This document shows, one piece after another, positions 1 through 64,000 of a stretch of DNA of 64,000 nucleotides. The notes below the pieces were generated by a model. It was given only the letters and a program-made list of their open reading frames with translations, was not told the DNA's origin and searched no databases. The position numbers and the translations under genes are program-made. This DNA is from Catellatospora vulcania (GTDB taxonomy: Bacteria > Actinomycetota > Actinomycetes > Mycobacteriales > Micromonosporaceae). Position 1 is the stretch's first letter. Each line of letters opens with the position of its first letter. The stretch is from assembly GCF_009720385.1 (NCBI RefSeq), contig NZ_WARX01000001.1, positions 744,001 through 808,000 of the forward strand, given 5' to 3'.

Positions 1-42
1 CCGCAGCAGCGCCTGGTCGTCGGCGAGCGCGACCCGGATCAC
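1..42 (-). CDS. Response regulator, N-terminal fragment (cut by window edge)
   Basis: Only the first 14 codons are present, from a GTG whose GTGA overlaps the TGA of the histidine kinase gene by 4 bp. The translation begins VIRVALADDQALLR, which has the hydrophobic strand and the two acidic residues (DD) that start a receiver domain. The position directly downstream of a NarL-type kinase, translationally coupled, supports a cognate NarL/FixJ-family regulator. The phospho-acceptor Asp and the DNA-binding domain lie outside the window. Confidence 0.8.
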   Translation of the reverse strand, partial: MIRVALADDQALLR

Positions 43-1238
43 GCGACCCCGCCCGGGACGGGGCTCAGGACACCAGTTGCGACGGGTTCGGGCTGCTGGT
101 GGACGATGTCGCCGTACGGGAGCACGGCGTGCACCCGGAAGCCGCCGCCGGGCAGCGGGCCCGCGTCGAGGACACCGTGCAGGGCTCGGGCGCGTTCACG
201 CATGCTGTCCAGCCCGGAGCCGCCGGGCAGCGGGCTGCCGCCGCGGCCGTCGTCGGCGACGGTGAGCGCCACGCCGTGCGGGCCGTACGCCAGGTCCACG
301 GCGGCGTGCCGGGCCGCGGCGTGGCGCAGCACGTTGGTGAGCGCCTCCTGCGCGATGCGGTATCCGGCCAGGTCGACCGCGTGCCGCAGGGGCCGGGTCG
401 GGCCGTGCACGGTGAGCCGGACCGTGAGCCGGTCGGAGGTGGTCGCCGCGACCAGCTCGGGCAGCAGGCCCAGCCCGGCCGCGGGGCGGTCGGGGGCGGC
501 GACCGCGCCGGTGAACGCGGACAGGGTGACCCGCAGCTCGTCCAGGGCGGCGGTGCTGGTCTGCCGGATTGCCCGCAGCGACTCCTCGACCTGCGGCGCG
601 GTGTCCGGCCGGCGGCTGAGCACGTGCAGGGCGGCCCCGGCGTTCATGCTGATCACGGCGAGGCTGTGCCCGACGACGTCGTGCACCTCCTGGGCCATGA
701 GCAGGCGCTCCTCGTAGGCGTGCCGCCGCCGCTCCTCGATCGCGGACTGCTCCACCGACACCCGCCGCATGCGCACCGCGATGCCGGTGACCAGCGGGGT
801 GGCCAGCCAGAACGTGGTGGTGAAGAGGTTGAACAGCAGCCCGTCGGGCTCCTTCTCGACCCAGCCGCTCAGCCAGAGGTAGAGCACGATGAGGACCGCC
901 GTCACGGGCACGGACCAGCGCGGGTCCCGCCAGGCCGCCAGCGAGTACACGGCGATCATGACGTAGGCGAAGACCGGGCCGTACGGGTAGCCGACGCCGA
1001 TGAACACGGTGACCACCGCGAACGTGGTCACGCAGGCGAGCACCGCCCAGCGGCGGCGGACCACCAGGGCGAGGGCGCCGAGGGTGAGCAGGGCGAAGCC
1101 GGCGGCGTCCAGGCGGAGCCGGTCGGGCTGCTCGGTCTGCGTCGGCCAGGAGCAGCCGACCACCAGCACGCCGACGACCAGCGCGAACAGGGCGTCGTAG
1201 CGCTGGGGGCGGGCGGCCAGGCGATGGAGCAGGTGCAC
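39..1238 (-). CDS. Two-component sensor histidine kinase (HisKA_3 / NarL-partner type)
   Basis: This 399-residue membrane kinase should autophosphorylate on His and pass the phosphate to the response regulator encoded by the overlapping next gene. Residues about 15-155 hold several hydrophobic segments in place of an extracellular sensor domain. The dimerisation/phosphoacceptor motif EVHDVVGHSL is at about 184-193 (His186), typical of HisKA_3. The C-terminal ATPase has an N box (QEALTNVLRHA), a G1 box (DDGRG) and a GSGL G2 box. The GTG start has a TAACCT -10 box 6 bp upstream and no Shine-Dalgarno sequence, so the mRNA is probably leaderless. The stimulus cannot be told from sequence. Confidence 0.92.
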   Translation of the reverse strand: MHLLHRLAARPQRYDALFALVVGVLVVGCSWPTQTEQPDRLRLDAAGFALLTLGALALVVRRRWAVLACVTTFAVVTVFIGVGYPYGPVFAYVMIAVYSLAAWRDPRWSVPVTAVLIVLYLWLSGWVEKEPDGLLFNLFTTTFWLATPLVTGIAVRMRRVSVEQSAIEERRRHAYEERLLMAQEVHDVVGHSLAVISMNAGAALHVLSRRPDTAPQVEESLRAIRQTSTAALDELRVTLSAFTGAVAAPDRPAAGLGLLPELVAATTSDRLTVRLTVHGPTRPLRHAVDLAGYRIAQEALTNVLRHAAARHAAVDLAYGPHGVALTVADDGRGGSPLPGGSGLDSMRERARALHGVLDAGPLPGGGFRVHAVLPYGDIVHQQPEPVATGVLSPVPGGVA

Positions 1239-1244
1239 AGGGCG

Positions 1245-1250
1245 AGGTTA
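1245..1250 (-). promoter_or_regulatory. Leaderless -10 box for the histidine kinase
   Basis: On the minus strand TAACCT ends 6 bp before the GTG start of the kinase. This is the arrangement of an actinobacterial leaderless promoter. Confidence 0.5.
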
Positions 1251-1407
1251 CGGAGTCGGGACGCCCGGCCGCATCCGCGCGGGGGCGTACGTCAGGTTGC
1301 GTACGCGCTGATTACGACGGTGGACTGGGCAAATGGGTCGTTTTGCCGCTCACTGGTGGTGACGGACCCGACACTGTTCATGGATACGCCGATCGGAGGG
1401 ATTGTCT

Positions 1408-1668
1408 GTGGGCACGTGTGAGGTCTGCAAGAACGACTACTGGCTGTCGTTCGAGGTGCACACCGCGGGTGGGGCTGTGCACGTCTTCGACTCCTTCGAG
1501 TGCGCGGTGCACCTGCTGGCACCGGTGTGCGAGCACTGCGCTTGCAAGATCATCGGGCACGGGGTCGAGGTGTCCGGCCACTTCTACTGCTGTGCGCACT
1601 GCGCCCGCTCGGCCGACGCGCGGGAGGGCTTCAAGATCCGGGACGCCGTCGGCGTGCACCCGGGCTGA
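1408..1668 (+). CDS. Small cysteine-rich, probably zinc-binding protein
   Basis: This 86-residue protein has cysteines in CxxC-like pairs: CEVC near the N-terminus, CEHCAC around residue 40, and CCAHC around residue 60, with several histidines. The pattern suggests one or two structural zinc sites of the treble-clef/ribbon kind. No enzymatic motif is visible and I do not recognise a named family. GTG at 1408 is chosen because GGAGGG lies 7 bp upstream; an in-frame TTG at 1402 would sit almost on that ribosome site. A strong intrinsic terminator follows at once, so it is transcribed alone. Confidence 0.8.
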   Translation: MGTCEVCKNDYWLSFEVHTAGGAVHVFDSFECAVHLLAPVCEHCACKIIGHGVEVSGHFYCCAHCARSADAREGFKIRDAVGVHPG

Positions 1669-1682
1669 ACTGGTGTGCGAGG

Positions 1683-1723
1683 GCTCCGTTCCGGCCGAAA
1701 TACCGGCAGGAACGGAGCTTTTT
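1683..1723 (+). terminator. Rho-independent terminator
   Basis: The perfect 10-bp arms GCTCCGTTCC and GGAACGGAGC (1683-1692 and 1709-1718) are followed by TTTTT. An inner GCCG/CGGC pairing shortens the loop. It lies 15 bp after the stop of the cysteine-rich protein gene. This is the clearest classical T-tract terminator in the window. Confidence 0.9.
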
Positions 1724-1911
1724 CCTATGAAAAGGCATGAGTCGGGCGTGCAGTACCGCCGGGTGGCGGATGTTTCGACGGGCCGGGTGCCGGATCGTGG
1801 ATCTCACGGAAGCACCGGCGCCTCGTCGCCCCGCGTCATTGCGGGACGGGCGGAAGCACGCCGGGTCCTCCGCACCGACCACGACGACGAGCCGGCAGCC
1901 GGGAGATGAGC

Positions 1912-2115
1912 ATGTACGTCACCGCGGACCACGCGCTGTGCCTGATCGACCAGGCCGTCGCCACCGGCCATGACACCGGCTCGCTCCGTTCGGCGATCCG
2001 GGCGGCGTTCGCCAGCAACGCCCCCGTCGAACACATCGCCACCCGTGCCCGAACCTCCATCCATGACGTGCTCACCGTCGTCAACGAGATGTACGCCGGA
2101 CGCGCGGACCACTGA
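1912..2115 (+). CDS. Hypothetical small helical protein (67 aa)
   Basis: The short acidic/neutral protein begins MYVTADHALCLIDQAV. Its middle (about residues 35-60) resembles a degenerate helix-turn-helix: alternating small and hydrophobic residues around PVEHIATRARTSIHDVL. No cofactor or catalytic motif is seen. ATG at 1912 is preferred because GGGAG ends 6 bp upstream; the ATG at 1906 abuts that sequence. It stands between the terminator at 1683-1723 and a GC hairpin at 2151-2187, so it appears monocistronic. Family unknown. Confidence 0.6.
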   Translation: MYVTADHALCLIDQAVATGHDTGSLRSAIRAAFASNAPVEHIATRARTSIHDVLTVVNEMYAGRADH

Positions 2116-2150
2116 CGTTCCTCGCACCCATCCCACCCCACCCCGGACAC

Positions 2151-2187
2151 GGGGTGTCCCCAGCCCGCACCTGCGGGCGGACACCCC
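2151..2187. terminator. GC-rich hairpin after the small ORF
   Basis: GGGGTGTCC (2151-2159) pairs with GGACACCCC (2179-2187), with an inner GCCCGC/GCGGGC stem. There is no T tract. A competing small stem GGACAC/GTGTCC (2145-2150 with 2154-2159) shares the left arm. Probably a terminator separating the small ORF from the LAL gene. Confidence 0.5.
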
Positions 2188-2228
2188 ACGTTCGGCCCCA
2201 TGGCGCCGCCTGGGACATGCCTGAAGAC

Positions 2229-2234
2229 TAGGCT
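2229..2234 (+). promoter_or_regulatory. Leaderless -10 box (TAGGCT) of the LAL gene
   Basis: TAGGCT ends 6 bp before the ATG at 2241 and no ribosome-binding site is present. The identical hexamer with identical spacing precedes the DivIVA-domain gene at 55086. Confidence 0.55.
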
Positions 2235-2240
2235 TGTGCC

Positions 2241-5051
2241 ATGGCGGCGCCTGTTTTCGTGGGCCGCGATGCCGAGGTCGAGCGCCTGCGGGAGCTGGCC
2301 CGGGCGGCGGCCGCCGGAACCGGCGCCGCGGTCCTCGTCGAAGGCGAACCCGGCATCGGCAAGACCAGCCTGCTGGACACGGCCGAAGCGGAGTGCGCGC
2401 GGCTGGGTATGCGGGTGCGCCGCGGCGCGGCCGAGGACCTCGAACAGCAGCTGCCCTTCTCCGCCATCGGCGCGTGCCTCGGCCTGCTGGTGGTGACCGA
2501 CGATCCGGCCCAGGCCAAGGTCGCGCGGCTGCTGCGCGGGGAGGGTGTGCTGGCGCTGAGCGCCGCCGCGACCAACCACCAGCTCGCGGTCACGGAGGCG
2601 ATCCTCGATCTGGTCGACACCTGGTGCGCGGCCGGCCCGGTCGCGGTAATCGTCGACGACGTGCAGTTCGCCGACCCGGCCAGCCTGGTGGTGCTGCATC
2701 GGCTCGGCCGTGGCATCGACGAGTACCCGCTGCTGGTGGTCGTGGCCACCCGGGCGACCACCCGGGCCGAGGCCGTCGGGCTGCTGCGCAGCCTGCAGTC
2801 ACGCGGCGCGGACCTGATCGAGCTGGCCGCGCTGCCGGACGAGGCGGTGACCGCGCTGGTCACCGACCGGCTGGGCGCGCCGCCGGGCCCACGGCTGGCC
2901 CGCCTGGCGGCCGCGGCGGGCGGCCACCCGTTCTACGTCACGGAACTGCTGGCCGCGCTGACGCGCGAGGACCGGATCCGGGTGGCACGCGGCACCGCGG
3001 AGCTGACGCCGGACGCCGCCGACGCGGGCATGCCGCGCTCGCTGGTCGACACGATCCTGCGCCGGCTGGCCTTCCTGCCGCGCAAGGAGCGCGAGACGCT
3101 GCAGCAGGCGGCCGTGCTGGGCCGGGCCATCGACGTCGGGGAGCTGGCGGCGGTGCTGGACATGCCGGTGATGGCGCTGTCGGAGGTCATGTTCGCGGCG
3201 CTGGACGCCGGTGTCGTCGTCGATGCCGGGCCCTACCTGGAGTTCCGGCACGCGCTGATCCGCGAGGCGCTCTGCGAGGGGGTGCCCGAGCAGATGCGCA
3301 CCGCGCTGCACCTGCGCGCCGGGCAGGTGCTCACCGCGTCCGGGGCGAGCGTGGAGCGGGTGGCCGAACACCTGGTCGCGGGCACCACCCTCGACGCCGC
3401 GACGCTGGACTGGCTGGTGTCCTCCGTGGACGAGCTGATCACCCGAGCGCCCGGCGCGGCGGTGCGGCTGCTGCGCCGGGCGCTGGCCACGGTGTCCGAG
3501 GAACGTGCCGGTGAGCTGCGCTTCCACCTGGTGCGGGCGCTGATCTGGGAGAGCAGCCTGGGCGAGGCGGAGCAGGTAGCGCGGGAGGCCATCGGCCGCG
3601 ACCGGGACCCGCACCGGCGCAGCTCGCTCTACTGGCTGCTGATGGACGCGCTGTTCCGGCAGGGCCGGCAGGCCGAGGCGGTGCAGGTCGCGACGGTGGC
3701 GCTGGCCGCTGCGGACCTGCCTGCGGGCGACGTCGGGCGCTTCCACGGGTTCTGCGCCAAGTGCCGGTTCTTCCTGCGCCAGCATGAGGCCGCAGCCCGT
3801 GCCGCGGCGCTGGCCGTCGAGCACGGTGGGCGGACGGGCGACGGGTACGCGGTGGGCCTGGGCCGGCTGGTGCAGGGGGTGCTGCGGTTCGTCGAGGGCG
3901 ACATAGGGCAGGGCCTGGTCCTGAGCGAGCAGGCGATCGCCGACCTCGGCCAGGGCGTGCTGCCCGACATGCCCGCGGGCCAGAGCGTGCTGCGCGGCTA
4001 CTGCCTGCTGCAGCTGGACCGGCTCGACGAGGCCGAGCAGGTGCTGGCCGACGCGCTGGAGAGCAACCAGCGCTACGGCGGCCCGTACCTGACGCTCGTG
4101 CACGCGCTGCGGGCGCAGCTGCGCTTCCTCACCGGGGCCTGGGACGACGCGCTCGCCGAGATCGAGGCGGGGCTGGAGTATCCGGACCCGCTGGGCGACG
4201 AGCCGTGGCTGCGCGGCCTGCGCCGCCTCATCGCGATCCACCGCGGCGAGCCGCTGCCCGAGGCCACGATCGTGGCGCAGGGCCAGGGCGGCTCCGCCGA
4301 GGCGCAGTACGTCTACCTGGACACCTGGGCCCGGGTGCTGCAGGAGGAGCCCGCGCGGGCGGAGCACGCCCTCGACCTGTTCTACCCGTTCTGGGAGCAC
4401 GCCTCGCCCCTGGACCACCTGCCGCACCGGGTGATGTACCACATCTGCCCCGACCTGGCCCGGCTGGCGGCCGCGGCCGGCGACCGGGACCGGGCCGCCG
4501 CGCTGGTCGCGAAGACCGCCGAACTGGCCGCCGACCAGCCGGCAGTGAGCCTGACCGCGACCGCGCTGCTGTGCCGGGGGCTCGCCGAGGGCGACGCGGA
4601 CCTGCTGCTGGCCGCCGAGGAGGCCTACCGCGCCTGCGGCTGGCGGCTGTACGAGGCACAGGCCGCCGAGGACGCCGCGGTGGCGCTCGCGGCGCGGGGC
4701 GAGCCCGACCCGGCGCGTGCCGCGCTGACCCGGGCGCTGGACCACTACACCGCGATGGACGCCAGCCGGGACATCTTCCGCGCCGACGCGCGGCTGCGCC
4801 GGCTCGGGGTGCGCCGCGGCCGGCAGGGCCCGCGCAAGCGCCCCAAGCACGGCTGGGAGGCGCTCACCCAGACCGAGAACCGGGTCGCGCTGCTGGTCGC
4901 CGCGGGCATGTCCAACCCCGACATCGCGGCGCAGCTGTTCCTGTCCCGGCGCACCGTCCAGTCACACGTGTCGAGCATCCTGGCCAAACTCGGCGTCCAC
5001 TCCCGCGTCGAACTGGCCGTGAGCGCCCACCAGCGCACCGGCGCCGCCTGA
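2241..5051 (+). CDS. LAL-type LuxR family transcriptional regulator with N-terminal AAA ATPase
   Basis: This 936-residue protein has the architecture of the large ATP-binding LuxR (LAL/MalT-like) regulators. The Walker A motif GEPGIGKTS is at 35-43, and an AAA core with an IVDDVQFADPAS Walker B/sensor stretch lies at about 135-147. A long TPR-like helical region rich in Ala, Leu and Arg follows. A C-terminal LuxR helix-turn-helix occupies about 870-930 (ALTQTENRVALLVAAG, then RRTVQSHVSSIL). Such proteins usually activate nearby or distant operons in response to a ligand or ATP. The neighbours are a convergent P450 and a small ORF, so the target is not evident. The start is a leaderless ATG. 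Confidence 0.93.
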   Translation: MAAPVFVGRDAEVERLRELARAAAAGTGAAVLVEGEPGIGKTSLLDTAEAECARLGMRVRRGAAEDLEQQLPFSAIGACLGLLVVTDDPAQAKVARLLRGEGVLALSAAATNHQLAVTEAILDLVDTWCAAGPVAVIVDDVQFADPASLVVLHRLGRGIDEYPLLVVVATRATTRAEAVGLLRSLQSRGADLIELAALPDEAVTALVTDRLGAPPGPRLARLAAAAGGHPFYVTELLAALTREDRIRVARGTAELTPDAADAGMPRSLVDTILRRLAFLPRKERETLQQAAVLGRAIDVGELAAVLDMPVMALSEVMFAALDAGVVVDAGPYLEFRHALIREALCEGVPEQMRTALHLRAGQVLTASGASVERVAEHLVAGTTLDAATLDWLVSSVDELITRAPGAAVRLLRRALATVSEERAGELRFHLVRALIWESSLGEAEQVAREAIGRDRDPHRRSSLYWLLMDALFRQGRQAEAVQVATVALAAADLPAGDVGRFHGFCAKCRFFLRQHEAAARAAALAVEHGGRTGDGYAVGLGRLVQGVLRFVEGDIGQGLVLSEQAIADLGQGVLPDMPAGQSVLRGYCLLQLDRLDEAEQVLADALESNQRYGGPYLTLVHALRAQLRFLTGAWDDALAEIEAGLEYPDPLGDEPWLRGLRRLIAIHRGEPLPEATIVAQGQGGSAEAQYVYLDTWARVLQEEPARAEHALDLFYPFWEHASPLDHLPHRVMYHICPDLARLAAAAGDRDRAAALVAKTAELAADQPAVSLTATALLCRGLAEGDADLLLAAEEAYRACGWRLYEAQAAEDAAVALAARGEPDPARAALTRALDHYTAMDASRDIFRADARLRRLGVRRGRQGPRKRPKHGWEALTQTENRVALLVAAGMSNPDIAAQLFLSRRTVQSHVSSILAKLGVHSRVELAVSAHQRTGAA

Positions 5052-5117
5052 CGCCCGCGTCGCCGCTCGATCGTCCGACTCGCCGGGCGCCTGTGCGTAT
5101 CTTGAACCTGCTTTAGC

Positions 5118-5143
5118 CCACCTGCCAGGCAGGTCGAGCGATC
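5118..5143. repeat. 26-bp sequence shared with 38948-38973
   Basis: This stretch, containing CCTGCCAGGCA and GTCGAGCGATC, recurs inverted at 38948-38973 with a single base change. It lies between the convergent LAL and P450 genes and itself holds the palindrome CCTGCCAGGCAGG. The neighbouring GATCGACCGG motifs form further stems up to about 5185, so it may serve as a terminator. Confidence 0.6.
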
Positions 5144-5200
5144 GACCGGCCCGTGCCCGGCGGGCCGCGCACGATCGACCGGGCCGGGGGTCGCGGTGGG

Positions 5201-6406
5201 TCAGGACCAGCGCACGCGCAGGGGCAGCACGCGCGCGCCGGTCATCATGCGCGGGTCGTAGAGCTGCACGCCGTCGTCGACGGCCAGGTCGGCGCAGCGC
5301 CGCAGGAGTGCCTGCACGGCGATGCGGCCCTCCAGCCGGGCCAGCGGCGCGCCGATGCAGAAGTGGATGCCGTGGCCGAAGCTCAGGTGCGGGTTCGGCG
5401 TACGCGTGACGTCGAAGGCGTCCGGCGCGACGAACTGGGCGGCGTCCCGGTTGGCCGAGGCCACCCACAGCATCAGCACCTTGCCCGCGGGCACCTGCCG
5501 CTCCCCGACCGTGGCCGCGGCGGTGGTGAGCCGGGCCAGCCGGGGGAACGGCGAGCGGTAGCGCAGCACCTCCTCCAGCGCGGGCGGGATGCGCTCCGGG
5601 TCGGCCCGCAGCGCCGCGGCGGCGGCCGGGTTCGCGTCCAGGCAGAGCACCGTGTTGGTGAGCAGGGTCGTGGTGGTGATGTGCCCGGCGATGAGCAGCA
5701 CGCCGAGGAAGCCCACGATCTCCTCGTCGGTGAGGTGTTCGCCGTCGACCTCGGCCTCGATGAGGGCGTTGGTGAGGTCGTCGGCGGGGTTCGCGCGCCG
5801 CTGCCGGATGTGCGCCAGCAGGTAGTCGATCATGCCGCGCAGCCGGGCGCCGGCCTGCTGCATCGTCTTCTCGTCGGGGATCACGGTGTCCGGCAGCTGC
5901 GCGCTGAGCAGCTCGTCGGCCCAGCGCCGGAAGGTGTCACGGTCGCCGGCGGGCACCCCGATGAGTTCGGCGATCACCGTCACCGGCAGCGGGTACGCCA
6001 GCGCCTGCACCAGGTCGACGCGCTCGCGCCCGGCGACCTGGTCGAGCAGCTCGTTCGTGATCGTCTCGATGCGCGGGGCCAGCCCGGCGACCACGCGCGG
6101 GGTGAACGCCTTGCTGACGATGCGCCGCATCTTGGTGTGCTGGGGCGGGTCCATGCGCACGAAGTTGCCCCGGCTGAACAGCTCGATCTCCTCCTGCGGC
6201 GGGACCAGCGCGGTCAGGTCGGAGGAGAACGTCGCCGGATCGGAGAGCACCTTCTCGATGTCGGCGTACCGGAAGACGTGGTATGCCCCGTAGCGCTCGT
6301 CCCAGCTGACGGGGTCGCCCTCGCGCCTCCGGGCGAACCAGCCCAGCACGTCGTCCAGCCGCGCGGGCACCTCGGCGAAGCTCGCGCTCTTGTCGACAGT
6401 CACCAC
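5201..6406 (-). CDS. Cytochrome P450
   Basis: A bacterial class I P450 monooxygenase of about 400 residues, soluble, needing a ferredoxin and a ferredoxin reductase that are not encoded nearby. It has the I-helix oxygen-binding motif AGHITT, the K-helix ExxR (EEVLR) and the heme loop FGHGIHFCIG, with the axial Cys about 52 residues from the end. The C-helix WxxxR equivalent is MDPPQHTKMRR. The frame is open back to an ATG at 6436, but only the GTG at 6406 has a well-placed ribosome site (GGGAG, 8 bp), so that start is chosen. The substrate is unknown; no biosynthetic partner genes adjoin. It is convergent with the LAL gene. Confidence 0.93.
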   Translation of the reverse strand: MVTVDKSASFAEVPARLDDVLGWFARRREGDPVSWDERYGAYHVFRYADIEKVLSDPATFSSDLTALVPPQEEIELFSRGNFVRMDPPQHTKMRRIVSKAFTPRVVAGLAPRIETITNELLDQVAGRERVDLVQALAYPLPVTVIAELIGVPAGDRDTFRRWADELLSAQLPDTVIPDEKTMQQAGARLRGMIDYLLAHIRQRRANPADDLTNALIEAEVDGEHLTDEEIVGFLGVLLIAGHITTTTLLTNTVLCLDANPAAAAALRADPERIPPALEEVLRYRSPFPRLARLTTAAATVGERQVPAGKVLMLWVASANRDAAQFVAPDAFDVTRTPNPHLSFGHGIHFCIGAPLARLEGRIAVQALLRRCADLAVDDGVQLYDPRMMTGARVLPLRVRWS

Positions 6407-6795
6407 AACCATCACTCCCGTCGATAACTTTGTCATCTTAGCGGGCGATCAATGACGATTTGCCGGTATCGACGAACCGGTGTGCCACTCGCCCCGCGTC
6501 GTCGCATTCATGACGCGGGGCGCTGCGCACACCATTTGTCGCGGTCGATGGATTGCGGGCTGCTGTCAGGAAGATGTCGCGCACGCTCGAGGGTCGTCGA
6601 GATCGGAATGATCGTGAGTCGTAAATGGAAGATCTGACGACAAATACTGTCCGTGTGGCTATTCCTCACCCCTTGTTATATCGGCGGAGTTCATCGTACG
6701 ATCGGCCGTCTGATGCGGGGGGGGATCCGCTGTCACGGCAACAACTTCTGGCAGGTGAAGGACTCAGCGAGGCTCGTCGCGGACGAGGGGGGCGC
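6407..6795. other. Intergenic promoter region between P450 and the Tad operon
   Basis: A 389-bp divergent region whose central part (about 6530-6720) is noticeably richer in A and T than the surroundings. It holds a hairpin with 11-bp arms (CGCCCCGCGTC at 6490-6500, GACGCGGGGCG at 6512-6522) and a TTGTTATATC stretch near 6675 that could be part of a promoter for the Tad operon. It also has a run of eight G at about 6717-6724. No gene is supported here. Confidence 0.5.
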
Positions 6796-7389
6796 ATGAT
6801 TCCGTACAGCCGAAGAGGACGGTCGGCCGCCGCCGCGGCCCTGCTGGCCGCTGTCTCTTGTGTGCTGCTCGCCGCGTGCTCGGCCGAGGTGCCGGAGCCC
6901 GCGGCGTTGCCGACGCACGCCGCCGAGCGCCCGTCGCCCGGCCCGGTGCTCAGCGACGACCAGCAGCGCACGGTCGACGCCGCCTGGACGGCCTTCCAGA
7001 AGCTGAACGGCATCTACCTCACCGCCGGCCAGACCGGCAAATACGACTGGAACAAAGACGCCACCAGGCGGCCGCTGTACAAGTACGCGGGCGGCCGCTA
7101 CATGGCCCTGTTGGAGCGTGACCTCGGGTTGCTGTCCGCCCAGGGCCTGGTGCGCACCGGAAAACCCACGGTCACGCTGCGCCGGGTCGTCTCGGTCAGC
7201 GCCACCTCGATCATCGTGGAGGCCTGCGTGGACGACGCCGGCACGGACACCGTCAACAAGAAGACCCGCAAATCCGTCGCGGCTCCCGGGCAGAACAAGC
7301 GCTACCCGGTGACCCTGCGCGCCGGTCTCTACCCCGACAGCGCGTGGCGCTGGGTGGACTCGCACACCGACCGGGCGGCGTCGTGCTGA
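6796..7389 (+). CDS. Secreted lipoprotein opening the Tad operon
   Basis: This 197-residue protein has a basic N-terminus, a hydrophobic stretch and the lipobox LLAACS, so it should be lipidated on Cys after signal peptidase II cleavage. Mature residues contain the DUF-like segment with KYDWNKDATRRPLYKYAGG and a final C-terminal Cys. ATG at 6796 is chosen since GAGGGG lies 5 bp upstream, and it places the signal peptide at the very start, although the frame is open further upstream. The next gene overlaps it by 7 bp, so it belongs to the pilus operon. Its role is unknown, perhaps anchoring or assembly of the pilus at the cell surface. Confidence 0.8.
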   Translation: MIPYSRRGRSAAAAALLAAVSCVLLAACSAEVPEPAALPTHAAERPSPGPVLSDDQQRTVDAAWTAFQKLNGIYLTAGQTGKYDWNKDATRRPLYKYAGGRYMALLERDLGLLSAQGLVRTGKPTVTLRRVVSVSATSIIVEACVDDAGTDTVNKKTRKSVAAPGQNKRYPVTLRAGLYPDSAWRWVDSHTDRAASC

Positions 7390-8333
7390 CCCGGACCCGC
7401 GTGCTGGCCACGCTCGCCACCACCGCGCTCACGCTCGCGCTGACCCTGGTCGTGACGCAGAGCCCGGCACACGCCGACTACATCTACTGCCCGCCGAACA
7501 ACGGCCCCTGCATCCTCATCGTCACCGGTGGCGGCGGCGGGGGAGGCGGCGGCGGCGGGGGAGGCGGCGGCGGTGGTGGCGACGGCATCGACTGCGAGCA
7601 CGAGGACTTCGTCGACCCCATCCCCTGCCACGACCTGAGCATGGGCTGGTTCAACCACACCGACAGCTGCTACTACAACCGCCTGGAACTGACCGACGAC
7701 GACCCGCTGTGGGGCGGCAACGACCCGGACGACGGCTTCATGTACGCGGTCTGGTGCTGGGGCGGGCTGTCGGCCGGCTGGCAGCAGGGCAGCACGGAAT
7801 ACCTGACCGACCCGCCGCCGGGATACGGGGCGATGCCCTCGCCGATGGCGCTGGCCGTGCGGGCGATCCGGCAGATGCCCATCGCCAAGCCGGTCATCAC
7901 CATGGCGCCTGACACCGGCCCCGGCAGTGCGGGACTGGTCGGCCTGCCGGTCTGGATGTGGACCCCGCTGCGGAACTCGGCGGGCGACTACACCTGGGGC
8001 TCGTTCACCCGGACAGCGTCGGTGCCGGGCCTGAGCGTCACCGCCACCGGGACGGCCGTGGAGATCCGCTGGAACATGGGCGACGGCAAGACCGTCACCT
8101 GCCGGTCGATCGGCACGCCGTACACCCCCGCGCAGGGCGACAAGCCCTCCCCGACCTGCGGACACCGCTACACCGAGCCCTCCCGCGACAAGCCGGGCGG
8201 TAGGTACCACATCGTGGCCACCACCGTCTGGCACGTCGAGTGGGCGGGCGGCGGCCAGTCCGGCGAGATCGACATCGAGCGGTGGTCCGCGGCCGACGTT
8301 CGGATCGACGAGATGCAGGTCGTGAACTCATGA
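7383..8333 (+). CDS. Secreted protein with poly-glycine tract, Tad-locus associated
   Basis: The GTG at 7383 overlaps the preceding stop and yields a Sec signal peptide (hydrophobic core about 7-25, cleavage after AHA). After a short Cys-containing segment comes a run of about 18 glycines (near 7530-7590), then a domain with paired cysteines. The C-terminal part (GTPYTPAQGD, CGHRYTEPS, YHIVATTVWHVEW) looks like a beta-sandwich of the PKD kind. Similar secreted proteins are known to accompany actinobacterial Tad loci. I infer a surface or minor-pilin role; no enzyme motif is visible. Confidence 0.75.
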   Translation: MLTRTRVLATLATTALTLALTLVVTQSPAHADYIYCPPNNGPCILIVTGGGGGGGGGGGGGGGGGGDGIDCEHEDFVDPIPCHDLSMGWFNHTDSCYYNRLELTDDDPLWGGNDPDDGFMYAVWCWGGLSAGWQQGSTEYLTDPPPGYGAMPSPMALAVRAIRQMPIAKPVITMAPDTGPGSAGLVGLPVWMWTPLRNSAGDYTWGSFTRTASVPGLSVTATGTAVEIRWNMGDGKTVTCRSIGTPYTPAQGDKPSPTCGHRYTEPSRDKPGGRYHIVATTVWHVEWAGGGQSGEIDIERWSAADVRIDEMQVVNS

Positions 8334-8379
8334 GCCGGCCGCCGGCCGGCCGGAGCGTCGAGAAACGAGGCAAGGCGGC

Positions 8380-9048
8380 ATGAGCGTCAACACCAGTGCG
8401 CCGGCGCGGGCGCTGCCCGCGGCGCCGATCCAGGTGCCCCGCACCGCACCCCGGCGGCGGTCGGTGGCCCAGGGCGCGCTCGCCGTGCTCCTGATCATCG
8501 TGGGCGCGCTGACCGCGGGATACGTCGCGCAGCGCGTCGGCGGCACGCACGACTACCTCGCGGTCGCCCGGCCGGTCGGCAAGGGCGGCCTGATCAGCCG
8601 CGAGGACCTGCTGGTCGTACGGGTCAACCAGGCGGTGGGCCTGCGCCCGATCCCCGCCGCGAACGCCGCGAAGGTGATCGGCAAGCGCGCCGTCATGGCG
8701 CTGGTCCCGGGCACCCTGCTGACCCTGGACCAGGTCACCGAGACACCCGTGCCGGCACCCGGCCACCAGCTGATCGGCATCGCCCTCGGCGAGGACCGCA
8801 TGCCCTCGGCGTCCCGGCTGTCGGTGGGGTCGCAGGTGCTGCTGGTGGTGGTGCCCGAGCGCGGCGGCAAGGACGAGGGCCCGGACCTGGTCCCGCCGCG
8901 CACCGTCACCGCCACGATCGTCCAGCTGGCCGCGGGCACCAGATCCGGCCAATGGGTGATCAACGTGGAGGTGGCCACGGTGGACGCGCCGTCGGTGGCC
9001 GCGCTCGCCGCCGACGACCGCATCGTGCTCGCCCTCGACGGATCGTGA
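8380..9048 (+). CDS. SAF domain protein, CpaB-like pilus assembly factor
   Basis: This 222-residue protein has one N-terminal transmembrane helix at about 33-50. A SAF domain follows (about 56-115) with the sequence PVGKGGLISREDLLVVRVN and GKRAVMALVPGTLLTLDQV. CpaB/RcpC proteins of this type are exported and support Flp pilus assembly in the periplasm or cell-wall space. The start has GAGGCAAGG upstream. It lies between the secreted protein and the TadZ-like ATPase, the normal order in actinobacterial Tad operons. It is shorter than proteobacterial CpaB, as is common in this phylum. Confidence 0.82.
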   Translation: MSVNTSAPARALPAAPIQVPRTAPRRRSVAQGALAVLLIIVGALTAGYVAQRVGGTHDYLAVARPVGKGGLISREDLLVVRVNQAVGLRPIPAANAAKVIGKRAVMALVPGTLLTLDQVTETPVPAPGHQLIGIALGEDRMPSASRLSVGSQVLLVVVPERGGKDEGPDLVPPRTVTATIVQLAAGTRSGQWVINVEVATVDAPSVAALAADDRIVLALDGS

Positions 9049-9058
9049 GCGGTCGCCG

Positions 9059-9856
9059 ATGACTCTGATCGCGATCGTCTCCGCCAAGGGCTCGCCGGGC
9101 GCCTCCACCGCCGGGCTGGCGTTCACGCTGACCTGGCCCGCGCCGGTGCTGCTGGCCGAGTGCGACCCGGCCGGCGGCGACCTGCTGGCCGGCTACCTGG
9201 CCCGCTACGAGCTGCCCGCCAACCGCGGGGTGCTGCCGCTGGCGTCCGCGGCTCTGCGCGGCACGGCCGAGCAGGAACTCGCCGGCAACCTGATCGACCT
9301 GGACGCACCCCGCCAGCAGCGGATGGCGCTGCCGGGGCTGACCGAGCCGGGGCAGAGCGCCACCCTGAACATGGCGTGGACGAGCCTCGGCGAGTTCTTC
9401 GCCCGGATGACGGCGCAAATGGTGATCGCCGACTGCGGGCGGCTGTCCGCAGCCCACCCGCCGTGGGGGCTGCTGGCGCGGGCTGACCTGGTGCTGCTGG
9501 CGCTGCGGCCGCACTCGCTGCGTACGGTGTCGCCGGCGGTGTCGGCGGTCACCGCGATGCGCCGCCAGCTGCCGGCCGGTTTCGTGGAGAACAACCTCGG
9601 CCTGCTGCTGATCGGCGGCGGGATTGCGGGGCGGGAGGTGTCGCGGCACCTGGGCGTGCCCGTGGCGGCGTCGTTGCCCTGGGACCCGCCGACGGCCGGG
9701 GCGCTGTGCGGGGACGGCCGCGGCCGCCGCCGGGCCGCGCTGATGCGCAAGTCCGCCGCCGCATACGAGAACATCACCGCGCTGATCGCGTCGCGCCGCA
9801 TGGACAGCGCACTGTCGCGCCGCGACACCGAGCCGCTGCTGCCGGTGCTGCCGTGA
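9059..9856 (+). CDS. TadZ/CpaE-like MinD/ParA family ATPase
   Basis: A 265-residue P-loop protein with a deviant Walker A near the N-terminus (SAKGSPGAST). It also has a MinD-like LAECDPAGGD segment and a Walker B-like hydrophobic stretch with Asp (MVIADCGRLS). Members of this group localise the Tad secretion machinery at the membrane; they lack the receiver domain of CpaE, as here. Its stop overlaps the tadA start (GTGA). Key residues for ATP binding seem present, though the second Gly-Lys-Thr of a full MinD motif is replaced by Gly-Ala-Ser-Thr. Confidence 0.82.
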   Translation: MTLIAIVSAKGSPGASTAGLAFTLTWPAPVLLAECDPAGGDLLAGYLARYELPANRGVLPLASAALRGTAEQELAGNLIDLDAPRQQRMALPGLTEPGQSATLNMAWTSLGEFFARMTAQMVIADCGRLSAAHPPWGLLARADLVLLALRPHSLRTVSPAVSAVTAMRRQLPAGFVENNLGLLLIGGGIAGREVSRHLGVPVAASLPWDPPTAGALCGDGRGRRRAALMRKSAAAYENITALIASRRMDSALSRRDTEPLLPVLP

Positions 9857-11355
9857 CGGCCCCGCGGTTCATCCCGATCCCGCCGGAGCCGGCGGCCGTG
9901 CCCCGGGTCAACGGGCACGCCCGGGGTTCCTACCCGGCCCAGCCGCCCGGCGCGCACGCCGCGCCGCCGACGCCGGTGGACTACGCGGTGGTGCGCCAGC
10001 TGCAGGGCCGGGTCACCGAGACGCTGACCCGCCTGCTGGCCGACTCGGCGAACGTGACCGCGGCGTACCGGCGGGAGACGGCGTCGCGGATCGGCCGCGA
10101 GATCATCGCGGACTACGTGGTCGCGATGGCGCACGCCGGGCAGCCGGTGAGCCCGTCGTACGAGCAGGCGCTGCTCGACGCGGTGGTGGCCGGCATGTTC
10201 GGGGCCGGGCGGCTGCAACGGCTGCTGGACGACCCGAAGATCACCAACGTGCACATCATCGGCTGCGACCAGGTGCTGCTGCACCACGCCGACGGCAGCC
10301 GCAGCCGGGGCGAGCCGGTCGCCGACACCGACGACGAGCTCATCGGCATGCTGCAGGTGCTGGCGATGCGGGTGGCGGCCACCGAGCGCCAGCTGTCGGA
10401 GTCCAACCCCGAGCTGGACATGCAGCTGCCCGACGGCTCCCGGATGACGGTGCTGTACAAGGTGTCGCCGCGGCCGATCGTGTACATCCGCAAGCACAGC
10501 CTGTTCACGGCGACGCTGGAGGAGCTGCGCGACCGCTGGGGCATGATCGACCTGCTGCTGTACCGGTTCCTGATCAAGGCGCTGGAGTCCGGCGCCAACA
10601 TCATGATCGCGGGGCTGGCCGCGTCCGGCAAGACCACGCTGCTGCGCGCGCTGGGCCGCACCATCCCGTCCGGCGAGCCGTACATCACCCTGGAGGAGTC
10701 GCGCGAGTTGGGCCTGCACGAGTCCATCCAGCCGTCGGACGAGAACTGGGTGATCAGCCTCGAAGCCCTGCAGGGCCACGGTGAGTACGACAACAACGGC
10801 AAGCGGCGCGGTGAGAAGACGCTGCACGACATGATGCCGATCACCCAGCGGCTCGGGGTACGGCGGGTCATCGTCGGCGAGACCCGCGGCCGCGAGATCG
10901 TGCCGATGCTGCGCGCGATGACGGTCAGCCGCGGCGCGATGTGCACCATCCACGCCCGCCAGGCGCGCGAGGTGATGGACTCGATCGTCCAGCTGGCCTG
11001 CTCGTACGGCAACGACATCGGGGCCGAGCAGGCGCTGCGCATGGCGGCACAGGGCATCGACCTGATCGTGTACACCGCGGTGGTCGACGAGCGCGCCATC
11101 GGCGGCGGCGAGCACCGCTTCGTCTCGCACGTCATCGAGGTCGGCGGCATGCGCGAGGACCGCGTGGTCACCACGACGGTGTTCGGGCCGGGCCAGGACG
11201 GCCGGGCGGTGCCGCGGCACCTGCCCGAGCGCATCCGCGACGACCTGATGGACGTCGGCTACGACCCGCGCGAGCTGGTGCCCTACATCGAGGCCGGGCC
11301 GCACAACCGGGGCTCCTGGACCAGGGAACTGCACGTCAAGCGGGTGCGCCAATGA
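9853..11355 (+). CDS. tadA: TadA/CpaF secretion ATPase
   Basis: A 500-residue hexameric type II/IV secretion ATPase that powers Flp pilus extrusion. The Walker A GLAASGKTTLL is at about 255-265. Next come an Asp/Glu box (ITLEESRELGLHE), the Walker B region (VRRVIVGETRGREIVPML) and the His box (GAMCTIHARQA). About 85 N-terminal residues precede the conserved all-beta domain. The GTG start overlaps the upstream TGA, and the stop overlaps the next ATG (ATGA), so translation is coupled along the operon. All catalytic motifs look intact. Confidence 0.95.
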   Translation: MTAPRFIPIPPEPAAVPRVNGHARGSYPAQPPGAHAAPPTPVDYAVVRQLQGRVTETLTRLLADSANVTAAYRRETASRIGREIIADYVVAMAHAGQPVSPSYEQALLDAVVAGMFGAGRLQRLLDDPKITNVHIIGCDQVLLHHADGSRSRGEPVADTDDELIGMLQVLAMRVAATERQLSESNPELDMQLPDGSRMTVLYKVSPRPIVYIRKHSLFTATLEELRDRWGMIDLLLYRFLIKALESGANIMIAGLAASGKTTLLRALGRTIPSGEPYITLEESRELGLHESIQPSDENWVISLEALQGHGEYDNNGKRRGEKTLHDMMPITQRLGVRRVIVGETRGREIVPMLRAMTVSRGAMCTIHARQAREVMDSIVQLACSYGNDIGAEQALRMAAQGIDLIVYTAVVDERAIGGGEHRFVSHVIEVGGMREDRVVTTTVFGPGQDGRAVPRHLPERIRDDLMDVGYDPRELVPYIEAGPHNRGSWTRELHVKRVRQ

Positions 11356-12254
11356 TCCAGATTCTCGCGGCACTGTCCGTGCTCACGGCCGGCTCCGGCA
11401 TCGTGCTGGCGGTCATGTTCCTGGTCGGCACGACCCGCCCGCCCGGCCCGGCGTCGCCGACCCGGCTGTGGCTGCGCGGGTTCTGGCGAGGGCCGGGGCG
11501 CACCGCGGCCCAGCGGCGTACCCACCAGGGGGTGCTGATCTTCGCGGTGTGCGCGGGCGCGGCGGCCTGGCTGGTCACCGGCTGGCCGGTGGGCGGGGTG
11601 ATCGTCGCGCTGGCGGTGCCGGGGGTGCCCTGGCTGTTCGCCGCGGCCACCGCGGAGAAGAAGGCGCTGGCCCGGCTGTCGGCGCTGGAGGCGTGGACCC
11701 GGCGGGTCAGCGACTACGTGCGCAACGGCATCGGGTTGCAGGCCGCCATCGTGGCCACCGCCCGCACCGCGCCGCCGCTGCTGGCGACCGAGGTGCGCAC
11801 GCTGGCCGCCCGGTTGCAGGCGGGCACCGACCTGGCCGGTGCGCTGCGCGCGTTCGCCGACGAACTCGACGACCCCAGCTGCGACGAGGTCGTGGCCCCG
11901 CTCATCCTGCAGTCCGCGGACGGCGGCGAGGGCCTGCACCTGGCGCTGCTCGACATCGCGAACGGCCTGGCCGAGGAGATCGTGGCGCGGGCCACGGTGG
12001 ACAGCGAGCGCTCGTCGGCGCGGTTCACCGTGCGCTTCCTGACCGGGGTGACCGTGGTGATGGTGGGCTTCGGCGCGCTGAATCCCGGCTATGCCGCGCC
12101 GTACCGCACCGGCCTGGGCCAGCTGATCCTCGCCCTGCTGGCGTGCCTGTACGTGGCCCTGATGATGTGGATCCGCGGGCTGTCGCTGCCCGAGCGGCTG
12201 CCGCGGCTGCTGCGCTCGGAGGCCGGTGCGGCACGGGTGGAGGTGAATCCGTGA
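11352..12254 (+). CDS. tadB: TadB-type inner membrane platform protein (T2SS F domain)
   Basis: A 300-residue membrane protein with hydrophobic segments near the N-terminus (about 1-25 and 60-95) and a T2SSF domain (about 125-250) containing the cytoplasmic helices SALEAWTRRVSDYVRNGIGLQAAI. Two C-terminal transmembrane helices follow. TadB pairs with TadC as the membrane platform on which TadA acts. It begins at ATGA overlapping tadA, and its TGA overlaps the GTG of tadC. Confidence 0.9.
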   Translation: MIQILAALSVLTAGSGIVLAVMFLVGTTRPPGPASPTRLWLRGFWRGPGRTAAQRRTHQGVLIFAVCAGAAAWLVTGWPVGGVIVALAVPGVPWLFAAATAEKKALARLSALEAWTRRVSDYVRNGIGLQAAIVATARTAPPLLATEVRTLAARLQAGTDLAGALRAFADELDDPSCDEVVAPLILQSADGGEGLHLALLDIANGLAEEIVARATVDSERSSARFTVRFLTGVTVVMVGFGALNPGYAAPYRTGLGQLILALLACLYVALMMWIRGLSLPERLPRLLRSEAGAARVEVNP

Positions 12255-13132
12255 TCGGCGGGAACCTGTGGCTGGCCCTGGGTGTGGCGGGCGGCGCGGT
12301 CGCCGGGTTCGGGCTGTACCTGCTGGTCATGCAGTTCGTGCCGGCCACGCCGGCGCTCGGGCCGGCGCTGCGGCGGCTGCACCCCGGCGTGGACCCGCAC
12401 TACGCGGCGCCGACCGAGGTCCCCATCGTCGACGGCGACTGGCTGTCGCGGCTGCGCCTGCCGGCTGCCGACCTGGCGATCCTGGACCGCACGCCCGAGC
12501 GGCACGTGACCGGGGTGGCGCTGTCCGGCCTGCTGGGCCTGGTGCTGCCGGTGGTGGTGACGGTGGTGCTGGTCGTGACGGGCCGCTCGGTGCCGGTGGT
12601 CGTGCCGGTGGCGCTGACGCTGGGGCTGGCGCTGGGCATGGGCGCGCTGGCGCACTACGACATGCTCAACAAGGCCAAGGCGGCGCGGGCCGAGTTCGTC
12701 CGGGCGCTGTGCACCTACTCGACGCTGACCGCGCACCAGGTGCGCTCCGGGCACGGCGCGGTCGAGGCGATGGAGCGCTCGGCGCGCATCTGCGACGGCT
12801 GGCCGTACGTGCGGCTGCGGACCGCGCTGCTGAGCGCGCAGTTGCAGATGCGCGCGCCGTGGGACGAGCTGAAGGGGCTGGCGACGGCCATCGGGGTGGT
12901 CGAGCTGACCAGTTTCGCCGACATCATGCGCAGCGCCGGCAACGACGGCGCGCAGGTGTACCAGACGCTGCGCGCCCAGTCGGCGTCGTTGCGCGACCAG
13001 ATCCGGGTCCGTGCCCTGGAGGTGGCCAAGACGCGCACCTCCAAGCTGGACATCCCATCCACGATGATGATCATGATCTTGCTGGTCCTGGTCGGATATC
13101 CGCTGATGGTGAGCCTGTTCAACCAAGGATGA
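12251..13132 (+). CDS. tadC: TadC-type inner membrane platform protein (T2SS F domain)
   Basis: A 293-residue partner of TadB. Hydrophobic helices lie at about 5-25, 90-135 and 270-290, with a T2SSF core between (residues about 140-265: ARAEFVRALCTYSTLTAHQ and ELTSFADIMRSAGNDGAQV). GTG at 12251 overlaps the tadB stop. The stop lies inside GGATGAGGAG, which also carries the ribosome site for the pilin gene. Confidence 0.9.
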   Translation: MIGGNLWLALGVAGGAVAGFGLYLLVMQFVPATPALGPALRRLHPGVDPHYAAPTEVPIVDGDWLSRLRLPAADLAILDRTPERHVTGVALSGLLGLVLPVVVTVVLVVTGRSVPVVVPVALTLGLALGMGALAHYDMLNKAKAARAEFVRALCTYSTLTAHQVRSGHGAVEAMERSARICDGWPYVRLRTALLSAQLQMRAPWDELKGLATAIGVVELTSFADIMRSAGNDGAQVYQTLRAQSASLRDQIRVRALEVAKTRTSKLDIPSTMMIMILLVLVGYPLMVSLFNQG

Positions 13133-13146
13133 GGAGTAGCAACGAC

Positions 13147-13362
13147 ATGTTCGCAACCATTTGCTCCGCGGTCGAGATCCGGCTGCGCGCGCTGATGTCT
13201 CCGGTAGTGCGCGACCGGGGCGAAGGCCCCGTCCCGCACATCGTGCTGGTCGCCATCATGGCGCTGGCCGCGGTCGCCATCGCCACGGCGGTGTGGGGCA
13301 TCGCCGAAGGCTGGATGGACCAGGTCCCGACCGACGCCCCGGACGGCCCGGCGGCCCCGTGA
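13147..13362 (+). CDS. Flp-like pilin, small
   Basis: A 71-residue protein with a basic N-terminal part, a G/E junction (DRGEGPVPH) and a single hydrophobic helix of about 22 residues rich in Ala, Val and Ile (IVLVAIMALAAVAIATAVWG). This is the general plan of a Flp prepilin cleaved by a TadV-type peptidase. The processing site is not the textbook G/XXXXEY, so I call it Flp-like. ATG at 13147 has GAGGAG 10 bp upstream; an ATG at 13129 overlapping the tadC stop is a possible alternative. No prepilin peptidase gene is in the window. Confidence 0.75.
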   Translation: MFATICSAVEIRLRALMSPVVRDRGEGPVPHIVLVAIMALAAVAIATAVWGIAEGWMDQVPTDAPDGPAAP

Positions 13363-13784
13363 TCTCGCGCCAGCTCCGTGACCGGCTCCGGCGACGGAGC
13401 CGGTCACGGGCGCGCCCGGACCGCGGCGGCGGCGCCGTCGAGTTCGCCATCATCGCCGCCCCGCTGCTGCTGGTGTCCATGATGGTGCTGCAGACGGGGT
13501 TCTACTTCTACGCCCGCTCGATCGCGCTGGCCGCGGCGACCCAGGGCGCCAACGCGGGCCGCCAGCACGGCAGCAACGACACCTCGGCCAGGGCCAACGC
13601 CGAGGACTTCCTGCGCCGCATCGGCCCGGGTCTGCAGAGCCCTGTGGTCACCGTACGGCGCGACACCGCCAACACCGAGGTCACCGTGGTCGTCACCGGG
13701 CGGGCGGTCAGCCTGCTCCCGTTCATGAACCCGTTCGAGATCTCGCAGCAGGCACACGGGCCGGTCGAGAGGTGGGTGCCGTGA
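13359..13784 (+). CDS. TadE-like pseudopilin
   Basis: A 141-residue protein with an Arg-rich N-terminus, then GGGAVEFAIIAAPLLLVSMMV, the typical TadE start of the membrane helix with a Glu at position 5 of the mature segment. The remainder (RHGSNDTSARANAEDFLRRI, PVVTVRRDTANTEVTVVV) is the extracellular alpha/beta part. Class III pseudopilins of this type are minor components of the Flp pilus. GTG 13359 overlaps the pilin stop and its own TGA overlaps the next GTG. Confidence 0.85.
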   Translation: MISRQLRDRLRRRSRSRARPDRGGGAVEFAIIAAPLLLVSMMVLQTGFYFYARSIALAAATQGANAGRQHGSNDTSARANAEDFLRRIGPGLQSPVVTVRRDTANTEVTVVVTGRAVSLLPFMNPFEISQQAHGPVERWVP

Positions 13785-14215
13785 GCACGCGCGCGCGCCG
13801 CCGGGACCGCGGCTCGGCCGCCGTCGAGCTGGCCATCCTCGTGCCGTCGGTGCTGCTGTTCTTCGCCGCCGTGATCGTCGCCGGCCGGTACAGCCTGGCC
13901 CGGCAGGCCGGGGAGGCCGCCGCGTACGACGCCGCGCGCACCGCGAGCCTGGCCCGCACCGAGGCCGCCGCCCGCACCGAGGCGCGTACCGCCGCCCTTG
14001 ACTCCTACCGCGCCGCGGGCCTGACCTGCGACCCGCTGGAGGCGGAGGTCGACGCCTCCGAGTTCCAGCGCCCGGTCGGCACGCCCGCCACGGTCACCGT
14101 GCTGGTCCGCTGCGAGCTCCAGTTCGCCGACATCTCGATGCCGGGCGTGCCGGGCAGCTTCCGCATCGAGTCGTCGTTCACCAGCCCGCTCGACACCTAC
14201 CGGAGCCGCACATGA
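13781..14215 (+). CDS. TadE/TadG-like pseudopilin
   Basis: This 144-residue paralogue of the preceding gene begins with basic residues and GSAAVELAILVPSVLLFFAAV, again with Glu at the usual place. A coiled Ala/Arg/Glu-rich stretch (TEAAARTEARTAALDSYRAAG) and a beta-rich tail with two cysteines (CDPLE and RCELQF) follow. The GTGA and ATGA overlaps on both sides mark it as part of the pilus operon. Likely a minor pilin. Confidence 0.85.
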   Translation: MSTRARRRDRGSAAVELAILVPSVLLFFAAVIVAGRYSLARQAGEAAAYDAARTASLARTEAAARTEARTAALDSYRAAGLTCDPLEAEVDASEFQRPVGTPATVTVLVRCELQFADISMPGVPGSFRIESSFTSPLDTYRSRT

Positions 14216-14622
14216 GCAGGTTCCGCGGCGACGGCGGCAAGGCGACCGTGTTCGTGGTCATCATGGCGCAGGCCTGGGTCTTCATGTTCGGCATGGTCGT
14301 CGTCGGCGGCGGGCGGCTGCGGGCCTACCAGCGCGCCGACAACGTCGCCGCCGAAGCCGCGCGCAGCGCCGGGCAGGCCATCGACCCAGCCCAGGCGATC
14401 CAGGGCGACGCCAAAGTCATCGACCCGGCGCTGGCGACCGCCGCCGCACAGGCCTATCTGGACCGCGTCGGCGCCACCGGCACGGTCACCGTCGCACCCG
14501 ACGGCGAATCGGTCACCGTGCGCGCCACCATCACCTACCGCAACCCCTCCGGCCTCGCCTTCCTCGGCGGGGCCACCTGGCGCGCCACCGGCGAGGCCAC
14601 CGCGACACTCCTCATCGGATAG
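14212..14622 (+). CDS. TadG-like pilus assembly protein
   Basis: A 136-residue protein whose N-terminal helix (KATVFVVIMAQAWVFMFGMVV) begins after a GDGG sequence as in Tad-like minor pilins. The extracellular part contains YQRADNVAAEAARSAGQAID, matching the region found after the helix in TadG, then a beta-rich tail. The usual Glu-5 is replaced by Thr/Val. It closes the run of overlapping genes: its ATG overlaps the previous TGA, and a 41-bp gap follows. Confidence 0.8.
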   Translation: MSRFRGDGGKATVFVVIMAQAWVFMFGMVVVGGGRLRAYQRADNVAAEAARSAGQAIDPAQAIQGDAKVIDPALATAAAQAYLDRVGATGTVTVAPDGESVTVRATITYRNPSGLAFLGGATWRATGEATATLLIG

Positions 14623-14663
14623 ACCTGCTCGCCGGTCGAGCAGCCACACGAAAGGGCGAGACC

Positions 14664-16847
14664 ATGGCACCAGTCCGGCGTAACCGGCCCCACTGGACGC
14701 TGCGCCTGCTCGCCGGCCTGGCAGCGCTGTCCGGCATCGTGGCGATCGTCGCGGGCGTCCCCGTGCTGCTGCTGGAGCTCGCGGGCAACCCGCTGCCCCG
14801 GCACGTGCCCTCGCTCGACGAGCTGACCGCGGCGCTGACCTCACCCGACAACGGCGACCTGTTCCTGCGCGTGCTGACGCTGGCCGGCTGGGTCGCCTGG
14901 GCCACCTTCACCATCAGCATCCTGGTGGAGATCGGGGCGCGGATCAGCGGCCGCCGGGCCGCCCGGCTGCCCGGTCTGGGCCTGCAGCAACGGGTCGCCG
15001 CCGCCCTGGTGGGCGCGCTCATCGCGGTGTTCGCCGGGGCGAGCGTGGCGACCGCGGCGCTGCCGAGCCTGCCCACGGCCGGTTCCGCCCGGGTGATGGT
15101 GGCCGTCCAGGCCGCTCCGTACGGCGGGACGCCCATGGCCGCGCAGACGCTGACCCGGGCCGCGCCCGCCCTGGCGTACGCCGCCCCCGCGCTGCCCCAG
15201 GCCGCGCCCGCCGCCCTCGCGCCGCCCCACACGGCACCCACCGCCCTCGCGCCCGCGGCAGCGGCAGCGATGGAGCTGCACCAGGCCCCGCCACCCCGCC
15301 AGCGCGTCGAGCGCCCCGTGTACGTCGTCAAGAAGGGCGACTACCTCGGCTGCATCGCGCAGCGGTTCACCGGCGACTTCGACCGCTACCAGCAGCTCGC
15401 GGCGCTGAACCCGCAGCTGATCCGCAACCCGAACCACATCGAGCCCGGCTGGCGGATCGTGCTGCCCGCCGACGCGCACGACCGCGGCCCGATCCGCCAC
15501 GCGACCGGGAAGCTGACCCTGCCCGCCGTCGAGACACCCGCCCCGCAGCAGCCCACGACCCCGCAGCAGCCGACCACGCCGCCGCCTCCGGCCACCCCGG
15601 CCCCGGCGAGCCCGTCCGCATCGGCGAGCCCGCCCCCGGCGTCGCCCGCGCCGTCCAAGGCCGCGACGCCCTCGGCGGCGGCCCCGTCCGCCTCCGTGGT
15701 GCCCGCCCCGGCCACCCGGCCGAGCGTCGTGCCGATGGACGAGACCGACCCCGGCACCGGCAAGACCAAGGTGCTCGCCGCCGGCGCCGGGCTGGCGCTG
15801 GCCGGGGTGCTGGCCGGTCACGTCGTGGTGCGCCGCCGCATCCGCCGCATGCACCGGATGCGCGTCGGCCGCCGCCGCGGCGTCGGCGGGGTGCGCAGCC
15901 CGCTGGGCTACCGGTCGCGGGAGGTGCCGCCCCGCCACCGCGCCACCGAGCGCCTCGATGCCGGGCTGCGCCAGCTCACCGCCGGGCTGCGCGGCCGCGC
16001 GCCGTGGGAGATGCCGGACATCGCCGCCGCCTGGGAACACGGCGGCGACCTGGCGATCATCCTCGCCGCCCCGTGCGCGGACCCGCCGGAGCCGTTCGAC
16101 GTGCAGTGGCCCAACACCTGGTCGCTGTCGTCGTCGTCCTGGCTGCCCGACCGTGTCGACACCCCGTCGCTGCTGCCCGGCCTGCTCAAGATCGGCACCT
16201 GGCCGCAGGGCGGCGAGCTGTTCGTCGACGGCGAGCGTACCGGCCTGCTGACCCTGCTCGGCGACCCGCAGCGCTGCGACGACCTGCTGCGCTACCTCGT
16301 CGCCGAGGCCGCCACGGCCAGCTGGGCCGACGGCGCGGCAGTCACCGTCGCCGGGCTGAGCAGCGCGGACATGCGCGCACTCGGCGCGCTCAGCGACCGG
16401 GTGCGGACCAGCTCGTCGGTCAGCGACGCCCTGTCCCGGGTCGGCCGCCGGGCCGCGGCCAACGCCGCCGTGCTGCACGACTCGCAGACCGCTGACATGC
16501 CCACCGCCCGCATCAACAACGTCACCGGCGACGCCTGGGGCATCCAGCTGCTGTTCGTCGCCGACCCGTGGGGTGAGCACACCGAGCAGCTGCGCGACCT
16601 GGACGCGCTGCTGGCCGACCTGGGCCGGGTCGGCGTCGCGGTGATCGCCACCCACCCGACCGGCACCCGCTGGTCGGCGAGCATCTCCGCCGACGGCGGA
16701 GTGCACATGTCCTGGCTCGCCGTCACCGACATCACCGCCTGCGAGCTGACCAGCGCCCGCCTGGCCGCGCACGTGGCCGGGCTCGCGCAGGTGGCCCGGG
16801 TGCCGGTGCAGTCGACCCCCAGTGGGCCGCGCCACCGGCTGCGGTGA
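14664..16847 (+). CDS. Membrane protein with LysM domain, Tad-locus associated (727 aa)
   Basis: The N-terminal region has three or more hydrophobic helices (about 10-40, 70-95, 112-135). A LysM peptidoglycan-binding domain follows at about 220-270 (YVVKKGDYLGCIAQRF, NPNHIEPGWRIVLP). Next are a Pro/Ala/Ser/Thr-rich linker of about 80 residues and another membrane helix at about 375-395. The cytoplasmic C-terminal half of about 330 residues lacks a motif I can name. The start has AAAGGG upstream. As the last gene of the Tad operon it could couple the pilus machinery to the cell wall; that is inference. Comparable proteins elsewhere carry an SARP/BTAD domain, which I do not see here. Confidence 0.82.
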   Translation: MAPVRRNRPHWTLRLLAGLAALSGIVAIVAGVPVLLLELAGNPLPRHVPSLDELTAALTSPDNGDLFLRVLTLAGWVAWATFTISILVEIGARISGRRAARLPGLGLQQRVAAALVGALIAVFAGASVATAALPSLPTAGSARVMVAVQAAPYGGTPMAAQTLTRAAPALAYAAPALPQAAPAALAPPHTAPTALAPAAAAAMELHQAPPPRQRVERPVYVVKKGDYLGCIAQRFTGDFDRYQQLAALNPQLIRNPNHIEPGWRIVLPADAHDRGPIRHATGKLTLPAVETPAPQQPTTPQQPTTPPPPATPAPASPSASASPPPASPAPSKAATPSAAAPSASVVPAPATRPSVVPMDETDPGTGKTKVLAAGAGLALAGVLAGHVVVRRRIRRMHRMRVGRRRGVGGVRSPLGYRSREVPPRHRATERLDAGLRQLTAGLRGRAPWEMPDIAAAWEHGGDLAIILAAPCADPPEPFDVQWPNTWSLSSSSWLPDRVDTPSLLPGLLKIGTWPQGGELFVDGERTGLLTLLGDPQRCDDLLRYLVAEAATASWADGAAVTVAGLSSADMRALGALSDRVRTSSSVSDALSRVGRRAAANAAVLHDSQTADMPTARINNVTGDAWGIQLLFVADPWGEHTEQLRDLDALLADLGRVGVAVIATHPTGTRWSASISADGGVHMSWLAVTDITACELTSARLAAHVAGLAQVARVPVQSTPSGPRHRLR

Positions 16848-16876
16848 CACCGTGGCGACCGGGGCGGCCCGGTCGC

Positions 16877-16882
16877 TACGGT
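16877..16882 (+). promoter_or_regulatory. Leaderless -10 box (TACGGT) of the S41 peptidase gene
   Basis: TACGGT ends 7 bp before the ATG at 16890 and there is no ribosome site. Confidence 0.5.
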
Positions 16883-16889
16883 GTCGGCC

Positions 16890-17831
16890 ATGCCGAAGAT
16901 TCTGGTCGAGCGTGCCATGGAACTCATGTGCGCCAACTACGTGTTCCCCGAGCGTGCCGTCCCGGCCGCCGCCGACGTGCGCCGCCGCCTGACCGAGGGG
17001 GAGTACGACGGCATGGGCGAGGCGGCGCTCGCCGACGCGCTCACCCTGCGGCTGGCCGAGCACTGCGCCGACAAGCATCTGCGGGTACGCGTCCGCGACG
17101 CGCGCCTGCACACCACCGTCGACCCCGCCGAAGCCGATGCGGTGTACCGGGAGCACCTGCGGGTCACCAACCACGGCATCGCCCGGGTGGAGCGGCTCGA
17201 CGGCAACGTCGGCTGCCTCGACCTGCGCGGAATCACGGCTGCCGGCCTGGGCGGCAGGGCGATCACCGCCGCGATGGAACTGATCTCGCAGACCGACGCG
17301 CTGATCATCGACCTGCGCCGCAACCGGGGCGGCTCGCCCGACGGCGCGATCTTCTGGACCAGCTACTTCTTCCCCGACGGGGAGACCCACCTCAACAGCA
17401 TCGAGTCCGGCGCGGGCAGCTCGCTCCGCCAGTACTGGAGCCTCGCCTACCTGCCCGGCGAGCGCTACCTCGACCGCCCCGTCTACGTGCTCACCAGCAG
17501 CGACACCTTCTCCGCCGGCGAGGAGGTCTCCTACAACCTCCAGTCCCAGGGCCGCGCCACCCTCATCGGCGAGACCACCCGTGGCGGCGCACACCCCACC
17601 GACCGTTTCCCGATCACCCCCACCCTGGAGATCACCGTCCCGGTGGCCCGCTCCATCAACCCGATCACCGGCACCAACTGGGAAGGCGTCGGCGTCGTAC
17701 CGGACATCACCGTCCCGGCCGCCGAGGCCTTCCCTGCGGCCTACCGCCTCGCGCTGGAGCACGTGCTGGCATCCTCGCCGTCTCTGCCGGTCCGCGACGA
17801 GGCCCGCGAAGCACTGACCGCACTCGACTGA
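16890..17831 (+). CDS. S41 family (tail-specific/IRBP-like) serine peptidase
   Basis: A 313-residue cytosolic protein without signal peptide or PDZ domain, resembling the retinoid-binding-protein subgroup of S41. An N-terminal helical lid (about 1-65) is followed by the core with DALIIDLRRNRGGSPD. The catalytic Ser lies in LTSSDTFSAGEE, and TRGGAHP comes after it. The Lys/Arg general base is not assigned. ATG at 16890 follows a leaderless -10 box; a GTG at 16881 overlaps that box and is unlikely. Substrates are unknown. The gene is convergent with the Nudix gene, with a 55-bp palindromic repeat in between. Confidence 0.88.
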   Translation: MPKILVERAMELMCANYVFPERAVPAAADVRRRLTEGEYDGMGEAALADALTLRLAEHCADKHLRVRVRDARLHTTVDPAEADAVYREHLRVTNHGIARVERLDGNVGCLDLRGITAAGLGGRAITAAMELISQTDALIIDLRRNRGGSPDGAIFWTSYFFPDGETHLNSIESGAGSSLRQYWSLAYLPGERYLDRPVYVLTSSDTFSAGEEVSYNLQSQGRATLIGETTRGGAHPTDRFPITPTLEITVPVARSINPITGTNWEGVGVVPDITVPAAEAFPAAYRLALEHVLASSPSLPVRDEAREALTALD

Positions 17832-17847
17832 CCCGCTTCCAAGCGTT

Positions 17848-17902
17848 GATCATGAACTTATGGCACGGGTCGGCGGCGTGTCCTGTGCACAACTTCATGA
17901 TC
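17848..17902. repeat. 55-bp palindromic repeat, copy 1 (minus orientation)
   Basis: Ends are GATCATGAA and TTCATGATC. The arms extend outward to 17839-17856 and 17894-17911 (18 bp, perfect, CCAAGCGTTGATC side). The interior matches copies at 27866, 35014 and 35108. The Nudix stop codon (CGT TGA) lies inside the right arm. It is placed between convergent genes and probably works as a bidirectional terminator. Confidence 0.85.
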
Positions 17903-18326
17903 AACGCTTGGGTGGGAGCAGGTGCCCTCGGTAGGAAGGCGAGGCCAGGAAGTCGGTCAGGGCGGGGCGGGCGTAGCCGGCCAGGTCGAGGCTCAGGATC
18001 CGGGCCGGGAGCACGAAGACCATGGCCCGGCCCTCGCCGAGGACCACGTCCGCCTGACGGGCGGTGGTGCGGCCGTGGAAGAGGTAGCCGTACAGCGGGC
18101 TTTCCGGCATCGGGCCCTCCCGGAACAGGGCCAGCTCGGCCACGCGCAGGCCGGTCTCCTCGTACAGCTCGCGGTGCGCGACCTCCAGCGGCTGCTCGCC
18201 GGGCTCAGCCACGCCGGCCGGGAAGGCCCACTGGTTCGGGAACGTCGGCGCGTGCTCGTCGCGCTCCTGCAACAGCAGCGCCCCGTCGGCGTCGACCAGC
18301 AGCACCCCGGCCACGAACTTCCGCAT
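17901..18326 (-). CDS. Nudix hydrolase
   Basis: A 141-residue protein with a complete Nudix box at about residues 38-60: GVAEPGEQPLEVAHREL followed by YEETGL, matching Gx5Ex7REUxEExGU. It should cleave a nucleoside diphosphate linked to another moiety with Mg2+ held by the Glu residues; the substrate is not predictable. A -10-like TAGGAT (minus strand, 18340-18335) lies 8 bp from the ATG. The last two codons and stop (AAG CGT TGA) fall in the palindromic repeat, so the natural C-terminus has been set by the repeat. Confidence 0.92.
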   Translation of the reverse strand: MRKFVAGVLLVDADGALLLQERDEHAPTFPNQWAFPAGVAEPGEQPLEVAHRELYEETGLRVAELALFREGPMPESPLYGYLFHGRTTARQADVVLGEGRAMVFVLPARILSLDLAGYARPALTDFLASPSYRGHLLPPKR

Positions 18327-18464
18327 GGCCGTGGATCCTAACCACGAACAGGGTCGCCGTGGTCCCGCCTATACGCCCGGATCGTCAGCGCTCACGCCGT
18401 CTCCACCTCTCCGGGCCGCTCACGGACCATCGGCGTAGCGTGTGCGCGGGTGGGGGAGGTGTGG

Positions 18465-19226
18465 ATGCGGGCAGAGGTGATCCGGACGCTGCGGGCGGCG
18501 GGCTGCGTGTTCGCCGAGGACGAGGCCGATCTGCTGATCTCGACGGCGGCCGGTCCGGACGAGCTGGACGAGATGGTCGCGCGCCGGGTCGCCGGGCTGC
18601 CGCTGGAGCACATCGTCGGCTTCGCCGAGTTCTGCGGTCGGCGCATCGCCGTGGAACCGGGCGTGTTCGTGCCGCGGCGGCGTACCGAGCTGCTGGTCGA
18701 GGAGGCCGCGCGGCTGCTCCGGCCAGGGGCCGTGGTGCTGGACCTGTGCTGCGGGTCGGGCGCGGCAGCGACCGTGCTGGCGGGGTATGGCGACTACGAG
18801 GTGCACGCCGCTGACATCGAGCCCGCCGCGGTGAGCTGCGCCCGGCGCAACCTGGAACCGCTCGGCGGCCACGTGTACGAGGGCGACCTGTACGAGCCCC
18901 TGCCGGACTCCCTGCGCGGCCGCGTGGACGTGCTCGTGGTGAACGTGCCGTACGTGCCGACGGACGCGATCGCGCTGATGCCGCCGGAGGCGCGGCTGCA
19001 TGAGCCCACGGTGGCCCTGGACGGCGGACCCGACGGGCTGGACATCGCCCGCCGGGTACTGCGCGGCTCGGGAGACTGGCTCGCTCCGCAGAGCATGCTC
19101 CTGCTGGAAACCAGTGACGAGCAGGCGGACGCGGCAAGCGCCCTGTTCGTCGCCGAGGGGCTGAGCCCCCTCCTGTCCCGCTGTGACGACCGTGGCGCGG
19201 TCGTGGTCGTCGGCGAGCGGGCCTGA
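18465..19226 (+). CDS. Putative protein N5-glutamine methyltransferase (HemK/PrmC-like)
   Basis: A 253-residue SAM-dependent methyltransferase. An N-terminal helical domain (about 1-70) contains GLPLEHIVGFAEFCGRRI. The Rossmann core follows with VLDLCCGSGAAA (SAM loop), ADIEPAAVSCARRN and the catalytic N-[IVP]-P-Y motif as NVPYVP. This matches PrmC-like enzymes that methylate Gln in release factors, but the Val in NVPY and the general divergence mark it as the actinobacterial paralogue family rather than the housekeeping PrmC. ATG at 18465 is chosen for the GGGGGAGG 5 bp upstream. Stands alone. Confidence 0.85.
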   Translation: MRAEVIRTLRAAGCVFAEDEADLLISTAAGPDELDEMVARRVAGLPLEHIVGFAEFCGRRIAVEPGVFVPRRRTELLVEEAARLLRPGAVVLDLCCGSGAAATVLAGYGDYEVHAADIEPAAVSCARRNLEPLGGHVYEGDLYEPLPDSLRGRVDVLVVNVPYVPTDAIALMPPEARLHEPTVALDGGPDGLDIARRVLRGSGDWLAPQSMLLLETSDEQADAASALFVAEGLSPLLSRCDDRGAVVVVGERA

Positions 19227-19373
19227 CCGTTTCCCACGACTCACCAAGCGTCCGCACAGGTATCGCGTTCCCGCTTGGCCGACACCGAAGCGCTGCCATG
19301 CCGACGTCAGAGATCGTCGCCGCTGCCCGTGCGGACACCCGGATGCGTGACGGCGTGGCGGAGACCGGCCTGA

Positions 19374-19865
19374 TCAGCCCTTCTCGTCACGGACATCTCG
19401 TCCCTGCTCGGCAAATGCCTTGAAGTCCTGCATGTGCTGTTGCGACTGCTTGCGGAAGGCGCCAGGCATCAGTAATCCCACCAGCCGCATCAGCAAGCCG
19501 CTGAACCGGTACTCGTTCTCGCTCTGCCAGAGCGTCGTCCCGGGTCCCGCTTCGGTCAGCCGTTCGCGGGCGGCGTTCCACATGCCGTCGGCGACGATCT
19601 CACGTTCGTACCGAACGACGCTTCCCTCCGGTATCCCGTGCAGATCCACCGGTTCGCGGCGGGTGATGGTCTCGGTGGCCTCGATCTTCTGGTCGCCCAT
19701 CTGCATGACGACTCGCGAGATGGTGCCGACCTGCCCGTGCGTCCCGCTGACCGGCTCGTGCAGCACCAGGCCTCGCAGCCACTTGGGCAGCTGGGCCGGG
19801 TCTGCCAGCAACTGGGCCACCCTCTCCAGCGGCAGGGCGATCTCCACCGAGACGGTGTACTTCAT
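19374..19865 (-). CDS. SRPBCC family protein (polyketide cyclase/START-like)
   Basis: A 163-residue protein with the helix-grip start MKYTVSVEIALPLERVAQLLADP, and FSGLLMRLVG...MQDFKAFAEQ at the end forming the long C-terminal helix. Such proteins bind hydrophobic ligands; no catalytic residue can be named. It is isolated between intergenic regions of about 150 and 270 bp, with no biosynthetic genes nearby, so a role in general lipid or stress physiology is as likely as in secondary metabolism. Confidence 0.85.
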   Translation of the reverse strand: MKYTVSVEIALPLERVAQLLADPAQLPKWLRGLVLHEPVSGTHGQVGTISRVVMQMGDQKIEATETITRREPVDLHGIPEGSVVRYEREIVADGMWNAARERLTEAGPGTTLWQSENEYRFSGLLMRLVGLLMPGAFRKQSQQHMQDFKAFAEQGRDVRDEKG

Positions 19866-20124
19866 AGCGGAACGCTCCAGGGTTTCGAGTGAACGAGGGC
19901 ACGTTAGCAGCGCCTCCGGCCCTGGTCAGTGGCCGGCAGGTACGGCAGCGCCCTGAACCAGGCCGTGTGGAGTCCGCCTCCACGCGCTTTCTGCCGCGGC
20001 GACCTCTGGCGAGATCCACGAGACACGGCCCCACGGGCCTACAGACGACACAGCCGCCTGTCGCGCGAGTGATGCAGATTTGTGGAAGCGCTCACCGGTG
20101 GACTCAAGTCTTGCGCGGCACAGG

Positions 20125-20130
20125 TACCGT
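20125..20130 (+). promoter_or_regulatory. Leaderless -10 box (TACCGT) of the DUF6412 gene
   Basis: TACCGT ends 6 bp before the GTG at 20137; TTGCGC at about 20111 may be part of the upstream element. Confidence 0.5.
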
Positions 20131-20136
20131 TGCCGC

Positions 20137-20439
20137 GTGCCGTTCGCCGCTGCCTCCAGCTGGGCCTTGACCCTGTGGGTGGCCGTGCTGTGCACCGGCG
20201 CGGCAGCCGATCAGCCGAGCCTCGGCAGCGTGCTCGCCGGTGCGGCGGCCCTGCTGCTCGTCACCGCCCTGGCCGTCGCCGCGGCTCACGCCGTCGGCCG
20301 CCGCCCCTCCGCCCGGACCGCCCTCGACCTCGCGCTGCGCGAGCTGTCCAAGCGCACGGGCGTGCTGCGCCAGCGTGATCCCGACGCGGCGGGCCGCCCC
20401 CGCCCCCGAGCACCCGGACTCATCCCTCTGGCCTGCTGA
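20137..20439 (+). CDS. DUF6412 family small membrane protein
   Basis: A 100-residue protein with two hydrophobic helices (about 5-22 and 28-50) and the conserved tail LRQRDPDAAGRPRPRAPG, which I recognise from small proteins encoded just upstream of YidC paralogues in actinomycetes. The frame is open further upstream, but the GTG at 20137 directly follows a leaderless -10 box and begins the conserved part. It lies 100 bp ahead of the YidC gene and is probably co-transcribed. Function unknown; perhaps a partner of the insertase. Confidence 0.75.
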   Translation: MPFAAASSWALTLWVAVLCTGAAADQPSLGSVLAGAAALLLVTALAVAAAHAVGRRPSARTALDLALRELSKRTGVLRQRDPDAAGRPRPRAPGLIPLAC

Positions 20440-20539
20440 CCCGGCGTATCCGGGCGCGGGCCACACGGTCCCCGTCCATGCCCGCCGGTCGATCTGACGT
20501 CCCGGCCGGGCAGCCGTACCCGCAGAGGGGTTCTCTTCC

Positions 20540-21277
20540 ATGTTCGATTCGCTGTTCCATGCTGCCCACACCGCTGTCATCCACCTGTCCACCGTGCTCG
20601 CCCCGGTCGGCGGCGCGGCCGCGGCCGTCGTCGCCGTCACCATGCTGGTCCGGCTGCTGCTGCACCCGCTGACCCGGGCCGCCGTACGCGGCGAGCGGGC
20701 CCGCGCCGCGCTCGCCCCGCAGCTGGCCGCCCTGCGCAAGAAGCACGGCAAGGACACCGCGGCCCTCGCCCAGGCCATGACCGACCTGCACCGCGAGGCG
20801 GGCGTGTCGCCGCTGGCCGGCTTCCTGCCGATGCTGCTCCAGATCCCGGTCTTCATCCTGCTGTACCAGCTGTTCGCCTACTCCACGGTCGCCGGGCAGG
20901 CGAACACCCTGCTGGACAGCACGCTGTTCGGGGTGCCGCTGAGCGCGCACCTGCTGGTCCCGGCGGCCGCGTGGCTGCCGCATCTGGCCGTGTTCGGCGC
21001 GGTGGTGGCGGTGCTGACGGCGCTGGCGTGGGCCTCGTCACAGCGGGCGGTCCGGCTGGCGGCGTTGCAGGAGACGCCGCCGACGGGCCTGCTGGCGACG
21101 CTGCCGCGGGTGCTGCCGTACGCCATCCTGATCAGTGCCGTGGTGTTGCCGCTGGCAGCGGTGCTCTACCTGGCCACGTCGACGGCGTGGACGGTCGCCG
21201 AGAACGCGTTGCTGCGTCGCGGCTATCCGGCCCGCGCCGCGGCCGTGACTCCGGCGAGCGGCGCGGCTACCGCGTGA
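20540..21277 (+). CDS. YidC/Oxa1 family membrane protein insertase paralogue
   Basis: A 245-residue protein with the Oxa1/YidC core: a first transmembrane helix around 20-45, then the cytosolic hairpin APQLAALRKKHGKDTAALAQAM. The signature PLAGFLPMLLQIPVFILLYQLF and three more hydrophobic helices follow. The conserved Arg of the hydrophilic groove corresponds to Arg38 (MLVRLLLHP). Length and lack of a periplasmic domain fit a Gram-positive YidC. Because the housekeeping yidC normally lies with rpmH/rnpA near oriC, this is most likely a second copy. Its pairing with DUF6412 is a known actinomycete arrangement. Confidence 0.9.
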   Translation: MFDSLFHAAHTAVIHLSTVLAPVGGAAAAVVAVTMLVRLLLHPLTRAAVRGERARAALAPQLAALRKKHGKDTAALAQAMTDLHREAGVSPLAGFLPMLLQIPVFILLYQLFAYSTVAGQANTLLDSTLFGVPLSAHLLVPAAAWLPHLAVFGAVVAVLTALAWASSQRAVRLAALQETPPTGLLATLPRVLPYAILISAVVLPLAAVLYLATSTAWTVAENALLRRGYPARAAAVTPASGAATA

Positions 21278-21318
21278 CGTCAGTCGGACAGCCGATCGCG
21301 ATCACCGGGGCCGCTCGG

Positions 21319-21324
21319 TAGCGT
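21319..21324 (+). promoter_or_regulatory. Leaderless -10 box (TAGCGT) of the AbfB-domain gene
   Basis: TAGCGT ends 6 bp before GTG 21331. Confidence 0.45.
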
Positions 21325-21330
21325 CCTGGC

Positions 21331-22176
21331 GTGACCAAGCATCGGCTGAACGAGGACGACGCGACCACGATCCTGCCCAAGTTGAGCCTGCCGGCGACCG
21401 TCGAGGAGCTGGCGGCGCAGGAGCGGGAGCCGGCGGCCAGGCGGTCCCGGCGGCCGGTCGTGATCGTCGCCGCGGTCACGGCCGTGCTCACCACCGCGGC
21501 GACCGGCTGGGCCCTGACCCAACCCGCGGACCAGCCGGTATCGCCGCCGGCCGCGCTGCCGACCGCGGGGTCGCGCGGCTACGTCGACGGGTTCGGCGCG
21601 GTCAGCGAGTCGGCGCAGCCGCCGTCGCGGTCGCTGCCGCGCGGCCCGGGAGCAGGGCCGTCGGCACGGCCGTCGGCGGCGGGCTCGTCCTCCGGCGCGC
21701 CCACGTCGCCCGGCCAGTCGCTGGCCCCGTCGGCGCTGGTCGCGGGCAGCCAGCGTTCGCTGCGCGCGGCCGACCGCCCGGACCGGTTCGTCCGGCAGAG
21801 CAGCGGCCTGGCCTCGCTCGTCAGCGTCACCTTGGAAAGCCCTGGCGGGGTGCGGCAGGCGGCCACGTTCACGGTCGTGGCGGGGCTGGCCGACAAGAAC
21901 TGCTTCTCCTTCGTCGGCGTCGACGGCGGCTACCTGCGGCACCGCGACTGGCGGATCCGGCACGAGCAGAGCAACGGCTCGCAGCTGTTCCGGGAGGACG
22001 CGACGTTCTGCGTGCGGGCGGGCACGGTGCCGGGGGCCGTGTACCTGGAGTCGTACAACTACCGCGGCTACTACGTCCACCTGCGCGGCGACGAGCTGTG
22101 GATCGACCGGTGGCGGGACCGGGACGCCGTCTTCGACCGCGAGTGTGCCTTCGCGGTCAGCGCACCCTGGGGCTGA
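21331..22176 (+). CDS. Membrane-anchored AbfB (CBM42-like) domain protein
   Basis: A 281-residue protein. Residues 1-45 are cytosolic and Arg-rich at the end, followed by one transmembrane helix (about 48-65) and a Pro/Ser/Gly-rich linker to about 140. An AbfB beta-trefoil domain then extends to the C-terminus, containing SLRAADRPDRFVR, FSFVGVDGGYLRHRDWRI and ESYNYRGYYVHLRGDELWI. AbfB domains bind arabinofuranose side chains of arabinoxylan. No catalytic domain is attached, so it is probably a surface binding or sensing protein. Type II orientation puts the lectin-like domain outside. Confidence 0.85.
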   Translation: MTKHRLNEDDATTILPKLSLPATVEELAAQEREPAARRSRRPVVIVAAVTAVLTTAATGWALTQPADQPVSPPAALPTAGSRGYVDGFGAVSESAQPPSRSLPRGPGAGPSARPSAAGSSSGAPTSPGQSLAPSALVAGSQRSLRAADRPDRFVRQSSGLASLVSVTLESPGGVRQAATFTVVAGLADKNCFSFVGVDGGYLRHRDWRIRHEQSNGSQLFREDATFCVRAGTVPGAVYLESYNYRGYYVHLRGDELWIDRWRDRDAVFDRECAFAVSAPWG

Positions 22177-22644
22177 CCTGCAATTTGCATGGTCGGCGGC
22201 CATCCGTAGGTATTCACGGTTACTTGCGTATGGGTACCTAGCGCTCTACGGATTGTCGCCTCGCGCGCACTCCGCGATCGTTGTACGCATGGGTGGACCA
22301 CCTGGGAACCGCCGAGCGACTCCCCAGCGGCACGTGACTTCGTCTCCGTGCCGCTGGGTGGATTCGCACCCCCGTCGGGGGTTCCCGAACGGTTTTTCGG
22401 TAACGGCCGGTCACCGCCGGTCGGAACCAGTGCGCTCGCTGAGCGGTGTGGCAGGGAGATGCGTCGTCATCCAGAGCTGACGGCGTACGACCCTGAGGTG
22501 AGGGAGCGGCCGATCGTCGCTCCCTCACCACCAGCACGAACAACAGGCTCGATCCACCGTCGTAGGTCTGTGCCAGGGCCGCCGACGGGGCCTGGGGAGG
22601 AGGTGGCCTCCGGTGCCGGCAACGGTTCCGGAGGCCGCTCACAT
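22177..22644. other. 468-bp intergenic region with hairpins
   Basis: The space between convergent genes holds no supported coding frame. It contains a perfect 12-bp stem at 22323-22334/22347-22358 (CCCAGCGGCACG), a tight CCCCCG/CGGGGG stem near 22370-22383, and a second perfect 12-bp stem at 22497-22508/22518-22529. The first 80 bases are less GC-rich. Confidence 0.5.
22497..22529. terminator. Hairpin 3' of the second LAL gene
   Basis: GGTGAGGGAGCG and CGCTCCCTCACC form a perfect 12-bp stem with a 9-base loop, about 115 bp beyond the minus-strand stop at 22645. No T tract. Confidence 0.5.
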
Positions 22645-25509
22645 TCACCCGGGCAGGTCCAGTTCCACCCCGGCCAGCTCGGCTCGGGAGTGGACGCCCA
22701 GTTTGTGCAGCGAGCGGGCCACGTGCTGTTCGACCGTACGCGGGGACAGGAACAGCATCTGGGCGATCTCGCGGTTGGTGCGCCCCTGCGCGGCCAGCTG
22801 GGCCACCTCGCGCTCCCGTGGGGTGAGGCCGCCGCCGTAGCCCGGCCGCCCGCCCCGTGCCACCACCCCGTGCTCGCGCAGCGTGTGCTGGCAGCGGGCG
22901 GCGTCCCAGCCCGCGCCCAGTGCCGTGAACGCGGTTCCCGCCGCGGCCAGCAGGGCCAGCGCGTCGGTGTCGCCCGGTCGCAGGGCCAGCTCGCTGCGGG
23001 CGCGTCCCTCGTCGGCCTGCGCCGTCTCGTACGGGCGCGGCTGCGCCGCGAAGGCCTTCGCGGCCCCGGCGAAGTGGGCGACGGCCTCGGCGTGCTGGTC
23101 CTCGGCGGCCAGCAGGTGCCCCCGGCACAGTTCCAGCGCCGCCTCGGCCAGCGGCGACTCCAGCCCGCGCATGCCCTCGGCGAACTCCTCGGCCAGGCTG
23201 CGGGCCTCACCCGTCAGCCCCGCCTGGCCCAGCGCCTGCACCGCGTACGGAGCCAGTTCGGCGGCCCAGTTCCAGATGCCCTTGGCCCGTACCCGCGCCA
23301 CGGCACGGCGGCTCTCGGCGACGGCCTCGTCGAGCTGCCCCCGGGCTGCCAGCACCCGGATGTACGCCCCGGAAGCCGCGGCCACCACCGGCACGGTGCT
23401 CGTGTGCGGCGCGGCGACGCCCGCGGCGGCCAATGAGGACTCGGCGGTGTCCCAGTCGCCGCGCGCCATCGCCACCTGACCGGTCACCAGGTGGCCCTCG
23501 ACCTCCGTGGTGGGGCCGTCCGGCCCGGTGAACTCGGCGGCCCGGTCGGCCAGGCCCGGCCAGCGGCCCATCGCCCAGTCCAGGCGCAGCATGGTGCAGC
23601 GGGCCGTGGTGGAGGTGACCGAGGCGCCGACCTGCTCGGCGAGCGCGGTGGCCTGGCGCAGGAAGTCCTCGGCGGCGCGGTGGCGGCCCAGCAGGATCGT
23701 CGCGTCGGCGAGGTTCTGCAGGCCGCGGGCGACCTGCTGGCGTACGGCCAGGTTCGGGCCGCCCTCGGTGGTGAGCCGCTGCGCCGACGTCCAGGCCGCC
23801 GGATCGCCGCAGTTCATCAGCAGGGTGGCCCGGTTGGCCAGCACGGCCATCTTGATGGCGGCGTCGTCGCAGGCGGCGGCGGCCTCCTCGGCGCGTTCGA
23901 GCCAGCCAAGGTCGTGGCGGAACGAGGAGAAGTGCAGCACCGGCCAGGAGAGCACGGCCATGGCGCGGGCCGCCAGCGCGGGGCGCTCGTGCAGCTCGTC
24001 GACGGCCTTCTCGACCTCGGCCGCGCCCTCGACGTACTCGCCGGCCTGGTTCATCAGCACCAGGCCCAGCTTGAGCCGCAGCTCGCCGCGGGCGGCGACG
24101 GGCAGCCGGTCGTCGGCGATGATGCGGCGCAGCAGGGCGACGGTCTGGTCCGAGCGGCGGCCGACCTCGGCGGTCTGCGCGAGCCGGATGGTCAGCCGGG
24201 TGCGCACGTTGCGGGGCACGGTCTGGTCGGCCAGCACCTCTTCGAGGGTGGCGATCGCGGCCTCGTTGTCGCCGTCGGCGATGTAGCGCTCGGCGGCCTG
24301 TTCGGCGTGGCGCATCCAGGCCTTGTGCTGGCCCGAACGGCGGTGGTGGTGGGCCAGCCGGGCCAGTTGCGGGGCCGCGTCGCCGTGGGCCAGCGCGGCC
24401 GCGGCCCGGCTGTGCAGCTCGCGCCGCCACGGGCCGGGCATCACCTCGTACACGGCGCGGGCGGCCAGCGGGATGCGGTAGCCGTAGCGACCGTCCTCGG
24501 CCTCGGCCAGCACCGCCCCGGTCAGCACCTCGACGAGGGCGTCGCGGCCCTCGCCGGCGTCCATCCCGGACACCTCGGCGAGCAGCTCCTCGCCGACGGG
24601 CTCGTCGAGCACGGCGGCGGCCTCGGCGATGCGCCGGCCGGCCGCGGACAGCGCGGCGACGCGGGCGTTGGTCAGCTCGCGCAGCCGGGCAGGTGGCGCG
24701 AAGCGGCCGCCGCCGAAGCCGTCGGGGTCCTCGCTGGGCACGCGCAGCTGTTCGAGCACGTCCTCGATGACGCGGGGCACGCCGCCGGTGGCCGCGGTGA
24801 GCCGGGCGGTGAAGTCGGCCGGGGGGTCCTGCCGCCGGACCTGGCGCACCAGCTGGCGTACCTGCTCGGCCTGCAGCGGGTGCACGCGTACCGTGGCCGA
24901 GCGCATCTGCGGCGCGTACGCGGCCGCGACGCCGAGCGGCAGCCCCGACACGGCCAGCTCCTCGGGCCGGTAGGACAGGACCAGGCAGGCTTCGGGCAGC
25001 GGCGCGGACAGCAGCAGCGACAGCAGGTCACGCGAGTCGGGGTCGATCCACTGCAGATCCTCGACGACCAGCGTGACCCGGCCCAGGGAGCCCAGCAGCG
25101 CGCGTACGGCGCGCAGCATCCGGTGGCGATCCTCGGCGGGGTCGGCCAGGCCCGGCAGGTCCGGCGGCATCCGGTCGGCCAGTTCGGGCAGCAGCGGGCG
25201 CAGCGCACCGAGCAGGGGGTTCAACGTGGACGCCGGGGGCAGGTGCGGCTCGGCGCCCAGCAGCAGTCCGGTCGCGGCGGCCAGCGGCAGCGGCGGCCGG
25301 ATGGGCGGGCAGGCGGCGGCCAGCACCGTCCCCGCGGCCTGCCGGCGCCACTCGTTGATCAGCCTGGTCTTGCCGCTGCCCGCCTCGCCCGCGACGAACA
25401 GCACCGCGGGTGGGCCGGCCACGGCGTGGAGGAAGCGTTGCAGAGTCTCGGTGCGCCCGACGAAGGCGCGGTCTGTCTGCACGACCGTATCTTCGCCGTT
25501 GTCGGGCAT
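22645..25509 (-). CDS. LAL-type LuxR family transcriptional regulator with AAA ATPase (second copy)
   Basis: A 954-residue regulator of the same architecture as the one at 2241-5051, only distantly similar to it. Walker [10 protein letters not shown] is at 41-49, a Walker B region ([19 protein letters not shown]) at about 150-168, and long TPR-like helices follow. A C-terminal LuxR helix-turn-helix ([33 protein letters not shown]) ends 15-20 residues before the stop. ATG 25509 is chosen over a TTG nine bases upstream. It is divergent from the phosphatase-fusion gene with about 115 bp between them, so it may control that gene; this is inference from layout. Confidence 0.93.
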
Positions 25510-25625
25510 CGACGCCAAGTCGTCCCGAGCCGTGACCGGAACACCCGGTCGTCCGGCCGCCCGGTCGGGCGAACCGTGGCGAGCACGGCGTGGGTAGTGT
25601 TGCGGCGCAGGACAGAGGAGGGTGG

Positions 25626-27806
25626 ATGGACCGGGTCATCGTCATCGGGGACGTCGGCGGTTTCCCGGATCAGCTCAGCGCGGCCCTGGTCGCGGCCGGG
25701 GCACGCAAGAAGGACCTGCGGCTGCCCGCCGACCTGACCGTGATCCAGGTCGGCGACCTGGTCGACCGTGGCCCGGACAGCTCCGGCGTGCTGCGCATCG
25801 TCGCCGACCGCCTCGACGCCCAGCCGGACCAGTGGATCCAGCTGCTCGGCAACCACGAGTCGCAGTACCTGCCCGGCGGCGACCACTTCTTCCCGGAGCA
25901 GCTGTCCAAGGCCGACGCGCGCCTGCTGCGCACCTGGTGGGAGGACGGCAGGCTGCGGGTGGCGGCCGCGGTGCGCACCGCCGACGGTGACGACTACCTG
26001 CTCAGCCACGCCGGGCTGACCGTGGCCTGCTGGCAGGAGCTGGGCGAGCCGGCCACCGCCGCGGCCGCGGCGCGGCTGCTCGACGAGCGGCCCGAGCCGC
26101 TGCTGTGGCGCGGCTTCTACACCGACGCCGACGGCAAGTCCGGGCCGCTGTGGGCCGAGGCCGGGTCGGAGCTGTACGGCGAGTGGTTGAGCTTCCACGC
26201 CACCGGCGGGTTCGTCCCGTTCGGTCAGATCCACGGGCACTCGCAGATCGTGGGCTTCCGGGACCGCAGCTGGCGGGTGACCGGCCGGATCCGGCAGCGG
26301 GCCACCGTCGACTGGCAGGCGCGGCATGTGCGGGTGCGCGCGGGCGGCCGGGTCCTCATCGGCGTCGACCCCAAACACGGCCGCACCGGCGCGCCGTCGT
26401 GGCGGCCGCTGGAACTCGACGGCGCCCTCGTGCTGCCCTCCGGCCACCGGCCCGGCGGTGCCGCGCAGGTCGATGAGGTCGTGCGGCCGGCCGACGTGGT
26501 GACGGCGGACGGCGCGTCGGCATCGGGTGGCTCAATGACTCCGGACGGCCCGGCGTACGCCGGCGGTGTGCTGGTGGGGGCCCACGCGGGCACGGCAGGT
26601 GAGGTCGCGCCACGGGTGGGACGCGATGCGGACCGGCCGTACGACATCGTGCTGTTCGGCGCGACGGGATTCACCGGCGGGCTGACCGCGGAGTATCTGG
26701 CGCGGCACGTTCCCGCCGGGTGCCGGTGGGCGCTCGCCGGGCGCGACCAGGCCCGGCTGGCGGCGGTGCGCGACCGGCTGGCGGGGTCCGCGCCCGGTTG
26801 TGCCGAGTTGCCGCTGCTGGTCGCCGACAGCGCCGACCCGGCCTCGCTGGCCGCGCTGGCTGCCGCGACCCGCGTCGTGATCAGCACCGTGGGCCCGTAC
26901 GTGTTGTACGGCGAGCCGCTGGTGGCCGCATGTGCGCAGGCCGGGACCGACTATGTGGACCTGACCGGCGAGCCCGAGTTCGTCGACGCGATGTACACGC
27001 GCCACCACGCCACCGCCGTGGGCAGCGGGGCCCGGCTGGTGCACGCGTGCGGGTTCGACTCGATGCCGCACGACCTGGGGGTGTACCTGGCCGTGGGGCG
27101 GCTGCCGTCCGACGGCCCGATCCGGGTCGACGGGCTGCTGAGGGCGCGCGGCTCGGTGTCGGGCGGCACCCTGGCCTCGGCACTGCTGGCGTTCTCGCGG
27201 CGGCGGCAGACGGCACACGCGGGCCGCGAGCGCCGCGCTCTCGACCCGCGCCCGGCGGGCCGGCGCATCCGCACGCCGCTGGGCAGGCTGCGCCGGCTGC
27301 GTCCGGAGAGCGGGCTCCAGGGCTGGGCGGTGCCGCTGCCGACGATCGACCCGCAGATCGTGGGCCGGTCCGCGGCGGCGCTGGAGCGCTACGGCCCGGA
27401 CTTCTCCTACACCCACAGTGCCGTGGTGCGGCGGCTGCCGGTCGCGCTGGCCGCGCTCGCCGGTGTCGCGGTGCTGTTCGTGCTGGCCCAGCTCGGGCCG
27501 GTGCGGCGGTGGCTGACGCGGCGGCTGCCGGGAGGGCAGGGGCCCGGCCCGGAGCAGCGGGCGAAGAACTGGTTCAGCGTCAGGTTCGTCGGCGAGGGCG
27601 GCGGTCGGCGGGTGGTCGCCGAGGTGTCCGGCGGCGACCCCGGCTACGGCGAGACCGCGAAGATGCTGGCCGAGTCAGCGCTGTGCCTGGCCTTCGACGA
27701 GCTGCCGCCGACCGCCGGGCAGGTCACCACCGCGGTGGCGATGGGCGACGCGCTGACGGCCCGGCTGATCGCCGCGGGTCTGCGACTAGCGGTCGAGCCT
27801 TCCTGA
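25626..27806 (+). CDS. Fusion: PPP-type metallophosphoesterase + saccharopine-dehydrogenase-like enoyl reductase
   Basis: One uninterrupted 727-codon frame starting at ATG 25626 (GAGGAG 5 bp upstream) joins two unrelated domains. Residues 1 to about 255 form a calcineurin-like phosphoesterase with GDLVDRG, GNHES, SHAGLTV and GQIHGHS. The first metal motif reads GDVGG where GDxHG is usual, so one metal-ligand His is missing. A Gly/Ala-rich linker follows, and from about residue 338 a NAD(P)-binding domain begins with FGATGFTGG and later [13 protein letters not shown]. That pattern belongs to the trans-acting enoyl reductase/saccharopine dehydrogenase-like family, and a hydrophobic helix lies near 610-625. 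A second internal start (Met in the linker) is possible. Joint function unknown. Confidence 0.85.
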
Positions 27807-27817
27807 GCACAGGCCGG

Positions 27818-27829
27818 TGAACCGGTTCA
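27818..27829. promoter_or_regulatory. 12-bp palindrome TGAACCGGTTCA, candidate operator
   Basis: The perfect palindrome has the AACCGGTT core common among LacI-family operators. A second AACCGGTT is at 27951-27958. Both precede the secreted mannanase gene at 28088. Confidence 0.45.
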
Positions 27830-27865
27830 GTGCTGTGTTCAGCAGAAGGCGCGCCCTCCTGCTTC

Positions 27866-27920
27866 GATCATGAGGTTGTGGCCACGACTCGCCGGTGAGC
27901 CGTGCCATAAGTTCATGATC
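27866..27920. repeat. 55-bp palindromic repeat, copy 2 (plus orientation)
   Basis: It runs from GATCATGAG to TTCATGATC and matches the other copies best in the right half (CCGTGCCATAAGTTCATGATC region). It is the only copy between two genes transcribed in the same direction, lying between the fusion gene and the mannanase. Confidence 0.8.
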
Positions 27921-27950
27921 AGCGTCGAGGGTCGCCCAGGGCGGCGCCTT

Positions 27951-27958
27951 AACCGGTT
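27951..27958. promoter_or_regulatory. Second AACCGGTT site upstream of the mannanase gene
   Basis: It lies 133 bp after the first AACCGGTT core and 130 bp before the start codon. Two sites suggest looping or cooperative repression by a LacI-type regulator; the regulator is not in the window. Confidence 0.35.
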
Positions 27959-28087
27959 GCGCGCATCGGGGCATCAACCTATGCTGATGCCGACGCTTGT
28001 AGGGAGCCGTCGGGCTGCGTCATCCGCTTCCTCGTGTCCTTCCCCCGTGTCGGCCGTGCCGCCGGGGCTGCTCCCTTCGAGGTGAAC

Positions 28088-29974
28088 ATGAAACGAAAGA
28101 TCGCGCTCGCGGCTGCGTCCATATTGACGCTGGCCGCCGCCGTGGTGGCCTTCAGTCAGCCGGCGCAGGCCGCCACCGGCATCCGCGTGTCCAACGGCAA
28201 GCTCGTCGAGGCCAACGGCACTGCCCTCAAGCTGCGTGGCATCAACCACCCGCACGCCTGGTACGCCACCCAGACCAGCTCCTTCGCCAACATCAAGGCG
28301 GCCGGGGCCAACTCCGTGCGGGTGGTGCTGTCCGGCGGGCGCTGGACCACCAACACCGCGAGCGACGTCGCCAACGTCATCTCGCTGTGCAAGGCCAACA
28401 AGCTGATCTGCGTACTGGAGAACCACGACACCACCGGCTTCGGTGAGCAGAGCGGCTCGGTCAGCCTGGACACGGCGGTGAACTACTGGATCAGCATCCA
28501 GAGCGCGCTGACCGGCCAGGAGAACTACGTCATCCTCAACATCGGCAACGAGCCGATCGGCAACAACGCGACCACCCCGAACTGGACCGACGCCACCAAG
28601 AGCGCCATTCAGCGCCTGCGCAGCGCCGGGTTCCAGCACACCATCATGGTGGACGCGCCGAACTGGGGCCAGGACTGGTCGTTCACGATGCGCGACAACG
28701 CGCCCAGCGTGCTGGCCGCCGACACCACCGGCAACACCATCTTCAGCGTGCACATGTACGGCGTGTTCGACACCGCCGCCGAGGTGACCGCGTACGTCGA
28801 CTCGTTCACCAGCCGCAACCTGGCGCTGTGCGTGTGCGAGTTCGGCGACATGCACTCGGACGGCAACCCCGACGAGGACACCATCATGGCCAAGACCCAG
28901 TCCGCCGGTATCGGCAACATGGGCTGGTCGTGGAGCGGCAACGGCGGCGGCGTCGAGTATCTCGACATGGTGACGAGCTTCAACCCGGCCCAGCGCAGCA
29001 CCTGGGGCAACCGGTACATCACCGGCGCGAACGGCCTGTCCACCACCTCGACCCAGGCGACGATCTACAACACCGGCGGCGACACGCAGGCCCCGACGAC
29101 GCCGGGCACCCCGTCCGCGTCGAACGTGACGTCTTCGTCGCTGTCGCTGTCCTGGACCGCGTCGACCGACAACGTGGGCGTGACCGGGTACGACGTGGTG
29201 CGGGTGTCGGGTTCGACGGAGACGGTGCTGGCCTCGCCGAGCAGCAACTCGGCGTCGCTGACCGGCCTGTCCGCGGGTACGCAGTACACCCTGGCGGTGT
29301 ACGCCAAGGACGCCGCGGGCAACCGCTCGACGCGCTCGGCCACGGTGAACGTGACCACCTCGGGCACCGGCGGCGACACGCAGGCTCCGACGACGCCGGG
29401 CACCCCGTCGGCGTCGAACGTGACGTCGTCGTCGCTGTCGCTGTCCTGGACCGCGTCGACCGACAACGTGGGCGTGACCGGGTACGACGTGGTGCGGGTG
29501 TCGGGTTCGACGGAGACGGTGCTGGCCTCGCCGAGCAGCAACTCCGCCGCGCTGACCGGCCTGACCGCCGCCACGCAGTACACCCTGGCCGTGTACGCCA
29601 AGGACGCCGCGGGCAACCGCTCGACCCGGTCGGCCACGGTGAGCGTGACCACGCAGACCGGCGGCGGCACGGGCGGCTGCACGGCGACGTACACGATCAC
29701 CAACCAGTGGCCCGGCGGCTTCGGGGCGAACGTGACCGTGACCAACGGCGCCACCGCCAGCACCAGCTGGGCCGTGACCTGGACGTTCGCCAACGGGCAG
29801 ACCATCACGCAGATCTGGAGCGCGCAGGACACCGCCAGCGGCGCGAGCCACACGGCACGCAACATGAGCTACAACGGCAACCTGGGCCCGAACGCGTCCA
29901 CGTCGTTCGGGTTCAACGGGTCGTGGAACAACTCCGTCAACGCGGTGCCCGCGTTGACCTGCACGCGTAGCTGA
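28088..29974 (+). CDS. Secreted GH5 beta-mannanase (GH5_8-like) with two FN3 domains and CBM2
   Basis: The 628-residue preprotein has a Sec signal peptide (cleavage near AQA at about 28). The GH5 catalytic domain at about 30-325 carries the acid/base Glu155 in NIGNEP and the nucleophile Glu251 in CEFGD. Strings such as GINHPHAWY, VLENHDTTGFGE and MVDAPNWGQDW fit subfamily 8 mannan endo-1,4-beta-mannosidases better than cellulases. Two nearly identical FN3 domains of 98 residues follow, then a C-terminal CBM2 (about 530-628: CTATYTITNQWPGGF, TFANGQTITQIWSA, conserved N- and C-terminal Cys). ATG 28088 has GAGG 5 bp upstream. It is probably exported and attacks cellulose-associated mannan. Confidence 0.93.
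   Translation: MKRKIALAAASILTLAAAVVAFSQPAQAATGIRVSNGKLVEANGTALKLRGINHPHAWYATQTSSFANIKAAGANSVRVVLSGGRWTTNTASDVANVISLCKANKLICVLENHDTTGFGEQSGSVSLDTAVNYWISIQSALTGQENYVILNIGNEPIGNNATTPNWTDATKSAIQRLRSAGFQHTIMVDAPNWGQDWSFTMRDNAPSVLAADTTGNTIFSVHMYGVFDTAAEVTAYVDSFTSRNLALCVCEFGDMHSDGNPDEDTIMAKTQSAGIGNMGWSWSGNGGGVEYLDMVTSFNPAQRSTWGNRYITGANGLSTTSTQATIYNTGGDTQAPTTPGTPSASNVTSSSLSLSWTASTDNVGVTGYDVVRVSGSTETVLASPSSNSASLTGLSAGTQYTLAVYAKDAAGNRSTRSATVNVTTSGTGGDTQAPTTPGTPSASNVTSSSLSLSWTASTDNVGVTGYDVVRVSGSTETVLASPSSNSAALTGLTAATQYTLAVYAKDAAGNRSTRSATVSVTTQTGGGTGGCTATYTITNQWPGGFGANVTVTNGATASTSWAVTWTFANGQTITQIWSAQDTASGASHTARNMSYNGNLGPNASTSFGFNGSWNNSVNAVPALTCTRS
29081..29668 (+). repeat. Tandem 294-bp duplication inside the mannanase gene (two FN3 units)
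   Basis: The second unit starts at 29375, exactly 294 bp (98 codons) after the first at 29081. Long stretches are identical at the DNA level, with differences clustered near the 3' part (SASLTGLSAG versus SAALTGLTAA). Confidence 0.85.
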
Positions 29975-29987
29975 CAACCGCTTTGCG

Positions 29988-30031
29988 AACAGCTGCGCCC
30001 GCCCCGTACCCACGGGGTGGGCGCAGCTGTT
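29988..30031 (+). terminator. Terminator hairpin after the mannanase gene
   Basis: AACAGCTGCGCCC at 29988-30000 pairs with GGGCGCAGCTGTT ending at 30031. CCCCGT/ACGGGG extends the stem inside, and TTTAGTT follows. It lies 14 bp after the stop. Confidence 0.8.
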
Positions 30032-30179
30032 TAGTTCCCGACAATTCCTTTCTCCACGCGTATTGGGGAAATTAGGGCTTATTTGGAGACACCAGCGTGT
30101 AAGAGCCTGAAATATGCATTCCGCTCGTTAGCCTGGCGCACTGTCAGCGACACCACACGAGATGGAGGGCTTTCACGCT

Positions 30180-32942
30180 ATGGGTCATCGGAGATCGCTG
30201 CCCGTCGGTGCGGCGCTGATGTCAGGAATTCTCTCGGTCGTCCTGCCCGGCGCGCCCGCGCAGGCCGCGTCGCCGCCGACCGCCCCCACCATCACCGAGC
30301 CGGGCGCCGACAACACGCTGGTCAGCGCCGCCGACGTGCACATGGAGGCGGCCCCGTTCAGCGACCCGGACGGCGACGCGCACCTGTGCAGCGAGTGGGA
30401 GATCGTCACCGGCGGCGGTGAGCGCGTCTGGGCCAGCGGCTGCACCGGCGGCGTGCTGCGCAACCACATCCACATGGGCGACGGCGTCTTCGAGAACTCG
30501 CACGCCGGCCGCTCCGACCTGATCCCGGACAAAGACTACGAGCTGCGGGTCCGGTTCAAGGACAGCAGCGGCGACCCGGGCACCGAGTGGAGCAACTGGT
30601 CCGAGCGCCCGTTCCGCACCGCCAAGGAGCTGAAGCCGCGTCCCGACGCGCCGCAATGGGTGGCCAAGCAGGACGGTTACAAGGTGGAGGAGGTGGCCGG
30701 CGGGTTCCAGCTGCCGGTAAACCTCGCCATGGTGCCCGGCCACGTCGCCGACCCGTCCAAGCCGATGTTCTACGTGACCGAGTTGTACGGCAAGATCAAA
30801 GTCGTCAAGGGCGACTACTCGGTCAGCACGTACGCCGACGACCTGCTGGACTTCGACCCGACCGGGGCCTTTCCCGGCAGCGGCGAGATCGGCCTGGCCG
30901 GTCTGGTGATCGAACCCGAGACCGGCGACCTGTTCGCGTCCATGGTCTACAAGGACGGCTCGAACTTCTACCCGAAGGTCGTGCGCTTCCACAGCACCGA
31001 CGGCGGCAAGACGGCCAGCTCGAGCAAGACCATCCTGGACCTCGACGACGAGCCGCAGAGCGCCTCGCACCAGATCTCCAACCTGAGCATCGGGCCCGAC
31101 GGCAAGCTGTACGTGCACATGGGCGACGCCATGGAGCCCGACACCTCGCAGGACAAGGACTCGGCGCGGGGCAAGGTGCTGCGGCTGAACCTGGACGGGT
31201 CGGTGCCTAGCGACAACCCGTTCTACAACGACGACGACGGCATCAGCGCCCGCGACATGATCTTCGCGTACGGCCTGCGCAACCCGTTCGGCGGCGCCTG
31301 GCGCGCCACCGACGGCCAGCACTACTCCGTGGAGAACGGGCCCGGCGCCAACGACCGCCTCGCCCGCATCACCAAGGGCACGGACTACGGCTGGGGCGGC
31401 AGCGTCAACGACATGAAGAAGAACGCGCTCTACTACTGGGAGCGCACGCACGCGCCGGTGAACATCACCTTCACCGAGCAGGCCGACCACCACGCGGGCG
31501 GCTTCCCCGAGGACAAGTGGGGCCACGCGTTCGTCTCCGAGAGCGGCCCCACCTACGCCTCCGGGCCGCAGGAGAAGGGCAAGCGCATCGTCGAGTTCGG
31601 GTTCAACGGCGACGGCTCCGTCACCGGCCCGAAGACGCTGGTCGAGTACAACGGCAGCGGCAAGAGCACGGTCGCGGGCCTCGCCGTCGGCCAGGACGGC
31701 CTCTACTTCACCGGCCTCTACCCGGACACCGGCACCGACCCGACCAAGGCCGGCGCGAAGATCTACCGGGTGCGGTACGCGCCGGGGCAGGCCGCGTCGC
31801 CGGTCACGATCTACGGCGACCGCGACTTCAAGGGCTCCTTCCAGGCGCTCGGGGCCGGCGTGCACGACAACGCCAAGGGCGAGCTGGGCTCGGTCGGCAA
31901 CGACAAGATGAGCTCGATGAAGGTCGGTCCCGGCTACCGCGTGGTGGTGTGCCAGGACGACAGCTCCCAGGGCCGCACCAACGCGCTGAACCTGGGCCTG
32001 TGCCGCTACTACGGCCCCGGCCAGCACGAGTTCATCGGGGCTGACCTCAACGACCAGGTGTCGATGATCGCCGTGCTGTCCGGCGCGGCCAAGGGCAAGG
32101 GCGTCACCGCGTACACCGGCACGAACTTCGCCGGCGACTCGCAGGGACTCGGCGTCGGCGGCTTCGAGGCGAGCGCGGGCGAGCTGAACCAGGTCGACAC
32201 CGACACCAGCTCGATGAAGGTGGCCGCGGGCCACGAGGCGATCGTCTGCCAGCACGACCGCGACGCGGGCGTGAACAGCGGCCAGGTCGGCCCGTGCCGG
32301 TTCTTCACCGCCGGCGACCACCCGGCGCTCGGCGCGAACTTCGAGGACAACGTCCACCTGATCGCGGTGGGCGGCCCGGCCGTGACCGCCTACAGCGAGG
32401 CCGGTCTGACCGGCAAGTCGCAGCAGTTCGCGCCCGGCATCCACCAGGCCCAGCTGGGGCAGCTGAGCGTCGTCGGCAACGACGCGATCACGTCGTTCCG
32501 GGTCGAGCCGGGCTACCGCTTCGTGGTGTGCTCCAACGACGGCAAGTACAACACGAACAAGGGCGACCTCGGCCCCTGCCGCACCTTCGGCGCGGGCGAC
32601 CACACGCTGCAGGGCAGCGTGCTCGACAACAAGATCTCCCTGATGGCGGTGCTGGCCGGGCCGAGCAACGGCGCGCGGATGACCGTCTACCGCGACCGCG
32701 ACTTCAAGGGCGTGTCCAACAAGTACGGCATCGGCATCTACGAGTCGACGGAGCTCGGCCCGGTCGGCAACGACAAGATCAGCTCGCTGAAGGTGGCCGC
32801 CGACCACGAGGCCGTGGTGTGCCGCCACGACAGCGCCAAGGGCGAGGCCGACATCAACCCGTGCCGCCTCTACACCGGCGACCAGAAATACGTCGGCGCC
32901 GACCTCAACGACGACATCTCCCTGGTGGCCATCGCCAAGTAG
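30180..32942 (+). CDS. Secreted PQQ-dependent sugar dehydrogenase-like protein with four betagamma-crystallin-like repeats
   Basis: The 920-residue exported protein has a signal peptide to about residue 34, then an Ig/FN3-like domain (about 40-160). A six-bladed propeller of the soluble glucose/sorbosone dehydrogenase type follows (about 175-535; VAGGFQLPVNLAMVP, YVTELYGKIKVV, GLRNPFGGAWR, TKGTDYGWGG). From about residue 542 four units of 90-100 residues follow, starting near 542, 642, 735 and 834. Each has TxYxxxxFxG and a calcium-type (N/D)(N/D)xx(S/T)S signature such as NDKMSS or NDKISS. ATG 30180 is preferred, GGAGGG being 10 bp upstream; ATG 30162 lacks a ribosome site. The substrate is not known; the dehydrogenase needs PQQ, not synthesised here. 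Confidence 0.85.
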   Translation: MGHRRSLPVGAALMSGILSVVLPGAPAQAASPPTAPTITEPGADNTLVSAADVHMEAAPFSDPDGDAHLCSEWEIVTGGGERVWASGCTGGVLRNHIHMGDGVFENSHAGRSDLIPDKDYELRVRFKDSSGDPGTEWSNWSERPFRTAKELKPRPDAPQWVAKQDGYKVEEVAGGFQLPVNLAMVPGHVADPSKPMFYVTELYGKIKVVKGDYSVSTYADDLLDFDPTGAFPGSGEIGLAGLVIEPETGDLFASMVYKDGSNFYPKVVRFHSTDGGKTASSSKTILDLDDEPQSASHQISNLSIGPDGKLYVHMGDAMEPDTSQDKDSARGKVLRLNLDGSVPSDNPFYNDDDGISARDMIFAYGLRNPFGGAWRATDGQHYSVENGPGANDRLARITKGTDYGWGGSVNDMKKNALYYWERTHAPVNITFTEQADHHAGGFPEDKWGHAFVSESGPTYASGPQEKGKRIVEFGFNGDGSVTGPKTLVEYNGSGKSTVAGLAVGQDGLYFTGLYPDTGTDPTKAGAKIYRVRYAPGQAASPVTIYGDRDFKGSFQALGAGVHDNAKGELGSVGNDKMSSMKVGPGYRVVVCQDDSSQGRTNALNLGLCRYYGPGQHEFIGADLNDQVSMIAVLSGAAKGKGVTAYTGTNFAGDSQGLGVGGFEASAGELNQVDTDTSSMKVAAGHEAIVCQHDRDAGVNSGQVGPCRFFTAGDHPALGANFEDNVHLIAVGGPAVTAYSEAGLTGKSQQFAPGIHQAQLGQLSVVGNDAITSFRVEPGYRFVVCSNDGKYNTNKGDLGPCRTFGAGDHTLQGSVLDNKISLMAVLAGPSNGARMTVYRDRDFKGVSNKYGIGIYESTELGPVGNDKISSLKVAADHEAVVCRHDSAKGEADINPCRLYTGDQKYVGADLNDDISLVAIAK

Positions 32943-32965
32943 CCGACGTCCCCGCCCTTCTTACG

Positions 32966-33026
32966 GCAACTCTTAAAGACCTGTGGCCTCGTGCATCTGC
33001 CGAGGCCACAGGTCTTTAAGAGTTGC
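32966..33026. terminator. Hairpin of the GCAACTCTTAAAGA family, copy 1
   Basis: Perfect 26-bp inverted repeat (32966-32991 and 33001-33026) with a 9-base loop, beginning GCAACTCTTAAAGACC. It lies between convergent genes (sugar dehydrogenase and LysR), so it is a likely bidirectional terminator. Confidence 0.8.
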
Positions 33027-33073
33027 GGCGCCGGTGTGGCGGCGGCGGTTGGCGGCGGGTCTGAGGACGGGGG

Positions 33074-33985
33074 CTAGGGCAGGCCGAGGGTGGCGGGGGC
33101 GGCGAGGAGGTTGCGGGTCAGCTCCTCGACCAGGGGGGACTGCTTGCCGCGGCGGGTGACCAGGCCGATGTAGCGGGTCGGCGCGGGGGCGCGCAGGGTC
33201 AGCACGGAAACCCCGGGCGGTGGCCCGGCCAGCGCGACCGACGGGATCAGGCCGATGCCGACCCCGGCCGCGATCAGCGACACCGCGAACCCGTAGTCGG
33301 TGGTGCGGCAGGAGATGTTGACCTCGAACCCGGCGATCGCCGCGTACCCGTCGAGCAGCTCGCCGACGCTGACGCAGCCCTGCACCCAGCGCTGCCCGGA
33401 AAGCTCCGCGAGGTCGACCTCGCCCTGTCCGGCAAGCGGGTGCGCGGCGGGCACCACGATCCGCATCGGATCGTCGAGCAGCTGCGTCCAGGCCAGCCCG
33501 GACCGGTCACCGGGCCGCACCGGCGGCGGGCCGTCGAAGTGGTACACCAGCGCCAGCTCCGCCCGCCCCTCACGGACCAGGGCCAGGCTCTCGTCGGTCT
33601 CGCTCTCCAGCACGGTCAGCTCGGCCCGCGGGTGCGCCGCGGCGAACCCGGTCAGCGCGGGCGGGAGCAGCAGCTGCCCGCCGCTGATGAAGGTGGCGAC
33701 GGCCAGCCGTTCGGCCCGGCCCTGGGCCAGCCGGGTGATCCGCTCCTGCGCGTGCACCAGCTCGGCCAGCACCACGTCGGCGGACTCGACCAGCACCCGG
33801 CCCGGGTCGGTGAGCGTGGTGCCGCGGGTGGTGCGCTCCACCACCGCGGTGCCGAGACTGCGCTCCAGCGCGGCGATCTGCTGGGACACCGCCGACGGCG
33901 TGAGCAGCAGCGCCGCCGCCGCGCCGCTGAAACTGCCGTGCTCGGCCACCTCGCGCAGGATGCGCAGCCGCTGAACATCGATCAT
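33074..33985 (-). CDS. LysR family transcriptional regulator
   Basis: A 303-residue regulator with an N-terminal winged helix-turn-helix (MIDVQRLRILREVAEHGSFS, TPSAVSQQIAALERSLG) and a periplasmic-binding-like effector domain from about residue 90. ATG 33985 has AGAGG 5 bp upstream and begins the conserved domain; the frame is open further upstream without support. It is divergent from an EamA transporter gene with 70 bp between starts, the classical arrangement in which LysR controls itself and the transporter. The effector is unknown. Confidence 0.93.
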   Translation of the reverse strand: MIDVQRLRILREVAEHGSFSGAAAALLLTPSAVSQQIAALERSLGTAVVERTTRGTTLTDPGRVLVESADVVLAELVHAQERITRLAQGRAERLAVATFISGGQLLLPPALTGFAAAHPRAELTVLESETDESLALVREGRAELALVYHFDGPPPVRPGDRSGLAWTQLLDDPMRIVVPAAHPLAGQGEVDLAELSGQRWVQGCVSVGELLDGYAAIAGFEVNISCRTTDYGFAVSLIAAGVGIGLIPSVALAGPPPGVSVLTLRAPAPTRYIGLVTRRGKQSPLVEELTRNLLAAPATLGLP

Positions 33986-34055
33986 TAGAACCTCTGCAAG
34001 CCGCGTAAGGAAGTCATCACTACCGCTAACAACCCTAGCGCGCCAGGCTGAACAC

Positions 34056-35015
34056 ATGAAGCGTCAAGCCTGGGTCCTGCTGGCCGCGATGTCGGTGCTC
34101 TGGGGCATCCCGTACCTGTTCATCAAGATCGCCCTGACGGAGCTGTCGCCGCCCGTCGTCGTGCTCGGACGCACCCTCATCGCCGTGCTGGTGCTCCTGC
34201 CGCTGGCCTACCGGCGGGGCGCGCTGGGCGCGCTGCGCGGAAAGTGGACCGCGATCGGAGCGCTGTCGCTGCTGCACGTCGTCGCGCCGCAACTGCTCAT
34301 CACGTACGGCGAGATCCACATCAGCTCGTCGCTGACCGCGCTGCTGCTGGCCTCGCAGCCGCTGCTGATCGCGGTGCTCGCGCTGCGCTTCGACGCCTCC
34401 GAGCGGGCCGGCTCCCGCAAACTGCTGGGCCTGTTCGTGGGCCTGGTCGGGGTGGCCGCGGTGGTCGGCTTCGACCTCGGCGGCGGCGACCGCCTCGAAC
34501 TGGTCGGCGCGGGCCTGGTCCTGCTGGCCGGCGCGTCGTACGCCGGGGCCACCACGCTGGTGAAGAAGAAGTTGTCGGATGTGCCGCCGCTGGGTGTGGT
34601 CGTCGGCACCACGGGCATCGCCAGCGTGCTGCTGCTGCCCGCGGGCCTGCTGGCCGCCCCCACGACCCTGCCCGGCCTGGACGCCTCCGCGGCCGTGCTC
34701 GCCCTCGGCCTGCTCAGCACCGCCCTGGCGTTCCTCGTCTACTACAAGCTCATCGCCCTGGCCGGCGCCGGCTCCGCCGCCCTGGTCTCCTACACCAGCC
34801 CCGCGGTGGCCGTCCTGCTCGGCGTGCTCCTGCTCGCCGAGCCGCTCACCCCGGCCACCATCATCGGTTTCGCCCTGATCCTGCTCGGCTCCTGGCTCGC
34901 CACCCGCAAACCCACCCCCATCCCCACTGCCCCACCCACCACCACCGCGCCGTCCGTCACCGCCCCGGCCCCGGCCTCGGCCTCGGCCTCGCGCCAACCG
35001 GCCCTCACGCGTTGA
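34056..35015 (+). CDS. EamA/DMT family transporter
   Basis: A 319-residue membrane protein with ten predicted hydrophobic helices in two EamA repeats; the first repeat opens WVLLAAMSVLWGIPYLFIKIAL. The C-terminal tail is rich in Pro, Thr and Ala. Members export amino acids, nucleosides or other small metabolites, probably as proton antiporters. Likely regulated by the divergent LysR protein. Its stop (CGT TGA) lies in the arm of the large palindrome at 35009-35167. Confidence 0.9.
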   Translation: MKRQAWVLLAAMSVLWGIPYLFIKIALTELSPPVVVLGRTLIAVLVLLPLAYRRGALGALRGKWTAIGALSLLHVVAPQLLITYGEIHISSSLTALLLASQPLLIAVLALRFDASERAGSRKLLGLFVGLVGVAAVVGFDLGGGDRLELVGAGLVLLAGASYAGATTLVKKKLSDVPPLGVVVGTTGIASVLLLPAGLLAAPTTLPGLDASAAVLALGLLSTALAFLVYYKLIALAGAGSAALVSYTSPAVAVLLGVLLLAEPLTPATIIGFALILLGSWLATRKPTPIPTAPPTTTAPSVTAPAPASASASRQPALTR

Positions 35016-35068
35016 TCATGAACTTATGGCACGGCTGACCGGCGTGTCGTGCGCCTAACTTCATGATC
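35014..35068. repeat. 55-bp palindromic repeat, copy 3 (minus orientation)
   Basis: It has the same ends and length as copies 1, 2 and 4, and forms the left half of the 159-bp nested palindrome. Confidence 0.85.
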
Positions 35069-35119
35069 GATCAGGCCCCCCACCCGGCACGGGTGGGGGG
35101 CCTGATCGATCATGAAGTT
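35057..35119. terminator. 30-bp perfect stem at the centre of the nested palindrome
   Basis: Arms 35057-35086 and 35090-35119 are perfect, with a 3-base loop (gca), and include the G-rich block GGGTGGGGGGCCTGATC. The stem lies between the convergent EamA and desaturase genes, so it should terminate both. Confidence 0.8.
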
Positions 35120-35162
35120 GTGTCCAGGAAACGCCGTCGAACCGTGCCATAAGTTCATGATC
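35108..35162. repeat. 55-bp palindromic repeat, copy 4 (plus orientation)
   Basis: Right half of the nested palindrome. It has the reference-like sequence GATCATGAAGTTGTG at the left end and CATAAGTTCATGATC at the right end. Confidence 0.85.
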
Positions 35163-35215
35163 AACGCGGCGCGGCGCGGCGCGGCTCGGCGCGGCGCGCC
35201 GGGGTGGGGTGGTGG

Positions 35216-36157
35216 TCAGGCGGCGCGGGCGGCGGCGCGGGCCTGGTGGGCGGCGCGCTTTTCCTCGAAGCGGGTGGCGGCGGTGTCCAGCCTGCCCAGG
35301 ACCTCGACCAGCTCCTCGCGGGCGCGCTCGCCCTCGGCGGACAGGCCGGTGCGCTCCAGGACCTTGAGCTGGCGCAGCACGGGCATGACCACCTCGTCGT
35401 GGTGGATGCGCAGGTCGTAGATGCCGGCCATGGCGATCTGCACGGACTTGCGGCCGAAGTTCTCGATGGTGTGGCCGGGCATCTGGAACGACTTCACCAC
35501 GCGCAGGATCGCCTCCATGGTCGCGTTCGGGACCAGGTCGAACGAGGCCATCAGCAGGTTGCGGTAGAAGAGCATGTGCAGGTTCTCGTCCGCGGCGACC
35601 TTGGCCAGCAGCGCGTCGCAGATCGGGTCGCCGCTGATGCGCCCGGTGTTGCGGTGCGCGACGCGGGTGGCGAGCTCCTGCATGGAGACGTACGACAGGG
35701 AGCCGAGCACGTCGGGGTGGTCGGCGGTGAAGCCGGTCTCCATGTGCGTCATGCGGGCCCGCTCCAACGCGATCGGGTCGACGGCGCGCGTGGTCAGCAG
35801 GTAGTCGCGGATCGCGACGCCGTGCCGGCCCTCTTCTGCGGTCCACCGGTGCACCCAGGTGCCCCACGCGCCGTCGCGGCCGTACAGCGTCGCGATCTCG
35901 TGGTGGTAGCTGGGCAGGTTGTCCTCGGTGAGCAGGTTGACGATCAGCGAGGTGCGGGCGACTTCCGACAGCTTCGACTGGCTGGGCTCCCAGGCCTGGC
36001 CGCCGAGCGGTCCGTCGAAGTCGCTGCCCTGGCTCCACGGCACGTACTCGTGCGGGAACCACTCCTTGGCGGTGGACAGGTGGCGGTTCAGGTTGGTCTC
36101 CACCACCGGCTCAAGCTCGCGCAGCAGCACCAGGGTATCGGTGGTTTCGGTCGTCAA
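35216..36157 (-). CDS. Acyl-ACP desaturase (ferritin-like di-iron, DesA type)
   Basis: A 313-residue soluble desaturase introducing a double bond into acyl-ACP or acyl-CoA. Di-iron ligands are visible in three groups: EDNLPSYHHE, TAEEGRHG and ADENLHM, matching the two ExxH helices plus flanking Glu. The start is a TTG supported by AGGAGG 6 bp upstream; no better in-frame start follows closely. The promoter region carries two copies of a 12-bp palindrome, TACGGTACCGTA. It lies directly downstream of the acyltransferase gene, consistent with membrane lipid remodelling. Confidence 0.93.
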   Translation of the reverse strand: MTTETTDTLVLLRELEPVVETNLNRHLSTAKEWFPHEYVPWSQGSDFDGPLGGQAWEPSQSKLSEVARTSLIVNLLTEDNLPSYHHEIATLYGRDGAWGTWVHRWTAEEGRHGVAIRDYLLTTRAVDPIALERARMTHMETGFTADHPDVLGSLSYVSMQELATRVAHRNTGRISGDPICDALLAKVAADENLHMLFYRNLLMASFDLVPNATMEAILRVVKSFQMPGHTIENFGRKSVQIAMAGIYDLRIHHDEVVMPVLRQLKVLERTGLSAEGERAREELVEVLGRLDTAATRFEEKRAAHQARAAARAA

Positions 36158-36185
36158 CGCAGTCCTCCTGAGATGGGCTGGTAAC

Positions 36186-36212
36186 TACGGTACCGTAACC
36201 TACGGCACCGTA
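36186..36212. promoter_or_regulatory. Two direct copies of TACGGTACCGTA-type palindrome, probable TetR-type operator
   Basis: TACGGTACCGTA at 36186-36197 is a perfect palindrome. TACGGCACCGTA at 36201-36212 differs by one base and lies 15 bp away. Together they fill the 56-bp gap between the acyltransferase and desaturase genes and contain the TACGGT hexamer that would serve as -10 box on the minus strand, so binding would block the desaturase promoter. Confidence 0.6.
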
Positions 36213-36213
36213 A

Positions 36214-36945
36214 CTAGTCCTCGTCCGCGGAGTCCTTGACCTGGTCCGGGGCGGGAGCGGTACCGCCGAGGTGGGCCGGGAGCCACCAGGAGTCCTCAGG
36301 ACCCTGAGGTTTGTCCGGATACTCCTGCTGTGCCCGGTCGAGAAGTTCCTGCATACGGCGGTGCAGTTCAGCTGTGACAATGTCGGACTTATCCCGCTTG
36401 CTAGGATACATCGGCTCGCCGACCAAGATCGTCACGGCTACGTGCCGCTGGGTCAGCTTGCGCGGGCGCCCCTTCGTCCACAGGCGGTGGGGCCCCCAGA
36501 GCGCCATCGGGATCAGCGGCACCCCGGCCGCCGCGGCCATCCGGCCGGAACCGCCCTTCAGCTCCTTGACCACGAAGGACCTGCTGATCGTCGCCTCCGG
36601 GAAGACGCCGATGACCTCGCCCTGCTTCAGCGCCTCCAGTGCCGCCTTGTACGACGACAGGCCCGCCTCGCGGTCCACCGGGATGTGATGCATCCCACGC
36701 ATCAGCGGACCGGCGATGCGGTTGGCGAAGATCTCCTGTTTCGCCATGAACCGGACCATGCGCTTGGCCGGCTGCGCGGCGAACCCGCACAGGATGAAGT
36801 CCAGGTAGCTGATGTGGTTGCAGGCGATGACCGCGCCCCCGGTGGTGGGCACGTGCTCTGCCCCCTGCACGTCGATGCGCAGGTCAAGAACGCGAAATGC
36901 GGTCTTCGCGAGGGCGATCACGGGCGGGTATACGCGGTCCGACAT
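36214..36945 (-). CDS. PlsC-like lysophospholipid/1-acylglycerol-3-phosphate acyltransferase
   Basis: A 243-residue protein with the acyltransferase motif I NHISYLD (HX4D), a substrate-binding IPVDRE stretch, and motif III FPEATIS (the usual FPEGT with Ala for Gly). A Pro-containing motif IV also appears (VPLIPMALWGP). It should acylate lysophosphatidate or a related acceptor at the membrane. The first 62 bp overlap the 3' end of the MFS gene in another frame. A leaderless -10-like TACTGT lies 6 bp before the ATG, so it may have its own promoter. Confidence 0.9.
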   Translation of the reverse strand: MSDRVYPPVIALAKTAFRVLDLRIDVQGAEHVPTTGGAVIACNHISYLDFILCGFAAQPAKRMVRFMAKQEIFANRIAGPLMRGMHHIPVDREAGLSSYKAALEALKQGEVIGVFPEATISRSFVVKELKGGSGRMAAAAGVPLIPMALWGPHRLWTKGRPRKLTQRHVAVTILVGEPMYPSKRDKSDIVTAELHRRMQELLDRAQQEYPDKPQGPEDSWWLPAHLGGTAPAPDQVKDSADED

Positions 36946-38305
36946 GGCGTAACAGTAGAGCCCGTGCCTGGACGTCCCGACGGCGCGGCAGCCCCCACAC
37001 CGTCAGCGCCGCCGCCGCGAGCAGCAGCGCGGACACCGCGAACGCCGGACCCGGCCCGTATGCCGCGGCCAGCGCCCCCAGCGCGACGGAACCCGCGGCC
37101 GCGCCGAGCTGCAGCAGCAGCGACTGCACCGACAGCACGGTGGCCCGCTCGCCCGCCTCGACCCGGTCGTGCAGCAGCCGGCCCGTCGGCGCCACCGCCG
37201 CCCCCAACCCCAGGAACATCAGCAGGTACGCCGCCCCGGCCGCGACCACCCCGAGCCACCCGGTCAGCGCGGCCGTGCCGGCGAGCCCGGCCAGCCCCAG
37301 CGCGGCGAGCACGGTGCCCGCGCAGGCGGCCCGCCCCGGTGAGCCGAGCCACCTGGTCAGCGGCACCCCGAGCGTGCTGCCCACCCCGTCCGCCGCGAAG
37401 CCGACGGCCGCGACCAGCGCGTACGCCAGCACCCCGCGGCCCGTCCCGCCAGACAGCACCGCCATCCACGCCGGGGTCAGCAACTCGATCACCGCGAGAC
37501 CTGTCCCGGTCGCGGCGGCCACCAGCAGCACCCGTACCAGCACGTGATCCCGCCCGGCCAGGCGCAGCCCCGTGGCCACGGTCGCGGGCACCCCGCGCAG
37601 CACCGCCCCGAACCCCGGCCGCGGCCCCCGCGCCTCCGGCATCGCGAACACGACGACGAGCAGCAGCACCAGTTCGAACGCCGCCGCCAGCAGCACCGGC
37701 ACGGCCAGTCCGGCAAGCGCGCCGGATCCGACGGCGCCCGGTGCGCTGAGACCGGCCGACCCGGCCGCCACGGTCTCAGCCGGGTTCGCGGCGGCGGAGC
37801 CGTCCGCGGCCCCCGACGGCCACAGGAAGGGGATGACGCCCCCGGCGAGCACACCGAGGCCGAGGGCGGCCGACGCGGCCATCCCGCCGCGGGCCAGACC
37901 GGGCCCGAGGTCTGCGTCGCGACCCTCGGCGGCGTGGACCGCGTCGACGTACCAGGCTTCGGCCGGGCCGGAGGACAGCGCGCGGGCCACGCCGCGCAGC
38001 ACCGCGGAGACGACCAGCAGCCACACCGCCCCGGTCAGGCCGAGCAGGGCCAGCCCGGCCAGTCCCGCCGCGGCGGAGGCGACGAGCACGGGACGGCGGC
38101 CGAGCACATCGGACAGCCCGCCGGTCGGCAGCTCCAGCACCAGCACGGAGATCCCGTACACGGCGCCGATCGCCGCGACCTCGCCCAGGCTGAACCCACG
38201 TTCGAGCAGCAGCAGCACCAGGGGAGCGGTGTACAGCCCGGCCGGCAGCCAGGTCAGGAAGGTGATCAGCACGTACCGGCGGCGCGCCGAGTCCGCGGTG
38301 ATCAC
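36884..38305 (-). CDS. MFS transporter
   Basis: A 473-residue transporter with about 12 hydrophobic helices, beginning VITADSARRRYVLITFLTWLPAG. The loop motif LSDVLGRRPVLV after the second helix matches the MFS signature. A long Ala/Gly-rich loop separates the halves near residues 170-210. GTG 38305 overlaps the stop of the ArsR-like gene (GTGA), so the two are co-translated; the regulator probably controls efflux. Its 3' end overlaps the acyltransferase gene by 62 bp. The substrate is unknown. Confidence 0.88.
   Translation of the reverse strand: MITADSARRRYVLITFLTWLPAGLYTAPLVLLLLERGFSLGEVAAIGAVYGISVLVLELPTGGLSDVLGRRPVLVASAAAGLAGLALLGLTGAVWLLVVSAVLRGVARALSSGPAEAWYVDAVHAAEGRDADLGPGLARGGMAASAALGLGVLAGGVIPFLWPSGAADGSAAANPAETVAAGSAGLSAPGAVGSGALAGLAVPVLLAAAFELVLLLVVVFAMPEARGPRPGFGAVLRGVPATVATGLRLAGRDHVLVRVLLVAAATGTGLAVIELLTPAWMAVLSGGTGRGVLAYALVAAVGFAADGVGSTLGVPLTRWLGSPGRAACAGTVLAALGLAGLAGTAALTGWLGVVAAGAAYLLMFLGLGAAVAPTGRLLHDRVEAGERATVLSVQSLLLQLGAAAGSVALGALAAAYGPGPAFAVSALLLAAAALTVWGLPRRRDVQARALLLRHVGPRIPARDRPREDRISRS
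36952..36957 (-). promoter_or_regulatory. Leaderless -10 box (TACTGT) before the acyltransferase gene
   Basis: On the minus strand TACTGT ends 6 bp before ATG 36945, within the coding sequence of the MFS gene. Confidence 0.35.
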
Positions 38306-38880
38306 GCCGTCTCCCCGAGCCGGGGCAGGCCGGCCACGACGATGCTGACCGTGCGCGCGGCCGGATCGGCGGCGTCCTGCGCGGCCAGCTCGTCGACGTG
38401 GGCGTAGAACCGCTCCCACAGCGTGTTCAGCGAGGCCGGTGTGAGCCGGGGGAGCAGGTCGCCGACGCCGGAGGCCTCGACCCACTCGGCGGGCAGCGTG
38501 CTCAGCGCGAGCTCGTATGCCTCGACGTCCCTGATCAGGATGTCGACCTGCTGGCGGCGCATCACCGCGGACGCCTCGCGGCCCTCGGCGGTCGCGGCCA
38601 TGTCGACGGCGCTCCAGTCATTGACATGGTGCACCGCCTGCCAGCGGCGGGCGCGGGGGTGGCCCGGGTCGCCCGCTTCCGTGATGAACCCGTACTGCGC
38701 GAGTTTGCGCAGGTGGTAGCTGGTCGACCCGGTGTCGGTGGCGAACCGGTGCGCCAGTTCGGTCGCGGTCGCGGGTCCGTGTTCGCGCAGCGCCCCCAGT
38801 AGCCGCGCCCGCAGGGGGTGCGCGAGCGCCTTGAACTCCTCGACGTTGCCGACCCGGCGTACGCCCTCACTCTGACTCAT
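38302..38880 (-). CDS. ArsR-like helix-turn-helix regulator
   Basis: A 192-residue protein with an N-terminal winged helix (FKALAHPLRARLLGALREHGPATATELAHRF followed by TSYHLRKLAQYGFI) and a helical C-terminal part of about 110 residues of unknown ligand specificity. The overlapping GTGA with the MFS gene suggests it represses that transporter. ATG 38880 has a TACGGT box 7 bp upstream and no ribosome site. Confidence 0.9.
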   Translation of the reverse strand: MSQSEGVRRVGNVEEFKALAHPLRARLLGALREHGPATATELAHRFATDTGSTSYHLRKLAQYGFITEAGDPGHPRARRWQAVHHVNDWSAVDMAATAEGREASAVMRRQQVDILIRDVEAYELALSTLPAEWVEASGVGDLLPRLTPASLNTLWERFYAHVDELAAQDAADPAARTVSIVVAGLPRLGETA

Positions 38881-38887
38881 GTCCGGA

Positions 38888-38893
38888 ACCGTA
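38888..38893 (-). promoter_or_regulatory. Leaderless -10 box (TACGGT) of the ArsR-MFS operon
   Basis: On the minus strand TACGGT ends 7 bp before ATG 38880. Confidence 0.5.
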
Positions 38894-38944
38894 CGCCATG
38901 CAGAACTTCTTTTGCAAAGAATATTCTGTAAGCCCTGGCCGCGT

Positions 38945-39024
38945 CATGATCGCTCGACTTGCCTGGCAGGTGGCGAATCTTGAGCGCGCATACGCCCGTG
39001 TGCCAGGCAAAACGGACGATCATG
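38945..39024. repeat. Imperfect inverted repeat sharing 26 bp with 5118-5143
   Basis: CATGATCG...TTGCCTGGCA on the left pairs imperfectly with TGCCAGGCAA...CGATCATG on the right. The left part (38948-38973) is an inverted copy of 5118-5143 with one difference. It lies in the divergent space between the ArsR and FMN reductase genes. Confidence 0.65.
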
Positions 39025-39108
39025 GCGGGGTGGTCCGCCGGCGGCGGTGCGAGGCGGGGCGGCAGCGCGATACGGTGGCTGCGGCATTGGCGAACAGGGG
39101 AGGTAGAC

Positions 39109-39642
39109 GTGGCCGTTGTGGTCGCGATCAGCGGTTCGCCGTCACCGACCTCGCGGACCGCGCGGGTGCTGGCCAACGTGGCCGGTGCGCTCGACGCCGA
39201 GATCGACACCATCGCCGTCCGGGACCTGCCCGCCGACGTGCTGCTCGGCTGCGACCCGTCGCATCCGGTGATCCTCGACATCGCCGAGCGCCTGCGGGCC
39301 GCCGACGGCGTGATCGTCGCCACGCCGGTCTACAAGGCCGCCTACAGCGGCATCCTCAAGGCCCTGCTCGACCTGCTGCCGCAGTACGCCCTCGCGGGCA
39401 AGACGGTGCTGCCCCTGGCCACCGGCGGCACCGTCGCCCACGTGCTGGCCATCGACTACGCGCTGCGACCCGTGCTCACCACCATGGGCGCGACCCACGT
39501 GCTGCCCGGCTACTTCGTGCACGACCAGCTGATCAGCGACGACGCGGACGGCGGGATCGTCATCGCCGAACCGGCGCGCACCCTGCTCGACGGCGTGGTC
39601 GCCGTCTTCGCCGCAGCGCTGACCTCCAAGGTCGTCGCCTAG
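39109..39642 (+). CDS. NADPH-dependent FMN reductase (SsuE/MsuE-like)
   Basis: A 177-residue flavodoxin-fold reductase. The phosphate-binding loop is near the N-terminus (AISGSPSPTSRT). DGVIVATPVYKAAYSGILKALLDLLP in the middle is the family signature, and GGTVAHVLAIDYALRPVL typifies the SsuE branch that supplies FMNH2 to sulfonate monooxygenases. No such monooxygenase is nearby. GTG 39109 is selected for the GGGGAGG 5 bp upstream. Confidence 0.9.
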   Translation: MAVVVAISGSPSPTSRTARVLANVAGALDAEIDTIAVRDLPADVLLGCDPSHPVILDIAERLRAADGVIVATPVYKAAYSGILKALLDLLPQYALAGKTVLPLATGGTVAHVLAIDYALRPVLTTMGATHVLPGYFVHDQLISDDADGGIVIAEPARTLLDGVVAVFAAALTSKVVA

Positions 39643-39703
39643 CACGTGGCACGGGTGGCAAACCCGGTCGACGGATGCGGGGCGGTCCTGGATCATCCTG
39701 GCC

Positions 39704-40279
39704 ATGACAGTGCCGACAAGACAGATCCGGGCGCTGCACGACGACGAGACCATCACCGTCTACCAGGCGTACCGGCCGGAGATCGGCGATGCCGCGGCCG
39801 CCCTGGGGCGCTTCCCGGACTGGTACCGCCGCGATCGGATGACCTGGATCAAGCCGTCCTTCCTGTGGATGATGTACCGCTGCGGCTGGGCCGCCAAGGA
39901 AGGCCAGGAACGGGTGCTCGCCGTGCGCCTGCGCCGCGCCGGGTTCGACGCCGCCGTGCGGCAGGCCGTGCCGAGCCACCACGACCGCGACGTGTACGCC
40001 GACCAGGCCCAGTGGCAGCGGGCCCTGAAACGCTCCCCGGTGCGCGTGCAGTGGGACCCCGAGCGCGACCTGCACCTGCGGCCGCTGGCGCACCGCGCGA
40101 TCCAGATCGGCCTGTCCGGCTCGGCCGTCGACGGCTACGTCGACGAGTGGACCGTCGGCATCACCGACGTGACCGCGCTCGCCCACGAGATCCACGCGCT
40201 GGTCACCGCCCGCGACCTGGCCGGGGCGCAACGCCTGCTGCCCGCCGAGCAGCCGTACGCCCTCGGCGCGCAGTCCTAG
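39704..40279 (+). CDS. DUF4291 family protein
   Basis: A 191-residue protein recognised by the run IRALHDDETITVYQAY, RMTWIKPSFLWMMYRCGWA, VRVQWDPERD and YVDEWTVGITDVT. These are strongly conserved in DUF4291 proteins across bacteria and fungi, yet no biochemical function is established as far as I know. The conserved Arg, Trp, Lys and Asp residues could form an active site. It lies 61 bp after the FMN reductase gene and 165 bp before an AraC-type regulator. Confidence 0.88.
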   Translation: MTVPTRQIRALHDDETITVYQAYRPEIGDAAAALGRFPDWYRRDRMTWIKPSFLWMMYRCGWAAKEGQERVLAVRLRRAGFDAAVRQAVPSHHDRDVYADQAQWQRALKRSPVRVQWDPERDLHLRPLAHRAIQIGLSGSAVDGYVDEWTVGITDVTALAHEIHALVTARDLAGAQRLLPAEQPYALGAQS

Positions 40280-40443
40280 CGACGCCGGAGGCCGTACCGG
40301 TCCGGGCATGGCGCCGACGCCGGCCAGCCGGGCAACCGGCCCGCCGCGGTGACACCGGGCGGGTCCGCGTGATCGGATCGGTTCGGCATGATCGGGCGCG
40401 ACCGGGGGTCCCTCGACCAGGCTTGACGGCGAAGGGAGGCCAC

Positions 40444-41313
40444 ATGATCTCGGCACTCAACCGGCTCGTCGACCTCGTCGAGCAGCACCTCACCGAAGAG
40501 CTCGACCTCGGCGGGCTGGCCGGGTCGCTCGGCACCACCGAGTATCACCTGCGCCGGATGTTCTCGTCGCTGTCGGGCATGCCGCTGTCGGAGTACGTAC
40601 GCCGCCGCCGCATGACCGTCGCCGCCGCCGACGTGGTCCGCGGCGAGGACGATCTGCTGACCATCGCGGTGCGGCACGGGTACGGCTCGACCGAGGCGTT
40701 CGGCCGCGCGTTCCGGGCCGTGCACGGGGCGAGCCCCGGTGACGTCCGCCGCGACGGCGGCCCCCTTCGTACACAACCGCAGCTCAGGTTCCGCCTGACC
40801 GTCGAAGGGAGCATCCCCATGGACACCCGCATCGTCGACCGCCCCGCGTTCCGCCTCATCGGACACGCGGCCCGGGTGCCGCTGATCCACCACGGCGTCA
40901 ACCCGCACATCCAGCAGCACATCGCCGCCCTGCCGGTGCAGGAGCACGCCCGGCTCAAGGCCCTCAGCGCCGCCGAACCGGCCGGTCTGCTGCAGGTCAC
41001 CGACGGCGTCGACCCCGACGCGGTCGAAGGCACCGAGCTGACCTACCTGCACGGAGTCGCCGTGGCTGCGGATACGCCCGTTCCCGGCGACCTCGACGCC
41101 ATCGAGGTGCCGGCCGGGCGGTGGGCGGTCTTCAGCACCTCCGGGCCGTACCCGCAGGCGCTCCAGACGACCTGGGCCGCGACGGCCACCGAGTGGTTCC
41201 CGTCCAACCCGTGGCGGCTGCGGCCGGGGCCGTCGATCGTCGCGATCCTCGCCCGCGCCGACGACTTCAGCACCGCGACCTGCGAGCTGTGGCTGCCCGT
41301 CGAAGCGGCGTGA
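40444..41313 (+). CDS. AraC family regulator with GyrI-like effector domain
   Basis: A 289-residue protein. Two helix-turn-helix motifs of the AraC type occupy residues 1-105 (LTEELDLGGLAGSLGTTEYHLRRMF and LTIAVRHGYGSTEAFGRAFRAVHG). The C-terminal half (about 125-289) is a GyrI-like small-molecule binding domain ending in ATCELWLPVE. This is the Rob/BmrR-like multidrug-sensing combination. ATG 40444 follows AGGGAGG by 4 bp. The target genes are not obvious from the neighbourhood. Confidence 0.92.
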   Translation: MISALNRLVDLVEQHLTEELDLGGLAGSLGTTEYHLRRMFSSLSGMPLSEYVRRRRMTVAAADVVRGEDDLLTIAVRHGYGSTEAFGRAFRAVHGASPGDVRRDGGPLRTQPQLRFRLTVEGSIPMDTRIVDRPAFRLIGHAARVPLIHHGVNPHIQQHIAALPVQEHARLKALSAAEPAGLLQVTDGVDPDAVEGTELTYLHGVAVAADTPVPGDLDAIEVPAGRWAVFSTSGPYPQALQTTWAATATEWFPSNPWRLRPGPSIVAILARADDFSTATCELWLPVEAA

Positions 41314-41374
41314 CGTGCACCGGGACATGAGATGACCGCCCGGCGGGCGTCCTCCGGGAGGGCGTTCGCCGGGC

Positions 41375-41860
41375 CTAGGCGTCGTAGACCGTGGTGGGCA
41401 CGCCCGCGGCGAGCAGGGTGCCCGCGACGATCGGTCCGATGCGCTCCCAGCGTCCACCCGCCAGCCCGCAGCCGATGCGCGGCATGTGCACGGACGCGCC
41501 GAGACGCGATGCCTGTCCGGCGAGCAGGCGCAGGCACGACTCGACCGCCTCGTACCGGATCGGCGGTCCGGAGCTGCCGGTCTTCGTGCCACGCTGGGCG
41601 ACCATGTTCGCCACCCAGGTGTCCGGCAGCACCTGCACCAGGCGCACCGCGCCGAGGCCGAAGTCGTTGCGCGCCCGCTCGCGGTGCCAGCGCCGGAAGT
41701 CACGTTCCGGCTCCGGCCAGCGCCGGGAGATCGCCAGCACGAAGCCCTTGCCCCAGCCGCCGACGTCGTTGCAGACGTGCGCGATCACCTTCGGGCCTTT
41801 GGCCTGCGGGCTGGTCGCGTCGCCCTTGATGATCGTCAGCGTGGTCACGGTGGGCATCAT
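41375..41860 (-). CDS. Macrodomain protein (ADP-ribose binding/hydrolase)
   Basis: A 161-residue single-domain macro protein. The N-terminal strand is followed by GDATSPQAKGPKVIAHVCNDVGGWGKGF, the ADP-ribose loop with Asn and Gly residues as in ALC1-like/TARG1-like macrodomains. The second loop ends MPRIGCGLAGGRW, near the distal ribose. It is likely to bind or hydrolyse ADP-ribosyl groups. ATG 41860 (followed directly by a second ATG) is chosen; the ribosome site is weak. It is divergent from a NADAR gene with 73 bp between, so both are probably expressed together. Confidence 0.9.
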   Translation of the reverse strand: MMPTVTTLTIIKGDATSPQAKGPKVIAHVCNDVGGWGKGFVLAISRRWPEPERDFRRWHRERARNDFGLGAVRLVQVLPDTWVANMVAQRGTKTGSSGPPIRYEAVESCLRLLAGQASRLGASVHMPRIGCGLAGGRWERIGPIVAGTLLAAGVPTTVYDA

Positions 41861-41933
41861 GCCGCCGGGGTGTGACTTCGGTCGACCGAAATCGTGACGC
41901 GCGGCGGGACCGCACTGCGCCACACTGGCGGGC

Positions 41934-42488
41934 ATGTCACCTCGCAGCGTCGCCGAACTCGTCACCCTCGCCGAGCGCGGGCGGCGGGTGAAGTACCTGA
42001 TGTTCTGGGGGCACCAGCCGTCCGCGGACGGGAGCATCGGCCCGAGCTGCCTGAGCCAGTGGTGGGAGGCGCCGTTCACGGTCGACGGGCTGGCCTTCGC
42101 GACCGCCGAGCACTACATGATGTGGCGCAAGGCGACGCTGTTCGGCGACGCCGAGGTCGCGCAGCGGATTCTGGCGGTCGACCATCCGCAGCAGGCCAAG
42201 GGCCTGGGTCGCGAGGTCCGCGGCTTCAGCCAGGCCGTCTGGGAGCGGGAGCGGTACGGCATCGTGCTGGCGGGCAGCGTGGCGAAGTTCGGCCAGGACG
42301 AGGCGCTGCGGGCGTACCTGCTGTCGACCGGCGACCGGGTGCTGGTGGAGGCGAGCCCGCTCGACGCGATCTGGGGCATCGGCCTGTCGGCCAAGGAGGG
42401 CGACGCCTGGTATCCGCAGCGCTGGCGCGGCCTGAACCTGCTCGGCTTCGCCCTGATGGAGGCCCGCGAGCAGCTCGCGTACAGCTGA
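41934..42488 (+). CDS. NADAR (YbiA-like) family protein
   Basis: A 184-residue protein with the NADAR core: FWGHQPS, SCLSQWW, F-T-VDGLAFATAEHYMMWRKA, GREVRGFSQAVWERERYGIVLAG, and SPLDAIWGIGLSA. NADAR enzymes act on ADP-ribose N-glycosidic linkages, including removal of ADP-ribose from guanine in DNA. It is divergent from the macrodomain gene at 41375-41860, giving an ADP-ribose-metabolism pair. No ADP-ribosyltransferase toxin is recognised between or next to them. Confidence 0.9.
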   Translation: MSPRSVAELVTLAERGRRVKYLMFWGHQPSADGSIGPSCLSQWWEAPFTVDGLAFATAEHYMMWRKATLFGDAEVAQRILAVDHPQQAKGLGREVRGFSQAVWERERYGIVLAGSVAKFGQDEALRAYLLSTGDRVLVEASPLDAIWGIGLSAKEGDAWYPQRWRGLNLLGFALMEAREQLAYS

Positions 42489-42492
42489 GGCG

Positions 42493-43371
42493 TCAGGCGG
42501 CCGGGTGCAGGTTCGCCCAGGCACGCGCGGCGGGCCGCTCGGCCTGCCACCGGTCGAGCAGTTCCCGCGCGTGATCCAGCGGCGCGGCCAGCAGAATCTG
42601 CTGGCTGCCGACGGGGACGACGCGCTCCTGGCGCACTGTCGACGCGCTGCAGCACGCACACATGTCGCGCCGGGTCGACGGCAGCTCCATGCCGTACTTC
42701 TCCTGCGCGAACAGCTCCGCGAGCGCCTCGACGTCGGCCTGCTCCGACGCCTCCGCGTCGACGGTCAGCGTGGCCAGGTCCGAGGGCGTGAACAGGGCGA
42801 TCTCGTCGAAGACGGGGACGGTCAGGTCGCCGTACACCCGCTCACCGTTGGGCACGCCGTCGTGCAGCACCACCTCGCCGAACCGGCGGGACGGGTGGAA
42901 CGGCACGTTGACGATCCGCGCCCGGGTGGGGCAGACCCGGACGGCCCAGACGACCTCCTGGCCACCCTCGGTCTCGATGCGTACGCAGGTCGGCCCGAGG
43001 TCCTCGTCGATCTCGCCGGTGCCGGGCGGCAGCCGCAGGCCGTAACCGGCCCAGGCGTCACGGGCGGTGTCCCACTCGCGCAGCATGGTCGCCGCGATGC
43101 CGAGGTTCCAGAACGCGGGCTCCTGCTTGCCGCGCCTGACGAGCGAGGCGGCGGTCCGGCCGTGCTCGAACGCGCGCGGCCAGTCCCGGGCGAACTTGTA
43201 CGCCAGCGCGGCGTCGAACCAGGTGGCCTGCTGCACCTTGCCCGTCGGCAGCAATGCCGCCGCCCCGGCGAGCCGCTGCCCGGCCAGCGGCCAGTCCTCG
43301 GCCTCGAACGCCGTGTAGGCGTCGGCGTGTGCGGAACGGGCTGCGGCAGTGATCCTCAAGCGCCCGAACAT
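42493..43371 (-). CDS. Hypothetical protein with N-terminal TPR-like helices and CxxC motif
   Basis: A 292-residue protein. Residues about 10-110 contain helix pairs typical of TPR folds (AYTAFEAEDWPLAGQRLAGAAALL, FDAALAYKFARDWPRAFEHGRTA, GIAATMLREWDTARDAW). The middle is beta-rich (RIVNVPFHPSRRFGEVVLHD). A C-terminal part has CACC followed by a hydrophobic helix pattern. Starts at ATG 43371 with AGGGGA 7 bp upstream. Convergent, end to end, with NADAR (4 bp between stops). I do not recognise the family; it may sense or regulate an immunity-type partner but that is only a guess. Confidence 0.7.
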   Translation of the reverse strand: MFGRLRITAAARSAHADAYTAFEAEDWPLAGQRLAGAAALLPTGKVQQATWFDAALAYKFARDWPRAFEHGRTAASLVRRGKQEPAFWNLGIAATMLREWDTARDAWAGYGLRLPPGTGEIDEDLGPTCVRIETEGGQEVVWAVRVCPTRARIVNVPFHPSRRFGEVVLHDGVPNGERVYGDLTVPVFDEIALFTPSDLATLTVDAEASEQADVEALAELFAQEKYGMELPSTRRDMCACCSASTVRQERVVPVGSQQILLAAPLDHARELLDRWQAERPAARAWANLHPAA

Positions 43372-43456
43372 GTTCCCGTCCCCTGATCCGCGTCGTGGTC
43401 GCCGCACGCTACCGCAGACCGTTCCGCCGTGGGGCGCGCGTCCGGCCGTGACCGCG

Positions 43457-43462
43457 TATCCT
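43457..43462 (+). promoter_or_regulatory. Leaderless -10 box (TATCCT)
   Basis: TATCCT ends 6 bp before ATG 43469. Confidence 0.5.
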
Positions 43463-43468
43463 CGCGCG

Positions 43469-44338
43469 ATGTGCGTTTCGGCTGACTACGCGGACTTCCG
43501 CGGCACCATCGTGTACGCGGGCCGGCGCAACCATCCGCGGCTGGGCCGGATCGAGGTGCTGGGCTACCAGAACACCGCGCTCAACCTGGCCGCCGGACCG
43601 AACGCGATGCTGCTGCACCTGCCCGCGGCAGGCGTCGGCCCGGAGCACTTCGTCGACGTCGGCCGTCATGCCGACGTGCTCACCAGGATGTCGGACGCGC
43701 TGACCCCGGTGTCCGCGTCGGCGGACGGCATGGACTGGATGGAGCAGGGGACGCCGCCGCAGGTGCACGTGTTCGAGCACGACGTCTACACCGTGGTGCT
43801 GGCCGAGGACCCGATGCGGGTGTACGCGGCGCTGGAGCGCGTGCCGCCCCACCGCCGCCCGCGGGTGAGCCCGGAGCTGTTCGAGTTCTACGCGACCGCG
43901 TTCCCGGGGCACGCGGTCGCGCTGTGCTGCTTCGACAACCGCGACGCGCGCCGGGCCAAACCGCTGCTGCTCTGGTACGAGCCGCGTGATCCGTCCCGGC
44001 TCGTCGTCCCCGCGATCGACTGCCACACCGGCGGCGTGCCGCGGCTGGGCAGCCCGGTAGGGCGCGACCACCTGGTCGTCTTCGGGGTGGACGACGAGGA
44101 CGTGGCCGACGACTGGGGCCTCGGCCCGGAACACCTGTGCAGCGCGGTCATGCAGTGGCCCGGCGGCATGCGCCACCAGCTCCGGGAGTTCCTGCCGGAC
44201 CGGGTGGTCGGCGTACGCATCGGCGACCTCGACCGGCCGGACCTGCTGGCCAACGGCGACTTCGCCATCGACCACGCCGCCCTGCTCGCCGACGACGGCC
44301 TCACCCGCCTGGGCAGCCTCCGCCTCATCACCCCCTGA
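43469..44338 (+). CDS. Conserved protein of unknown function (289 aa)
   Basis: The protein begins MCVSADYADFRG and contains conserved-looking blocks: YAGRRNHPRLG, LGYQNTALNLA, PNAMLLHLPA, DGMDWMEQG, VFEHDVYTVVLAEDP, LCCFDNRDARRAKPLLLWYEP and DCHTGG. I recall similar sequences in many bacteria with no assigned role. Invariant Cys, His and Asp near CCFDN and DCHTGG could be catalytic. No signal peptide or membrane helix. The leaderless -10 box fixes ATG 43469 as start. Confidence 0.75.
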   Translation: MCVSADYADFRGTIVYAGRRNHPRLGRIEVLGYQNTALNLAAGPNAMLLHLPAAGVGPEHFVDVGRHADVLTRMSDALTPVSASADGMDWMEQGTPPQVHVFEHDVYTVVLAEDPMRVYAALERVPPHRRPRVSPELFEFYATAFPGHAVALCCFDNRDARRAKPLLLWYEPRDPSRLVVPAIDCHTGGVPRLGSPVGRDHLVVFGVDDEDVADDWGLGPEHLCSAVMQWPGGMRHQLREFLPDRVVGVRIGDLDRPDLLANGDFAIDHAALLADDGLTRLGSLRLITP

Positions 44339-44396
44339 CCCACCCCAACCCCCCCCCGCCGCCCGGCCCCGCCTGGCCTGGCCTGCCCAGTCCTGG

Positions 44397-44459
44397 CGCA
44401 ACTCTTAAAGAGCCGCGCCATCAGGCGGGTCATGAGACCGCGACTCTTTAAGAGTTGCG
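44397..44459. terminator. Hairpin of the GCAACTCTTAAAGA family, copy 2
   Basis: CGCAACTCTTAAAGAG at 44397-44412 is complementary to CTCTTTAAGAGTTGCG ending at 44459, with GCGG-type extension and a longer loop. It lies between convergent genes (the 289-residue protein and GntR). Confidence 0.75.
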
Positions 44460-44502
44460 GCAGGGGCGCGGGGCGGGGCGGGGCGGGGCGGTGGGTGCCT
44501 GG

Positions 44503-45186
44503 TCAGGAGGGGAAGGCGGGGAGGTGGCGGTCGCGGGCCGAGGTGAGGTGGTGGTGCATGGCGTCGGCGGCGGCGTCGGCGTCGCCCTTGGCGATGGCGG
44601 TGGCGATGCGCTTGTGCTCGCCGACGGTGTCGCCGGTGCCCGCGGAGGGGAAGTACAGCCGGTGCAGGTGCAGGTGGGCGTGCAGCCGGATGATGGCGTC
44701 GCGGAGCAGGCCGCTGCCGGAGACCTCGGCGACCAGGCCGTGGAAGCGGGCGTCGAGAGCGGTGAACACGGCGTGCCTGCGGTAGCCGTCACCGGCTTCG
44801 ACGGCGACCGTGGCGGCGGCCTCCTCGCGTACCCGGCGGCGCTGCTCGGCGTCGGCCTGGGCGGCGGCGCGGCGGGCGGCCGCGGGCTCCAGCAGCAGCC
44901 GCATCTCGAACAGCTCGTCGAACTCGGTGCGGGTGAGCAGCGGGGTGGTGGTGTATCCGGACATGGCGCGCTTGCGCACCAGGCCGTCGGACTCCAGACG
45001 GGCCAGCGCCTCCCGGACCGGGGTGGGGGAGACTTCGAGGGTACGGGCAAGGCCGTCGATGCTCACCCGCTCGCCGGGTGCGATGGCGTGCTCCATGATG
45101 AGGGTCTTGAGTGACTCGTAGACGTCATCGGTCAGCGTGAGCCGCTGCGCGGGCCGGATCCGGCCGGAGATGGGCGTAGTGGCCAT
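44503..45186 (-). CDS. GntR family (FCD/FadR subgroup) regulator of the fucose cluster
   Basis: A 227-residue regulator with a winged helix at about 17-85 (LTDDVYESLKTLIMEHAIAPGERVS, VSPTPVREALARLESDGLVRKR) and an all-helical FCD effector domain. The metal-binding Asp and His residues are in place (DARFHGLV, HLHRLYF, EHKRIATAI). It is divergent from the lactonase gene. The TATAGGATCTA motif in that promoter recurs in the dehydratase/lutA divergent promoter, making it the likely pathway repressor, released by a pathway acid such as L-fuconate or its keto derivative (inference). Confidence 0.92.
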   Translation of the reverse strand: MATTPISGRIRPAQRLTLTDDVYESLKTLIMEHAIAPGERVSIDGLARTLEVSPTPVREALARLESDGLVRKRAMSGYTTTPLLTRTEFDELFEMRLLLEPAAARRAAAQADAEQRRRVREEAAATVAVEAGDGYRRHAVFTALDARFHGLVAEVSGSGLLRDAIIRLHAHLHLHRLYFPSAGTGDTVGEHKRIATAIAKGDADAAADAMHHHLTSARDRHLPAFPS

Positions 45187-45245
45187 CGGAACACCCCTTG
45201 ACTGTCACCGTCGTGAGCGAGTACACCTTATCGATACTGCAATGA

Positions 45246-45256
45246 TATAGGATCTA
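45246..45256. promoter_or_regulatory. Candidate GntR operator TATAGGATCTA (site 1)
   Basis: This 11-bp motif is identical to one in the other divergent promoter of the cluster (49280-49290). It lies 33 bp before the lactonase GTG at 45289. Here the left half site is degenerate (CAATGA instead of GGATCC). Confidence 0.6.
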
Positions 45257-45288
45257 TGATTACCGTGGACCTGACAGGGGGCAGACAC

Positions 45289-46131
45289 GTGCGGATCGAC
45301 GCGCACCACCACCTGTGGACGGCTGACTACGCCTGGCTGGCCGAACCCGGCCTGGAGCCGCTGCGCCGCGACTACACCGTCGAGGACCTGCGCCGCGAGC
45401 TGCCGACCGGCAAGGTGGACGCTACCGTGCTGGTGGAAGCCGGGCGGTGCCACACCGACGAGACCGTACGCTTCCTGGCGCTCGCGCAGGACACGCCCGA
45501 GATCGCCGGAGTGGTGGGCTGGGCCTCGCTGACCGACCCCGACCTGCCCGGCACCATCACCACGTTCCTGGACGGGCGCGGCGGCGACCTGCTCGTCGGC
45601 CTGCGCGACCAGGTCCAGGGCGTGACCGACCCCGGTTACCTGGCCCGCCCTGACGTCCGCGGCGCGCTGCGGGCGATCGGCGCGGCCGGGCTCACCTTCG
45701 ACCTCGTGGTGCGCGCCGACCAGCTGCCGTCGGTCGCCGCGGCCGTCGCGGCGACGCCGAACACCATGTTCGTGCTCGACCACCTGGGCAAACCGCGGAT
45801 CACGGCGGACGGCCTGCGCGAATGGCGGGACGCGGTCGAGCCGCTGTCGGCCTGCGACAACGTCGCCGCCAAACTGTCCGGGCTGCTCACCGAGGCCGGT
45901 CCGGACTGGACGGTCGAGGCGATCGTGCCGTTCGTGGAGACCGCGCTGGAGCTGTTCGGCCCCGACCGGCTGCTGATCGGCTCGGACTGGCCGGTCTGCG
46001 AGCTGGTCGCCTCGTACGCCGACGCGCTGGCCGCGGTCGGTTCCTGCCTGTCGGGGCTGTCGCCCTCGGAGCGGGCCGCCGTGGAGGGCGGCACCGCGAT
46101 TCGCACCTACGGTCTGGAGATCAACCAATGA
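45289..46131 (+). CDS. Amidohydrolase family 2 protein, probable L-fucono-1,5-lactonase
   Basis: A 280-residue TIM-barrel metal-dependent hydrolase. It begins VRIDAHHHLW, the metal-binding HxH strand of family 2, and ends with LLIGSDWPVCEL, carrying the conserved Asp. VLDHLGKP carries another metal His. In this cluster the expected reaction is opening of L-fuconolactone to L-fuconate. GTG 45289 is chosen for its AGGGGG 7 bp upstream and for matching the usual family N-terminus; ATG 45256 would overlap the operator. The stop overlaps the next ATG. Confidence 0.88.
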   Translation: MRIDAHHHLWTADYAWLAEPGLEPLRRDYTVEDLRRELPTGKVDATVLVEAGRCHTDETVRFLALAQDTPEIAGVVGWASLTDPDLPGTITTFLDGRGGDLLVGLRDQVQGVTDPGYLARPDVRGALRAIGAAGLTFDLVVRADQLPSVAAAVAATPNTMFVLDHLGKPRITADGLREWRDAVEPLSACDNVAAKLSGLLTEAGPDWTVEAIVPFVETALELFGPDRLLIGSDWPVCELVASYADALAAVGSCLSGLSPSERAAVEGGTAIRTYGLEINQ

Positions 46132-46970
46132 AGTTCATGCGGGTCGGCGCCCCGGGCGCGGAGAAGCCGGTGCTGCTGTCCGGCGGCCGGCACTACGACC
46201 TGTCCCCGGTCACGCCCGACATCGACGGCGCGTTCCTGGCCGCGGACGGCGTCGGCCGGGTCCGGGCGGCCGCGGCGGACCTGCCCGAGATCGACGTCAC
46301 CGGCCTGCGGGTCGGCGCGCCGGTGGCCCGGCCGGGTGTGGTGCTGTGCGTCGGGCAGAACTACGCGGCGCACGCCGCCGAGTCCGGCGCGCCCTCGCCG
46401 ACCACGCCGATCGTCTTCTACAAGGCCCCGAACACGGTGGTCGGCCCGTACGACGAGGTGCTGATCCCGCGCGGCTCGACCACCACGGACTGGGAGGTGG
46501 AGCTGGCCGTCGTCATCGGGCGGCGGGCCCGCTACCTCGACTCGCCCGCGCAGGCCCTCGACCACGTGGCCGGGTTCGTCGTGTCCAACGACGTGTCCGA
46601 GCGCGACTTCCAGCTGCAGCAGTCCGGCGGGCAGTGGTCCAAGGGCAAGTCCTGCGAGACGTTCCAGCCGCTGGGCCCGTGGCTGGTCACCCCGGACGAG
46701 GTCGCGGACGTGCAGGGGCTCGGGCTGCGCTCGTGGGTCAACGGCGAGGTCCGGCAGGACTCGACCACCAAGGACATGATCTTCGACGTGGCGTACCTGA
46801 TCTGGCACCTGTCGCAGTACACGGTGCTGGACCCGGGCGACGTGGTGAACACGGGCACGCCGCAGGGCGTGGCCCTGTCGGGCCGCTTCCCCTACCTGGC
46901 CGCGGGCGACGTGATCGAGGTCGAGATCGACGGCCTCGGCCGCCAGCGCAACGTCATGGCCCAGGCCTGA
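46128..46970 (+). CDS. Fumarylacetoacetate hydrolase family protein, probable 2,4-diketo-3-deoxy-L-fuconate hydrolase
   Basis: A 280-residue FAH-fold C-C bond hydrolase. An N-terminal small domain (1-65) precedes the catalytic core with CVGQNYAAHAAESG, FYKAPNTVVGP and DWEVELAVVIGRRARYL (metal-binding Glu). SNDVSERDFQ and VVNTGTPQGVALS follow. In the oxidative fucose pathway this enzyme splits 2,4-diketo-3-deoxy-L-fuconate into pyruvate and L-lactate. Its ATG overlaps the lactonase TGA. The presence of lactate-oxidising lutABC in the same block supports this assignment. Confidence 0.9.
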   Translation: MKFMRVGAPGAEKPVLLSGGRHYDLSPVTPDIDGAFLAADGVGRVRAAAADLPEIDVTGLRVGAPVARPGVVLCVGQNYAAHAAESGAPSPTTPIVFYKAPNTVVGPYDEVLIPRGSTTTDWEVELAVVIGRRARYLDSPAQALDHVAGFVVSNDVSERDFQLQQSGGQWSKGKSCETFQPLGPWLVTPDEVADVQGLGLRSWVNGEVRQDSTTKDMIFDVAYLIWHLSQYTVLDPGDVVNTGTPQGVALSGRFPYLAAGDVIEVEIDGLGRQRNVMAQA

Positions 46971-47053
46971 CAGACCCGGAGGCGGTGCGCTCGGCGGCGT
47001 GCCGCCCCGCCTCCGCCCCCCGCCCCGCCTCCGCCCCCCGGCCGCGCCCGTCG

Positions 47054-47116
47054 CGCAACTCTTGAAGAGTCGCGGTCTTGCCGCGCCCCTGAGGCCGCGA
47101 CTCTTCAAGAGTTGCG
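47054..47116. terminator. Hairpin of the GCAACTCTT(A/G)AAGA family, copy 3
   Basis: Perfect 22-bp inverted repeat (47054-47075 and 47095-47116) starting CGCAACTCTTGAAGAG. It lies between the convergent FAH-family and SDR genes. Confidence 0.8.
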
Positions 47117-47170
47117 GCAGAGAAAGGGCGGCGTCGCCCGTGTGTAGGGGCCACGCCGCCGGATGGGGGG

Positions 47171-47908
47171 TCAGCGGATCAGGCGGAGGCCGCTCATGCC
47201 GCCGTCGACGGCGAGTGAGGTGCCGGTGGTGGCGCCCGAGCGGGGGGAGGCGAGGTAGGCGACGGCCTCGGCGACCTGGTCGGCGGTGACCAGGCGGCCG
47301 GTGGGCTGGCGGGCGGCGAGTTTGCGCTTCTCCTCGGCCGGGTCGTCGGCTCCGGCCAGCAGCCGGGCCACCCAGGGGGTGTCGACCGTGCCGGGGGCGA
47401 CGCTGACCACGCGGATGCCCTCGCCGACCAGGTCGGCGGCCATGGCCAGGGTCAGCGCGTGCACAGCCCCCTTGGTCGCCGAGTAGACGGCCCGGTTCAC
47501 CAGGCCGGCCGTCGCGGCGATCGAGGAGATGTTCACGATCACGCCGCTCTTCGAGCCGCGCAGGAACGGCAGCGCGGCCCGGCTGGCGCGGGCGATGCCG
47601 ACGACGTTGACGTCCAGGCAGCGCTGCCACTCTTCGTCGGCGGCCTCCTCGACCGTGCCGACGGCGCTGATCCCGGCGCAGTTGACGAGGATGTCGAGGC
47701 TGCCCAGGGTGCTCACGACCCGGGCCATCGCGGCGTCCAGCGGCGCGGTGACGTCGGCGGTGACGGCCAGGTGCCGGCCGCCCTCGGCGGGCGCGCGGTC
47801 GAGCACCGCCACCGCCGCGCCGCGGTCGGCAAGCAGATCGGCGATCGCCGCGCCGATGCCCGACGCGCCGCCGGTGATCGCGGCGACCAGGCCTGAGAAC
47901 TCAGTCAT
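47171..47908 (-). CDS. SDR family dehydrogenase, probable 2-keto-3-deoxy-L-fuconate dehydrogenase
   Basis: A 245-residue classical short-chain dehydrogenase with TGGASGIG at 12-19, NCAG at 76-79, the catalytic Ser in NISSI (127-131), and Tyr142/Lys146 in YSATK. An Asp after strand 2 (VLDRAP) indicates NAD+ preference. In the pathway it would oxidise the C4 hydroxyl of 2-keto-3-deoxy-L-fuconate. It overlaps the upstream dehydratase gene by 8 bp, so the pair is co-translated. Confidence 0.9.
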
Positions 47909-49208
47909 TCTTCCACTCCGGACCGTCGGGGAAGCTGTAGCGGAGCAGGGACTCCTCGTGCATCCTGGCCGAGAAGCCGGGCGCTTCGGGCGCGGCGTAC
48001 CGGCCGTTCACGATGCGGACCGGGTCGGCGAAGTGCTCGTGCAGGTGGTCCACGTACTCGATCATCCGGCCGTCCAGGGCGGCGGCCACCGAGGTGTAGT
48101 CGAAGAACGACAGGTGCTGCACCAGCTCGCACAGGCCGACCCCGCCCGCGTGCGGGCAGACCGGCTTGCCGTACGCCGCGGCCAGCAGCAGGATCGCCAG
48201 GTTCTCGTTGACGCCGCCGACCCGGGCCGCGTCGAGCTGCACCACGTCCACCGCGTCGGCCTGCAGCAGCTGCTTGAACATGATGCGGTTGTGCACGTGC
48301 TCGCCGGTGGCCACCCGGATCGGGGTGCCGCCGGGTCCGGCCTGGGACAGCCCGGTGCGGATGGCCGCGTGGCCGAGGATCTCGTCGGGGCTGGTCGGCT
48401 CCTCGATCCAGTACGGGTTCAGGTGGCCCAGGGCGCTCACCCAGCCGATCGCCTCGCCGACGCCCCACCGCTGGTTGGCGTCGATGCCGATCGGGAAGTC
48501 CGGGCCGAGCGCCTGCCGCGCGGCGGTGAACCGGCGGAGGTCGTCGTCGAGGTCCGCGCCGACCTTCAGCTTCACCATGGAGAACCCGTCGGCCACCGCG
48601 CGCAGCGCCCGCCGGGTCACCTTCGCGTCGTCGTAGCCGAGCCAGCCCGCCGAGGTGGTGTACGCCGGGAAGCCGTCGGCGGCGATCTCCTCGGCTCGCG
48701 CGGCCCGGCCCGGCGCACGTGCGCTGAGCAGGTCGTGGGCGGCCTCGGGGGTCAGCGCGTCGGTGAGGTAGCGCCAGTCCACGCAGTCGACGATCGTGTC
48801 GGGGGACAGGCTGGTCAGGTAGCGCCACAGCGGCTGCCCGGCCCGGCGCGCGGCCAGGTCCCAGGCGGCGTTGACGACCGCGCCGGCGGCGAGGTGCATG
48901 ACGCCCTTCTCCGGGCCGAGCCAGCGCAGCTGCGAGTCGTGGGTGAGCCGGCGGCCGAACTCCCCGAGGTCGAGGGTGTCCAGATCCTGGCCCACCACAT
49001 ACGGTCGAAGCGCTTCGATTGCCGCGGCGCAGATGTCGTTGCCCCGCCCGATGGTGAAGGTGAAGCCGTGCCCGTCGGTGTCGCCGTCGGTGACCAGCTC
49101 GACGTAGGCGGCCGAGTAGTCGGGATCCGGGTTCATCGCGTCGGAGCCGTCGAGGTGGCGTGAGGTGGGGAAGCGGATGTCGCGTACGCGCAGATCAATG
49201 ACCTTCAT
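47901..49208 (-). CDS. fucD: L-fuconate dehydratase (enolase superfamily, FucD/ENOSF1-like)
   Basis: A 435-residue mandelate-racemase-group enolase. Acid/base and metal residues are in place: KLK motif at Lys213/Lys215, metal ligands Asp243 (GIDANQRW), Glu269 ([10 protein letters not shown]) and Glu303 (ATGEHVHNR), and a general base His353 in [11 protein letters not shown]. The spacing matches characterised L-fuconate dehydratases almost residue for residue. It converts L-fuconate to 2-keto-3-deoxy-L-fuconate. No ribosome site precedes ATG 49208; a 13-codon ORF with a strong one overlaps the start instead. Confidence 0.93.
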
Positions 49209-49246
49209 CGCGCCGCGCCGCGGGGTGGGCAGTGGTGGGTCGGCAT
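49205..49246 (-). CDS. 13-codon upstream ORF coupled to fucD
   Basis: On the minus strand GGAAGGAG stands 8 bp before an ATG that encodes [13 protein letters not shown] and stops at a TGA overlapping the fucD start (ATGA). The dehydratase has no ribosome site of its own, so reinitiation or coupling from this leader is the simplest reading. The peptide is rich in Pro, His and Arg and could modulate coupling. This is too short for homology proof. Confidence 0.55.
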
Positions 49247-49272
49247 GTGGTTGGCTCCTTCCGGCTACATCC

Positions 49273-49290
49273 TGGATCCTATAGGATCTA
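49273..49290. promoter_or_regulatory. Candidate GntR operator (site 2), GATCCTATAGGATC core
   Basis: GATCCTATAGGATC at 49275-49288 is a perfect 14-bp palindrome inside TGGATCCTATAGGATCTA. Its right half is identical to site 1 at 45246-45256. It lies between the divergent fucD and lutA genes and could control both. Confidence 0.65.
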
Positions 49291-49332
49291 GCCTCAAGAG
49301 CAAGACATCGTCAAGGGAGGAGGGGTCGCTCC

Positions 49333-50013
49333 GTGCGGATCGCACTGTTCGTCACATGTCTCAACGACGCGCTGTTCCCGCAGGCCGGTATCGCGACGGT
49401 GACGGTGCTGGAACGGCTCGGCCACACCGTCGCGTTCCCGGACGCTCAGTCGTGTTGTGGCCAGATGCACGCCAACACCGGCTACGCGGCGCCCGCCCGC
49501 CGACTGGAGCGCCTCACCGGGGCCGCGTTCGCCGGCCACGACGTAATCGTCTCCCCCTCGGGCTCCTGCGTCGCCCACCTGCGCGCCCACACCGGCCTAC
49601 CCGCCTACGAGCTGTCCGAGCTGCTGATCGACGTGCTCGGCGTGACCGACGTGGGCGCGACCTTCCCGCACCGCGTCACCTACCACCCGACCTGCCACGG
49701 CCTGAGAGCACTCCGCCTCGGCGACCGCCCCACCACCCTGCTGCGCGCCGTCAAGGGTTTGCAACTCATCGACCTGCCCGAACCCGAGCAGTGCTGCGGC
49801 TTCGGCGGCACCTTCGCCCTCAAGAACGCCGCCGTCTCCGGCGCCATGCTCGCCGACAAATGCGCCAACGCCGCCACCACCGGCGCCGAATACCTCGCCG
49901 CCGCCGACAACTCCTGCCTGGCCCACATCGGCGGCGGCCTCGCCCGCCACCCCGCCGCCCCCAAACCGATCCACTACGCCGAAATCCTCGCCACCACCGG
50001 AGCCCACCCATGA
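49333..50013 (+). CDS. lutA: LutA-type (Fe-S)-binding subunit of L-lactate oxidation
   Basis: A 226-residue protein with two CCG domains: SCCGQMH near residue 37 and QCCGFGGTF near 155, plus the intervening THxxCHG-like HPTCHGLRAL. These motifs bind a non-cubane or 4Fe-4S cluster in LutA/GlcF/HdrB-like proteins. It forms a complex with LutB and LutC that oxidises L-lactate to pyruvate. GTG 49333 lies downstream of a purine-rich GGGAGGAGGGG. It is the first gene of a plus-strand operon with lutB, lutC, the aldose dehydrogenase and the aldehyde oxidoreductase. Confidence 0.9.
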   Translation: MRIALFVTCLNDALFPQAGIATVTVLERLGHTVAFPDAQSCCGQMHANTGYAAPARRLERLTGAAFAGHDVIVSPSGSCVAHLRAHTGLPAYELSELLIDVLGVTDVGATFPHRVTYHPTCHGLRALRLGDRPTTLLRAVKGLQLIDLPEPEQCCGFGGTFALKNAAVSGAMLADKCANAATTGAEYLAAADNSCLAHIGGGLARHPAAPKPIHYAEILATTGAHP

Positions 50014-50035
50014 CCCCCCCACCCCCTCCCCGAGC

Positions 50036-50110
50036 CGACGATCTTGCGTGGACTGTGGGGACGACACGCACTATCCGGGCAGATGGGCAACAGTTCGCGC
50101 AAGATCGTCG
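50036..50110. repeat. Inverted repeat with CGACGATCTTGCG arms between lutA and lutB
   Basis: The 13-bp arms (50036-50048 and 50098-50110) are perfect, with a loop of 49 bases. It is an intra-operon palindrome, possibly a processing site or attenuator that sets lutA and lutB levels apart. Confidence 0.65.
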
Positions 50111-50130
50111 CGATCATGGGGGTGGGGACG

Positions 50131-51564
50131 GTGAGTAGGGAGCTGCCGATCGTGGCGATCACGCCGTTTGCGGTGGCGGCGGAGCGTGAGCTGGGGGATG
50201 CGCAGCTGCGGGCGAATCTGGGGCGGGCCACGCGGACCATTCGCGACAAGCGGGCGCGGGTGGTGGCCGAGGTCGCCGACTGGGAGCCGATGCGGGATCG
50301 GGCCGCGGCGGTCAAGGACGAGGTGCTGGACAACCTGTCGGAGCTGCTGGCGCGATTCGAGGCGGCGGCGGTCGCGGCCGGGGCGACGGTGCACCACGCG
50401 ACGGACGCCGCGCACGCGAACGCGATCGTGACCGAGCTGGTGAAGGAGCAGCGGGCCGAGAGCGTGGTGAAGATCAAGTCGATGGCCACGCAGGAGATCG
50501 GGCTGAACGAGGCTCTTGAGGCCGCGGGCATCACGCCGATCGAGACGGACCTGGCCGAGCTGATCGTGCAGCTCGCCGACGACACCCCGTCGCACATCCT
50601 GGTCCCGGCGATCCACTACAACCGCAGCCAGATCCGGGACCTGTTCGCGCGGCGCATGCCCGGGTTCACCGCCACGTCGGACGAACCCGCGGTGCTGGCC
50701 GGGGCGGCGCGCGAGTACCTGCGCCGCACGTTCCTCGCCGCGAAGGTGGCGGTGTGCGGGGCCAACTTCGCGATCGCTGCGACCGGGTCGCTGGTCATCG
50801 TCGAGTCGGAGGGCAACGGGCGGATGTGCCTGACCCTGCCGGAGACGCTGATCGCGGTCGTGGGCGTGGAGAAGCTGCTGCCCCGCTTCGCCGACCTCGG
50901 CGACTTCCTGCGGCTGCTGCCGCGCTCGTCGACCGGGGAGCGGATGAACCCGTACACCTCGATCTTCACCGGGGTGACGCCCGGTGACGGGCCGCAGCGG
51001 CTGCACATCGTGCTGCTGGACAACGGCCGCACCCAGGTCGCGCAGGACCCGGTCGGCCGGGCGGCGCTGCGCTGCATCCGCTGCTCGGCCTGCCTCAACG
51101 TGTGCCCGGTGTACGAGCGCGCGGGCGGCCACGCCTACGGCTCGGTCTACCCCGGACCGATCGGGGCGATCCTGTCGCCGCAGCTCACCGGGCAGGACGC
51201 GGGGTTCAACAAGACCCTGCCGTACGCCTCGACGCTGTGCGGGGCCTGCTACGACGTCTGCCCCGTGAAGATCAACATTCCGGAGATCCTGGTGCACCTG
51301 CGCCAGACCGGCTCGAAACCGGCCGCCGAGCGGGCCGCGATGTCGACACTGAGCTGGGTGATGCGCGACCGGCGGCGGTGGCGCGCCGCGCTGCGGGCCG
51401 CCCGGTCCGGGGCCGCGCCGCTGCGCGCCCTCACCCGCCGCCGGGGCGGCACGCTGCGGCGCGCGCCGTGGCCGCTGTCGGCGTGGACCGCGCACCGCGA
51501 CGCGCCGCTGCCCGCGGCCGAGTCGTTCCGAGACTGGTGGAGGCGCACCCATGAGTCTTCCTGA
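50131..51564 (+). CDS. lutB: LutB-type iron-sulfur subunit of L-lactate oxidation
   Basis: About 477 residues. The N-terminal region (LRANLGRATRTIRDKRARVVAEV, SMATQEIGLNEALE, LVPAIHYNR) is the DUF162/LUD domain shared with LutC. The C-terminal ferredoxin part has CIRCSACLNVCPVY and CGACYDVCPVKINIP for two 4Fe-4S clusters, followed by a basic helical tail. The exact start is uncertain: the frame is open upstream into the inverted repeat. GTG 50131 (GGGGTGGGG just before) or GTG 50152 (GGGAG 9 bp upstream) both fit the usual N-terminus. Overlaps lutC by 14 bp. Confidence 0.9.
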   Translation: MSRELPIVAITPFAVAAERELGDAQLRANLGRATRTIRDKRARVVAEVADWEPMRDRAAAVKDEVLDNLSELLARFEAAAVAAGATVHHATDAAHANAIVTELVKEQRAESVVKIKSMATQEIGLNEALEAAGITPIETDLAELIVQLADDTPSHILVPAIHYNRSQIRDLFARRMPGFTATSDEPAVLAGAAREYLRRTFLAAKVAVCGANFAIAATGSLVIVESEGNGRMCLTLPETLIAVVGVEKLLPRFADLGDFLRLLPRSSTGERMNPYTSIFTGVTPGDGPQRLHIVLLDNGRTQVAQDPVGRAALRCIRCSACLNVCPVYERAGGHAYGSVYPGPIGAILSPQLTGQDAGFNKTLPYASTLCGACYDVCPVKINIPEILVHLRQTGSKPAAERAAMSTLSWVMRDRRRWRAALRAARSGAAPLRALTRRRGGTLRRAPWPLSAWTAHRDAPLPAAESFRDWWRRTHESS

Positions 51565-52147
51565 GCTGTTCGCCGAGCGGGCGGGCGACTACCGCGCCGG
51601 GATGCACCACTGCACCGAGGACGACCTGCCCGCGGTGCTCGCCGGTCTGCTGGCCGGAGCGTCCAAGGTGGTGCTGCCGCCGGGCCTGCCGGACGCGTGG
51701 ACCGCCGCGCTGACCATGCCGGCCCTCCTGGACGGCCCGGCGGTCGCACAGGCGGCTCGGCCCGGATCGGCTCGGGACGGGCGAGCCGCCGCGCTGACGG
51801 CGGCCGAGCTGGACGAGGCCGGGCTGACGGCGGTTGAGCTGGACGAAGCCGGGCTGTCCGTGCTCACCGGGTGTGCGGTGGCGATCGCGGAGACCGGCAC
51901 GATCGTGCTCGACGCCGGGCCGGGGCAGGGCCGGCGGCTGCTGACACTGGTCCCGGACCACCACGTCTGCGTGGTACGCGACGAGCAGATCGTCGCCGAC
52001 GTGCCCGACATGATCGCCGCGCTGCCCGATCCCCGCCGACCCCTGACGATGATCTCCGGGCCGTCGGCGACCAGTGACATCGAGCTGAACCGGGTCGAGG
52101 GCGTGCACGGTCCGCGCCGCCTCGACATCGTCTGCGTACATCCCTGA
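51551..52147 (+). CDS. lutC: LutC-type LUD domain subunit of L-lactate oxidation
   Basis: A 198-residue LUD-domain protein with the typical C-terminal half CAVAIAETGTIVLDAGPG, TLVPDHHVCVV and GPSATSDIELNRVEGVHGPRRL. The last of these is the conserved signature of LutC/YkgG. Its ATG lies inside the end of lutB. A 33-bp tandem duplication encodes LTAAELDEAG/LTAVELDEAG at about residues 78-97. Completes a lutABC set in canonical order. Confidence 0.92.
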   Translation: MSLPELFAERAGDYRAGMHHCTEDDLPAVLAGLLAGASKVVLPPGLPDAWTAALTMPALLDGPAVAQAARPGSARDGRAAALTAAELDEAGLTAVELDEAGLSVLTGCAVAIAETGTIVLDAGPGQGRRLLTLVPDHHVCVVRDEQIVADVPDMIAALPDPRRPLTMISGPSATSDIELNRVEGVHGPRRLDIVCVHP

Positions 52148-52169
52148 GCACACGGAAAGGCGATCCACC

Positions 52170-53165
52170 ATGACCAAAGCGCTAGGCGGCTCCAAGGTCG
52201 CGGTCAGCGCGCTCGGGTTCGGCGCGGCGTCCATCGGCAACCTCTACCGGGCCGTCCCGGACGAGCAGGCCGCGGCCACCGTCGACGCCGCCTGGCAGGC
52301 GGGCATCCGGTACTTCGACACCGCACCGCACTACGGGCTGGGCCTGTCGGAGCAGCGGCTGGGCCGGGCCCTGGCCGGGCGGCCGCGCGAGCAGTACGTC
52401 GTCTCCACCAAGGTCGGCCGGATCCTCGTCGACGAACCCGACGGCGCGGGCGACGACATGGCCAACGGCTTCGCGGTGCCCGCGACCCGGCGGCGGGTGT
52501 GGGACTACAGCGCCGCCGGGGTGCGCCGCAGCATCGAGCAGAGCCTGTCCCGGCTCGGCCACGACCGCGTCGACATCGTGCTGATGCACGACCCGGAGGA
52601 GAGCCCGGACCCCGACCGGGCGCTGCGCGAGGCGTACCCGGCGCTGGACGGGCTGCGCCGCGAGGGTGTCGTCGGCGCGATCGGCGTCGGCTCCAAGGAC
52701 CCGGCGACGCTGGCGCGCTTCGCGCACGAGACCGATGTGGACGCGCTGATGGTCGCCGGGCGGTACACGCTGCTGGAGCAGCCCGCACTCGACGACATCC
52801 TGCCCGCCTGCGTCACTCGTGGCATCTCGGTGCTCAACGTCGGCGTGTTCAACAGCGGCCTGCTGGCCGTGGAGTGGCCCGACGAGACCCGGCCGTACGA
52901 GTACGGCGCCGCGCCCGCCGGCATCCTGGCCCGCGCGCAGGGCATCGCCACCGCGTGCCGCCGCCACGGGGTGACCCTGCCGCAGGCCGCGCTCGCGTTC
53001 GCGGCCGCGCACCCGGCCGTCGCGTCGGTCGTGGTCGGCGCGGGCAAGCCGAGCCACGTCGAGCGCAGCGCCGAGTGGTTCGCCCTGCCCGCGCCGCCCG
53101 CGCAGCTGTGGGCCGAGCTGGTCGACGAGGGCCTGCTGCGCCCCGACGCCCCGGTCCCCGCATGA
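52170..53165 (+). CDS. Aldo/keto reductase, probable L-fucose (D-threo-aldose) 1-dehydrogenase
   Basis: A 331-residue AKR with Asp and Tyr of the tetrad in RYFDTAPHYGLGLSEQRLGRAL, Lys in STKVGR and His in VLMHDPE. The segments AGRYTLLEQPAL and VGVFNSGLLAVEWP fit the D-threo-aldose 1-dehydrogenase branch, whose members oxidise L-fucose to the lactone with NAD(P)+. This supplies the first step of the pathway encoded around it. Its stop overlaps the start of the aldehyde oxidoreductase gene. Confidence 0.9.
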   Translation: MTKALGGSKVAVSALGFGAASIGNLYRAVPDEQAAATVDAAWQAGIRYFDTAPHYGLGLSEQRLGRALAGRPREQYVVSTKVGRILVDEPDGAGDDMANGFAVPATRRRVWDYSAAGVRRSIEQSLSRLGHDRVDIVLMHDPEESPDPDRALREAYPALDGLRREGVVGAIGVGSKDPATLARFAHETDVDALMVAGRYTLLEQPALDDILPACVTRGISVLNVGVFNSGLLAVEWPDETRPYEYGAAPAGILARAQGIATACRRHGVTLPQAALAFAAAHPAVASVVVGAGKPSHVERSAEWFALPAPPAQLWAELVDEGLLRPDAPVPA

Positions 53166-54919
53166 CGTACCTGCATCTCGACCTGGACAGCGGTGGCCAG
53201 TACACCGAGCCGGCGGTCGGCTGGGGCGGGCCGCTGCAGGCACTGTCCACGCTGTACAAGGCGCTGGACGGGCTGGTCGACCCGGCCGATCCGCGGCTGC
53301 CCGTCGCGCTGGTCACCAGCACCGTCGCCGGGCTCGGCGCGGTCGGCACGGCGCGCGTCGCCGCCGTCGGCGTCTCGCCGCTGTCCGGCGCGGTCGCCGA
53401 GACCCGGGCCGAAGGCCCGTACGCGGCGGGCATGCGCGCGGCGGGGATCACCGGCATCAGCCTGACCGGGTCTGCCGTCCAGCCGTCCTATGTCGTCGTC
53501 GCGGCCGGACGGGCCGCTGTGCTCCCGGCGGGCGAGCTGTGGGGGATGGAGACCGGGCAGGCCACCGAGACCCTGCTGGCCCGGCACGGGCGCGACGCCG
53601 CCGTCGCGGTGATCGGGCCGGCGGGCGAGGCCGGGGCGCGCTACGCCGACGTCGTCACCTGCGGCTCGTTCCCGCTGCCCCGGCTCGGGTTCGGGGCGGT
53701 GCTCGGCGCGCGGCGCATCAAGGCCGTTGTCTGCGTGCCGTCCGGTTCCGCCCCGTGGCCGCACGACGTGCTCGCCGCGCAGGCGCTGTTCACCGCGTAC
53801 CGCCGGGAGATGCCGGACCACCCGCTGGCCGGCTGGCAGCTCGCAGCCCCGGGTTTCGGGGCCTGGCCGGGCACGTCGGCCGAGCCCGGCGCGGCGGCGG
53901 TGCGCAACTTCGCCGACACCGCCACCGCCCCCGCGTCCTGGCCCGGCCTGCACCCCGACCGCTACGCCGCGTTCGCGACCTGGTCCGGCGGCGGCTGTCC
54001 CGGCTGCCCCAACGACTGCGTCAAGGGGTACGCGGGCGCGGGCCTGCACCAGGAGGCCGTGGCGATGCTCGGTCCGAACCTCGGTATCGGCGACCTCGGC
54101 GCGATCCTCGCCGCCAACGCCCGCTGCCAGGACCTGGGCCTCGACCCGGTGTCGCTCGGCGGCACCCTGGCCTGCGTGTTCGAAGCCGCCGATCGCGGCT
54201 CGCTGCCGTCCTGGCTGGCCGAGGAGCTGCCGCCGGGAGCCGGCTTCGGGGCCGCCGAGCTGCTCGTCGAGCTGGTCGAGCGGGCCGCTCGGCCGGGGCA
54301 TCCGCTGGGGGTGGGCGCGGCGGCGCTGGCCGCCCGGATCGGCGCGCCCGAACTCGCGATGACCAGCCGCGGGGTCGAGCTGCCGCCGTTCGACCCGCGC
54401 GCCCAGCCCGGCCTGGGACTGATGTACGCGGCCGCGCCGATCGGCCCGCGCTACGACGCCGTGGAGCACGACCTCGACTTCGACCCGGTGTACGGCCTGC
54501 CGCACTGCTACGGCGAGGCCGAGCGGATCGGGCTGTCGGTGCCCGCGCCCGCGTCCACCCTGGACGTCGCGCGCACGCTGCGCCTGGCCGACCTGTGGAG
54601 CGGCCTGGACGCGCTGCTGATCTGCCCGTTCGCCAGCACGCCGACCCGGCCGCTCACCCTCGACCGCGTCTGCGAGCTGGTCCGGGCCACCTCCGGCCGT
54701 CCGATCACCCCGGAGCAGGTGTTCGCCCTCGGCCGGGACCGGCTGCGCGCCCAGCAGGAGATCAACGACCGGCTCGGCGTGCCCGCCGGGACCCTGCCCG
54801 CCAGGTTCTTCGACGAACCCGTGGCCACCGGTGCGCACCGCGGAGCGGCCCTCGACCGGGCCGAGTTCTCCGCCGCGGTGCGGGCGCTGCACCACCACTG
54901 GCGCACCACCACGACCTGA
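53162..54919 (+). CDS. Aldehyde:ferredoxin oxidoreductase-like tungsto/molybdoenzyme
   Basis: A 585-residue protein of the AOR family. The N-terminal domain shows VSPLSGAVAETRAEGPYAAG and GITGISLTGSA; RLGFGAVLGARRIKAVV follows, matching the pterin-binding GxGAVMGSKxLKAI motif. Four cluster cysteines are conserved: Cys279, Cys282 and Cys286 (CPGCPNDC) and Cys488 (LDALLICPF), as in hyperthermophile AORs. It should oxidise an aldehyde to the acid using a bis-pterin W or Mo centre and a 4Fe-4S cluster. The substrate in this operon is unknown. ATG overlaps the AKR stop (ATGA). Divergent from well-studied AORs, so activity is not certain. Confidence 0.87.
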   Translation: MTYLHLDLDSGGQYTEPAVGWGGPLQALSTLYKALDGLVDPADPRLPVALVTSTVAGLGAVGTARVAAVGVSPLSGAVAETRAEGPYAAGMRAAGITGISLTGSAVQPSYVVVAAGRAAVLPAGELWGMETGQATETLLARHGRDAAVAVIGPAGEAGARYADVVTCGSFPLPRLGFGAVLGARRIKAVVCVPSGSAPWPHDVLAAQALFTAYRREMPDHPLAGWQLAAPGFGAWPGTSAEPGAAAVRNFADTATAPASWPGLHPDRYAAFATWSGGGCPGCPNDCVKGYAGAGLHQEAVAMLGPNLGIGDLGAILAANARCQDLGLDPVSLGGTLACVFEAADRGSLPSWLAEELPPGAGFGAAELLVELVERAARPGHPLGVGAAALAARIGAPELAMTSRGVELPPFDPRAQPGLGLMYAAAPIGPRYDAVEHDLDFDPVYGLPHCYGEAERIGLSVPAPASTLDVARTLRLADLWSGLDALLICPFASTPTRPLTLDRVCELVRATSGRPITPEQVFALGRDRLRAQQEINDRLGVPAGTLPARFFDEPVATGAHRGAALDRAEFSAAVRALHHHWRTTTT

Positions 54920-54964
54920 CACGCGCGCCAGCCCTAGCCCCCGACCACCGTCGCCGTCGCGTCG

Positions 54965-54988
54965 TCGCATCGCATCGCATCGCATCGC
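54965..54988. repeat. TCGCA pentanucleotide tandem repeat
   Basis: Four perfect TCGCA units plus a partial fifth lie between the aldehyde oxidoreductase and DivIVA genes. Short tandem arrays of this kind can vary in copy number. Confidence 0.85.
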
Positions 54989-55073
54989 GACGATCTTCAC
55001 GCCTTCCGTGATCTGGTCCAGACCGGAATGCGCGAATCGCCGGATTCGGCTCGGGGGAGCAGGGGTCGTTGCC

Positions 55074-55079
55074 TAGGCT
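55074..55079 (+). promoter_or_regulatory. Leaderless -10 box (TAGGCT) of the DivIVA-domain gene
   Basis: TAGGCT ends 6 bp before ATG 55086, the same sequence and spacing as at 2229-2234. Confidence 0.55.
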
Positions 55080-55085
55080 TACGTC

Positions 55086-56132
55086 ATGGCTCGGACCGCC
55101 GCTGACCAGGTGCGCAGTGATGACTTGTTCACCACCGCGCTGTGGGGATACTCCATGGACGAGGTGGACGCCTACGTCGAGGACACCGCCAGGCGCATGC
55201 GCCGGCTCGCCGCGGAGATCCAGCGGCTGTCCGTGGCGGAGAACCAGCTCGGCGCCGCCCGGATAGAGATCTCCAAACTGACCTCCGAACTCGCCGAGGC
55301 GCGGCCGCTGGCCAGCGTCGGCCCCCGGGTGCAGGCGATCCTGCGGATGGCCGAGCGGGAGGCCGAAACGCTGCGCCGCACGGCGTTCGAGGTGCTGCGC
55401 AAGGCCTACGAGGAGGCGCGCGAGGTTCGGCAGAAGGCCGAGGACGAGGCGTACAACGCCACCCGCGACTACGAGATCGCCCTCGCCCACCGCCGCAGGC
55501 ACGACAAGGAAGAGCTGATCGCCGAGGTCATGGCCGAAGCCGCCGCGAGCGCCGAGCCGGAGCCCGAGCCGCGCGAGACCGTCGGGATGCGGGAACTGTT
55601 CGCCAGCGCGTCCGAGAAGAAGCGCAAGCGGGTGGACGGCCGTCAGCCGGTGGACGGGGTAGCCCGCAAGAGCGCCGTCGAGCCGGTGCCAACGGTGCAG
55701 GCGGGGTCGGACCTGGGGTTCACGCCGGATCTTGAGGCCGAACGCGACGTCGAGCCCGTTCCCACTGCGACGGACGCCCGCGCCGTGGGTCTGGCGTCGG
55801 CGAACGGCCAGGCTGCGGGTTCGGCGCCAACGGGCCGCCCGACCGCGGTCGCGGCGCCGGTGGACGGGGCTCGCGAGGATGCCGCCGCGGCCGCCTGTCT
55901 CGGGCCTGCCGAGGCCGGTGTGCAGCGCGACGAGCCGGGGGTCGATGACCACACCGTGCCGGAGGTGCTGGAGGACGAGTACCCCGTCATCGAGGAGCCG
56001 GTGGAGCGGTTCCACAACGGGTCGAACAAGTCGCGCCGCAAGCGGGCCCGCAACCAGCGCGCCAACCCCGCCAACGCGCAACCCGCCGGCTCGTCCGACC
56101 CCGCGCAGACCCTTCCCGCCAAGCGCCCGTGA
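55086..56132 (+). CDS. DivIVA-domain coiled-coil protein
   Basis: A 348-residue protein. The DivIVA-like N-terminus FTTALWGYSMDEVDAYVEDTARRM is at about residues 15-38. A coiled coil rich in Ala, Glu and Arg runs to about 155 (QRLSVAENQLGAARIEISKL, EREAETLRRTAFEVLRKAYEEAREVRQKAE). The remainder is disordered, low-complexity Pro/Ala/Val/Glu sequence with a basic tail SRRKRARNQRAN. Such proteins localise to curved membrane or septa in actinobacteria. It is shorter in its ordered part than Wag31 and is likely a paralogue. Confidence 0.85.
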   Translation: MARTAADQVRSDDLFTTALWGYSMDEVDAYVEDTARRMRRLAAEIQRLSVAENQLGAARIEISKLTSELAEARPLASVGPRVQAILRMAEREAETLRRTAFEVLRKAYEEAREVRQKAEDEAYNATRDYEIALAHRRRHDKEELIAEVMAEAAASAEPEPEPRETVGMRELFASASEKKRKRVDGRQPVDGVARKSAVEPVPTVQAGSDLGFTPDLEAERDVEPVPTATDARAVGLASANGQAAGSAPTGRPTAVAAPVDGAREDAAAAACLGPAEAGVQRDEPGVDDHTVPEVLEDEYPVIEEPVERFHNGSNKSRRKRARNQRANPANAQPAGSSDPAQTLPAKRP

Positions 56133-56176
56133 GCCGGCCCGGCCCGGACCCCGGACCGATGGTGTGCAGAGCGTCC

Positions 56177-56221
56177 TTCGGTGCCATGAGCTGCGGTCCG
56201 GCCGCAGCTCATGGCACCGAA
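56177..56221. terminator. 20-bp perfect hairpin between convergent genes
   Basis: TTCGGTGCCATGAGCTGCGG (56177-56196) pairs exactly with 56202-56221 across a 5-base loop. It lies between the DivIVA gene and the small minus-strand gene. Confidence 0.75.
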
Positions 56222-56264
56222 CAGCGATCATCCACCCTGTCGCCGACCGTGCCCCACGGCGGCG

Positions 56265-56483
56265 TCAGCGGGCTTCGCGCCAGCCGCGCTTGAGGTCGCC
56301 GTTCCAGCCGCGCCGGATGTCGGTGGAGGCGTGCGGTGCTCCGACGCGGAGCACGTCCCAGCGGCGGTGCGGCTCCTCGGAGCTCTTCAGCGTGATCCGG
56401 TCACCGATTCTGACCTTGGGCTCCACCCAGCACGTCAGCATCCGGTTTCCGGATCTCAGGTCGACCTGAACCAGCGTTGTCAT
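56265..56483 (-). CDS. Small hypothetical protein (72 aa)
   Basis: The protein starts MTTLVQVDLRSGNRM and contains CWVEPKVRIGDRITLKSSEEPHRRWDVLRVG, suggesting a small beta-barrel (SH3- or OB-like) fold; a conserved-looking DLKRGWREAR tail follows. I recall similar short proteins in many actinomycetes without assigned function. ATG 56483 has a TACCGT box 7 bp upstream. It stands alone between a hairpin and the TauE-like gene. Confidence 0.75.
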   Translation of the reverse strand: MTTLVQVDLRSGNRMLTCWVEPKVRIGDRITLKSSEEPHRRWDVLRVGAPHASTDIRRGWNGDLKRGWREAR

Positions 56484-56490
56484 GGCCGCG

Positions 56491-56496
56491 ACGGTA
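56491..56496 (-). promoter_or_regulatory. Leaderless -10 box (TACCGT) of the 72-residue protein gene
   Basis: Minus-strand TACCGT ends 7 bp before ATG 56483. Confidence 0.45.
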
Positions 56497-56605
56497 GCAA
56501 CGATCACCGTCGACGTCCTCCGAGTTTCGCCGCCGCCCGCCGGGTGCGGATGGGGACTGGTTCACATTCTGTTCACGGGACGCGCGGGCGGGGTGACGCT
56601 GCGGG

Positions 56606-56611
56606 TACGGT
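56606..56611 (+). promoter_or_regulatory. Leaderless -10 box (TACGGT) of the TauE-like gene
   Basis: TACGGT ends 7 bp before GTG 56619. Confidence 0.5.
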
Positions 56612-56618
56612 GCCGCCC

Positions 56619-57338
56619 GTGACCCTGTACCTGCTCGCCTTCGCGGTGCTCACCGTGGCGGCGTTCGCCCAGGCCATCTCGGGCTTCGGCTTCTCCCTGG
56701 TGGCCGTGCCGCTGCTGGCCATGATCGTGGATCCGCAGCCTGCCGTGGTCGCCGCCACGATGGTGAGCTGCTGCCTGAACACGGCCAACGCGTACGGGCA
56801 CCGCCGCCACCTCGACCTCGGCGCGACGCGGCGACTGCTGCCCTGGGTGCTGGCGGGGCTGCCGCTGGGCGTGCTGGCGCTGCGACTGCTGCCGTCGGGC
56901 GCGCTGGTCGCCGTGATCGCGCTGGTGACGCTGGGCTGCACGGTGGTCGTCTGGCGGGGCTGGCACCTCGCGCCGGGCGGCTGGACCCTGCGCGGCGCGG
57001 GCCTGCTGTCCGGGGTGCTCACCACGGCCACCGCCACGAACGGCCCGCCGCTGGTGGCGGCCCTGCAGGCGATGCGGCTGGAGCCGCGCGCGTTCCGGGC
57101 CACGCTGGCGTTGCTGTTCGCCGCGGTGTCGCCGATCGCGGTGGCCGGGTTTCTGCTGGCGGGGCTGCTGAGCACGCGGGCGCTGCTGGTCGCGGCGGTC
57201 GGCCTGCCGGCGGCGGCGCTGGGCGGCTGGGCGGGCAACCGGCTGTTCGCCCGGTTCGCCGCGGGCACGTTCCGCCGGATGGTGCTGGGCGCCCTCGTGG
57301 TCAGCTCGGCGGCGGCGCTGGCGAAGGCGGCCTGGTAG
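56619..57338 (+). CDS. TauE/SafE family (TSUP) permease
   Basis: A 239-residue membrane protein with 7-8 hydrophobic helices in two repeats. The first repeat shows FAQAISGFGFSLVAVPLLAMI, the family signature, and the second LSGVLTTATATNGPPLVAALQAM. Members transport sulfite, sulfonates or other organic anions. GTG 56619 is chosen for the leaderless -10 box; the open frame extends far upstream without a membrane segment. No metabolic neighbour gives the substrate. Confidence 0.88.
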   Translation: MTLYLLAFAVLTVAAFAQAISGFGFSLVAVPLLAMIVDPQPAVVAATMVSCCLNTANAYGHRRHLDLGATRRLLPWVLAGLPLGVLALRLLPSGALVAVIALVTLGCTVVVWRGWHLAPGGWTLRGAGLLSGVLTTATATNGPPLVAALQAMRLEPRAFRATLALLFAAVSPIAVAGFLLAGLLSTRALLVAAVGLPAAALGGWAGNRLFARFAAGTFRRMVLGALVVSSAAALAKAAW

Positions 57339-57371
57339 CCGATGTCGCAGGGTTGAGGCAGGGTGGACGGC

Positions 57372-57875
57372 GTGACTGATCGACTGGTACGCCTCGTTCC
57401 CTGGTCCGACGACGATCTCGGCCTGCTGCGCCGGATCAACACGCCCGAGATGAAGAAGCACCTCGGCGGCCCGGAGACCGAGGAGAAGGTGCTGGCGCGC
57501 CACCAGCGTTACCTGGCGCTGCCGAACGGCCGCATGTTCCGGGTCGCGCTGGCGGCGACGGGGGAGCCGGTCGGCACCATCGGCCACTGGGACCGGGAGT
57601 GGCAGGGCGAGCAGGTGTACGAGACCGGCTGGAGCGTGCTGCCGGAGTTCCAGGGCCGGGGCATCGCCGTCGCGGCCGCGCAGGAGTTGATCGAGGCGGC
57701 GCGCGCCGACGGGCGGCGCCGGTGGCTGCACGCGTACCCGGGCGTGGACAACCTGCCCTCGAACGCGATCTGCCGCAAGGCCGGGTTCGAGCTGGTCGGG
57801 CCGTACGACTTCGAGTACCCGCCGGGCAGCCTCATGCGCAGCAACGATTGGCGCTACGACCTGTCGAGTTCCTGA
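57372..57875 (+). CDS. GNAT family N-acetyltransferase
   Basis: A 167-residue acetyltransferase of the RimJ/RimL-like GNAT group. The acetyl-CoA loop is SVLPEFQGRGIAVAAAQELI, preceded by GTIGHWDREW. The C-terminal NLPSNAICRKAGFELVG is also typical. It probably acetylates a small molecule or protein amine. GTG 57372 (VTDRLVRLVPW) is preferred to GTG 57363 by analogy to family N-termini; no clear ribosome site decides. Confidence 0.9.
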   Translation: MTDRLVRLVPWSDDDLGLLRRINTPEMKKHLGGPETEEKVLARHQRYLALPNGRMFRVALAATGEPVGTIGHWDREWQGEQVYETGWSVLPEFQGRGIAVAAAQELIEAARADGRRRWLHAYPGVDNLPSNAICRKAGFELVGPYDFEYPPGSLMRSNDWRYDLSSS

Positions 57876-58000
57876 TCGGCCGGTTCCCGGCAAAAAATCT
57901 TGGAAGAATTTCCCCGCGGATGTAGAGACCGGCGGGCCGGCTCCGTCCGTGAGGTGAAGGGCGGGCCGACGGGGCCCGCCGGACCGGAGGGAAGACCGCG

Positions 58001-58362
58001 ATGAAGTACCTGCTTTTGATCTACGGCAACCAGGAGAAGTGGGCGTCGATCCCGGCCGAGACGTTCCCGGTGGAGGTCGCCAAGCAGGAGGCCTGGAACG
58101 CGAAGTACAAGGAGACCGGCGAGCTGCTGGGTGCGTACGGGCTGGCCGACGCGGCGGTGGCGAAGCTGGTCCGCCGCGTCGACGGGCAGCCCGCGGTGAC
58201 CGACGGGCCGTACCTGGAGACCAAGGAGTACATCGCGAGCTTCTACCTGCTCGACTGCGAGAGCCAGCAGCGTGCGGAGGAGATCGCGGCGGACATGCCG
58301 TGGACCGACCAGGATCCGGTCGAGCTGTGGCCGGTCTTGCACGAGTCGCCGGTCAACGACCT

Positions 58363-58366
<4 letters not shown>
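58001..58366 (+). CDS. YCII/DGPF family protein, partner of an ECF42 sigma factor
   Basis: A 121-residue protein with MKYLLLIYGNQEKW at the N-terminus and VTDGPYLETKEYIASFYLLD, the DGPF-type motif (here DGPYLETKE), in the middle. Such proteins are consistently encoded next to ECF42 sigma factors and are not anti-sigma factors in the normal sense. It has a strong GGAGGG ribosome site and its stop overlaps the sigma-factor GTG, so the two proteins are made together. Confidence 0.92.
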
Positions 58367-59642
<1,276 letters not shown>

Positions 59643-59658
<16 letters not shown>

Positions 59659-59939
59659 GCAGGCTCGTCGTGGGTCGCGGCGCGGCGTTGGGCGTGTCGG
59701 CGTCCGGCGAGGCCGCGCAGCGCGGCGAGGCCGATGACGAGCCAGACGACGTTGACCGCCACCGACGGCAGCGCACGGTGCACGATGCCGTTGACCGCGA
59801 GCGCGACCGCCCCGGCGAGGTTGAGCAGCTGATACGTCGTCCCGGCCGCGATCCGCCCGCTGGACAGCAGCCCGTACGCCAGCAGCAGCGCGGCCGCGCC
59901 CAGCCACCCGAACACCTCGACCAGCAGGTCGACGCTCAT
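59643..59939 (-). CDS. CBU_0592-like small membrane protein
   Basis: A 98-residue protein with three hydrophobic helices (about 5-25, 33-55, 58-78) and a basic tail. The opening VFGWLGAAALLLAYGLLSSG and SVAVNVVWLVIGLAALRGL match a family of small actinobacterial membrane proteins related to CBU_0592. Function unknown. It is convergent with the sigma-factor gene, ends 3 bp from the palindrome, and lies just downstream of the cyclase gene on the same strand. Confidence 0.8.
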
Positions 59940-59964
59940 GACCGCGCCCGGCCGTAGCGGGTGC

Positions 59965-60873
59965 TCATCGCGGCACCAGCGCGTACGCGCGCACCGGGAA
60001 CGTGCCGAAGTCGCGCACCGGCGCGGGCGCCGCGTGCAGCCGGGCGCCGTGCACGGGCAGCTCGCCGAGGCCGGTCAGGTGCTCCAGCACGGGGATGCCC
60101 GCGTGCAGCAGGATCGAGTGCGCGGGCCGGGTCCTGCCGTCGGTGCAGTCGATGTTGACGCTGTCGATGCCGACCAGCTTGGCCCCGGCGTCGACCAGGT
60201 GCTTCGCGCCGTCCTCGGCCAGGTACGGGGCCGCGACGCCGTACTCGGCGGTGCGCCAGTGCCGGTCCCAGCCCGTGTGCAGCAGCACCGCCCGCCCGGC
60301 CACGTCGTAGGGCGCGAGGGTCTGCGCGGTGATCGCCCGCTCGGTCGTGCCGGTCACCCGGACCACCACGGCGGGCAGGTCGGCCAGCGACTCCAGGGGC
60401 AGCCCGGCCAGGTCCACGCCGCCTTCGTAGCGGTGGAACGGGCTGTCCACGTAGGTGCCGGTGTTGCTGACCATGCTGATCCGGTCGATGGTGAACTCGG
60501 TGCCCTCGGCGTAGACGCCGCGCGAGTCGGCGCGGGTCAGGTGCGGGATGATCTCCGGACCGGGCAGCCCGGGGTAGGTGGTCATCCCGGCCTCGATCAC
60601 GTGGCTCAGGTCGACCAGCCGGGTCTGCCGCCTGGTGGCGGCGTTCGCGGACGGGCCGCCGCGGGAGCCCTTGTGCGCCTCCGTGAAGACCTCGACCCCG
60701 GTCAGCCGCACCTGGTCCACCATCAGCAGGCCGAGGTGGCTGACGAACAGCGCGGCCAGGTCGTCGGGGGTGACGTCCGGGCCGGGCACGTCGAGGCGGA
60801 AGCCCTGCGCCTGGATGCCGCCGCCGTTGAGGAAGGTCACGTCCGCGTCGAAGGACGCCCGGTACTCGGTCAT
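59965..60873 (-). CDS. Cyclase family protein (kynurenine-formamidase-like fold), metal motif altered
   Basis: A 302-residue protein. About 60 N-terminal residues form an extra region (RASFDADVTFLNGGG, PGPDVTPDDLAALFV). The cyclase domain follows with LVDLSHVIEAGMTTYPGLPGP. The metal motif normally HxGTHxDxPxH reads SNTGTYVDSPFH, so two of the usual His ligands are Asn and Tyr, as in some paralogues. VGIDSVNIDC is present later. It may still hydrolyse amides with a different metal scheme, or bind only. Divergent from a LysR gene with 72 bp between, so probably controlled by it. Confidence 0.85.
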   Translation of the reverse strand: MTEYRASFDADVTFLNGGGIQAQGFRLDVPGPDVTPDDLAALFVSHLGLLMVDQVRLTGVEVFTEAHKGSRGGPSANAATRRQTRLVDLSHVIEAGMTTYPGLPGPEIIPHLTRADSRGVYAEGTEFTIDRISMVSNTGTYVDSPFHRYEGGVDLAGLPLESLADLPAVVVRVTGTTERAITAQTLAPYDVAGRAVLLHTGWDRHWRTAEYGVAAPYLAEDGAKHLVDAGAKLVGIDSVNIDCTDGRTRPAHSILLHAGIPVLEHLTGLGELPVHGARLHAAPAPVRDFGTFPVRAYALVPR

Positions 60874-60933
60874 ATCCTCATGATCCGCCTCGGTCGGCAT
60901 GCAGCACAAGCGACGATCTCTTCATGTGGCATG

Positions 60934-60939
60934 TAGCCT
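60934..60939 (+). promoter_or_regulatory. Leaderless -10 box (TAGCCT) of the LysR gene
   Basis: TAGCCT ends 6 bp before ATG 60946. Confidence 0.5.
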
Positions 60940-60945
60940 GACTGA

Positions 60946-61863
60946 ATGCAGATCGACCCGCGCCGCCTCGCCGTGCTGCGCGCCGTCGCCGACGCGGGCG
61001 GCGTGCTCGCCGCGGCGTCCGTGCTGCATCTGACCCCGTCGGCGGTGTCGCAGCACATCGCGCGGCTGGAGGCGGAGACCGGGGTGACCCTGCTGGACCG
61101 CTCGCAGCTCGGCGGGCGGCGCGCTGCCGGGCTGACCCCGGCCGGGCGGATGCTGGCGGGCCACGCCGCGAAGCTCGGGGCGGTGCTCGCCGCCGCGGAG
61201 CACGAACTGGCCGCGTTCACCGGGCAGGTCGCCGGGCCGGTGAACGTGGGCGCGTTCCCGACCGCGATCCGGCACCTGGTCGTCCCAGTGGCCGCCGAGC
61301 TGGGCCAGAGCGCGCCCGCGGTGGCGCTGCGCATCCGGCAGTACGAGCCGGAGCCGGGACGGGCCGCGCTGCGCACCGGCGAACTGGACCTGCTGATCAC
61401 GGAGACCGACGCGGCCGCGCCCGCTCGCGACCCGGCCGGGCTGCGCACGGTGAAGCTGTTCGACGATCCCTACCGGATCGTGGTGCCGCGCCGCTGGGGT
61501 CCTGTCACCGACCTCGACGTGCTGCGGGACCGGCCGTGGGTGGACGGGCCGCCCGACACCGCGGTGCGCCGGGTGCTCGACCGGGTGTGCGCCCAGCACG
61601 GCCTGACCCTGGACCGCCGGCACGAGTGCCTGGAGTTCCCCGCCGCGCTCGCCGTGGTCGCGGCCGGCCTGGCCGCCGCCGTGGTGCCCGCGCTGGCCCT
61701 GCCCGAGGAACATCCGGCGGTCCGCGCCATCACCACCCCGCTGGTGGGCGCCCGCCGCCTCGACCTGATGCACCGCCGCGGCCGCCACGAACCCAGCCCC
61801 GCCGCCCGCCTGGTCGCCGCCGCACTCACCACCCAAGCCCACACCACCACCCCATCCCCCTAG
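60946..61863 (+). CDS. LysR family transcriptional regulator
   Basis: A 305-residue regulator with the winged helix at about 1-65 (MQIDPRRLAVLRAVADAGGVLAA, TPSAVSQHIARLEAETGVTLL) and an effector domain in two lobes (LDLLITE, DDPYRIVVP, AALAVVAAGLAAAVVPALAL). It is divergent from the cyclase-family gene, whose promoter it probably controls. The leaderless -10 box supports ATG 60946. Confidence 0.92.
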   Translation: MQIDPRRLAVLRAVADAGGVLAAASVLHLTPSAVSQHIARLEAETGVTLLDRSQLGGRRAAGLTPAGRMLAGHAAKLGAVLAAAEHELAAFTGQVAGPVNVGAFPTAIRHLVVPVAAELGQSAPAVALRIRQYEPEPGRAALRTGELDLLITETDAAAPARDPAGLRTVKLFDDPYRIVVPRRWGPVTDLDVLRDRPWVDGPPDTAVRRVLDRVCAQHGLTLDRRHECLEFPAALAVVAAGLAAAVVPALALPEEHPAVRAITTPLVGARRLDLMHRRGRHEPSPAARLVAAALTTQAHTTTPSP

Positions 61864-61885
61864 GAAGCCCCACCCACCGTGCAAA

Positions 61886-61931
61886 GCAAGGGCACCTTCT
61901 TATCGCTATGCGTTGTAGAAGGTGCCCTTGC
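61886..61931. terminator. GCAAGGGCACCTTCT palindrome between convergent genes
   Basis: The 15-bp arms 61886-61900 and 61917-61931 are perfect. This is the same family as 59596-59639, placed between the LysR and kinase genes. Confidence 0.8.
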
Positions 61932-61975
61932 CATCCGCACTGCCCGTGCGAGCTGCGGAAGGATGCCGTCCAGGG

Positions 61976-63373
61976 TCAGGTGGCGTCGGACAGGGCCGAG
62001 GCCAGGCGGCCGGCGATAGGCTCCAGCACCTGGTACGCGCCGTCCGAGAGGTCGCCGTCGCCGCGCATGTCCCGCAGCTTGGCCAGCAGGTCCCGGGCCT
62101 CGTCGGCGGCCTCGTCGTCGCCGTCCTTGCGCAACCGCTTCTCGATGTCCTGGACCTGCTTGCGCAGTTCGGCAGCGTTCTTGCCGGCGATGCCGCCCGT
62201 CTGCGCCAGCCGGTCTATCTCCTGCCGCAGCTGCCGGAGCTGATCGGCGGGCCGGGCGGCGGACGGCTGCGGCGCGGCGGCCCGGGAGGCGCTCGCGGGG
62301 ACCGACGGCCCGGCCACGGCGGCGTTGCCGGGCGGTGACCCGGCCGAGGCGAGCACGATCATCATGAGCCCGGCGACGATGGCCAGCACGCCCGCGGTCC
62401 CCCACAGCACCGGCCGCAGCCAGCGGTCGGGTCGTGCCGGGCGGGCTGCGGACCTGCGCGCTGGTTCGGGCCGGTAGAGCGGGGGAGGGGGCACGGAGGC
62501 CACCCCGACCAGCGTGCCCGACGATCGTGCGCCGGACGGTGACACCGGTGCCGAGATGAGGGTGTCGGAGAGCTGGGCCGTCGCGTACGGGTCGGGCACT
62601 ATCGCCTCGCCGATCGTCAGCAGCTGCGCCGCGACCTGGTCGGCGCTGCCGGGCCGGTGCCGGGGGTCGGCCGCGGTCAGCCGTCCGGTGAGCTCGGCCA
62701 GGGGCTCGGGCACTCCGGCGCGCAGCAGGTCGTCGCGTACGCCGTCGCCGTCGTGCCCGGCCGGGGGCGGGGCGCCGGTGAGCATCGCGTACAGCGAGCA
62801 GCCCAGCCCGAACACGTCGGTGCGCGCGTCGACGGGCCCGCCTGCGGCCTGCTCGGGGGCGGTGTAGCCGCGGGTGCCCGCGATCAGGGACGGGTACGCC
62901 GCCTCCTGCCAGGCGGCGATGCCGAAGTCGCACACCTTGACCGTGCCCGACGAGTTGACCAGCAGGTTGGCCGCGGTCACGTCGCGGTGCACGATGCCGG
63001 CCGAGTGCGCGGCGGCCAGGGCTGCGCATGTCTGCACGGCGATGCCGACGGCCTGGTCGCGGTGCAGCGGGCCGTCCTGCAGCAGGGTGTGCACGCTGGG
63101 CCCGTCGACGAGTTCCATCACCACGTACGCGTCGTCGGACTCGACGGCGACGTCGTACACCGCGACGATGTGCGGGTGCGGCAGCGCGGCGACGGCCTGC
63201 GCCTCACGCCAGAAGCGCTGCCGCATGCCGGTGTCGGCGAACCGTGCCGGGTCCAGGATCTTCACGGCGACCGGGCGGCGTAGACGCAGGTCGCGTCCAC
63301 TCCAGACGGTGGCCATGCCGCCGTGCCCGATCTCCTCGTCGATCTGGTACCGGGCGCTCAGGAGTCTGCCCAT
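61976..63373 (-). CDS. Membrane serine/threonine protein kinase (PknB-like)
   Basis: A 465-residue Hanks-type kinase. Residues 9-265 are the kinase domain: GHGGMATV Gly loop, Lys in VAVKIL, HRDVTAANLL catalytic loop and CDFGIA. The catalytic-loop Lys (HRDxK) is replaced by Thr, an unusual feature; the other catalytic residues are intact. A Pro/Ala linker (about 300-320) leads to one transmembrane helix (about 325-345). The extracellular Ser/Ala linker and a Gln/Glu/Lys/Arg-rich coiled coil (DQLRQLRQEIDRLAQTGG and so on) replace PASTA domains. The extracellular part is unlike typical PknB sensors. Confidence 0.9.
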   Translation of the reverse strand: MGRLLSARYQIDEEIGHGGMATVWSGRDLRLRRPVAVKILDPARFADTGMRQRFWREAQAVAALPHPHIVAVYDVAVESDDAYVVMELVDGPSVHTLLQDGPLHRDQAVGIAVQTCAALAAAHSAGIVHRDVTAANLLVNSSGTVKVCDFGIAAWQEAAYPSLIAGTRGYTAPEQAAGGPVDARTDVFGLGCSLYAMLTGAPPPAGHDGDGVRDDLLRAGVPEPLAELTGRLTAADPRHRPGSADQVAAQLLTIGEAIVPDPYATAQLSDTLISAPVSPSGARSSGTLVGVASVPPPPLYRPEPARRSAARPARPDRWLRPVLWGTAGVLAIVAGLMMIVLASAGSPPGNAAVAGPSVPASASRAAAPQPSAARPADQLRQLRQEIDRLAQTGGIAGKNAAELRKQVQDIEKRLRKDGDDEAADEARDLLAKLRDMRGDGDLSDGAYQVLEPIAGRLASALSDAT

Positions 63374-63642
63374 TCGGTGGCTCTACCCGGCTCTCCAGAC
63401 CGCAAACCGAATCCGGCCGATGTCACCCTTACGCGTCCGCCGGAGCGTGGCGCGAGTCGGGAAGGCGACCCGGTCCGGCCGAGGTTTATGCGGATCTTGT
63501 GGGCCGTTTAAGGTCTCCACAAGGGAGTTCTCCGTAGCGTTCCGGGCATCGGCCGTGCACCGCGGCCGCCGCCGCACGCCGCCGTCCCGCCAGCCGGGCT
63601 GCCGGACGCGTGCGTGCCCCCGGCAGGAACGGAGTTCACCGC
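63374..63642. other. Divergent intergenic region between kinase and LPMO genes
   Basis: 269 bp with no supported gene. A TTTAAGG/CCGTAGCGTTCC stretch at about 63508-63542 is less GC-rich and may hold the LPMO promoter. GGAG 8 bp before ATG 63643 is the ribosome site. Confidence 0.4.
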
Positions 63643-64000
63643 ATGCGAAGACTGGTCGCCTACCCGCTGGTGGCGCTGGGTCTCGTGACCGCGTCGCTGG
63701 CGCTCGCCTCGCCCGCGTCCGCGCACGGGTACGTGTCGTCGCCCCCGAGCCGCCAGGCGCTGTGCGCGTCGGGCAGGGTCACCGGCTGCGGCCCGGTCCA
63801 GTACGAGCCGCAGAGCGTCGAGGGCCCGAAGGGCCAGCGCAACTGCCACGGCGGCCTGGCGCAGTTCGCCGTGCTGAACGACGACAGCCGCAACTGGCCG
63901 GCGACGTCGGTCGGCTCCTCGGTGACGTTCAACTGGGTGCTGACCGCGCGTCACTCCACCAGCAGTTGGGAGTACTTCATCGGGGGTAGGCGGATCGCGT
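63643..64000 (+). CDS. AA10 lytic polysaccharide monooxygenase (chitin/cellulose-active), 5' part
   Basis: The first 119 codons only; the gene runs off the window. The signal peptide ends ASA, giving a mature N-terminal His (His28 of the precursor, HGYVSSPPSRQALC) that with His104 (TARHSTSSWEYFI) forms the copper histidine brace of AA10 enzymes. Cysteines are as in bacterial chitin-binding proteins. It oxidatively cleaves crystalline chitin or cellulose outside the cell. Whether a CBM or FN3 domain follows is not visible. Confidence 0.93.
   Translation, partial: MRRLVAYPLVALGLVTASLALASPASAHGYVSSPPSRQALCASGRVTGCGPVQYEPQSVEGPKGQRNCHGGLAQFAVLNDDSRNWPATSVGSSVTFNWVLTARHSTSSWEYFIGGRRIA

Follow-up and report, generated by a model that had tools for sequence, protein, structure and literature searches.

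A predicted L-fucose regulon of Micromonosporaceae with a probable accessory oxidoreductase of the AOR family

The window analysed here, a stretch of 64,000 nucleotides from the 8.8 Mb genome of a Catellatospora-like soil actinomycete, carries a block of ten genes (44503-54919) that ends with a gene for an AOR/WOR-family oxidoreductase (AOR). What could such an enzyme do among genes that otherwise point to L-fucose catabolism? The aldo-keto reductase (AKR) of the block would already carry out C1 oxidation of the sugar, and a second enzyme for this step therefore calls for an explanation. We consider that the block is probably the core of an L-fucose regulon, with AOR as an accessory pathway member and most likely a second C1 oxidase.

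Gene content and predicted pathway

Profile and PDB matches assigned all ten genes of the block, and every gene named in the initial annotation was an open frame with a family match; that inventory omitted the last gene, AOR. A GntR/FCD-family regulator (44503-45186, minus strand; PF07729 FCD, 1.4e-22; PF00392 GntR, 3.7e-15) is followed on the plus strand by a predicted L-fuconolactonase of the amidohydrolase family (45256-46131; Amidohydro_2, PF04909, 8e-45; PDB 4dlf, 1e-38) and a FAH-family hydrolase (46128-46970; PF01557, FAA_hydrolase, 6e-72), predicted to convert 2,4-diketo-3-deoxy-L-fuconate to pyruvate and L-lactate. The best PDB match of the latter is 8gsr, an L-2,4-diketo-3-deoxyrhamnonate hydrolase (3.7e-68). 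Neither protein reached an NCBIfam equivalog cut-off, the lactonase scoring 206 bits against NF052480 (L-fucono-1,5-lactonase; cut-off 400).

On the minus strand lie an SDR (47171-47908; PF13561, 3e-50), a predicted 2-keto-3-deoxy-L-fuconate 4-dehydrogenase whose sequence is generic and does not resolve specificity, and the enolase-superfamily L-fuconate dehydratase FucD (47901-49208; PDB 2hne/1yey, XcFucD of Xanthomonas, E 3.5e-178). FucD resembles XcFucD over its full length (596 bits, aligned residues 3-435), which predicts activity on L-fuconate; the segments KLKVGA, DANQRW, EEPTSPD, GEH and PHAGG are common to both, and their residues presumably have catalytic roles. An SDR homologue of at least 59% identity occurs in 32 of 38 fetched FucD loci. 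AKR (52170-53165, plus strand; PF00248, 9e-52) is a predicted NAD(P)-dependent L-fucose 1-dehydrogenase with L-galactose dehydrogenases as its top PDB matches (1.8e-37). AKR, FAH and FucD-like paralogues are also found in this genome outside the block, an AKR paralogue being on contig C11.

The plus-strand genes between FucD and AKR encode adjacent LutA (49333-50013; cysteine-rich CCG domains, PF02754, 3e-32), LutB (50131-51564; LUD domain and 4Fe-4S dicluster, PF02589, 1.7e-40, PF13183, with PF11870 LutB_C) and LutC (51551-52147; LUD domain, PF02589, 2.7e-22), an arrangement that identifies LutABC, which we take to be the same as LldEFG. The start of LutB could be 50044, 50083 or 50131, and its score against TIGR00273 (428 bits) is just under the curated equivalog cut-off of 444.8. 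A search of positions 40000-60000 against Rfam gave no match.

The gene order is common to six other Catellatospora loci, two of which (L003 and L005) have one additional gene between FAH and SDR, and relatives of the gene set are found across Micromonosporaceae; the conserved order means that the arrangement is not due to chance. The genomes G151, G229 and G245, all of one genus, contain no close FAH or SDR at the locus, and their FAH paralogues are only 54-56% identical. By homology, a C1 dehydrogenase, a lactonase, FucD, a C4 SDR and a FAH hydrolase thus form one non-phosphorylating cluster. AKR would oxidise L-fucose at C1 to L-fuconolactone, the lactonase would open the latter, FucD would dehydrate the product, SDR would oxidise the resulting compound at C4 and the FAH-family hydrolase would cleave it to pyruvate and L-lactate, which LutABC could convert to pyruvate. 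On homology and gene context, the complete route joined to LutABC, as proposed in the initial annotation, can be predicted with good confidence.

Operators and the extent of the regulon

A palindromic operator, ATCCTGGATCCTATAGGATCTAGCCT (49269-49294, not assigned to a strand), recognised by its conserved core, lies between two divergent transcription units, FucD/SDR on one side and LutABC-AKR-AOR on the other, and a pattern match, AATGATATAGGATCTATGA (45241-45259, plus strand), lies between the GntR and lactonase genes. Since this second operator-like site overlaps the first ATG of the lactonase, the GTG at 45289 is probably the true start. With at most one mismatch, the core ATCCTATAGGAT was present in 35 of 39 fetched loci (40 were fetched; L170, the second piece of G134, was excluded), against a mean of 0.12 and a maximum of 3 loci for 60 permuted palindromes. 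Conservation is poor beyond the 12-base core. A GntR/FCD orthologue adjoins the operator in many fetched loci, and this regulator most likely acts at the palindromes; the conserved operator, shared with the regulator gene, supports the earlier assignment of these genes to a single regulon.

When up to three mismatches were allowed, AATGATATAGGATCTATGA had only one further match in the whole genome, upstream of an alpha-L-fucosidase gene, and the reversed pattern had none. This site, on contig C21, starts 96 bp upstream of the fucosidase (GH29) gene. Seven genomes of the genus contain the GH29 gene, and in six of them, counting the genome of the window, an operator-like sequence precedes it. 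An operator-like site ahead of a fucosidase gene favours L-fucose over other sugars. We also looked for a sugar importer behind this fucosidase; the candidate genes turned out to encode an acyltransferase and an ABC-2 exporter. A looser 14-base pattern gave 50 sites in this genome versus 35 for the reversed control, and therefore weak operator sites mean nothing alone. Two-mismatch operator sites are found in three other places of the genome, on C1, C21 and C23.

The block indeed lacks a sugar transporter, as had been noted, but the genome does not: on another contig, C16, an ABC sugar transporter is preceded at about 40 bp by an operator site, and its SBP, two permeases and ATPase share 74-77% identity with their orthologues inside a Winogradskya fucose operon. 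This transporter very likely belongs to the fucose regulon. The same type of operator would then serve the block, the importer and the alpha-L-fucosidase, and the L-fucose regulon of Micromonosporaceae becomes testable as a whole.

The AOR-family enzyme and its possible substrates

AOR (53162-54919, plus strand) overlaps the AKR stop by 4 bases and encodes 585 residues with AFOR_N and AFOR_C domains (PF02730, 5.7e-36; PF01314, 4.2e-49), a match to PfAOR (1aor) at 3.5e-51, and a C-x2-C-x3-C motif with a distal cysteine, which place it in the AOR/WOR family. The predicted Fe4S4 ligands C279, C282 and C286 are invariant in 36 sequences and C488 is conserved in at least 90%; the other cofactor would be a W- or Mo-bis-pyranopterin. 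The neighbours of the gene are AKR upstream and, downstream, a 348-aa frame (55086-56132), presumably DivIVA-like. No WorS or WorN subunit gene is adjacent, as in Class I WORs, which consist of a single large subunit (PMC13328260, in the part available). MoaA-type and ModAB genes are present in the genome. ModA scored 146 bits (cut-off 62.5), and every tungstate transporter model, WtpA among them, stayed under its cut-off in this genome; a weak PF12849 match on contig C5, considered as a TupA-type tungstate binder, proved to be ModA. A spurious frame can be rejected, given the two Pfam domains, the conservation over phyla and dN/dS values of 0.18-0.38 versus six Catellatospora (FucD, 0.14-0.25; AKR, 0.31-0.50). 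The gene is under purifying selection.

In a tree built from 29 of the 36 sequences of set A1 (L018, L036, L050, L054, L057, L063 and L066 were omitted) and from 36 further loci, of which L207 gave no usable frame, AOR falls in a fucose-associated clade with support 1.0. ORF calling sometimes picked late starts, for instance in L006, whose gene is intact. Three of the four classical second-shell residues are replaced in this clade. The Glu313 equivalent is retained in 30/30 sequences, whereas Thr243 is replaced by Phe in 30/30 (T/S in 37/40 other AORs), Tyr427 by Phe in 26/30 (Tyr in 26/40 and His in 10/40 others), and the His448 column holds Tyr or Phe in 29/30 (His in 34/40 others). In the window's AOR the residues concerned are F232, F410 and Y431, with E435-H436-D437 close behind. 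The clade also has a new conserved Glu-His-Asp (EHD), a signature that is partly circular for 74 loci found with peptide patterns including CPGCPNDC and VEHDLDFD; L242 is the sole clade member in the tree from outside that search.

Among 300 sampled Micromonosporaceae genomes, 255 have FucD (E at most 1e-60) and 25 have an AOR match, three of them fragments; comparison of coordinates showed FucD at most 6 kb from AOR in 24 of these 25. At least 230 of the 255 FucD genomes lack AOR, and in Catellatospora it is absent from G016 and reduced to fragments in G071 and G118, with the remainder of the cluster present. AOR is thus dispensable. An association of AOR with loss of the hydrolase showed no clear pattern, one of G151, G229 and G245 having an AOR fragment.

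Outside the family, seven loci from Chloroflexi and one from Planctomycetes have FucD (40-44%) and AOR side by side, AOR and lactonase genes are at most 3 kb apart in six Streptosporangiales loci, a Bacillus has the order FGGY kinase-fucose isomerase-AOR-lactonase, a Thermomicrobiales MAG has the order SBP-AOR-dehydratase, and a Phycisphaeraceae MAG carries a GH95 gene at 2.6 kb from AOR. Of all 62 loci outside Micromonosporaceae, however, many of them on short contigs, only 25 contain a gene for a lactonase or a FucD-like protein. The lactonase and dehydratase neighbours of AOR correspond to the steps directly after C1 oxidation.

Taken with the operator, this context makes it highly probable that AOR belongs to the L-fucose pathway. 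That it acts at C1 of the sugar is plausible, with a little under an even chance. AOR would most likely be an additional enzyme for C1 oxidation that works with ferredoxin, on L-fucose or else on a closely related sugar, for instance L-galactose or D-arabinose; the product would feed the same lactonase and FucD. More tentatively, the clade, in presumably aerobic actinomycetes and several other phyla, could oxidise the free aldose L-fucose directly at C1 with ferredoxin via a rebuilt site in which Phe takes the place of both Thr243 and Tyr427, His448 is missing and Glu-His-Asp is new.

It is less probable, though a serious alternative, that AOR oxidises L-lactaldehyde, released by a 2-keto-3-deoxy-L-fuconate aldolase or from fuculose-1-phosphate, to L-lactate for LutABC. 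In Rhizocola, LutABC and AOR form their own unit behind the operator, without AKR; in Bacillus FJAT-50079, AOR comes after genes for an FGGY kinase and a fucose isomerase; and a characterised AOR takes small aldehydes, acetaldehyde and glyceraldehyde among them, as far as the available text goes (PMC6365974). However, family profile searches found no aldolase among the ten genes of the block (the extra genes of relatives are only partly annotated), the SDR and FAH-hydrolase pair would yield L-lactate without an aldehyde, lactonases and sugar-acid dehydratases are the more frequent kinds among those neighbours of the clade that could be recognised outside the family, and the replaced second-shell residues are those of aldehyde-oxidising members. 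The possibility that AOR replaces AKR was not upheld, since Rhizocola retains an AKR on another contig.

AOR is rather unlikely to be a mere passenger acting as a general aldehyde scavenger, as proposed for Brevibacillus BmWOR. Characterised Class I WORs do include aldehyde detoxifiers (PMC13328260, in the part available), the gene is patchy and sometimes lost, and other neighbourhoods exist, for instance in Mycobacterium and an Acidimicrobiaceae MAG, where the clade has genes for an amino-acid permease and a Beta_elim_lyase protein as neighbours instead of fucose genes; yet its proximity to FucD in the family and the recurrence of fucose-type neighbours in several phyla argue against a passenger. 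Finally, the PDB matches of AKR and FAH, the generic SDR and the paralogues elsewhere would allow L-galactose, D-arabinose, L-rhamnose or another L-sugar or sugar acid as the natural substrate, which the similarity of FucD to the characterised XcFucD and the fucosidase operator render unlikely.

Comparison with known systems

L-fucose as substrate of the pathway and C1 oxidation by AOR remain the readings that we prefer. If true, the latter would give a physiological role to one of many WOR clades without any, and the link to L-fucose use through gene context and operator turns an orphan W/Mo oxidoreductase question into a direct test. The AOR-family member inside the block comes from a clade that recurs near sugar genes in several bacterial groups and is apparently unstudied so far.

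Xanthomonas campestris has a non-phosphorylating L-fucose pathway (FucD, PDB 1YEY/2HNE). Its steps by dehydrogenase, lactonase, FucD, SDR and FAH-hydrolase recur in the block, which additionally contains LutABC, the AOR-family enzyme, the GntR/FCD gene and a palindromic operator shared across the family. The union of fucose and Lut genes, initially called little described, is less novel than that: it occurs in five Micromonosporaceae genera, and lldEFG (L-lactate dehydrogenase genes) within L-rhamnose regulons of Actinomycetales, under RhaR, was reported in 2013 (PMC3870299, in the part available). Both systems thus hold L-lactate oxidation genes inside a deoxysugar regulon, and therefore the pathway probably ends in pyruvate. 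As described there, the RhaR regulons serve rhamnose through a phosphorylating route with the RhaEW aldolase/dehydrogenase, whereas the window's block appears to serve fucose without phosphorylation and has a GntR/FCD gene and AOR. The non-phosphorylative fucose/rhamnose catabolism of SAR202 Chloroflexota (PMC10444878, in the part available) employs the same enzyme families, with pyruvate and lactate or lactaldehyde as end products; 'ferredoxin' is absent from the main text of that account, and its passages on the pathway contain no LutABC operon. Like the Class I WORs PfAOR and BmWOR, as far as the available text describes them (PMC13328260), the window's AOR is a single large subunit with AFOR_N and AFOR_C, four Fe4S4 cysteines, the Glu313 equivalent and no adjacent small-subunit gene. 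Unlike them, it has by alignment F, F, and Y or D for Thr243, Tyr427 and His448, carries the new conserved EHD, and is encoded in an actinomycete sugar operon.

Gene block and predicted L-fucose pathway

The block at 44503-54919, in a genome of 8.83 Mb, comprises ten genes. They encode a GntR/FCD regulator, a lactonase and an FAH-family protein (predicted 2,4-diketo-3-deoxy-L-fuconate hydrolase), the divergent pair of L-fuconate dehydratase (FucD) and an SDR protein (predicted 2-keto-3-deoxy-L-fuconate 4-dehydrogenase), then LutA, LutB, LutC and an aldo-keto reductase (AKR). The initial annotation had correctly listed these nine genes and left unnamed the tenth, a tungsten/molybdenum oxidoreductase family gene (AOR, 53162-54919, + strand), which encodes 585 residues and starts within the last bases of the AKR gene.

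FucD scores 596 bits against the characterised Xanthomonas enzyme, followed by 4ip4 (542), human ENOSF1 4a35 (501) and all other distinct matches at ≤153. The closest solved structures are an L-2,4-diketo-3-deoxyrhamnonate hydrolase for the FAH protein, L-galactose dehydrogenases for the AKR and PDB 4dlf for the lactonase. Since the lactonase, FAH and LutB do not reach the NCBIfam equivalog cut-offs, their names are based on family and context. These family matches back the route proposed in the initial annotation, in which L-fucose would be converted to pyruvate and L-lactate, the latter being predicted to yield pyruvate via LutABC.

The ten-gene order is kept, with one extra gene in two cases (L003 and L005), in six other loci of Catellatospora, the genus that holds the genome's nearest named relatives; AOR identity is 81-92% in five of its loci and 70% in C. 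tritici. Among 300 Micromonosporaceae genomes, FucD is found in 255 (E≤1e-60) and an AOR match in 25, three of the latter being fragments. Loci were fetched from 38 genomes picked for AOR, Catellatospora membership or a high FucD score, and in this non-random sample LutABC lies within the fetched locus in 13 genomes spanning five genera. The usual core consists of AKR, lactonase, FAH, FucD and SDR, individual members being absent from some loci; AOR, if present, usually directly follows AKR in Catellatospora and FucD in other genera. Of the 25 genomes with an AOR match, 24 have it no more than 6 kb from FucD; in the exception, Rhizocola G042, LutABC and the adjoining AOR are downstream of the operator described below, on a contig separate from FucD.

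Two kinds of repeats were also observed. A 61-base element with inverted arms GCAACTCTTNAAGAG is present in three copies in the window (32966-33026, 44398-44458 and 47055-47115), at least the last of which lies between convergent genes. Its arms gave nine matches against 0 expected from shuffles, and it resembles either a repetitive extragenic palindrome or a bidirectional terminator. A distinct inverted repeat, GACGATCTTGCG ... CGCAAGATCGTC, is located between LutA and LutB within the operon (50037-50109).

Operator and proposed regulon outside the block

Comparison of upstream regions revealed a palindrome with the majority consensus ATCGTAGATCCTATAGGATCTACGAT (50 collected sites), strongly conserved only in its 12-base core (90-100% per column); five loci of one genus carry the perfect 26-base palindrome TTCGTAGATCCTATAGGATCTACGAA. 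Of 39 loci, 35 contain the pattern ATCCTATAGGAT when up to one mismatch is allowed, whereas the reversed pattern gave 0 loci and 60 permuted palindromes a mean of 0.12 and a maximum of 3. Of the four loci lacking it (L155, L160, L162 and L164), L160 and L162 end before an operator site that L063 and L064, taken from the same contigs, do include. We infer that the operator is bound by the neighbouring GntR protein.

Genome-wide, the 19-base site at 45241 is matched only once more at ≤3 mismatches, on contig C21 (control, 0). With a looser pattern of 14 bases, this genome yielded 50 sites and the control 35, and weak sites were therefore disregarded; the 50 include three more sites with two mismatches. 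On C21 the site begins 96 bases before a gene for a GH29 alpha-L-fucosidase (PF01120, 1.3e-41). This fucosidase is present in 7/11 Catellatospora genomes, and an operator-like sequence precedes it in six of the seven, the window's own genome included, and not in the seventh; these sequences occur in two versions, each with two mismatches to the core. The fucosidase is missing in G016, G071 and G118, the Catellatospora genomes with absent or fragmentary AOR, and present in 7/8 others, a co-variation with intact AOR that is only suggestive, the species being related.

Furthermore, contig C16 has an exact TCCTATAGGA core roughly 40 bases ahead of the genes for a ribose-type ABC transporter, and each of its four subunits shares 74-77% identity with the corresponding subunit encoded in the Winogradskya fucose operon. 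The earlier statement that no sugar transporter is included thus holds for the block but not for the genome. Two more C16 cores, before a DUF5703-domain gene and between inositol-phosphate-synthase-like and ThuA genes, may be controlled by this regulator or by a sister of it. Three TCCTATAGGA cores occur in a large region of this contig (L226/L227, G000:C16:38000-72000) that also has GH99-like, GSDH-CBM6-PKD, ThuA, DUF5703, inositol-phosphate-synthase-like and UbiA genes; it may be a locus for glycan use, likewise controlled by this regulator or a sister. On contig C11, paralogues of AKR (53%) and FAH (60-62%) lie near lactonase-like and MLE-type genes or near an ABC importer (L228, L229); they perhaps belong to a second deoxysugar or sugar-acid pathway.

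Residues and neighbours of the AOR clade

AOR contains both AFOR domains and scores 178 bits with P. furiosus AOR, 140 with FOR and 31.5 with BamB. In a midpoint-rooted FastTree tree of 70 sequences, from which the solved reference AORs were left out, it falls within a clade of 30 (support 1.0) that excludes E. coli YdhV, Azospirillum, Thermovirga, Thermus, two haloarchaeal and other actinobacterial AORs. All 30 members keep the trio of close Fe4S4 cysteines and the equivalent of Glu313, and 28/30 the distal cysteine. The Thr243 position is Phe in 30/30, versus Thr/Ser in 37/40 others; Glu311 is mostly His (23/30), Tyr312 Gln (27/30), and Tyr427 Phe (26/30; Tyr in 26/40 and His in 10/40 others). 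The His448 column holds Tyr/Phe in 29/30 (His in 34/40 others), though the phmmer alignment puts Asp at this position. Throughout the clade a Glu-His-Asp stretch is conserved without exception, and the surrounding motif occurs in 29/30 members versus 0/40 others, a partly circular count as the search patterns included such peptides.

According to a 2026 survey (PMC13328260), Thr243, Glu313, Tyr427 and His448 vary very little in most aldehyde-oxidising WORs. Because three of these four residues are replaced, AOR is classed here as a family member but not as a classical aldehyde-oxidising AOR. It is Class I by the survey's gene-context rule, and its clade is probably among the 92 into which the survey splits the family. 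None of the words fucose, sugar, lacton-, actinobacter-, Chloroflexi, Nonomuraea or Mycobacter- appears in the survey's main text.

Some variant AORs were also noted: those of Winogradskya and Actinoplanes (L063/L066, 10001-11374) lack much of domain 2 and keep the Fe4S4 cysteines, and that of Actinocatenispora (L046) has a long insertion behind the Cys motif.

In a class-level sample, 16/394 genomes match the clade profile, only two above 700 bits; PF01314 matches 95/396 genomes of the phylum. Outside the family, the AOR locus includes a FucD-like or lactonase gene in 25/62 cases, many contigs being short (Streptosporangiales-type 12/25, Mycobacterium 0/3, others 13/34). AOR adjoins FucD in seven Chloroflexi loci and one Planctomycetes locus, and lies within 3 kb of a lactonase in six Streptosporangiales loci. 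A Bacillus locus combines an FGGY kinase and a fucose isomerase gene with AOR and a lactonase gene, and in a Phycisphaeraceae MAG a GH95 gene precedes AOR by 2.6 kb, separated from it by two genes in the opposite orientation.

On the other hand, several loci are counter-examples. In Mycobacterium and an Acidimicrobiaceae MAG (L029, L031, L070), a Beta_elim_lyase gene, presumably threonine-aldolase-like, comes after AKR and AOR, and an amino-acid permease gene, in Mycobacterium together with one for a cyclase-family hydrolase, lies upstream. The Nonomuraea AOR lies in a different, catabolic operon (L009, 11802-19324; L022) encoding an SDR, a Lyase_1-family lyase, an E1-component dehydrogenase, a glyoxalase-family protein, a lactonase, a MocA-type oxidoreductase and a LacI regulator. 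No sugar gene was found among the scanned AOR neighbours in several MAGs.

Proposed role and relation to known systems

We favour a role of AOR as a ferredoxin-linked C1 oxidase that would act alongside the NAD(P)-type AKR, since lactonase and dehydratase, the clade's commonest recognised partners outside the family, act right after C1 oxidation. The main rival is that AOR oxidises lactaldehyde. The gene is dispensable, because the cluster persists despite AOR absence or decay in three Catellatospora. Catellatospora is presumably aerobic. The genome encodes a MoaA-type protein and ModAB, and none of the tungstate transporter models attained its cut-off there, so that the metal may be tungsten or molybdenum.

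Our searches of open-access articles, supplements excepted, turned up no report that connects AOR with L-fucose, or LutABC with a fucose operon. Non-phosphorylating L-fucose catabolism is itself known, including in actinobacteria (PMC12263773) and in SAR202 Chloroflexota (PMC10444878); actinomycete rhamnose regulons with lldEFG have been published (PMC3870299), and sugar oxidation by tungsten oxidoreductases has been proposed for Wolframiiraptor (PMC9246946). The annotated pathway is well supported and mostly of a known kind; what is new is the AOR clade together with the defined regulon.
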